28,257 nucleotides of DNA. Source: a virus. A model generated the notes under the pieces. That model did no database searches and was not told the origin of the DNA. It worked only from the letters and a program-made list of their open reading frames with translations. This document shows, piece after piece, positions 1-28,257 of the stretch. The position numbers and the translations under genes were made by a program. The number at the start of each line of letters is the position of its first letter. The stretch's first letter is position 1. The stretch lies in the IMG/VR virus record IMGVR_UViG_3300032770_000080, positions 1-28,257 of that record; one strand, 5' to 3'.

Positions 1-1
1 T

Positions 2-313
2 GCGGGCTTCAGCGCCCTCGCCTGCTTGCGACGCGGCACGTACACAGGCGGCGTGCTGACCTTTCCGCAATATCGCGTCGGTGCGGACATGCAAGACGGC
101 GACTTGATGCTGATGGATGCGCATCAATGGCACGGTAACACAAAAATGATCTGCGCCTGTGGTGACCAGGTGCAAAAGCGACCCTGTGTTACCTGCGGTG
201 CGGAGCGCATCAGCGTGGTGTGCTACTATCGCACGCGGATGGCCAAGTGCGGGACTGCAGAAGAAGAATATCAGCGAGCGCTGGACAACACAGAAAAACG
301 CTCCAAGCTATAG
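2..313 (+). CDS. 2-oxoglutarate/Fe(II) dioxygenase, TET/JBP-like, C-terminal part (5' truncated by window)
   Basis: The frame is open from base 2 to a TAG at 311-313, so the start lies outside the window. The visible residues show the end of a double-stranded beta-helix: a GTYTGG turn, a LTFPQY strand, then GDLMLMDAHQWHGN, whose HGN supplies the distal iron-binding His, and RISVVCYYRTRM, whose Arg would bind 2-oxoglutarate. This order is typical of phage TET/JBP-like enzymes, which oxidise methylated pyrimidines in DNA and take part in base hypermodification. A CxC...CxxC insertion between the His and Arg strands may bind zinc. The HxD iron ligands lie upstream and cannot be checked. The TerL ribosome site begins five bases after the stop, so the genes are probably co-transcribed. 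The family call rests on pattern recognition; another 2OG oxygenase is the main alternative. Confidence 0.6.
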   Translation, partial: AGFSALACLRRGTYTGGVLTFPQYRVGADMQDGDLMLMDAHQWHGNTKMICACGDQVQKRPCVTCGAERISVVCYYRTRMAKCGTAEEEYQRALDNTEKRSKL

Positions 314-328
314 CGGTAAGAGGTGAAT

Positions 329-2904
329 ATGCCGCCACGCAAGTCTACGCCTCTCGACGCGATGTCGTTGCAGGAAAAGAAAGCGCTGCTTCAGAAGATT
401 GAGTTCATGCAGCGCATGCTGGATAGCGACAGACCGCGTGCCTGGCGCAAGATCGCGCGCGTGAAGCAGTTGCCGCCGGATGATCCCTTGCACTGCACGG
501 ATGATGGTATCGGCAAGCCATGTGGATGTAAAGGAGTTGATAACGACTACAACATCCATCTCATTATGTGCGGGAGAGGCTGGGGAAAACTTGGGTGGGT
601 GCGAACTGGCTCATTGAGCAAGCGCTCAAAGAGCCAGGCGGCATCTGGGCAGTCATCGCACCCACGTTTCGAGACGTCCGCGCGACGTGTTTTGAGGGAC
701 CGAGCGGTATCCGCAAGCAGCTCCAGCCAGGGGAGGAAGTCCAGTGGCGACGCAATGAGCTGCGCCTGGACTTGGTGAACGGCAGCATTATCTACGGATT
801 CAGTGCTGATCAGCCTGAGCGACTTCGCGGAACAAACCTGTCTGGCTGCTGGTCAGATGAATTGTCGTCGTGGAGATACCCAGAAACTTGGTACGAGGGT
901 CTCATCCCCGCCCTGCGTATTGGCAAGAAACCGCGTGTTGTCATCACTACTACCCCGCGCCCCACTCGTCTCATCAAGGATCTCACATCGCGACGTGACG
1001 GAACTGTGCACATCACGCAGGCCGCCACCTGGGAAAACGCGAAGAACCTCTCTGAGACCGCGCTGAGTGAAATGCGTGCGCGCTACGAGGGCACGCGGCT
1101 AGGTCGCCAGGAGCTGGAAGGTCAGCTGCTGGAGGACTTGGAAGGTGCGCTGTGGAATCGCGCTGATATTGATGCAGCGCGAATTCGTGAAGACCAAGTG
1201 CCTGATCTGGTGCGCATTGTGGTGGCGATTGACCCGGCCGTCACCAATAATGACGACAGTGATGAAACCGGCATTGTGGTAGCCGGGGATGACGGCAACG
1301 GACACGGCTACATCCTGGCGGATCTGTCTATGATGGGCACACCGGAAAAATGCATGAAGACGGCGGTGGCTGCCTACCACAGATATGCAGCCGATTGTGT
1401 GGTGGCTGAAGTCAACAACGGCGGTGACTATCTGGGCGCGGTGCTGCGCGCGGCAGATCCTAACGTGCCCTATCACACGGTGCGCGCGTCGCGAGGGAAG
1501 GCGATTCGGGCGGAGCCGGTGAGTGCGCTCGCGGAGCAGCATCGTTTGCACCATGTTGGGCTGTTTCCAGAGCTAGAAGATCAAATGTGCAGTTTGACCC
1601 CTGGAATCAGCAATGGGCCAGATGATCGGGTAGATGCTTGCCTAGCTCGCGGAACGCTGGTCCTGACGGAACGCGGAAACATCCCGATTGAGGATGTCCG
1701 CGTGGATGATCTAGCCTGGACACGCATGGGTTGGAAAGCGGTAACTGCCACACGATGCACACAGCGTGATGCTCGTGTTATGACCGCTGTTCTTTCTGAC
1801 GGTAGCATGCTGACTGGTACTCCTGACCATCAAATCTGGACGGAACGTGGCTGGACACGCATGGATGCTCTCGTGTGTGGTGATACACTGTCTGCATGGA
1901 CGAACCACCAGCAACAGTCATCTACAGGGGACTCCTCTATCGGAGATATCCAGATAGCCCGCAACGAGGGCATCGAGTCTACTACCAGCGACGCACATCG
2001 ACAGGTATCACCACGCTCCATCGTGACATATGGAAATATGTCAATGGCAGGGACATCCCAGCGGGGTACCACATCCACCATAAGGACGAGAATCCGTTCA
2101 ACAACGAACCGGACAATCTCATTCTCCTCTCACCCGCTGAACACACCCACATCCATCCAGGAGAGCGACCAGATCCTTCCGAGCATCTGGCTGCCGTACG
2201 TCCCCTCGCCACAGAATGGCATCGCTCCGAAGCAGGGCGTGCATGGCATCAGGACCACGGCAAGCGGATGTGGGAAGACAGAGAACCAGAGCATCAGTTC
2301 ATCTGTGAGTCATGCGGAGAAGTCTCCTGGAGTTACGTTCCAGATACTCGCTTCTGCTCTCGGAAATGCAGCAGGAGAAAAGCCGACAGCGAACACAGAT
2401 TTGAAGTACAGGTCATCTGCCCTATATGTGGACGCGAATTCTGGCAGAACAAGTATCGCTCAAAACCCGAAACGTGCTCACACTACTGTGGTGCACAGCT
2501 ACGTAAACTCCGAAAAACATGACGTATATGATCTCACGATCGAAGATGTGCATGAATTCATAGCGAACGGTGTAGTTGTCCACAACTGTGTGTGGGCCGT
2601 GATGGAGCTGCGCGGTCTCAGCACAGCGAGCTGGCTCCAGGCGTATGGCATCCAGCGCTGTGAGCAGTGCAATAAGCCCTTCAGCGCGCAGGCGAGCCAG
2701 TGCAAGCATTGCGGTGCTGAGGCGACTCTTCCCCCCTCAAAGGAGAAGGAGGAGGAGTCGCCTTTGCCCGGCAGCTGGGCGGCTATTTATGCGATGAAGC
2801 GCTGCGATAAGGGGCACGCCTATCGCGGGGAGCAGGATACTTGCCCGCGCTGTGTGTCAGACACGTTCAGCTATCTGCGCTCGATTGGCTCTCCGGTGCG
2901 ATAG
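329..2904 (+). CDS. terL: Terminase large subunit, -1 frameshift in Walker A, intein-containing precursor
   Basis: TerL is the ATPase-nuclease that cuts and pumps DNA into the prohead. ATG 329 follows AAGAGG at 318-323. The N-terminal frame runs through GRGWGK and then needs a -1 shift at 583-589 to read GRGWGKTWVGA, a complete Walker A (residues 82-88). Unshifted, the frame ends at 778 with an unrelated tail. After the shift come Walker B (SDE, D177 E178), the TTTPRP coupling motif, and the RuvC-type nuclease acids D302 (AIDPA), E361 (VVAEVNN) and D436 (DDRVDA). An intein occupies residues 438-753, directly after D436. The precursor would be 858 residues and the spliced product about 542, normal for TerL. 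The C-terminus carries two zinc-ribbon-like CxxC pairs, an unusual addition. The alternative to recoding is one missing A in the assembly. No small terminase gene is visible. Confidence 0.93.
583..637 (+). promoter_or_regulatory. Putative -1 programmed frameshift signal in terL
   Basis: Bases 583-589 are G GGA AAA in the incoming frame, a canonical X XXY YYZ heptamer. Re-pairing one base back gives GGG AAA, then ACT TGG, exactly completing the Walker A GKT. Upstream, GGGAGAGG at 572-579 resembles the internal Shine-Dalgarno that stimulates bacterial -1 shifts such as dnaX, although Gly-Arg codons also force it. Downstream, 606-612 pairs with 631-637 and 614-619 pairs with 624-629, with one A-A mismatch and an AAGC loop: 13 base pairs. 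The 16-base spacer is longer than the usual 5-9. All three components are seen in the sequence; function is inferred. Confidence 0.6.
1639..2586 (+). other. TerL intein (316 residues) with split-apart splicing domains
   Basis: The intein starts at Cys (TGC 1639) in DDRVDA|CLARGTL and ends with VVVHN|C, with Asn at 2584-2586 and Cys as the +1 extein residue. Block A is CLARGTLVLTERG, block B is GTPDHQIWT (Thr and His), block F is VYDLTIEDVHEFIANG and block G is VVVHN with the penultimate His. All residues for standard class 1 splicing are present. Joining the exteins gives DDRVDACVWAVMEL, a normal TerL nuclease motif. The N-domain (about 85 residues) and the C-domain (about 24 residues) flank a roughly 205-residue Ser/Thr-rich stretch with no homing-endonuclease motif in this frame. 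That stretch is the other-frame reading of the HNH gene at 1896-2522. Confidence 0.92.
1896..2522 (+). CDS. HNH homing endonuclease nested out of frame inside the TerL intein
   Basis: The 208-residue protein has a typical phage HNH nuclease: a short N-terminal YRGLLYRRY strand, LHRDIWKYVNG, then the beta-beta-alpha metal finger with H61 H62 K63 D64, N69 N70 and N74 L75 (HHKDENPFNNEPDNL). Two C-terminal zinc-finger-like units follow (CESC...CSRKC near 138-158; CPIC...CSHYC near 175-198), which in this family help DNA recognition. ATG 1896 lies just after an in-frame TGA at 1881, and the ribosome site is weak. The stop at 2520-2522 lies exactly where the intein C-domain resumes. The gene sits -1 relative to the intein frame, which stays open throughout, so both proteins are encoded by the same bases. 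The nuclease would cleave intein-less terL alleles. The start is less sure than the fold. Confidence 0.88.
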   Translation: MDEPPATVIYRGLLYRRYPDSPQRGHRVYYQRRTSTGITTLHRDIWKYVNGRDIPAGYHIHHKDENPFNNEPDNLILLSPAEHTHIHPGERPDPSEHLAAVRPLATEWHRSEAGRAWHQDHGKRMWEDREPEHQFICESCGEVSWSYVPDTRFCSRKCSRRKADSEHRFEVQVICPICGREFWQNKYRSKPETCSHYCGAQLRKLRKT

Positions 2905-2913
2905 TATGCTAGC

Positions 2914-3177
2914 ATGGCAGAAGAAATCACAGATGACGAACGTGCATATGCTCAGGCGGTTTTCGCTCATCAGATAGATGGCAAATCAGCATGCGAATTC
3001 TGCGGCGGACTGCATTCTCGCATGTGTCGTCGCGTGAAAGAAATTACCTATCACACGAATGGGGAACTCCGTCGCATTCGATTCTGGAGAGACGATGAAT
3101 GGGACGCTAGCGACGTTATCTGGCCGGAGGACGTGTATGACGAAGGAGAGCTAGTCAATGAGCGAGAGCAAGCCTGA
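2914..3177 (+). CDS. Small conserved-looking phage protein with CxxC-H-C zinc-binding motif
   Basis: The 87-residue protein begins 10 bases after the terL stop. Residues near 28-39 read CEFCGGLHSRMC, which can chelate zinc, followed by a basic RRVK and an amphipathic beta-rich stretch ending in an acidic WPEDVYDEGE tail. I recognise the FCGG-H-C-RVK pattern as common in small proteins beside phage terminases, but no function is known to me. No clear Shine-Dalgarno precedes ATG 2914, and translation may be coupled to terL. Its last 20 bases overlap the next gene in a different frame. Confidence 0.75.
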   Translation: MAEEITDDERAYAQAVFAHQIDGKSACEFCGGLHSRMCRRVKEITYHTNGELRRIRFWRDDEWDASDVIWPEDVYDEGELVNEREQA

Positions 3178-3325
3178 AGCCGATCCGCTGACCGCGCTGA
3201 TGCAGGGCGCAGCGATGATGCATGAAATGTATGTCTCGCTGCAGAATGCCGGTTTCACGAAAAACGAGGCTCTTGCCATTGTCATCGCGCAGATGATTAA
3301 CGGCATGAACAATCCACAGCAGTAG
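3158..3325 (+). CDS. 55-residue hypothetical phage protein
   Basis: ATG 3158 is preceded by a strong AAGGAG at 3143-3148 that lies inside the preceding gene. The product is soluble and mostly helical: a short charged N-terminus, then DPLTALMQGAAMMHEMY and an AGFTKNEALAIVIAQMI helix. The pattern of two amphipathic helices around a GFT turn is frequent in small proteins encoded near terminase and portal genes of actinobacterial phages. I know of no assigned function. Position and ribosome site argue strongly that it is translated. A role in packaging or head assembly is only suggested by location. Confidence 0.72.
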   Translation: MSESKPEADPLTALMQGAAMMHEMYVSLQNAGFTKNEALAIVIAQMINGMNNPQQ

Positions 3326-3345
3326 CAGAAAGGCAGTGCAGTATT

Positions 3346-3837
3346 ATGGCAGGTCGCGTTTACACGGCTACCTCGTACATTGTTCCCTTCACCACCACAA
3401 CCGTCACGCCTTTTATGGCTGGCTCGGTGCCTACCACGGCAACACTGGACATTCAGGCTATCCGCATCGGCTTTTACACTAGCTCTGGTGTGTCGTATCC
3501 GTCCAACGGCGCGGTGCTGTGCCAGCTCAGTCGTCTCACCGGCGCTATCGGCGGCGGCAGCAGCATCACCGCGCGCATCGCCCCGCATAACCCCAGCGAC
3601 ATCGCCAGCAACATCGGCAGTCTCGTGGATGGCAGCGCATCAATTACAGGCACCACACAGGGCGTCAACCTGTGGCAGCAGTCGCTGCCGTTCACCGCTG
3701 GCGCGAACTGGGCGGAATGGGTGACGCCAGGCAGCGAATGGCGCATTTCCGCTAACACCGAATTCGGCATCTTCCTCACCACGCAGTCTGCTGGTACGGG
3801 GACAGATGTTGTGATGGAACTTACCTGGGTCGAGTAA
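3346..3837 (+). CDS. Putative minor virion protein, beta-rich
   Basis: The 163-residue protein is rich in Ser, Thr, Gly and Ala with alternating hydrophobic strands and no signal peptide or membrane segment. It begins MAGRVYTATSYIVPF and ends in a DVVMELTWVE strand, as a jelly-roll or immunoglobulin-like sandwich would. The tract GGGSSITARIAPHNPSD and a GVNLWQQSLPFTAG strand give no catalytic pattern. ATG 3346 follows AAAGG at 3329-3333 at a rather long spacing. It opens the block of appendage-like genes that ends at 13093. Structural role is inferred from composition and context only; a head fibre or baseplate decoration is possible. Confidence 0.6.
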   Translation: MAGRVYTATSYIVPFTTTTVTPFMAGSVPTTATLDIQAIRIGFYTSSGVSYPSNGAVLCQLSRLTGAIGGGSSITARIAPHNPSDIASNIGSLVDGSASITGTTQGVNLWQQSLPFTAGANWAEWVTPGSEWRISANTEFGIFLTTQSAGTGTDVVMELTWVE

Positions 3838-3865
3838 GAAACGGGACAGGTAACAGGCGGCGCGA

Positions 3866-3970
3866 ATGAGCACATATAGCTTGATGGACGGTGTGTCCGG
3901 ACGACCTGGTGTGGGGTCGTCCGGCATCCATCTGCTGCGCTTTCACACTTACACCCTGAAGGTCCAGTAA
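3866..3970 (+). CDS. 34-residue ORF, apparent truncated duplicate of the next gene's N-terminus
   Basis: The reading frame MSTYSLMDGVSGRPGVGSSG matches the opening of the next protein (MTIWSLMDGG...RPGVGSSG) at residue and base level, including a shared GGTGTGGGGTCGTCCGG stretch. It then diverges into a short unrelated tail and stops with TAA immediately followed by the ATG of the 3971 gene, in the same frame. It may be the leftover 5' end of a deleted paralogue or a small expressed leader. No good Shine-Dalgarno is seen before it. I favour remnant over functional gene. Confidence 0.45.
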   Translation: MSTYSLMDGVSGRPGVGSSGIHLLRFHTYTLKVQ

Positions 3971-5206
3971 ATGACTATCTGGAGCTTGATGGATGGCGGT
4001 CCGCAGGGAGGTGTCCTGCCAGATCGTCCCGGTGTGGGGTCGTCCGGTACCCAGCCGCCCGCCACGGCTGTCTCTTACTCTGGTAATTACATCGCCGGGC
4101 TTGTTTTCCAGGTCACTCAGGGCGGCATGTGGTTCCAGGGATATCGATGGTGGGTCGCCAATTCCAATCAGGACACTGCGGCGCAGAAATTCGCGTTGTG
4201 GAATCTGGCCGCCGCCAATGGCTCAGGTGCTGCGAGCAACATCCCGACCGGCACTATCACATCCGGGGCGCTCACTGCTGGGCAGTTTAATACTGTCATG
4301 CTTTCCTCACCGATCGCGCTGACCCCGAACACTCCCTATCTCGCCACCACTGGTGGCGCGCTGACCCATGGATTCCCCGACACCACAAACCAGTTCGGCT
4401 CCGGTAATCTATACACTAGCGGAATCACGAATGGTCCCCTGGTCGCGTACAGCAGCAGCGGCGGATCAAGTCCGATTAGCCCCGGTTCTTTCCCGCAGCA
4501 GCCATTCACTACGGCTGGCAGCGATCCATCGGTAACGTTCCCGAACTTCAATAACGCCAACGATCTGCTCTGGATCGACGTCATCGTCAGTGATCAGCCA
4601 CCTGGCGGAGTACTGTCATATCGAGCGTGGCCAAATCTGGTAACACCGTTCCCGAGCAATCTGACATCCCCCACCGACACGACTGGGTACACCCTGGCCT
4701 TCGAGTTCTCCCTGACTCAGGCGTGCACGCTGGACAGGATCTGGCATTATTCACCGCCCACGGTGACTGGCCTGCCGTCGCGCTGCCTGATCTGGGATGT
4801 AGCCACTCAGCTCGCGGTGTCCGGCACCGACAATAGCTCGCCGTCCTGGTCAGGGGCGGCGGGATCTGGATGGGTGTCTTGCGACTACACCAGTTCCGGT
4901 GTGACTTTGAATGCATTGCACGCCTACAAGGTATCAACGTTCAGCGGCCCAGGAGTCACGTGGTTTGGTGCCAATGCTGATATTTTCGGTAACGGCGGTC
5001 CTGACAGCGCGGGGTTCACGAACGGGCCGCTGGTCATCCCAAACAATGCGAGCGCCTCGATCGGGCAGCAGAGCTGGCGACAGGTGTCGTTCGGCTACCC
5101 GAACGCATCATCAGATCCAGAGGCCGACTGGATAGACGTGGAAGTCACTCCTGCCGCCACGCCGCCGGTCACGCAGATCGCCTACTCAATGCGGATGATG
5201 CCTTAA
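3971..5206 (+). CDS. Virion protein with two DUF4082-like domains
   Basis: The 411-residue protein has two tandem beta-sandwich units, roughly residues 28-207 and 225-400. Each runs from a strand with a YRWW or IWHY turn, through a short LWN or IWDV strand, to a late TPNTPYLATT or LNALHAYKVST strand, and closes with LLWIDVIV or ADWIDVEV. That layout matches DUF4082, a carbohydrate-associated fold found in actinobacterial secreted proteins and phage appendages. No catalytic motif is seen, so a binding or spacer role is more likely than an enzyme. ATG 3971 abuts the preceding TAA. It is followed by a GGAGGG ribosome site for the next gene. Confidence 0.62.
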   Translation: MTIWSLMDGGPQGGVLPDRPGVGSSGTQPPATAVSYSGNYIAGLVFQVTQGGMWFQGYRWWVANSNQDTAAQKFALWNLAAANGSGAASNIPTGTITSGALTAGQFNTVMLSSPIALTPNTPYLATTGGALTHGFPDTTNQFGSGNLYTSGITNGPLVAYSSSGGSSPISPGSFPQQPFTTAGSDPSVTFPNFNNANDLLWIDVIVSDQPPGGVLSYRAWPNLVTPFPSNLTSPTDTTGYTLAFEFSLTQACTLDRIWHYSPPTVTGLPSRCLIWDVATQLAVSGTDNSSPSWSGAAGSGWVSCDYTSSGVTLNALHAYKVSTFSGPGVTWFGANADIFGNGGPDSAGFTNGPLVIPNNASASIGQQSWRQVSFGYPNASSDPEADWIDVEVTPAATPPVTQIAYSMRMMP

Positions 5207-5225
5207 CTCGCGCGGAGGGAGCACT

Positions 5226-7067
5226 ATGCGTGTTGCTGCTGTCCCGGTGAAGATCGGCACCGGGATACTTCCCCACCTGGCTGTTCCGACAGCTACCGGG
5301 CAGCAGCAGCTCCTGACTGCTTTCGCCGCAGCGGGTCCATGGATTGCGCATAGTCTGGGTACTGCTTCTACCTCCGTGACAATAGGCACGGTGGCAGTCG
5401 GCGACGTCCTGGTCCTCGCGCTGGGCTGCGGCGGATTTGGCCCCGGTGGAGTCAGCGCATTGTCTTCAGGTGTATCCGGGGGTGGAGTCAGCACTTGGCA
5501 GCGCGCAACTGGATACTTGTGGACTAGCGCCCCCACGCTGACTGAGATCTGGTGGGGAGAAATCACCACTTTGTCTCCGACGCCGGTCACAGTCAACAAT
5601 CCTAGCCTCGCATCAGAATATAATCGATTGTGGATTGCAGAATTTTCTGCGACCGGCTCGGATCTGGTCTGGGAGATTGCTGCCGTGACACCCGCGTCAG
5701 CTAGTTCTGGTTCCTCTGCGCTAGGTCCCACCACATCAATCGTTACTTATCCCCTGCTGACTGGCACTGGGCTGTACGTCGGCGGCAACATAGGTTTGTT
5801 CGGTACCTTGTCCGGCACGGCAACTGGATGGACGTTCACCACCATCGATAGCCATTTTATGGTCGCAGACAACACATCTGTGACTGATGGTACCGTCACT
5901 GGGACTGACACTCAAAGTGACACGATGAATCCGGTGTCCGCGCTGTTCACCGTCACCGGCATTATCGAGCCGCTGTCAATTCCGTCCACTGCACTGCCCG
6001 GCGGATACGCTACCCAGCTGTACCCCTCGATGAACACTGTAGGCGTCGAGGGACTGTCTACAGAAGCGACGACTTTGACTGCTGTCGGCGGTGTTCCGCC
6101 GTACACGTGGACAATCACGTCGGGATCGCTGCCTGCTGGGCTGTCCCTGTCATCTGCTGGACTGATCAGTGGCACGGCCAGCGTCGCCGGGACATCATCG
6201 TTCACCGCGCAGGTCACCGATTCCGCCAGCAGCACTGTATCGGCTGGCTTCTCTATCACGATCGCCGCCGCTCCCGCAGTAGTATTCAACGGAGCCTACC
6301 CCGCTGGGCCGACTCAGTGGAATAATCCGGGTACCGACTCGCAGCTGGCTCTCGGGGCGATCATGACGCCGCTGTCGATGAACCTGAACGTCTGGGGTCC
6401 AGTCACCAGTCCCCAGGAAACCGCCACCTCAACCGTTTGGTCGACACGGAACTGGACGGTGTATTTCAACGCCGATGAACCATCGGGGCAAATCGGCCAG
6501 GTGACCGCCTACCCGAACAGCGCCCTGTACCCAATCACATTCACCTGGAACACGTACAGCTACATCCTGACCGGCTGGGATGTCACCATGCCGCCCTGGG
6601 ATGCGTCGATCATCGCGTCGGCCGCCTACGACAACTTCATCCCAGCGGGCGACGTGATTGCTGGTCCCGCTGGCGCTGGCGGGCAGGTGCCGCACGTGAA
6701 TGAAATTATGCATCACTACGCGCACATCAATCGAGGTGGATCAGACGCTCCGATAGCGTTCTACGGCGCTGTGCAATTCGGCGGATACACCGTCAACGGC
6801 ATCCCCCTCCCGGTGACCTACTGGAATGTGTCCATCGGATCGACTGCCGCGTTTTTTGATCAGTGCTCCCCATCCGGGGTGTCCGTCAACTGGACCATGT
6901 CAGCTGGTGCCATCGACTATCTGGCGATGCTGAACTGGCTGGTTGCCGAGGGATACATCTCGTCCACTAGCAGTCTGACCGGGATGGGTAATGGGTACGA
7001 GGTCTGCAACACCAGCGGCGTCACACAGCCGTTCCAGATGAACAACTGGTGGTGCCAGGCGGGATGA
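5226..7067 (+). CDS. Virion-associated putative GH12-like glycosidase with Ig-like domain
   Basis: The 613-residue protein starts after GGAGGG at 5214-5219. Residues about 40-250 form the same beta-sandwich module (GDVLVLAL...WWGEI...LWIAEFS) seen at the start of the 8558 and 9314 products. Residues about 287-349 are a putative-Ig (He_PIG) domain: GGVPPYTWTITSGSLPAGL then GLISGTASVAGTSSFTAQV. The last 230 residues resemble glycoside hydrolase family 12: SAAYDNF, then VNEIMHHYAH with E493 as candidate nucleophile, and near the end GNGYEVC with E592 as candidate acid/base. Family 12 cleaves beta-1,4-glucans and xyloglucan. The 100-residue spacing and both Glu contexts fit, but overall similarity is weak to the eye. 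The gene overlaps the apiosidase-like gene by ATGA. Confidence 0.55.
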   Translation: MRVAAVPVKIGTGILPHLAVPTATGQQQLLTAFAAAGPWIAHSLGTASTSVTIGTVAVGDVLVLALGCGGFGPGGVSALSSGVSGGGVSTWQRATGYLWTSAPTLTEIWWGEITTLSPTPVTVNNPSLASEYNRLWIAEFSATGSDLVWEIAAVTPASASSGSSALGPTTSIVTYPLLTGTGLYVGGNIGLFGTLSGTATGWTFTTIDSHFMVADNTSVTDGTVTGTDTQSDTMNPVSALFTVTGIIEPLSIPSTALPGGYATQLYPSMNTVGVEGLSTEATTLTAVGGVPPYTWTITSGSLPAGLSLSSAGLISGTASVAGTSSFTAQVTDSASSTVSAGFSITIAAAPAVVFNGAYPAGPTQWNNPGTDSQLALGAIMTPLSMNLNVWGPVTSPQETATSTVWSTRNWTVYFNADEPSGQIGQVTAYPNSALYPITFTWNTYSYILTGWDVTMPPWDASIIASAAYDNFIPAGDVIAGPAGAGGQVPHVNEIMHHYAHINRGGSDAPIAFYGAVQFGGYTVNGIPLPVTYWNVSIGSTAAFFDQCSPSGVSVNWTMSAGAIDYLAMLNWLVAEGYISSTSSLTGMGNGYEVCNTSGVTQPFQMNNWWCQAG

Positions 7068-8545
7068 CCTCCTACATCACCGGGATCTCGGCCAGTACCA
7101 GCACGCAGGCGGGGCATTTTATCGACAACCTGGGTCAGCCGAAGATGTATGTGACTGACTGGGCGCAGGGGATGCTCACCAACATCGGTCGATACTCCTC
7201 CGGTAACTGGCAGTCCGACATCGACACCTATTTCTCCTACCGGAGCGCGCAGGGCCTCACCGTCCACCACGACGTCATGATCAACTGCGTGGACGGGGCA
7301 GCCAATCTCGCAACGGGGGGAACCTGGGACGGGGTGGCACCGTTCAACAGCGGCGGTGATCCCACCACCGGGCTGAACAATACGTTCTGGACTCGCGTCG
7401 ATTACATGATCAGCTCGGCGGCCAGCCACGGTATCACCGTCGCCTGGTCGATCGGGCTCGGTTACAACTGGCCAACCGGCAGGCCGTATGGCGGGTGGAC
7501 GACAGCTCAATTCACCGCGTTCTGCACGGCGATCGGTGCTCGATATCCGTCGTCGACTCATCCGAACATTCTGTGGCTGTTCGGTGACGACCAGGATCCC
7601 GGTGTCACCTCCATCGAAGACAACTGGGACACCATGCTCACCGCGCTGCGCGCAAACGGGGCGAATCAGCCGGTCAGTGTCGAGTGGGAGACCGAGACCA
7701 CCTCCCGATATGATCCGAACACGGGCTCGCCAACCTCCCCGAACGCGGCGACGTGGGGAGTGAACAACGCAGCCTACGAAATCGTGTACACCTACCAGAT
7801 CGCGTACTGGATGATGGAGTTCGCCTGGAAGGATGTCACCTTCGGCTCACCCGCCCTGCTGACCCCGGTGCAGATCGACGGGGAGTGGTACCAGGGATCC
7901 GGCAGCAGCTACTACGCCCCTACCGATCGGCAGATGCGACAGGAGTGGTGGTGGACGCTGACGTCCGGCGGTCGAGGATTCATGGCGGAGGCGAACAACG
8001 TCTACGCGGCGGATAACTCCAGCTGGCTGTCCAACGCGCAGACTGACTGGGTGTTCGCCAACAACATGGGCAACATTGCTATCGCGTTCGCATCCTGGAC
8101 TAACTGGTATCTGCTGGTGCCAGACTTGTCGTCCGCGTTTATTACTGCCGGGCGAGGCACTCACGCCGCCTTCACCACTGCCCAGTACGGTGAGACGTTC
8201 ACCAACACCTGGGTCACGGCAAGCATCACCCCAGACGGCACTCTGGCCGTTGCCTATCTGTCGAATCACACGACCATCACCTGCACCACTTCGATGCTGG
8301 CAGCTGGATGGACAGCCCAATGGGTGGATCCTATCACTTGCGCGACGTCTAGTGCCGGATCCGGACCCACATTCAATTCCACCGCCAAGGGCAGCAACTC
8401 CCAGGGTGATCCGGACTGGGTACTCCTCTTCCAGGCACCATCCGCTGCCACTGTGACACCATCTGCCGTGGCAGGACCAGCAGGGATCGCGCCGACTGTG
8501 ATCCCCGTCCGCGCCGGGCGACGGAACGCAGGTCATAGTCGTTAA
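7064..8545 (+). CDS. Apiosidase-like (DUF4038/GH140-type) glycoside hydrolase
   Basis: ATG 7064 overlaps the upstream TGA (ATGA), indicating translational coupling; GTG 7049 would add five residues. The 493-residue product follows the DUF4038 TIM-barrel pattern: HFIDNLGQPKMYVTDWAQGM opening, DIDTYFSYRSAQGLTV, the FNSGGDPTTGLNNTFWTRVDYMI loop and helix, HGITVAWSIGL, then HPNILWLFGDDQDP with the catalytic-acid region at residues 174-176, and SVEWETET. GH140 enzymes remove apiose from rhamnogalacturonan II; related proteins act on other glycans. A C-terminal beta-rich domain (residues about 370-485) may bind sugar. The last residues, RRNAGHSR, recur in the next gene. On a phage, a likely job is degrading host surface or environmental polysaccharide. 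Confidence 0.68.
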   Translation: MTSYITGISASTSTQAGHFIDNLGQPKMYVTDWAQGMLTNIGRYSSGNWQSDIDTYFSYRSAQGLTVHHDVMINCVDGAANLATGGTWDGVAPFNSGGDPTTGLNNTFWTRVDYMISSAASHGITVAWSIGLGYNWPTGRPYGGWTTAQFTAFCTAIGARYPSSTHPNILWLFGDDQDPGVTSIEDNWDTMLTALRANGANQPVSVEWETETTSRYDPNTGSPTSPNAATWGVNNAAYEIVYTYQIAYWMMEFAWKDVTFGSPALLTPVQIDGEWYQGSGSSYYAPTDRQMRQEWWWTLTSGGRGFMAEANNVYAADNSSWLSNAQTDWVFANNMGNIAIAFASWTNWYLLVPDLSSAFITAGRGTHAAFTTAQYGETFTNTWVTASITPDGTLAVAYLSNHTTITCTTSMLAAGWTAQWVDPITCATSSAGSGPTFNSTAKGSNSQGDPDWVLLFQAPSAATVTPSAVAGPAGIAPTVIPVRAGRRNAGHSR

Positions 8546-8557
8546 AGGAGATCTGCT

Positions 8558-9259
8558 GTGGCGTTCGGGGCAACCGGGGCATGGCTGTATTCAATGAGCG
8601 CTGCCCTGACCGTCAGCAACCAGGGCGTCGGGGATCTGCTGATCGTAGAGGTTATCAACTTCTCCAATAGCACCGTCTGGGCTACCGGCCTGACCGGCGG
8701 GGGCGCCACCTGGACAATGGCCGGGGTTAAGTTCTCAGGAACGACCAACAACTACGCCGCGTCGGTTTTCCTCGGCACTGTTACCTCCACCGGCGCCGGG
8801 ACGGTCACGCCCACCTGGTCCGGAACCGCTCCTGGTACATATTCGCTCACCGGTCATGAATTCACCTCCAGCGTCGGGAACTGGGCGTTTGATCAGCAGG
8901 CAAATCTGGATAGTGCTGGCACGCTGAGCTGGCCGTCGCTGACTCCCGTGGTGAACGGTGAACTGTATTTCGGGATGTCCGGCAGTTTCAGCGCCTCTGC
9001 TGGGACCACCGCCGGATACGTCTACAACAGCGACGCTAATGGTGACGGAGAAGCATATAATCTGTCTTGCCCGAGCGGCACCGGGACGTTCCCCGTGTGG
9101 GCCGGGACCGTCGGCTCCAACGGGATGGTTTTCGGGATTATGATCCTGGTCAAGGAAGTCGCTCTGACATCTCCTCTGGTCGACAGTCCCGTTCCAGTGA
9201 ACATACCCGTCATTCTGGCTGGTCGTGCGGGCTGGCGGAACGCCGGGCATAGTCGTTAA
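8558..9259 (+). CDS. Minor virion protein, beta-sandwich appendage module
   Basis: GTG 8558 follows AAAGGAG at 8545-8551. The 233-residue protein is a single copy of the module shared with the 5226 and 9314 products: VGDLLIVEVINF, TGGGATWTMAG, an AASVFLG strand, and a TYSLTGHEFTS strand followed by a NLDSAGTLSWPSL region. It ends VILAGRAGWRNAGHSR, nearly the same last residues as the upstream hydrolase. No catalytic motif, signal peptide or membrane segment is seen. A structural role in a fibre or baseplate decoration is inferred from composition, paralogy and position. Confidence 0.62.
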   Translation: MAFGATGAWLYSMSAALTVSNQGVGDLLIVEVINFSNSTVWATGLTGGGATWTMAGVKFSGTTNNYAASVFLGTVTSTGAGTVTPTWSGTAPGTYSLTGHEFTSSVGNWAFDQQANLDSAGTLSWPSLTPVVNGELYFGMSGSFSASAGTTAGYVYNSDANGDGEAYNLSCPSGTGTFPVWAGTVGSNGMVFGIMILVKEVALTSPLVDSPVPVNIPVILAGRAGWRNAGHSR

Positions 9260-9313
9260 GAGGAGAATTTGCACGTCCCGTAGGGGAGGTCACATAGCCG
9301 TCAGGGGGGTCGC

Positions 9314-12300
9314 ATGGCTGTAACCCAGGTCGGCACCCCCAGCGCCACCGTTTACACGACCACCAATGGCACCAACACGCCGACGCTTGCCTGGTCGGGG
9401 ACACAGCCGCGTACTGCTGGTGACATTCTCGTCCTTGTTGTCACCGCTGCGGCGACCACTAGCGTCACTGCCCCAGCTACTCCAGCTGGCTGGACTGCTG
9501 GTCCAGCAGTTGGGAACGCCGCTACTGCGCACGCTTACGTCGCCATTTTCTGGAAGATTGCGACCAGCGGTGACGCGGTGCCGTCAATTTCGGTCACTAC
9601 CAGCGGCACCACACGCTGCGGTTTCAGTCTGTTTGAGCTGACCGGCGCAGAAAACATTCTTTCACCCGTCGATTCGATGGGCACGTACGCATCCGGTTCC
9701 AGCTCAGCGACCATTGCGTCAATGACGGTCACGAGCAGCGCGAACGTTCGCTATTCGGGTGAGTATGGTTTTGCCGCCTTTGCTCGGGAAAGCAGCGCTG
9801 CCACAACCGCCACGTATACAGCGGGCAGTGGCTGGACAAACTTCAGCAACGACGGCTCAACATCAAGTCGTGATAAAAACGCCGTCGACTACACCACCAG
9901 CGCTCCCACTATTGGCGTTACTCTATCAGATGCAGCAACCATCACCAGTGCCGGGACCGCGTATGCGGCCGGTGCGCTGATAGCGTTCACGCCTCCGCAC
10001 GATCCCGGTCCGGTACTGGTGCCGTGCAGTCAGCCACCTGGAGTGCGCGTCAGCTACGCGATGGCTGGCTACGCGATGGCCTCGGTCATTTCGTCCGCGC
10101 CTGTCATCATCACTCCGGCACCGCTGTATCCGCTTACTCAGCCGGTGGATGGATCACGTCGCACAGCTCGTCCGCCACGTGGCATTGTCCGAGGTATTGC
10201 TGGCGCAGCGCTCTTCACGTCGCTGATCGGTCCGCCGCTCACGCCGCTGCACGCGCCAATAGCCAGCACTGCGCGCCAGGCTCGTCCGCCTGCGGGTCAC
10301 GTTATCAAGCGGACGGGTACATTCAGCGGTGTTGGACCCGCTGTCACGCCACTGCACAAGCCTGTTACATCTGCAGTGCGCGTGCTGCCGCCGCATGGTA
10401 CAGTAACAAAGCGCAGCGGGCAGTTCAGCGGTACAGGTCCACAGCTCAAGGCGCTCAGCGGTCCTGTTAAGGCGACGCAGCCTCTTCCGCCACGCGGTGT
10501 TACCTATAGTCGTACAGGTACGTACAGCGGGATAGGTCCAGCGCTCACTCCGCTGCACGCGCCTGTGCGAGCTGTGCCTGCTAAACTGCCAGGCGGACGC
10601 ACATACACCCTGCGTGTTGTGCAGGTGACAGCTCCCGCAGTTAGTTCGACACTGTATCCGCTGCACGCACCTGTTACCTCAGTAGTGCGACGTCTGCCGC
10701 CAGCTGGTCGCAACATCAGTCGCACAGGCACATACAGTGGCGTCGGTCCAGCGCTGCGTCCCTTGACGTCACCTGTCAAGTCACGTCGACCTCTGCCTCC
10801 GCGTGGCGTTGCATACAGTCGCGCGGGTATTTACAGCGGCACAGGTCCAAAGCTGCGTCCTCTTAATGCTCCAGTGCGCGTACGTCAGCAGCCTCCGACG
10901 CTACCGGGTCGCGCATTTACGTTCAGCTATCTGCCACTGCTGATTGGATCTCCTGCACCCCCGCTCACACAGCCTCGCGGTGCGCGTGTCACGTATCTGC
11001 ACAGCGGACACGTCCAGTCGACTCCAATCGCACTGCCCGCGCTTGCCCCGACGATCGGGCCGCAGCTCACCCCGCTGCACGCGCCCGTACGCGCAGCTCT
11101 GCCCGCAGCGCATCAGCGTGGCTACACCACGACTCACAGTGGCGTATACAGCGGGACGGGTCCAGCTGTTACTTCGCTCAAAACGCCTGTCAAGGGACAG
11201 CCCGCGCAGCAGTTGCGCGGTCATGCAATCACTACGCCAGCACATGCCGCTGTAATTGCACCGACATCTGGACCGCAGCTCTATCCGCTGCACCAGCCGA
11301 TTCGCAGTCAGCTCGCGCTCCCGGCACCTGGTCGTGCGGCGGCTATCACGGCGATTCTTTTCTATGCGTCGACGTCGACAAGCGGACCAGCTATCTCGCC
11401 GAGGACGTCACCGTGGCGAGCTGTCATTCCGGCATCCATCCGAGGTGGCACGAGTCACGGATCGCAGGGAACGTTTTCCGGTACTGGTGCTACATTTAAG
11501 TCGGCTTCACAGCCAGCGGGCGTGCTGATTGCACTTTTGCGCACGGGGCACGTTCAGTCGTCTTACATCACATCGCCACCCATCGCCACTGGTCCCGTTA
11601 TCCCGCCTCGAGCACAGCCATGGCGAGCAGCAATACCAGCACCAATCCGAGGTGGCTGGAGTCGCAGCGCTACTGGACTATTTTCCGGTGTCGGCCCGGG
11701 ACTTATCCCGCTCAAGACACCAGTCAGGGCACGTCAGCCACTCCCCGGTTCAGGACGTGTCCTAGGTGCATATCGCGCTATTGCACAGCTACCCGCACCA
11801 ACATCTGGACCTCCGCTTACACCTCTGCATCAGCCAGTTCGCGGACGTTTGCCGTTGCCTCCGCCAGGTCGCGCGGCTACGATGGCTCTTCTGGGATTTA
11901 TCCAGACTGCACCGGCAACTGGACCTGCAATTCCTCCGCGTGCGCAGCCAGTGCGTGCCATAATCCCAATCCCAGCCCGAGGCGGATGGACTCGCAGCAG
12001 CGTTGGCACGCGCAGCGGTGTCGGATCAGTCGTTACTGCGCTCACAGGTCCGATACAAGAACGACGACCACTGCCACCACGAGGACGAATCTTCGGAATC
12101 GTCCGTGTTACTGCACAGGCACCGTCTCCGAGTGCTGGACCGACGCTGTACCCGCTGCGTCAGCCGATCCGCGCTCGACAGCCTCTGCCTAGTCCTGGTC
12201 GTGCAGCTACGATGTCGCTCCTGGGAGTCACTCCAGGTGTGGTGTCTTCCGCATCAATTTCGCCAAGGGCGACGCCATGGCGAGCGAGTATTCCCGCAGC

Positions 12301-13093
12301 AATTCGTGGAGGAAATACTCGCAGCAATCGTGGCATCTACAGTGGTCAAGGACCCGCTCTCGCACCATTGCACGCTCCGATTACTATCCGTCGCTCACTG
12401 CCGTCCGAGGGTCGGATCCTCGGCATTGCTCATCCGGCACCGCCTCCCGCACCGACATCCGGACCATCTGTCTATCCGCTCCGTCAGCCAGTGCGTGCGC
12501 CTATTCCGCAGCACATTCACGGTGGATACACACGCAGCAGCAAAGGCATCCGCAGCGGAATTGGTCCGGCACTACGTCCGCTGACAGCTCCGCTGCGTAC
12601 GAGCTGGCCACTGCCACCAGCAGGTCACGCACAGGGTACGCATCGAGGCATTTACAGTGGAACGGGTCCTGCGACCACACCGTTGCATCGTCCAGTCACT
12701 TCTATTGTACGGATTCAGCCCCCAGCAGGCAAATCCATCACACGTGTCGGTGCATATAGCGGGCAAGGTCCAGCGCTTCGTCCGCTCACCAGTCCGATGG
12801 TCGCCAGGCATCCACTGCCACCACGCGGTCACATCCTCGGTGTCTACACAGTCATCGTACTCCCGCCACCACCGACGCCTGGTCCGCCGATCCCACCGCG
12901 CGCAGTGCCAATCCGAGCAACGATTCCGCAGCCTATTCGTGGTGGCTGGACGCGCACGAGCGGACCTTACGTTCCGCCCATTCCGCCGCCACCCGCGCCA
13001 GGAGCGTTCGTCGTTAATCTTGGTTCTCCGTATCTAAGCTGGCAGACGGGACCAGTGAATTCCAGCTGGATGACGGGAGTGATAAACACATAA
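9314..13093 (+). CDS. Giant repeat virion protein, beta-sandwich head plus Pro/Arg-rich repeats
   Basis: The 1259-residue protein starts at ATG 9314 after AGGGGGG. Residues 1-235 are a third copy of the appendage module (AGDILVLVVTAAAT...FSLFELTGAENI...AAGALIAFTPP). Residues about 265-1215 consist of about 27 degenerate repeats of about 35 residues built on GPALxPLxxPVRxxxPLPPxGR followed by GxYSG. The repeats are strongly basic and proline-rich, without Cys. The C-terminus is a short hydrophobic VVNLGSPYLSWQTG segment. I recognise similar PLxxPVRARxP repeats from environmental phage structural proteins but know no function. An extended rod binding polyanions such as DNA, teichoic acid or capsule is one reading. 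Its stop overlaps the next start (TAATG). Confidence 0.7.
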   Translation: MAVTQVGTPSATVYTTTNGTNTPTLAWSGTQPRTAGDILVLVVTAAATTSVTAPATPAGWTAGPAVGNAATAHAYVAIFWKIATSGDAVPSISVTTSGTTRCGFSLFELTGAENILSPVDSMGTYASGSSSATIASMTVTSSANVRYSGEYGFAAFARESSAATTATYTAGSGWTNFSNDGSTSSRDKNAVDYTTSAPTIGVTLSDAATITSAGTAYAAGALIAFTPPHDPGPVLVPCSQPPGVRVSYAMAGYAMASVISSAPVIITPAPLYPLTQPVDGSRRTARPPRGIVRGIAGAALFTSLIGPPLTPLHAPIASTARQARPPAGHVIKRTGTFSGVGPAVTPLHKPVTSAVRVLPPHGTVTKRSGQFSGTGPQLKALSGPVKATQPLPPRGVTYSRTGTYSGIGPALTPLHAPVRAVPAKLPGGRTYTLRVVQVTAPAVSSTLYPLHAPVTSVVRRLPPAGRNISRTGTYSGVGPALRPLTSPVKSRRPLPPRGVAYSRAGIYSGTGPKLRPLNAPVRVRQQPPTLPGRAFTFSYLPLLIGSPAPPLTQPRGARVTYLHSGHVQSTPIALPALAPTIGPQLTPLHAPVRAALPAAHQRGYTTTHSGVYSGTGPAVTSLKTPVKGQPAQQLRGHAITTPAHAAVIAPTSGPQLYPLHQPIRSQLALPAPGRAAAITAILFYASTSTSGPAISPRTSPWRAVIPASIRGGTSHGSQGTFSGTGATFKSASQPAGVLIALLRTGHVQSSYITSPPIATGPVIPPRAQPWRAAIPAPIRGGWSRSATGLFSGVGPGLIPLKTPVRARQPLPGSGRVLGAYRAIAQLPAPTSGPPLTPLHQPVRGRLPLPPPGRAATMALLGFIQTAPATGPAIPPRAQPVRAIIPIPARGGWTRSSVGTRSGVGSVVTALTGPIQERRPLPPRGRIFGIVRVTAQAPSPSAGPTLYPLRQPIRARQPLPSPGRAATMSLLGVTPGVVSSASISPRATPWRASIPAAIRGGNTRSNRGIYSGQGPALAPLHAPITIRRSLPSEGRILGIAHPAPPPAPTSGPSVYPLRQPVRAPIPQHIHGGYTRSSKGIRSGIGPALRPLTAPLRTSWPLPPAGHAQGTHRGIYSGTGPATTPLHRPVTSIVRIQPPAGKSITRVGAYSGQGPALRPLTSPMVARHPLPPRGHILGVYTVIVLPPPPTPGPPIPPRAVPIRATIPQPIRGGWTRTSGPYVPPIPPPPAPGAFVVNLGSPYLSWQTGPVNSSWMTGVINT
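10110..12960 (+). repeat. About 27 tandem degenerate protein repeats, mean period near 105 nt
   Basis: Counting occurrences of GPxLxPLxxP and its variants gives about 27 units. In the second half they fall into a higher-order A-B-C pattern of about 107 residues. Type A is IPPRAQPxRAxIPxPxRGGWTRS then GxxSG; type B is PLPPRGRIxGIxxxxAxxP; type C is LYPLRQPVRxxxPLPxPGRAATM then LLG. Base-level similarity between units is low while the residue motif persists, so the array is old and under protein-level constraint, not a recent expansion. Confidence 0.8.
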
Positions 13094-13431
13094 TGGATCT
13101 GAATTCAGTCAACATTTCCCGTCTCAGCACACAGTACATTATCGTCCCTGTGCAATCGACTAAGGCTGGTGAACCGTATAATCCAACGGGGGATACCGTA
13201 CAGTTCGCATTCGTGCTTAACGCAGGTGCTGTGCCGACGACAATGAACTGGATCAACGGCAGCTGGGATGTGCTACCCAATTACAACTATCCCTACGCAG
13301 CCAAATGCCTGGTAGGACCGGGCATTGGTGCGGCGACCGCGCTCACAACTGGCACTTACAGCATCTGGCTGCAGATATTTGACAATCCGGAAACACCCGT
13401 CATGATCGCCGGAACTCTGCAAATTATATGA
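13093..13431 (+). CDS. Small phage structural protein upstream of portal
   Basis: The 112-residue protein starts in a TAATG overlap with the repeat protein. It reads MDLNSVNISRLSTQYIIVPV, then KAGEPYNPTGDTVQFAF, NWINGSWDV, and closes NPETPVMIAGTLQII. This strand-rich pattern recurs in small proteins just before portal genes of actinobacterial phages, where they are usually annotated hypothetical. The length and N-terminal VPV-KAG-PYNPT-DTVQFAF signature fit well. A neck or minor capsid role is inferred from place only. No enzymatic or metal-binding residues stand out. Confidence 0.65.
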   Translation: MDLNSVNISRLSTQYIIVPVQSTKAGEPYNPTGDTVQFAFVLNAGAVPTTMNWINGSWDVLPNYNYPYAAKCLVGPGIGAATALTTGTYSIWLQIFDNPETPVMIAGTLQII

Positions 13432-13466
13432 TACAGTCACTCTCATGCGAATGATAAGGAGACGGC

Positions 13467-16400
13467 GTGGCGCGTCGCAGTGCGATTATCGCCGCCACTA
13501 AGGCGATGCCAGGCGCGGCGCGTCCCACGCCTGCGCCGCAAGGCGGCACGTACTACGGCGCGCTCAGCCCGCTGGTGCAGCAGCTCAATAACGAGCGCGG
13601 ATACGCGAATAGCAACGGCCCGTTCCTGCCACGACCCGAGCGCACGTTCACAGAAGGTGCGTTCGGACCGTTCAGTCCGATACTCCCCGTCCCGGTGGAT
13701 GCGCCACCGGAGGGAGCGGATCAGCCAGATCCACGACTGTATGAGTATCAAGTTGGCTGGAACCTGCCGGTGGGGCAGCCGGGGACGGAGGGACTGAAAC
13801 TTGCGGACTTCAGTACGCTGCGCACTCTGGCTAACTTGTATTCTGTTGCTCGCACGTGCATTCAGATACGCAAGTCAGAAATCCGCGGACTCGACTGGGA
13901 CATCGTCCCCACGCATGAGGCCGCGAAGGCGTACCAGAATGATCATGACGCTATGCGAGACTTCGGCGAACGCAGGGCGAAGGCGGTCAAGTTCTTCCGA
14001 CACCCGGATCCCGATTTCTTCAACTTCGGGTCCTGGCTGGACACCTTGCTGGACGAGGTGTTCGTCTACGATGCACTGTCCCTGGTCTTGCGACCCAAGT
14101 GGGGTAAGGGACTTGGACGAGGTCTGCTTGGTAGCGACCTTGACTGCATTGAACTTATCAGCGGTCCCACGATTCGTCCGCTGGTGGGTATGCACGGCGA
14201 AATTCCGCGTCCGCCTTGCTACAGCGAAGACACAGAAATTCTTACGCGGGATGGCTGGACGCTCTTCAGTGAACTGAAGGGTACGGAAGAGGTTGCGACT
14301 CGCTCCAAAGATGGAGTGTTCGAGTGGCAGCAGCCGACTCACTATGTGAATGTAGCGTACACCGGACCGATGGTGCAGTTCCACGGTCGTTCAATTGATT
14401 GCCTGGTGACTCCAGATCATCGAATGCTTACAACCGTTGGTCCAGATGACTGGGCCTGGAAGCGTCGAGTACGTGATGAGGATGGTCACTTTTGCAGAAC
14501 TACAGACGGCAAAAACGGGGTCCAGCGCGAGTGGATAACATCTGCTCAACGTCTGCTGGAGCGGAAGCAGGCTGGGAACAAAGCTGGGATTAGAACAAAA
14601 AGGGATGATCGACTCGTAGCGACTAGTGTGTGGCATGGACGTGAGCTGACGCAGGTAACGTTCAGTTCAGCGGGGCAGATCTTCACGTGGGATGAACCGC
14701 ACGATGACGTGCATATGACTTCCGGACCAGATGTGCCTGTGGATGTCCGAGACAATCCGATGACAATGACAGGCGATCAGTTTGCAGCCTTCATGGGCAT
14801 GTATTTGTCTGAAGGCGGTCTGGTCTACAATGCCGCGAAGTACGATTACAAGTTCACCATCAGCCAGACTGCACAAGGGAAAGGTCTCACAGAATACGGG
14901 GAGCTGATCAAGGATCTCTTCGGCATTCCGCATGCTGGTCGCGCAGGATGGACCATCTATCGCAAGGTTATGTGGCGATATCTGCACCAGTTCGGTTGCG
15001 CGAAAGAAAAGTTCGCGCCACCCGAAGTTCTGGAATTGTCTAAGCGACAGCTAGAGATATTCCTGGAACACTACTGGCTAGGCGATGGACACTATGCATA
15101 TGGCCAGAAGATTATCGCAACTTCCAGCCAGCGGATGGCAGGCAATCTGCAGGAAGTCATCCAGAAGCTGGGGTACTCAGCATCCGCGGTATTCAGAAAA
15201 GATGGATGCTGTCGGTTGGGTATCCGGAAGACCGCTTATCCCGAATACAATGCGCATGAGGCGGAATACTCGGGTCGCGTCTACTGTGTGACTGTACCGA
15301 ACGGAGTGGTGTATGTCCGGCGAAACGGACATTCGGTATGGTCTGGTAATTCTCCGGCATATCAGCAGTTTTTGTACGGAGTACCCAGAAGCGACTATAT
15401 GACGCTTATGACGCAACGTGACATAGAAGAGGGCGGTCTGAGTGATGCGGAAGTAGCCAGCTTCCGTAAAGATCAGCTGCTGTACTTGCCCATGCTGCGT
15501 CAGCGCTGGACGCCGTACGGGATGCCGCCTATTGAGCGTGCGCTTATTCCGGTGATGTCCGGCTTGCAGAAGCAGGGATTTCAGCTTGACTATTTCAGGG
15601 AGGGGACCGTACCTGCGGTCTACATTTCACCTGGTGATCCCAACATTACTCCAAATCAGGTGCGCGAGCTGCAAGACGCGCTGAACGCAATCGCGGGGGA
15701 TCCAGCCTGGCACCACAAGATTATTGTCCTTCCGCCAGGCAGCAAGGTGGAACCGCAGCGACCGGTGGATTTGTCGGATCAGTTTGATGAAATGGTCATC
15801 ACGCAGGTGTGCATGGCCTTTGACGTCAATCCAATTGAGCTGGGCATTCTGCCGAATGTGAGCAGCACGGCGTCACCGTTTGCTGCGAAAGAAATGGCAC
15901 AGGCGTCCAGGAACATCCATGAGCGGGTTTCTACGAAACCCACTCTGAAATTCCTGTGCGCCATTTTTGACGACATCCTGCATCGCGTGTGCGGGCAGGA
16001 TGACATGAAGTTCACCTTTGAGGGTCTGCAGGAGGAAGCAGATCAAGCTGCCGTGACGGATCTGCTGGTGAAGCAGGTGCAGTACGGCATCCGCAGCGTG
16101 GATGAGGCGCGTGGGGAAATTGAGCTGCCGCCCTGGGGTGAGCAGGAAACCAGCGAGCCGGTGGTCTTCACGCAGATGGGTCCGGTGCCGTTCAAAATGG
16201 CACTGCCGCTCATGGAAGCGCAGATGCAGGGGAGTGCGGGGCAGGGTCAGCAGCAGGGCAGCAATAAGCCCACCAGCACCACAGGCAGAGGCGATCAGTA
16301 CGGCGGACCGGGACGTCCGCGTCACAATACACCTATCCCCGCTCCCAGTACCAAACCTTCCGGAGGCGAATTGCCTCCGGAACGTCACGGCACGGGTGCA

Positions 16401-18794
16401 CACGCAGCAGCTCGCGCACATACGGCACAGCCTAGCGTCAAGCCAGGCGGAGGCAGTCCACGCGGGAACGCGCGTGCTGCCAAAGCCGAGATGGAGGCGC
16501 TGGCGCGTCATCTGAAAAAAGGCAGGGAGTTTGCGACGTGGGAATCGCGTAACATCCCCGCGTCTGTGATGGCTGTCATTGAGGATGATCTCACCAAGGG
16601 TCTGTCCATCGACGAGGTGATGGATGTTGCCAGCAGACTGATTGTCGCAGATGAAGTCTACGAGCTGGTCACTAAAGGCGCTGATGCAGGCCCAAAAGCA
16701 CATATCCGGGAGTGGCCTGGCTGGAAGCGTGATCTAGGTCTCATCGGGGCTTACGTAGAAATTATTCGTAAGGCGTTCAGTGATGCTGAGGGCCACGCCG
16801 GTCAGCTGCGGGAGGAATGGGCTAAGGGTCGGCTCGCCATCACAGAATCCCAGTATAAAGATCTCGTCGGTGACGCAGTGGAGCGCGTCATTGAGAGTGC
16901 GCTGATACCCCTGTGGAAAGAGGCATGGGAGCTGGGATATACCTCTGCGGAGGAACTCGTAACGGGCGCACATGAGGCGCGTAGCGATGACGGTCGTGAC
17001 GCCTTTATTGTTACTCAAGGTAAGCACTGGGCGCAGCACATCGGTCGCACAGGCATCAAGAATGCCATCGCTCGCAGCGAGATGATTGCACGTACCGAGA
17101 TAGCTCGCGCACAGTCGGCGGCTGCTATCGAATGTTACCGTAAATACGGGGTGTCGTACAAGCATCTGGTGGTGGCTCCGGATGATGTGTGTGAAAAGTG
17201 TCATAAGGACGAAGCTGCTGGTCTGATCCCGCTGGATGCGGCATTTCCCAGCGGGAACGTCGGCACGCCCATTCATGTGCAGTGTCGCTGCATGCCTGCA
17301 CCTGCTGGTGTCAATGTTATCCCACCCCAGGGGCACATTGGGAAGTCTGCCGGGATCGAAGATCCTGGCAGAGTCGCCTTCTTGCTCATCCGCGCGCGCA
17401 ACAGTGACGGCAAGTGGCGCTACTTGCTGCAGAAGCGCGGCGAAGACGTTAAGAATCCGGGTGAGTGGGGACTGCCGGGCGGTACCTGTCACGTGGATGA
17501 GCATCCCTGGCTGGGAGCGCTGCGCGAGGCCGAAGAGGAAATGGGCGAGCTGCCCGCTGGAATAACACCGCAGTTCACCATGACAGATGTGCGGGACGAT
17601 CACACGGTGTACACCTACATCGTGGAACTGCCTGCTATTTTCCATCCCAGTGTCGATGGTGACACTGCGCATGAAGTTGGCGGCTGGGGCTGGTTCAAAC
17701 GCAAAGAAGTCACAGAACTTAATCTGCAGGACGCATTCCGGAGGACATGGGATGACATCCAGTGGGACACAATCGGCAAAAAAGCTCGTCGACAAATTGA
17801 TCTCAACGGGCAGGAAACAATTGTCCTCGACGACGACGCAGAGGACGATGAGGATCGGTGGGCTGCTGGTGGTGGCAGTCCTGTTCCGCGCCCACATGAC
17901 GCAGATGGCACGCAAGTTGCTGAACCACCTCCCGGGAGCAAGCCAGGCAGCGAACCCCCCCGCTGGGGAGGAGCCGGAGTCCCGCCCATAATTCCGGCAA
18001 ATGATGACAGTCGGATGCCGTATCAGCGCGGTCGTCCGCCGAACGCTGTCGGCAAAGGCGCAGCTGACGTCTGGGATCCTAATCCGGTCGAGCCCGAGCA
18101 CATCATGAGCATCATGCGGGAGAATTTTCCAGAGGATGCGCTCGGCTGGGTGCGACGTGCGCACTGGATTGGACCTGTGAATGTGCCGTGGGAGCGCATT
18201 AACAGCGCGAACATGGACAGCTGGGCATCCGCTCATCAGTCTGATGCGGTGGACAGATTTGCTGAGGGCATCAAAAGTGGCACGGCGCATCTGAATCCGT
18301 CCATTCTAGTGCAGCGTCCAGATGATGACAAATGTGACATTATTGACGGACATCATCGCGCACTGGCACGGAACAAGCTCGGCAAGCCGGTGCTCGCCTA
18401 TATCGGATTTGTGCACAAAGGCGACATGCAGGCTGCGCTGGAAACGCATTCCAGTCAGTTCCATTCGGGCAGTGATCCGCAGAATAAGTCGGCGGAAACG
18501 CCGCGCGTCAGCACCGAGCACCATCCGCTGGGACGTGAAGGTCTCTGGCATACACCGAGCAAAAAGGTGCCAGAAGTACAGCAGCTCCCCGCCTATATCC
18601 AGAATATTGCTCGTGCGCTCATGCGAGATCAGGGAATGGAAGAATCCCGCGCGATTGCCACAGCTGTGAATGCCGTCAAACGCTGGGCTCGTGGTGATCT
18701 CGGCTGGGGCAAACATAAAATCACTCCAGAAGTCCAGGCGGCTGCACAGAGAGCGCTTGCGGAGTGGGAGCATCTTCGTGCGACACATCATTAA
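13467..18794 (+). CDS. Portal-MuF-Nudix-ParB polyprotein, intein-containing
   Basis: GTG 13467 follows AAGGAG at 13456-13461. The 1775-residue precursor contains, in order: portal protein (residues 1-250 and 629-920, with YSVARTCIQIRKSEIRGLDW, SPAYQQFLYGVPRSD and a DVNPIELGI clip/crown segment); an intein at 251-628; a Gly/Pro/Gln linker (920-1010); MuF-like head morphogenesis domain (to about 1275, with ARTEIARAQSAA and CxxCHKDE...VQCRC); a Nudix hydrolase (1304-1430, Nudix box GTCHVDE...REAEEEMGEL); a ParB/sulfiredoxin-like domain (DGHHRALARNKLGKP near 1627); and a C-terminal helical domain (LPAYIQNIARAL...AVKRWARG...ALAEW). Excision leaves 1397 residues. Portal-MuF fusions are known; the Nudix and ParB-like additions are unusual. 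The Nudix glutamates are intact, so pyrophosphohydrolase activity is possible. Confidence 0.92.
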   Translation: MARRSAIIAATKAMPGAARPTPAPQGGTYYGALSPLVQQLNNERGYANSNGPFLPRPERTFTEGAFGPFSPILPVPVDAPPEGADQPDPRLYEYQVGWNLPVGQPGTEGLKLADFSTLRTLANLYSVARTCIQIRKSEIRGLDWDIVPTHEAAKAYQNDHDAMRDFGERRAKAVKFFRHPDPDFFNFGSWLDTLLDEVFVYDALSLVLRPKWGKGLGRGLLGSDLDCIELISGPTIRPLVGMHGEIPRPPCYSEDTEILTRDGWTLFSELKGTEEVATRSKDGVFEWQQPTHYVNVAYTGPMVQFHGRSIDCLVTPDHRMLTTVGPDDWAWKRRVRDEDGHFCRTTDGKNGVQREWITSAQRLLERKQAGNKAGIRTKRDDRLVATSVWHGRELTQVTFSSAGQIFTWDEPHDDVHMTSGPDVPVDVRDNPMTMTGDQFAAFMGMYLSEGGLVYNAAKYDYKFTISQTAQGKGLTEYGELIKDLFGIPHAGRAGWTIYRKVMWRYLHQFGCAKEKFAPPEVLELSKRQLEIFLEHYWLGDGHYAYGQKIIATSSQRMAGNLQEVIQKLGYSASAVFRKDGCCRLGIRKTAYPEYNAHEAEYSGRVYCVTVPNGVVYVRRNGHSVWSGNSPAYQQFLYGVPRSDYMTLMTQRDIEEGGLSDAEVASFRKDQLLYLPMLRQRWTPYGMPPIERALIPVMSGLQKQGFQLDYFREGTVPAVYISPGDPNITPNQVRELQDALNAIAGDPAWHHKIIVLPPGSKVEPQRPVDLSDQFDEMVITQVCMAFDVNPIELGILPNVSSTASPFAAKEMAQASRNIHERVSTKPTLKFLCAIFDDILHRVCGQDDMKFTFEGLQEEADQAAVTDLLVKQVQYGIRSVDEARGEIELPPWGEQETSEPVVFTQMGPVPFKMALPLMEAQMQGSAGQGQQQGSNKPTSTTGRGDQYGGPGRPRHNTPIPAPSTKPSGGELPPERHGTGAHAAARAHTAQPSVKPGGGSPRGNARAAKAEMEALARHLKKGREFATWESRNIPASVMAVIEDDLTKGLSIDEVMDVASRLIVADEVYELVTKGADAGPKAHIREWPGWKRDLGLIGAYVEIIRKAFSDAEGHAGQLREEWAKGRLAITESQYKDLVGDAVERVIESALIPLWKEAWELGYTSAEELVTGAHEARSDDGRDAFIVTQGKHWAQHIGRTGIKNAIARSEMIARTEIARAQSAAAIECYRKYGVSYKHLVVAPDDVCEKCHKDEAAGLIPLDAAFPSGNVGTPIHVQCRCMPAPAGVNVIPPQGHIGKSAGIEDPGRVAFLLIRARNSDGKWRYLLQKRGEDVKNPGEWGLPGGTCHVDEHPWLGALREAEEEMGELPAGITPQFTMTDVRDDHTVYTYIVELPAIFHPSVDGDTAHEVGGWGWFKRKEVTELNLQDAFRRTWDDIQWDTIGKKARRQIDLNGQETIVLDDDAEDDEDRWAAGGGSPVPRPHDADGTQVAEPPPGSKPGSEPPRWGGAGVPPIIPANDDSRMPYQRGRPPNAVGKGAADVWDPNPVEPEHIMSIMRENFPEDALGWVRRAHWIGPVNVPWERINSANMDSWASAHQSDAVDRFAEGIKSGTAHLNPSILVQRPDDDKCDIIDGHHRALARNKLGKPVLAYIGFVHKGDMQAALETHSSQFHSGSDPQNKSAETPRVSTEHHPLGREGLWHTPSKKVPEVQQLPAYIQNIARALMRDQGMEESRAIATAVNAVKRWARGDLGWGKHKITPEVQAAAQRALAEWEHLRATHH
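14217..15350 (+). other. Portal intein (378 residues) with LAGLIDADG-type endonuclease domain
   Basis: The intein starts at Cys (TGC 14217; PRPP|CYSEDTEILTRDGW, block A) and ends at Asn 15348-15350 (VWSGN|S). Block B is CLVTPDHRML with the expected Thr and His. The centre holds two LAGLIDADG-like helices: FMGMYLSEGG near residue 445 of the precursor and FLEHYWLGDGH near 535, each keeping an acidic catalytic residue (Glu, Asp). Block F is RVYCVTVPNGVVYVRRNGHSVW. The residue before the terminal Asn is Gly, not the usual His; such penultimate changes occur in active inteins. The joined extein reads RPPSPAYQQFLYGVP, a normal portal sequence. Confidence 0.92.
16358..16382 (+). other. Perfect 10-bp inverted repeat in the portal-MuF linker
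   Basis: TTCCGGAGGC at 16358-16367 and GCCTCCGGAA at 16373-16382 are exact inverted copies around GAATT. They encode part of the flexible linker (PSGGELPPE), where synonymous freedom is high. It may be a pause site, a recombination scar or chance. No T-tract follows. Confidence 0.6.
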
Positions 18795-18803
18795 GGAGCC
18801 ACA

Positions 18804-21587
18804 GTGGCAGCCACTCTCACTGGAGCAGGCGAACTCACCTACTACAGTTTCGAGATCGACGCGACAAAAACCGAGGAAACGCCGGACGGCAACCTAGTGG
18901 TTTTCGGAAAAGCCACAGATGGCTCCGTTGACTCGGATGAGCAGATTGTCGATCCCGGATTTGCCAGTAAGGCGATTGATGAGTGGCTAGCTACTGGACC
19001 GAACGTTCGCGTGCAGCATCAGTCCCAGCGTGATCCTGCTGGTGTGGGACTGAACGCTGAACATGGTGCTGACGGTACCTGGGTGAAAGCGCTGGTCGTG
19101 GAACCTGTCGCGCAGCGTCTCGTGAAGGCGGGCGCGCTGCGTGCCTACAGCGTGGGCATCGCGCGACCCACCATTCAGCGCGACAGAGTGGCGCGTGGCG
19201 GACGTATCACAGATGGGCAGATTGTGGAAATCTCCCTGGTGGACAGACCAGCTAACAAAAACTGCGGCATCCAGCTGGTGAAGGCCGCTGATGACGGCAC
19301 CCCGGAATACGTGGGCAAGATGTTCGGTGATGAGGATGTGCTCACCAAAGCTGGCGGCGGCGTTCCCGCTGATGAACAGGGTCAGAGCATCACTCCGCCT
19401 GACGAGGATTCTGAAACTATACCATCAGACACTGCACCGTCCGCTGCATCCATGACGCCCATCAGCATGCCTGGTGCGAGTAAGGAAGACACCGTTGATG
19501 TGACGGTGAAGGTCAGTCCGTTGGACGTGGCGAAGATGATTTCTCGTCGCGTTGAAAAAGATCATCGTGAATTCAGCGCTGAGCAGCGTCGTGAGCATGC
19601 TAAGGCAGGCAACGCACTACCTGACGGCAGTTATCCAATTCCAGATAAGGATGCGCTGCGGAGGGCAGCCATTCTCGCACGCTCTGGACACGGCAATGTG
19701 TCTGCCGCGCGTGCACTCATCGCACGTCGCGCAAAGGAGCTAGGTGTGGCAAATCCGCTGGATGAAGATGACCAGGTGAAGAAGACGCAGGAAATGGCTG
19801 AGCCGGATGTCGAAAAAGAAACGACAGACGGCGTTCAGCGCTCCAGCACCGATCATGATGATGATGCCGATGACAGTGACGCTGATGACTGTGGCGCTGG
19901 CAAGGCTGCGAAGTCTAAGCCCAAGCCCAAGAAGGGCAAGGGCGGTAAGAAAATGCCGCCCTGGCTGCAGAATGATGACGATGACGATGGCAAGAATGCT
20001 GGTGACAGCAAGACTAGCAAAGCCATGGCTTCCAGCGATGACGATGATGAGCCCGCTGCCGATGAGGAGCAGCTCAACGCCGAAAAATCCAGTCCTACTC
20101 CTGCCGATGGAGTGACCGGCCATCATGCAGACCCTGTGCCGCCGCATCTTGAGCCGGATGGTCCGTATCAGGAACTATTCGAGAGAGATGCACATATGGA
20201 AGACGGCGATCACGAGTCGACCACTGTCCCCGCTCCGTATCAGGCAGCCAGGCGTCTGAAGTCCATCGGCATTCCTGCGGAAATGGGCATGCTGCATGAT
20301 TTCACCTGTGCGGCCTACGCTCCGGATGACGTGGCTAAGCACTATCCGACCGGCGGCTTTGACAGTATTGATGAGAAGTTTTTCGCTGAAAAGGCTCTCA
20401 ACAGTGCTGCCATGGACACGCTGGCGGATGCTGCGCAGGCGACCATGCTGTGGACGCACGCGCGTACGCTGAAGATGGTGCCTGCTACTGACATGGTAGC
20501 ACTCCAGACGGAAGCTCACAAGGCATTCCAGGATGCAAATCCGGGTCCGGGCAGTGCGCCGACGCCCGGCACCATCAGTGCGACGCGCTACAGGCGACCG
20601 CTGATTACTGCCGGTCACGAGGCTCCCAGTCCAGGTTCCAGCGCTCCGCAGCCTGCCGCGCACATCCCGGACGGGCAGATTATGGCCAGTCAGTTCACGC
20701 GCGGACCTATCACCAGCGGGCACGAGGCTCCTAGTCCAGCCAATAAAGGCGTCGGCATGCCGACCACTGTGGATTATGTGCCCACCATTAAAGATAATGC
20801 GCGTCAGGCGATGCGTGCGATGCACGATCACATTGCGCAGACGTTCCCTGATGTGTGCCCCATGCATCCTGGTGATGACGAAGGCATGCACAGCAATCCA
20901 GTTCCTACCCCTGGTCACGGTACGCCCAGCGCAAGCGCCGTGAAGACAGAGGAACTTGAGGCGGCAGCTAAGAGTGAAGACGCTGACGTCATCAAGGGCA
21001 TGAACAAGAAAATGCGCAAGAAGCTCGGCAAGAAGGTCCTCGCGGGCAAGATGACTGTTGATGAGGCTCGCTCCAAGATCGGGCGCATGAACGCTCAGAA
21101 GTGCAAGGCAGAAGAAGAGCAGCCTGAGGTTACGAAGACCGTGGCAGAAGAGGCGCTTCCGGTGGAAGCACCTGCTGCTGAGAAGACGACGGATGAACCC
21201 GTCGTCACTAAGGTGGCAGAGCCTGCTCTGGTGGAGAAGGCAATGACACCGGATCTCTTCAAGTCTGAGCTAGCTACGGCTCTCGCACCTCTGCTGGAGC
21301 GTATCGCCGAGCAAGATGAGCTGCTCAAGAAAAATCAGGCGCTGCTGAGTTCCATGGTGGACATGCCAGATCCTGATGTTGCACCATTTAAGGGACTCGC
21401 GCAGACTCCCTACAATCGCACTAATGCACGTCCGGCGGATGTGCACAAGTCTGTGGCCGAAGTCGCGGAGCGTACTCAGGTCATGATGTTGCGCGAACTG
21501 GAAACTCAGTTCCGTACGAGTCCGGATCCTGCGCAGCGGGAAGCTGCCTGGCAGTCCATGCTCAAGATGCGCGGTCTGACACAGTAA
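18804..21587 (+). CDS. Prohead protease (S78-type) fused to scaffold-like C-terminus
   Basis: GTG 18804 follows AAGGAG at 18794-18799. Residues 1-170 are an HK97-family prohead protease: NLVVFGKAT, VRVQHQSQRDPAG with catalytic H72, LRAYSVGIARP with nucleophile S116, and EISLVDRPANKN. These enzymes cut scaffold and capsid N-termini during maturation. Residues about 262-319 match a DUF6582-like unit (RREHAKAGNALPDGSYPIP...LIARRAKELG). The rest is low-complexity: Asp-rich and Lys-rich blocks near 350-415, two ITxGHEAPSP repeats near 595-640, a helical MNKKMRKKLGKKVLAG segment near 735, and a coiled-coil-like ALAPLLERIAEQDELL before the end. At 927 residues it is three to four times a stand-alone protease, so the tail probably serves as internal scaffold. 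Confidence 0.88.
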   Translation: MAATLTGAGELTYYSFEIDATKTEETPDGNLVVFGKATDGSVDSDEQIVDPGFASKAIDEWLATGPNVRVQHQSQRDPAGVGLNAEHGADGTWVKALVVEPVAQRLVKAGALRAYSVGIARPTIQRDRVARGGRITDGQIVEISLVDRPANKNCGIQLVKAADDGTPEYVGKMFGDEDVLTKAGGGVPADEQGQSITPPDEDSETIPSDTAPSAASMTPISMPGASKEDTVDVTVKVSPLDVAKMISRRVEKDHREFSAEQRREHAKAGNALPDGSYPIPDKDALRRAAILARSGHGNVSAARALIARRAKELGVANPLDEDDQVKKTQEMAEPDVEKETTDGVQRSSTDHDDDADDSDADDCGAGKAAKSKPKPKKGKGGKKMPPWLQNDDDDDGKNAGDSKTSKAMASSDDDDEPAADEEQLNAEKSSPTPADGVTGHHADPVPPHLEPDGPYQELFERDAHMEDGDHESTTVPAPYQAARRLKSIGIPAEMGMLHDFTCAAYAPDDVAKHYPTGGFDSIDEKFFAEKALNSAAMDTLADAAQATMLWTHARTLKMVPATDMVALQTEAHKAFQDANPGPGSAPTPGTISATRYRRPLITAGHEAPSPGSSAPQPAAHIPDGQIMASQFTRGPITSGHEAPSPANKGVGMPTTVDYVPTIKDNARQAMRAMHDHIAQTFPDVCPMHPGDDEGMHSNPVPTPGHGTPSASAVKTEELEAAAKSEDADVIKGMNKKMRKKLGKKVLAGKMTVDEARSKIGRMNAQKCKAEEEQPEVTKTVAEEALPVEAPAAEKTTDEPVVTKVAEPALVEKAMTPDLFKSELATALAPLLERIAEQDELLKKNQALLSSMVDMPDPDVAPFKGLAQTPYNRTNARPADVHKSVAEVAERTQVMMLRELETQFRTSPDPAQREAAWQSMLKMRGLTQ

Positions 21588-21628
21588 AAATCTCCGCCCA
21601 TAGGGCATCATGAAAGTGAGTATGTAAA

Positions 21629-23825
21629 ATGGCAGATGTTCTGACCGAGAGTCCGGCTGGTGCCGCTCTCGATCTGAGCGCTCCCGCACGCGAGGCTGAA
21701 ATGCAGGCTGTGCGCAGCGGGACGAGTGGTGACGTGCTGAAGGCACGTATGCCGCAGCTTGTGAAGGGCAGCGTGGATCCGTACGCGCCCACTGACAGGC
21801 AGAACATGGACGTCATGATGAAGGCTCATCAGGCGACTCTGGATCTGCGCACGGAAACCTATCGCGGTTACAACGACAAAACCTCCGTTGTGAAGGGAAT
21901 GTCCAGTGACTTCCTGAATCAGCGAGGCTACTTGAAGACGGCGCTGAGTGCTCCGTCTGTTGCTGAGCAGGTGCAGCAGCTTGTCGGGCTCCTGCCTGGT
22001 GGTGCAGACGCACTCAAGTCGTTTACTGCTGGTAATCTCGGAATCGGTTCGGTTTCTAAGTAGGCTGAACTAAAACCACGAGAATTGCTGGAATATCCTG
22101 TTAGACACATGTACCACAGCGTGACGTGAAAACGTGAGCGCGATGGTCTGAAAAACATGTGGTAGGGACAATCAGCAGCCGAGCCCCTACGGATAAAGTT
22201 CTATGGGGAAGGTTCAGAGACTATGTACGTGGAACCTGGACGTATTATACTGGTCTAAGGCATCCCGAAGAGTGCTGAGCATCGTGCTAAGCTGAGTGCG
22301 GCTCTCAAGGGCAATCAGAACGCAAGTAAACTTCCCAGGTTAAGATATAGTCCGAACTCACGTGAGAGCGTGAGAGCAGCCCGGAAACGAGGCTGCCCGT
22401 GCGCAAGCACGAGTAACAAGATGCTACGGACTCGTTCCTTTTGATCTACTTGCTCCAAGTAGGCTCATCTACCCGGTCTACACCGTCTTCCGCAACAAGC
22501 TCCCGCGACCTGCTGGACAGGGTGTTGCGCGACAGGCCAAGGTGTTCACGGGCGTCAGCGGCTCCCAGACTGGTGGTCAGGGCGTCATTGACATTTCGAT
22601 CCCCGAGCTGGTGCAGTCCACTGGCACGCTGTCAAACACTGCATGGCCGCTGAACCTGCCGCCCAGCGGCAGTCAGACTGAAGTTGATCTGAACATCCCG
22701 TACAAGTTCTTCGGTCTCACCGAATCGCTCAGCTGGCTGGCTCAGTTCGCTGGTCAGGGCTTTGAGGATGTGTCGGCACTCGCTAATCTGATTCTCCTCC
22801 AGGAGATGATGATGGGTGAAGAATACCAGATGATTGCTGGTACGTCCACCAACCTCGCGGTGCCTGGCACGCCGACTGCGACGCTGCGGACGGCAGGCAG
22901 CAATGAGACAGCAATCGGCACCCACGCCAACTTTGCGGTGTGCGTCACGGCCACCAACTACTTTGGCGAAACCACCATCAGCGCATTCAGCTCCAACGTG
23001 GCAACCACCACATCCACTGTGGTGGACGTGACGATTGCTCCCGTTGTGGGTGCGATGTCGTACAACTTGTACGTGTCCACGAACTCTGTGCCCACGCAGG
23101 CTAATGCATTCCGCGCGGCCACTGGCGTGGGCGGTATCCGCTTCACGGTACAGGGTGCTGTTCCCACCACGGGCACGGCTCCTACCGCCGACACGGGTAC
23201 CGGCACCAACACACGACTGGAAGGTCTGGTTCCCACACTCAGCGGCAAGTCGGCCAGCACGACCGTGTATCCGACAGGCTGGCAGGGTGGCTACGTCAAC
23301 CAGAACGTTGGCACGCATCTTAGTTACGGCGCTATCTACACGGCGCTGGACAGTTTGTGGGAAAGCGTCTACACCAATCCCGGTGCGTTCCGAGCCGATC
23401 CGGCGGAAATCGTCGGTGACGGTGGTGACATCATGCGTCTCAGCAACGATGTTATCGCACAGGGCAGTGCCACCAACTATCGACTCTGGCTGGATCAGGC
23501 AGATGTCAGCGGCGTGCGCGTGGGTGCTGCGGTGTCTGAATTCCAGAACCCGATCACTCGCAGCGTGCTGAAGCTCGTGGTTCACCCGTGGCTGACGCAG
23601 GGCACCGCGATGTTCATGACCTATCAGCTGCCTCAGACGTGGACGAATGTGGCCAACGCCTGGGAAATGACCTGTGTGCAGGACTACGTGTCCATCGCGT
23701 GGCCGGTCATTGACGCCACGTTCCGTTACAGCATCTTCCTGTACGGCGCGCTGTGCAGCTACGCTCCGTACTACTCAGGACTACTTCAAGGGCTCCAGGT
23801 CCAGGACACGACGCCCTACCAGTAG
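21629..23825 (+). CDS. Major capsid protein, HK97 fold, two exons joined by group I intron
   Basis: Exon 1 is 21629-22053 and exon 2 is 22424-23825; together 1827 nt encoding 608 residues. Across the junction the spliced product reads GIGSVYGLVPFDLLAPSR, then LIYPVYTVFRNKLPR, a typical HK97-type capsid arrangement of a G-loop-like region followed by the P-domain start. Unspliced, translation stops at TAG 22061. The first 140 residues are helical and would form the scaffold-like delta domain removed by the protease. Residues about 285-400 look like an inserted fibronectin/Ig-like domain (FAVCVTATNYFGETTISAFS...GAMSYNLYVS), probably exposed on the shell. The C-terminus (TWTNVANAWEMTCVQDYVSIAW) fits the A/P-domain. 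ATG 21629 has only a weak GAAAGTGAG upstream, surprising for the most abundant virion protein. Confidence 0.92.
22054..22423 (+). ncRNA. Self-splicing group I intron in the capsid gene (370 nt)
   Basis: The conserved core is visible: AATCAGCAGCC at 22170-22180 (P4 side), GTTCAGAGACTA at 22212-22223 and AAGATATAGTCC at 22342-22353. GACTA 22219-22223 pairs with TAGTC 22348-22352 as P7, and CCCC 22184-22187 with GGGG 22205-22208 as P6. P1 is exact: exon GGTTCGGT 22046-22053 pairs with the guide GCTGAACT 22064-22071, with a U-G pair at the splice site. P10 is CTAC 22424-22427 with GTAG 22060-22063, placing the terminal G at 22423. P9-region hairpins lie at 22358-22373 and 22376-22396. The sites restore the capsid frame. 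It fits the IA-type introns of phages. No intact endonuclease gene is present. Confidence 0.93.
22259..22330 (+). pseudogene. Vestige of homing-endonuclease NUMOD3-type DNA-binding module in the intron
   Basis: Read from 22259, this stretch encodes GIPKSAEHRAKLSAALKGN followed by QNASK. The consensus of nuclease-associated modular domain 3 is close to this (Gly-Lys/x-Pro-x-Ser-x-Glu-His-Arg-x-Lys-Ile/Leu-Ser-x-Ala-x-Lys-Gly), a helix-turn-helix seen at the ends of GIY-YIG and HNH intron endonucleases. It lies between the two P7 strands, a usual place for such genes. A stop precedes it and no nuclease domain is found, so the gene has been deleted down to this fragment. Confidence 0.65.
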
Positions 23826-23838
23826 TTTGTAACCACTC

Positions 23839-23874
23839 GGTGGTCCGCCTGCCCAGTCCGGCGGGCGGACCATC
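23839..23874 (+). terminator. Strong stem-loop after the capsid gene
   Basis: GGTCCGCC 23842-23849 pairs with GGCGGACC 23864-23871; a T-G pair and GCC/GGC extend the stem inward around a CAGTCC loop, and T-A, G-T and G-C pairs extend it outward. It begins 13 bases after the capsid stop. No T-tract follows, so it may be an L-shaped terminator, an attenuator or an RNA-stabilising hairpin that gives the capsid message higher abundance. Confidence 0.55.
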
Positions 23875-23897
23875 ACCACAGAAAGGATTGTGGCCAG

Positions 23898-24254
23898 ATG
23901 GCCATTTACGCTGAAGGTCTCGGCTTCCAGACCTACACCACGGCAGCGGCTGGAACCACTGCCACGCAGATCTTTTACGGGCTAGGCCAGGGCGGAACGG
24001 CTATCAGTGGCTCTGGTACTGCCGCTGTCCTGCGCAATCCGACGGTGGAAAACGTCGGTACAGCCACTATCTACATCGGCAGTACCAGCGTCACCACTGC
24101 CACTGGCTATCCGCTGCTCGCCGGACAGCAGGTTGTCTTCAACACGGAGCCGGGCACCGCTGCATCGCTGCAGAATACGATGTATGGCATCTGCGCTGCC
24201 GGTCTGTCTACTACTGTGAACAGCGGCTACGCCACACAGTTCATCGTCAGCTAA
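23898..24254 (+). CDS. Small decoration-like virion protein
   Basis: The 118-residue protein follows the capsid gene after the hairpin; AAAGGA at 23881-23886 precedes ATG 23898. It is Gly/Ala/Thr-rich with alternating strands: TATQIFYGLGQGGTAI, NPTVENVGTATIYIG, TGYPLLAGQQVVF and a final YATQFIVS. The NVGTATIYIG and LLAGQQVVF pattern is what compact beta-sandwich capsid-decoration or head-fibre proteins show, where a loop would sit on the shell. The next two proteins share the layout (NIGAANIFVNN, LLQPNDQMTF), so the three may be diverged paralogues. Function is inferred from position and fold-like pattern. Confidence 0.62.
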   Translation: MAIYAEGLGFQTYTTAAAGTTATQIFYGLGQGGTAISGSGTAAVLRNPTVENVGTATIYIGSTSVTTATGYPLLAGQQVVFNTEPGTAASLQNTMYGICAAGLSTTVNSGYATQFIVS

Positions 24255-24263
24255 GGAGTCCGC

Positions 24264-24743
24264 ATGCCTCGTATCCCGGTCAGCGCACCGGCTACGCAGA
24301 TCTATTTCCCGGCTGCATACGGACATCCGAGTGTCAGCATCACCAACATTGGTGCTGCGAATATTTTTGTCAACAACTCCGGTGCCGGGACAGTGGGTCT
24401 GCTGCTACAGCCGAACGATCAAATGACGTTCCCCCACGGCGTGTATCCTATCTACGGTGTCGCCGCTGGAGTAACGACAGGCACATCCATCACCACCAAC
24501 GCCGCGTATGGAGCTGGGCAGGGGACGTTTGTGCTATCTGCTACCGGTACCGCACTCGGGACGGGTGCTACCGTGCAGCTCGGCACAGCTAACTCGGCTG
24601 AATTCCTCACGATCGCTACCATCGCCACATCCACTGTCACCACGGTAGGACTCAGCGTGCTGGATCACGCATCGGGTGCTCCCATGGCACTGGTGACAGC
24701 GGTGGCTGGTTCCAGCGTTCATGTGGAACAGGTCACCGGCTGA
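24264..24743 (+). CDS. Decoration-like virion protein, paralogue-like
   Basis: ATG 24264 follows AAGGAG at 24254-24259. Residues 1-90 repeat the layout of the preceding protein: ATQIYFPAAYG, VSITNIGAANIFVNN, LLLQPNDQMTFPHGVYPIYGVAAG, SITTNAAY. Residues 90-159 add a second beta-rich part (GTFVLSATGTALGTGATVQL...FLTIATIATSTVTTVGLSVL) that looks like a bacterial repeat-type surface domain. No Cys, signal peptide or catalytic motif is present. The TGATG junction at 24741-24745 couples it to the next gene. Likely attached to the capsid surface. Confidence 0.6.
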   Translation: MPRIPVSAPATQIYFPAAYGHPSVSITNIGAANIFVNNSGAGTVGLLLQPNDQMTFPHGVYPIYGVAAGVTTGTSITTNAAYGAGQGTFVLSATGTALGTGATVQLGTANSAEFLTIATIATSTVTTVGLSVLDHASGAPMALVTAVAGSSVHVEQVTG

Positions 24744-25030
24744 TGATCACCACGGGACAGGTACCTGTCGGGACGTCGGCGACGCTTGTGTGTCGCGTTC
24801 CGTCAGGTGCCTGCACCACCATCCTCACGGGCGGCACTGCGGGAACTGTCTTCTATGGTAATGGTACAGCCGTCGGCACAGCTAATGGTGCACCGTTGTT
24901 CGGCGGCACCGTCGCGACTCCTGCTGTTGTGACCATTCCCGGTTATCCCGGTTCTAGCGGAACTCCCATTTATGCGATATCATCTGGTGGTACGGTAAAT
25001 ATCGGATTCGTACTATCGACGGGCAGCTAA
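24743..25030 (+). CDS. Small decoration-like virion protein
   Basis: The 95-residue protein begins in a TGATG overlap. Strands ATLVCRVPSGACTTILTGG, GTVFYGNGTAV, APLFGGTVATPAVVTIPGYPG and TPIYAISSGGTVNIGFVLS match the small beta-sandwich layout of the two upstream neighbours (the closing IYAIS/IYGVA/MYGICAAG strand is shared). Two Cys near residues 17 and 23 could form a disulfide or a small loop. The stop TAA at 25028-25030 abuts the next ATG. Structural role is inferred from paralogy and place. Confidence 0.58.
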   Translation: MITTGQVPVGTSATLVCRVPSGACTTILTGGTAGTVFYGNGTAVGTANGAPLFGGTVATPAVVTIPGYPGSSGTPIYAISSGGTVNIGFVLSTGS

Positions 25031-25333
25031 ATGCGAGTGCAGATGCCACCGGGCTGCGACGGCTTCCGAGATCGTCGCACGGGTCGCGCGATTGACAAAA
25101 ACAGGGACGGCTTCGTCACCCTGGATGACGATGATGCCAGGCGACTGAAGAAGAGTTTTCACAACGGCGTGGGACTCATCGAAACCACAGAGCGTTTCAG
25201 CATTAAGACCAAAAACGGTCGCTGGTGCGTCAACTGTCGTCGTCTATGGCATTCGTGGAGCAGTGTCTGCTCCAAATGCGGAGCAGACACTGTTCCCGAA
25301 TCGGAAATGCATGTGACGACACTAAATCACTAA
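25031..25333 (+). CDS. Zinc-ribbon protein with EF-hand-like segment
   Basis: The 100-residue protein starts directly after the previous stop. Residues 22-35 (DKNRDGFVTLDDDD) resemble a dockerin or EF-hand calcium loop with acids at the expected D1, D5 and late positions. Residues about 66-85 hold WCVNCRRLWHSWSSVCSKCG, a CxxC...CxxC zinc ribbon. The region encoding the second CxxC is a perfect 13-bp inverted repeat. The last four bases overlap the convergent minus-strand gene. No function is known to me; the combination hints at a small metal-stabilised virion or regulatory protein. Confidence 0.65.
   Translation: MRVQMPPGCDGFRDRRTGRAIDKNRDGFVTLDDDDARRLKKSFHNGVGLIETTERFSIKTKNGRWCVNCRRLWHSWSSVCSKCGADTVPESEMHVTTLNH
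25261..25292. terminator. Perfect 13-bp hairpin near convergent gene ends
   Basis: CAGTGTCTGCTCC at 25261-25273 and GGAGCAGACACTG at 25280-25292 are exact inverted copies around AAATGC. It lies 41 bases inside the + strand gene and 37 bases past the end of the minus-strand gene at 25330. For the minus transcripts it sits where a terminator should be. Neither flank has a T-tract, so the termination role is inferred. Confidence 0.5.
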
Positions 25334-25512
25334 CGCATTCTTTCCTGGCGACGACGCTCAGTTTCGGCATCGCGTTCTCGCTTGTCTTGCTCGGCAGCTT
25401 CCTTGCGAGCTTGCTCGCGAGCTTGTTCAGCTTCACGTGCAAGTCGCGCGGCCTCCTTCTCCGCAGCTCGCTGCTGTCTAGCTTCACCGCGCTGTCCATC
25501 TCGTTTCGTCAT
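25330..25512 (-). CDS. Highly charged coiled-coil peptide, minus strand
   Basis: The 60-residue product is almost wholly Glu, Arg, Lys, Ala and Gln in a continuous helix (EAARLAREAEQAREQARKEA then EQDKRERDAETERRRQ), as a single coiled coil would be. It starts 5 bases after the end of the upstream minus-strand gene, so both sit on one transcript. Its stop overlaps the convergent + strand gene by four bases. Small charged helices of this kind are common in phages and low in information. The close spacing and shared promoter support it, but translation is not certain. Confidence 0.5.
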   Translation of the reverse strand: MTKRDGQRGEARQQRAAEKEAARLAREAEQAREQARKEAAEQDKRERDAETERRRQERMR

Positions 25513-25517
25513 ATCAG

Positions 25518-25883
25518 TTACGCCTTCGTCCTAGTAGGTCGGAGCTGATCTTCAAAATGTCCCTCCACCGTGAACGTCTTCTTCCAGAAGCGGAGACGCT
25601 TGGCGACGGGACGTCCTCTGCTGACAGCAATCTGACCATCGCCTAGCGCCTGACGAACCTGGATCTTCGCCATTTCAAGCTGATCTGTGTAGTAGTCCGA
25701 TGCCCACTTGAGGAATTCGATCCTTTCGGCCAGTTCCCCCGGAATCTCCACGCGCACGCCCTCGCGGAAGACTGGGAACTGCTCCTTTACATGCTCTTTC
25801 CACTCCTCAATCGACATGTTGTCCGGTGGCGCAACAGGTTCCGGAACAGAAGACTGCTGCACACGTGCAAGTTCCACTGACAT
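25518..25883 (-). CDS. Hypothetical protein of minus-strand cassette
   Basis: On the minus strand ATG 25883 is preceded by GGAAGGGAT, a good ribosome site, and by a promoter and palindrome. The 121-residue product has a Pro-rich N-terminus, an SIEEWKEHVKEQFP helix, a GELAERIEFLKWASDYYTDQLEMAKIQVRQALGDG helical section, and a basic RGRPVAKRLRFWKKTF strand. The ALGDGQIAVSRGRPV segment resembles the C-terminal region of phage YqaJ-type nucleases (ALGDAEVGTVDGRPV) without the nuclease core, so it may be a detached accessory domain. It faces against the late operon, as independently expressed phage genes (morons) do. Function unknown. Confidence 0.7.
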   Translation of the reverse strand: MSVELARVQQSSVPEPVAPPDNMSIEEWKEHVKEQFPVFREGVRVEIPGELAERIEFLKWASDYYTDQLEMAKIQVRQALGDGQIAVSRGRPVAKRLRFWKKTFTVEGHFEDQLRPTRTKA

Positions 25884-25899
25884 TGTATATCCCTTCCTG

Positions 25900-25948
25900 G
25901 CTGGTACCGCTGTGGTACCAGCATACCATACCGGCCCAAAAAGGGCAA
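25900..25948 (-). promoter_or_regulatory. Promoter with overlapping operator-like palindrome for the minus cassette
   Basis: Reading the minus strand, TTGCCC (25948-25943), 17 bases, then TATGCT (25925-25920) form a plausible sigma-70-type promoter. Directly downstream and overlapping the -10 by three bases is a perfect inverted repeat, GCTGGTACC (25922-25914 on the minus strand) and GGTACCAGC (25908-25900), separated by ACAGC. The ribosome site and ATG 25883 follow. A dimeric repressor bound there would block transcription. The binding protein is unknown. Confidence 0.6.
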
Positions 25949-25968
25949 CCCCACCCCTAGGAGTGCGA

Positions 25969-26547
25969 ATGCGTCATGCTCGCAGCGACGTCATGAGCGT
26001 CGCTGTTCCCCTCGAAGCCGGAGGCTGCGGAGTGAGTCACTCGCGACCCGTTACCAACGGCGTGCCAGATGAAGTGTGGACACTCACGTGTCCTGCATGT
26101 GAAGTGTTTCTGGCGAAAGATCCGCTATGGTCAGCAACAGAAGCAGAAATCCCGGAGACTCCTGACGAGGTGAAAATCCGGGAAGACAATGAAAAGCGCG
26201 GTCAGAAGGCGCTGGAACGCAGTCAAAAGGAACTTAGCGGTCGACTGGTGGAAGTTGTGGAGCAGCTCGCGTCTGCGCAGACGCCTGCGCATGCAGCAGA
26301 ACCAGATCCTGGACTGATCGCTCGACTGGTGGAAGCACAAGTCGCCAAAATTCTCGCGGAACAAGCACATCCGCAGCCGTCTGTCAAGATTATTCCTGCA
26401 ACAGTGGAACCTGAACCCGAGCCTGTGGAGATGGATCTGCATAAGCTGCACTGGAAAACACTCCAGAAGATGTGTCGAGAGCGTGGTCTGCCAGATGACG
26501 GCAGCAGTAAAGACGAATTCATTCGTCGCCTGAAAGTTACTGCCTAG
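25969..26547 (+). CDS. SAP-domain phage protein
   Basis: I chose ATG 25969, seven bases after GGAG; the frame is open further left but that part overlaps the minus-strand gene and promoter. The 192-residue protein opens with VSVAVPLEAGGCGVSHSRPV-like residues and WTLTCPACEVFL (two His/Cys pairs that may bind zinc), then WSATEAEIPETPDEVKIRED, a pattern frequent in actinobacterial phages upstream of head-tail genes. A Gln/Glu/Ala-rich helical middle follows. The C-terminal residues (DLHKLHWKTLQKMCRERGLP then SKDEFIRRL) form a SAP helix-extension-helix, a DNA-binding fold. A role at the neck or on packaged DNA is possible. Confidence 0.7.
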   Translation: MRHARSDVMSVAVPLEAGGCGVSHSRPVTNGVPDEVWTLTCPACEVFLAKDPLWSATEAEIPETPDEVKIREDNEKRGQKALERSQKELSGRLVEVVEQLASAQTPAHAAEPDPGLIARLVEAQVAKILAEQAHPQPSVKIIPATVEPEPEPVEMDLHKLHWKTLQKMCRERGLPDDGSSKDEFIRRLKVTA

Positions 26548-26551
26548 CGGG

Positions 26552-26755
26552 ATGGCGCGAGCGGTCGGATTGTGCGGACGCTGCGGAGGTCCAAAGCGAG
26601 GTCGAGCCGCTCGCGGACGTTCAGTTATCGCCGACTGCGATGAATGCAGGACTGCTATTTGCGCGCGTCATGCTGTGTGGAGCGGCGGTCGTTATGTGTG
26701 CACAAAATGTGCGCGTAGAATAGGTCTAGTCGTGAAGCGAATACCGGGGAGATAA
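26552..26755 (+). CDS. Small zinc-finger protein
   Basis: The 67-residue basic protein has CGRCGG near residue 8, CDECRTAICARH in the middle and CTKC near the end: seven Cys and a His in a spacing that would bind two zinc ions, similar to B-box or RING-like crossed folds. Arg-rich linkers (KRGRAARGR) suggest nucleic-acid contact. It starts 5 bases after the SAP protein's stop and ends 3 bases before the next start, so it is plainly part of the operon. Its function is unknown to me. Confidence 0.65.
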   Translation: MARAVGLCGRCGGPKRGRAARGRSVIADCDECRTAICARHAVWSGGRYVCTKCARRIGLVVKRIPGR

Positions 26756-26757
26756 CT

Positions 26758-27705
26758 GTGACGATGCCACTGCCGGTGTCCCCCACGCCCTATATTACTC
26801 CATCTACGCTCATCAGTGCACCTACCGGCATTGCCTGGTCCACTATTCCGCCGGGACGTGATGTCACACCCGCCATGCATTATGCGGAACAGCTGAACAT
26901 CTGTCAGCGTGCTACTGCGCAGGCAGATCAGTACTGCAATCAGGTGCTCCGCGCCACTACCGACACAGAACTGTATCACGGTCCGGGTGAATTCCGCTTT
27001 AATATCCAGCAGAGCACCTGGAACACGCGCATCATTCTGCAGCGCTGGCCCGTGATCAATATCAGTCAGGTGAAGGTCAGCGCCAGCAGTGTGTGGCCGC
27101 GACAGTGGATTACGCTCCCTGCAAACTGGTACGAGCCAGAAAATCCGACGACCGGTCTGTACGGTTCAGTCATTCCCACCGCCAGTGGTGAAGGCGGGCA
27201 GGCGATTCTCATCGGTCCTGGCTATATCGACTGGTCACTCGGCAGGAGCGGCTATGCCGTCCAGGTGGCATATCAGAATGGCTGGCCACATTGCGGACTG
27301 ACTGCGGCAGCAAACGCGGGAGACATGACGATTGCTGTTGATGACACGACCGGCTGGACAACAGCGCAGGCTCTCACAGGTGCTGTCGGTGCCACGGGCG
27401 TAATTTATGATGGCGGTCAGCAGGAAATTATCCAGGTGACGGCCAGCAGCACCACGTCAGGTCCCGGCACACTCACACTGGCATCTGGTCTGCAGTTTGC
27501 ACATGAGGTGGGCATCGCTGTCAGTACGCTGCCTGCGTCCGTGCAGTGGGCAACTATCCTGTTCGGTGCGGCGATGGCGCTGGCTCGCGGTGCCACCAGC
27601 ACCACAGTGCATGATATCACAGGCGGCGCACAGCACGCTGGAGGAGCAATCGAGCTGGTCAGTCAAGGCGAACTGCTGCTGCATCCGTATAGGAGGACAA
27701 TCTAA
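26758..27705 (+). CDS. Putative head-tail connector/adaptor protein
   Basis: GTG 26758 lies after GGGGAG; ATG 26764 is an alternative two codons on. The 315-residue protein begins with a Pro-rich leader, then AEQLNICQRATAQADQYCNQVLRA, an N-terminal helix as in gp6-type adaptors, followed by beta strands (TRIILQRWPVINISQVKV, WITLPANWYEP). A GDMTIAVDDTTGWT...GGQQEIIQVTASST insertion forms a small beta barrel. A helical C-terminus (ASVQWATILFGAAMALARG) would complete the adaptor core. Position after capsid and before tail-completion genes fits. Assignment rests on helix placement and synteny, not on a firm signature. Confidence 0.62.
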   Translation: MTMPLPVSPTPYITPSTLISAPTGIAWSTIPPGRDVTPAMHYAEQLNICQRATAQADQYCNQVLRATTDTELYHGPGEFRFNIQQSTWNTRIILQRWPVINISQVKVSASSVWPRQWITLPANWYEPENPTTGLYGSVIPTASGEGGQAILIGPGYIDWSLGRSGYAVQVAYQNGWPHCGLTAAANAGDMTIAVDDTTGWTTAQALTGAVGATGVIYDGGQQEIIQVTASSTTSGPGTLTLASGLQFAHEVGIAVSTLPASVQWATILFGAAMALARGATSTTVHDITGGAQHAGGAIELVSQGELLLHPYRRTI

Positions 27706-28184
27706 TGTCCTGCCAGAATACCCCCACTGCTCGTCAGATCCAGGCTAACACACGACAAAGCAACAGTTCTCGTGTGGCTGCGCAAACTGCCGTGCGTGCT
27801 GTTACTACATCTGCTGTGACTAAAAAATCTACTCCCACTGCTGTGAAAATAGCGGTAAAGCAGGCTGCTCAGAACACCACTCCCTCCGGCAATCGTTCAG
27901 CTGCCAGTCTGAAAGCCGCCGCTACAGCACACAAGACCGCCAGCGCAACAGCAAAAGCGCATGCCAGAGCCACAGCTAGCGCTCACGCTAAGGCGACAGC
28001 TCGTGCAACAGCCGCCGCACACGCTAAAGCCACAGCTAGTGCTCATGCTAAGGCAAAAGCTAAGGCGACGGCCAGCCGCAATGCCAGTGCGACAGCACGA
28101 GCTACCGCCAAAGCACATGCACTAGCGTCTGTACACTGTCACAGTGTACAGCGTCAGGCCGCTTATGTCAAAGCAGTTGCCTGA
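27705..28184 (+). CDS. Ala/Lys/His-rich repeat protein, histone H1-like composition
   Basis: ATG 27705 overlaps the upstream TAA (TAATG) and has a strong AGGAGG at 27691-27696, so it is expected to be well expressed. The 159-residue product has no acidic residue at all. After a Ser/Thr/Gln-rich first part comes a run of (T/S)A(K/R/S)AHAKATA-type units (residues about 72-140) ending with LASVHCHSVQRQAA. Such Ala-Lys repeats are typical of H1-like or AlgP-like DNA-binding tails. Binding packaged or ejecting DNA at the neck is a possibility. In this gene order a head-tail connector subunit would be expected, but no such fold can be recognised. Confidence 0.65.
   Translation: MSCQNTPTARQIQANTRQSNSSRVAAQTAVRAVTTSAVTKKSTPTAVKIAVKQAAQNTTPSGNRSAASLKAAATAHKTASATAKAHARATASAHAKATARATAAAHAKATASAHAKAKAKATASRNASATARATAKAHALASVHCHSVQRQAAYVKAVA
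27918..28120 (+). repeat. Imperfect KAHAKATA-type coding repeats
   Basis: Units such as GCTCACGCTAAGGCGACAGC and its variants recur with a period of about 24-36 bases inside the Ala-rich gene. Copies near 27980, 28017 and 28040 are the most alike. They differ mainly at third positions, suggesting slippage or duplication followed by drift under protein-level selection. Confidence 0.6.
28129..28151. promoter_or_regulatory. Perfect 11-bp palindrome at the end of the Ala-rich gene
   Basis: CTGTACACTGT (28129-28139), a single C, then ACAGTGTACAG (28141-28151) form a perfect dyad. The half-site is like an operator for a dimeric repressor; as RNA the loop would be too tight for all pairs to form. 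It shares CAGTGT/ACACTG with the 25261-25292 hairpin. It lies in coding sequence 31 bases before the stop. Confidence 0.45.
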
Positions 28185-28257
28185 TGCCTATTGTCAGTGC
28201 ACAGAATTACATTTACACTCTGCTCAATGGTCTCCCTATGCCAAATGGGAACTATTC
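28184..28257 (+). CDS. N-terminus of a further head-tail gene (truncated by window)
   Basis: ATG 28184 overlaps the upstream TGA (TGATG) and the frame stays open to the window end. The visible residues are MPIVSAQNYIYTLLNGLP then MPNGNY. The MPIV...YIxxLLxxLPMP opening is one I associate with small head-tail or tail-completion proteins following the connector gene in actinobacterial phages. Only 24 residues are visible, so the call is tentative. Confidence 0.45.
   Translation, partial: MPIVSAQNYIYTLLNGLPMPNGNY

Follow-up and report, generated by a model that had tools for sequence, protein, structure and literature searches.

What do two overlapping genes, set between the terminase and portal genes of an uncultured phage, do for the virus? 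An earlier note on this locus had read their products as glycoside hydrolases of the GH12 and apiosidase (GH140) types, which may degrade either a host capsule or a plant-derived polysaccharide, and serve as depolymerases or as auxiliary metabolic genes. Depolymerases determine which encapsulated bacteria a phage is able to infect. The known tail-spike depolymerases are mostly trimeric beta-helices, which are carried on the virion, hydrolyse glycan before adsorption, and are swapped in modular cassettes.

A gene pair among packaging and head genes

The DNA analysed (the window) is the 28,257-base IMG/VR virus record IMGVR_UViG_3300032770_000080. On its plus strand, an intein-containing terminase gene is followed by genes for small proteins, a DUF4082 protein, ORF1 and ORF2, and then by genes for the 8558 protein, the 9314 repeat protein, a 112-aa protein and the intein-containing portal. 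A maturation protease/scaffold-like protein lies 3' of the portal, followed by 22542-23825, probably the capsid gene judging from its position. The cassette with ORF1 and ORF2 comprises the following features (loci other than the window are given by L numbers).

3346..3837, plus strand: 163-aa cassette protein, also upstream of the apiosidase gene in L001 and L138
3971..5206, plus strand: DUF4082 protein (Pfam 1e-8); its L138 homolog (phmmer 1.1e-86) is directly upstream of the apiosidase gene
5226..7067, plus strand: ORF1, 613 aa, ATG start; N-terminal beta-rich module, He_PIG Ig-like domain and GH12-like domain
7064..7067, plus strand: ATGA, shared by the stop of ORF1 and the start of ORF2
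7064..8545, plus strand: ORF2, 493 aa from ATG; predicted PF13204 TIM barrel, C-terminal beta domain and tag RNAGHSR
8558..9259, plus strand: 233-aa 8558 protein, homologous to the domain N-terminal to the apiosidase in the L140 and L148 fusions (phmmer 1.7e-63 and 1.7e-12)
9314..13093, plus strand: 1259-aa 9314 protein; N-terminal module with a homolog in L138 (1.8e-88) and a long GPxLxPLxxPVRAxxPLPPRG repeat region

The two genes are consecutive and share the ATGA that the earlier note had pointed out; through this overlap their translation is probably coupled. We used the ATG at 7064 as the start of ORF2, while the ORF list gives a longer version from a GTG at 7049.

Both inteins show further features. 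The terminase ORF (568-2904) carries its intein at about 1642-2590, and a 208-aa HNH endonuclease ORF (1896-2522, PF13392 3.3e-13) is nested in it at a frame offset of 2. The intein frame also stays open across the HNH ORF, so that the endonuclease occupies an overlapping frame inside the intein. In the portal ORF (13467-18794, 1775 aa), an apparent second intein is present at about 14210-15360, and the ORF continues past it through minor-head, NUDIX-like and ParB-like segments in one long fused frame.

The C-terminal domain of ORF1 resembles GH12 enzymes

ORF1 divides into three parts, the last of which contains the two candidate catalytic residues. All features are on the plus strand.

5313..6011: N-terminal beta-rich module, about residues 30-262; aligns with L161 and L163, no Pfam match
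6066..6263: He_PIG Ig-like domain, residues 281-346 (Pfam PF05345 1.8e-10)
6282..7064: GH12-like domain, residues 353-613; homologs in L151, L158, L159, L161, L163 and L142
6702..6704: codon of E493 (VNEIM), predicted nucleophile; aligns with the nucleophile of GH12 and does not vary among the phage homologs
6999..7001: codon of E592 (GYEVC), predicted acid/base; invariant and aligned to the GH12 acid/base

The motifs VNEIMHHY (E493) and GNGYEVC (E592), on which the GH12 assignment had been based, are thus found behind the Ig-like domain as described. A third acid, the aspartate D469 of an AAYD motif, is also invariant in the alignment of phage GH12-like domains.

Taken alone, the ORF1 domain is insufficient for the assignment. 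Its 261 residues gave no Pfam match even at E = 10, the GH12 HMM scored 2.7 bits on it, under the best shuffles and not significant, and single-sequence hhalign of ORF1 against GH12 reached significance only after homologs had been added. The link runs through L151. ORF1 matches the protein at L151:4177-5154 with 8.4e-12, and on this homolog the GH12 HMM scored 34.2 bits, against a best of 12.6 among 2000 shuffles. The L151 protein in turn matches rhizobial proteins (6e-8), of which two of six tested belong to PF01670 at about 2e-12, as does Bradyrhizobium L016. Further homologs were found after L151 (L158, L159, L161 and L163). With homologs included, the hhalign probability against the GH12 alignment was 96.2% and then 97.6% (3.3e-12), and the phage GH12-like profile matched the PDB entry of the GH12 xyloglucanase NopAA (6sdu) at 1e-12. 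The curated cut-off of PF01670 is reached neither by ORF1 or its C-terminal domain nor by L151, L159, L161, L163 and L142, and we therefore call the domain GH12-like.

An AlphaFold model of the domain (mean pLDDT 50, pTM 0.59) points in the same direction. The best 50 Foldseek rows were all GH12, and the best VIA match was 6sdu (Z 13.4, rmsd 3.2, 175 aligned); GH11 xylanases, which have a similar jelly roll, appear in the VIA list from rank 38 down, with Z below GH12. By alignment and predicted model, the C-terminus of ORF1 is a GH12-type beta-jelly roll with one helix that keeps both catalytic glutamates, and E493 and E592 align with residues that face one cleft in GH12.

NopAA (GunA, PDB 6SDU) is a GH12 xyloglucanase with the catalytic pair Glu117/Glu216 (PMC7303141). 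It has the same jelly roll, and the two glutamates are spaced by 99 residues in both proteins; identity over the structural alignment is about 19%. Unlike NopAA, the ORF1 domain belongs to a phage protein, is preceded there by an Ig domain, and has an insertion ahead of NEIM.

Two other approaches were abandoned. Matches of the ORF1 C-terminus alone to engineered macrobodies/maltodextrin-binding protein in the PDB were at chance level, and a two-motif scan of DNA (EIM...G[YF]E) returned 120 stretches with no GH12 among them.

ORF2 is predicted to be an apiosidase-like TIM barrel

ORF2 carries the LWLFGDDQDP motif and the DUF4038 pattern noted before, and it matches the Pfam family Apiosidase PF13204 (= DUF4038) with 9.6e-16 and 58.7 bits (cut-off 26.5). 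All five records tested pass this cut-off. A five-sequence phage profile matched the solved GH140 apiosidases 8t9w (3.6e-21) and BT1012 (2.1e-16). The AlphaFold model, for which five sequences were used, has low confidence overall (mean pLDDT 45) and is better in parts of residues 90-200; with it, GH140 structures lead in Foldseek (8t9w 8.4e-13) and come first in VIA (3kzs, Z 16.3, rmsd 8.3, 266 aligned). At this low confidence, the closest folds are 8t9w, 5msy, 3kzs and 4qfu. Profile and model thus suggest that the PF13204 domain of ORF2 folds into an apiosidase-like TIM barrel resembling that of GH140. The jelly roll and the barrel proposed for the two proteins were both recovered, at low to moderate confidence. 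Scans of genome contigs with ORF2 returned no relative.

The active-site pair of BT1012 is Asp187 and Glu284 (PMC4032388). Two positions of ORF2, both on the plus strand, correspond to it.

7589..7591: codon of D176; aligns with BT1012 Asp187, unchanged across 13 phage homologs and the aligned cellular relatives
7877..7885: codons of D272-G273-E274 on predicted beta-7; D272 or E274 is at or adjacent to the position of GH140 Glu284

The invariant acid aligned to Asp187 is D176, not D175 as originally numbered. The second acid is less clear. In the 13 phage homologs, the D272 column holds Asp in 10 and Asn in three, and E274 is present only in ORF2 among the phage family. When beta-7 is read without gaps from Pro-Val, the Asp of 'GDG' meets Glu284; the MAFFT columns are one or two residues off. 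A total loss of the second GH140 acid in the relatives had been considered and was dropped once cellular proteins were added, with the 'GDG' Asp matching Glu284 in the gapless reading.

The unsettled position of this acid in ORF2 and the Asn in three relatives suggest that some PF13204 phage members may be binders only. This bears on the possibility that the proteins, or at least the PF13204 domain, are receptor-binding pseudo-enzymes, glycan-binding folds of a fibre without catalysis. Substitution of Glu284 by Asp or Asn in the phage homologs would agree with this, as would the fibre-like fusion of apiosidase domains to long repeats. It is at odds with the invariance of D176, the retention of both D272 and E274 in ORF2, and the invariance of the GH12 glutamates in all aligned phage homologs. 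Such conservation of acids is not expected of a decayed enzyme, and we regard loss of catalysis as improbable.

The phage proteins form a clade outside GH140

In a tree of 21 sequences, the phage proteins group together with full support (100/100), and their sister is a DUF4038 protein from Rhodococcus (100/99). The solved apiosidases BT1012 and 8t9w make up a separate clade with a gut-phage scaffold (100/100). The HPRG and FNMFQSGH motifs, signatures of GH140 beta-5 and beta-6, are absent from the phage proteins and DUF4038 relatives, which have a YTY-type beta-6 motif in common. ORF2 does share the TIM barrel, the C-terminal beta domain and the GxD acid on beta-4 (Asp187 = D176) with the GH140 apiosidases BT1012 (5MSY/3KZS) and 8T9W; where these have Glu284, its phage relatives have Asp or Asn. 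Of the GH140 assignment, the apiosidase fold thus stands, while these sequence comparisons do not support strict membership. Because of the separate clade, the absent motifs and the Asp/Asn at Glu284, the proposed action on apiose or rhamnogalacturonan II (RG-II) is unsupported as well.

The cellular relatives suggest a different substrate. Three of five cellular PF13204 relatives inspected, a small sample from plasmids only, are located in exopolysaccharide (EPS) clusters (Agrobacterium, Roseateles and Rhodovastum), next to polysaccharide pyruvyl transferase, flippase or glycosyltransferase genes; the other two are not beside such genes. This indicates exopolysaccharide rather than RG-II. The cellular DUF4038 proteins, from EPS clusters and Rhodococcus plasmids, differ from the phage proteins in being stand-alone genes, and those of the EPS clusters keep the beta-7 Glu (FFLxES). 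As the nearest cellular relatives identified lie largely in EPS biosynthesis clusters, the plant-polysaccharide alternative raised in the earlier note is the weaker one and the host-exopolysaccharide alternative the stronger.

The pair recurs in divergent phages

In L142, a GH12-like gene (3084-5426) is directly upstream of an apiosidase-like gene (5660-12094). Its product combines an N-terminal module, Ig domains and a GH12-like domain (47.6 bits against 14.6 for the best shuffle). In L151, the GH12-like gene (4177-5154) is 1.7 kb upstream of the apiosidase-like gene (6863-8197). The order GH12-like, then apiosidase-like, is therefore found in three divergent phages, which bears out the treatment of the pair as a unit; identity of ORF2 to its relatives is about 38-47%. 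L161 and L163 have the module-Ig-GH12 order seen in ORF1.

The partnership is not obligate, as a GH12-like neighbour is missing from ten other apiosidase loci within the DNA stretch examined. The two proteins could then be unrelated neighbours, independent fibre domains swapped into the cassette with no joint substrate. The predominance of apiosidase loci without a GH12-like gene fits this, and so do L161 and L163, where the GH12-like domain occurs without an apiosidase in the stretch examined, but the ATGA overlap and the same order in the divergent L142 and L151 do not. Independent swapping is in our judgement conceivable, if rather unlikely.

Gene context and fusions suggest a virion location

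In the window, the cassette is flanked by the terminase and portal genes. In L142, the apiosidase gene is followed by a head-completion-like protein (weak match) and a tail tube, and in L158 and L159 the GH12-like gene adjoins a head-tail connector. The L163 GH12 protein has a 120-aa stretch, 71% identical, in common with the neighbouring PHROG tail fibre. Five loci (L003, L004, L005, L142 and L148) have the apiosidase domain fused to long repeat regions. In L140, its fusion partner is a homolog of the 8558 protein. These fusions are evidence that the separate proteins encoded in the window are parts of one assembly. Descent of the N-terminal modules in ORF1, 8558, 9314 and L003-L005 from one ancestor had no hhalign support and is not claimed.

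Several further features of the cassettes were observed. The C-terminal tag RNAGHSR is common to ORF2 (8477-8545) and the 8558 protein (9180-9259), with 22 of 24 nucleotides identical. Cassette proteins of L138 (10410-11195, 5750-6997 and 7001-8434) also end in short tags such as ASHSR; YSMRMMP ends both DUF4082 proteins, and the L138 apiosidase ends in YSMRRC. Tags common to different cassette proteins are possibly a docking or processing signal. The repeats beside the apiosidase (9314-13093 in the window; L003, L004, L005, L142 and L148) are long, imperfect and unrelated in sequence, and occupy an equivalent position; units seen are GPxLxPLxxPVRAxxPLPPRG, ATGSLTLGGTA, AGLAAATGTAQPA and ATENDSAxxxxRKK.

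Neighbouring genes vary between loci. Just upstream of the L001 cassette (1712-6338) are glycosyltransferase and methyltransferase-like genes and a GDP-mannose 4,6-dehydratase (PF16363 2.4e-124), for which modification of a virion or host surface sugar is possible. Next after the L138 apiosidase comes a beta-helix protein (8451-10400, PF13229 3.5e-7), which places a second fold resembling depolymerases at the same position of the cassette. An integrase (14498-16171, phrog_1 2.5e-32) is encoded near the GH12-like tail protein on the 98.7-kb contig of L163, which is probably a provirus and might allow its host to be identified.

Could infected cells instead make and export the enzymes, enabling the host to break down plant or soil polysaccharides such as xyloglucan or pectin, with nothing carried on the particle? 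In favour of this, the GH12-like protein of L151 begins with a stretch like a signal peptide, as would suit a secreted enzyme, and has a Pro-Ser linker, similar to one in L158 and L159; among solved GH12 structures, the closest relative is a xyloglucanase (PMC7303141). ORF1 and ORF2 themselves have no obvious signal peptide in their sequences, and both lie among head and packaging genes. This structural-gene position, together with the repeat and tail-fibre fusions of the relatives, leads us to favour a virion-borne depolymerase and to consider auxiliary metabolic genes an improbable explanation.

We thus propose, with a probability of roughly 0.6, that ORF1 and ORF2 are structural-module genes for two virion-borne glycan-degrading domains that clear host exopolysaccharide before adsorption. 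The virion location is inferred from where the genes lie, from fusions and from domains shared with tail fibres; the low to moderate confidence of the predicted models (mean pLDDT 45 and 50) counts against the proposal. Anchoring of the enzymes in a fibre complex of the tail or neck would fall to the beta-rich module and the Ig domain of ORF1, together with the neighbouring 8558 and 9314 proteins (tag, repeats). Cleavage of a beta-glucan-type backbone, with the retaining double-displacement mechanism, would be the part of the GH12-like domain, and the PF13204 domain would trim or cut a second linkage with D176 and the beta-7 acid D272 or E274. The particle would then strip host exopolysaccharide ahead of adsorption.

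A bolder version would make the pair a co-inherited two-enzyme virion system, kept across the window, L142 and L151 and acting on one beta-glucan-containing exopolysaccharide of soil bacteria, with a phage PF13204 clade that uses the beta-7 Asp as catalytic acid and so forms a new glycoside hydrolase family. This we offer tentatively and consider doubtful.

Relation to known depolymerases and significance

The proposed likeness to tail-spike depolymerases is virion-borne glycan hydrolysis in swappable cassettes. Tail spikes are mostly beta-helices, whereas ORF1 and ORF2 would combine a jelly roll with a TIM barrel; the L138 cassette adds a beta-helix beside the apiosidase. GenBank phage records gave no match to ORF1, ORF2 or a GH12 query, and one gut scaffold encodes a GH140-like protein, which groups with BT1012 and 8t9w. 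The literature searched contained no paper connecting DUF4038 to phages, and GH12 on a phage tail was not described in any title or abstract found. Phage depolymerases as such are known; as far as we found, a pair of GH12-like and apiosidase-fold enzymes in a phage has not been described before.

The labels 'apiosidase' or 'GH140' on viral PF13204 genes, when taken as plant-pectin auxiliary metabolism, can mislead. If the proposed reading is true, a GH12-like enzyme joins the virion toolbox, which hints at beta-glucan-type exopolysaccharides on the hosts of uncultured phages.
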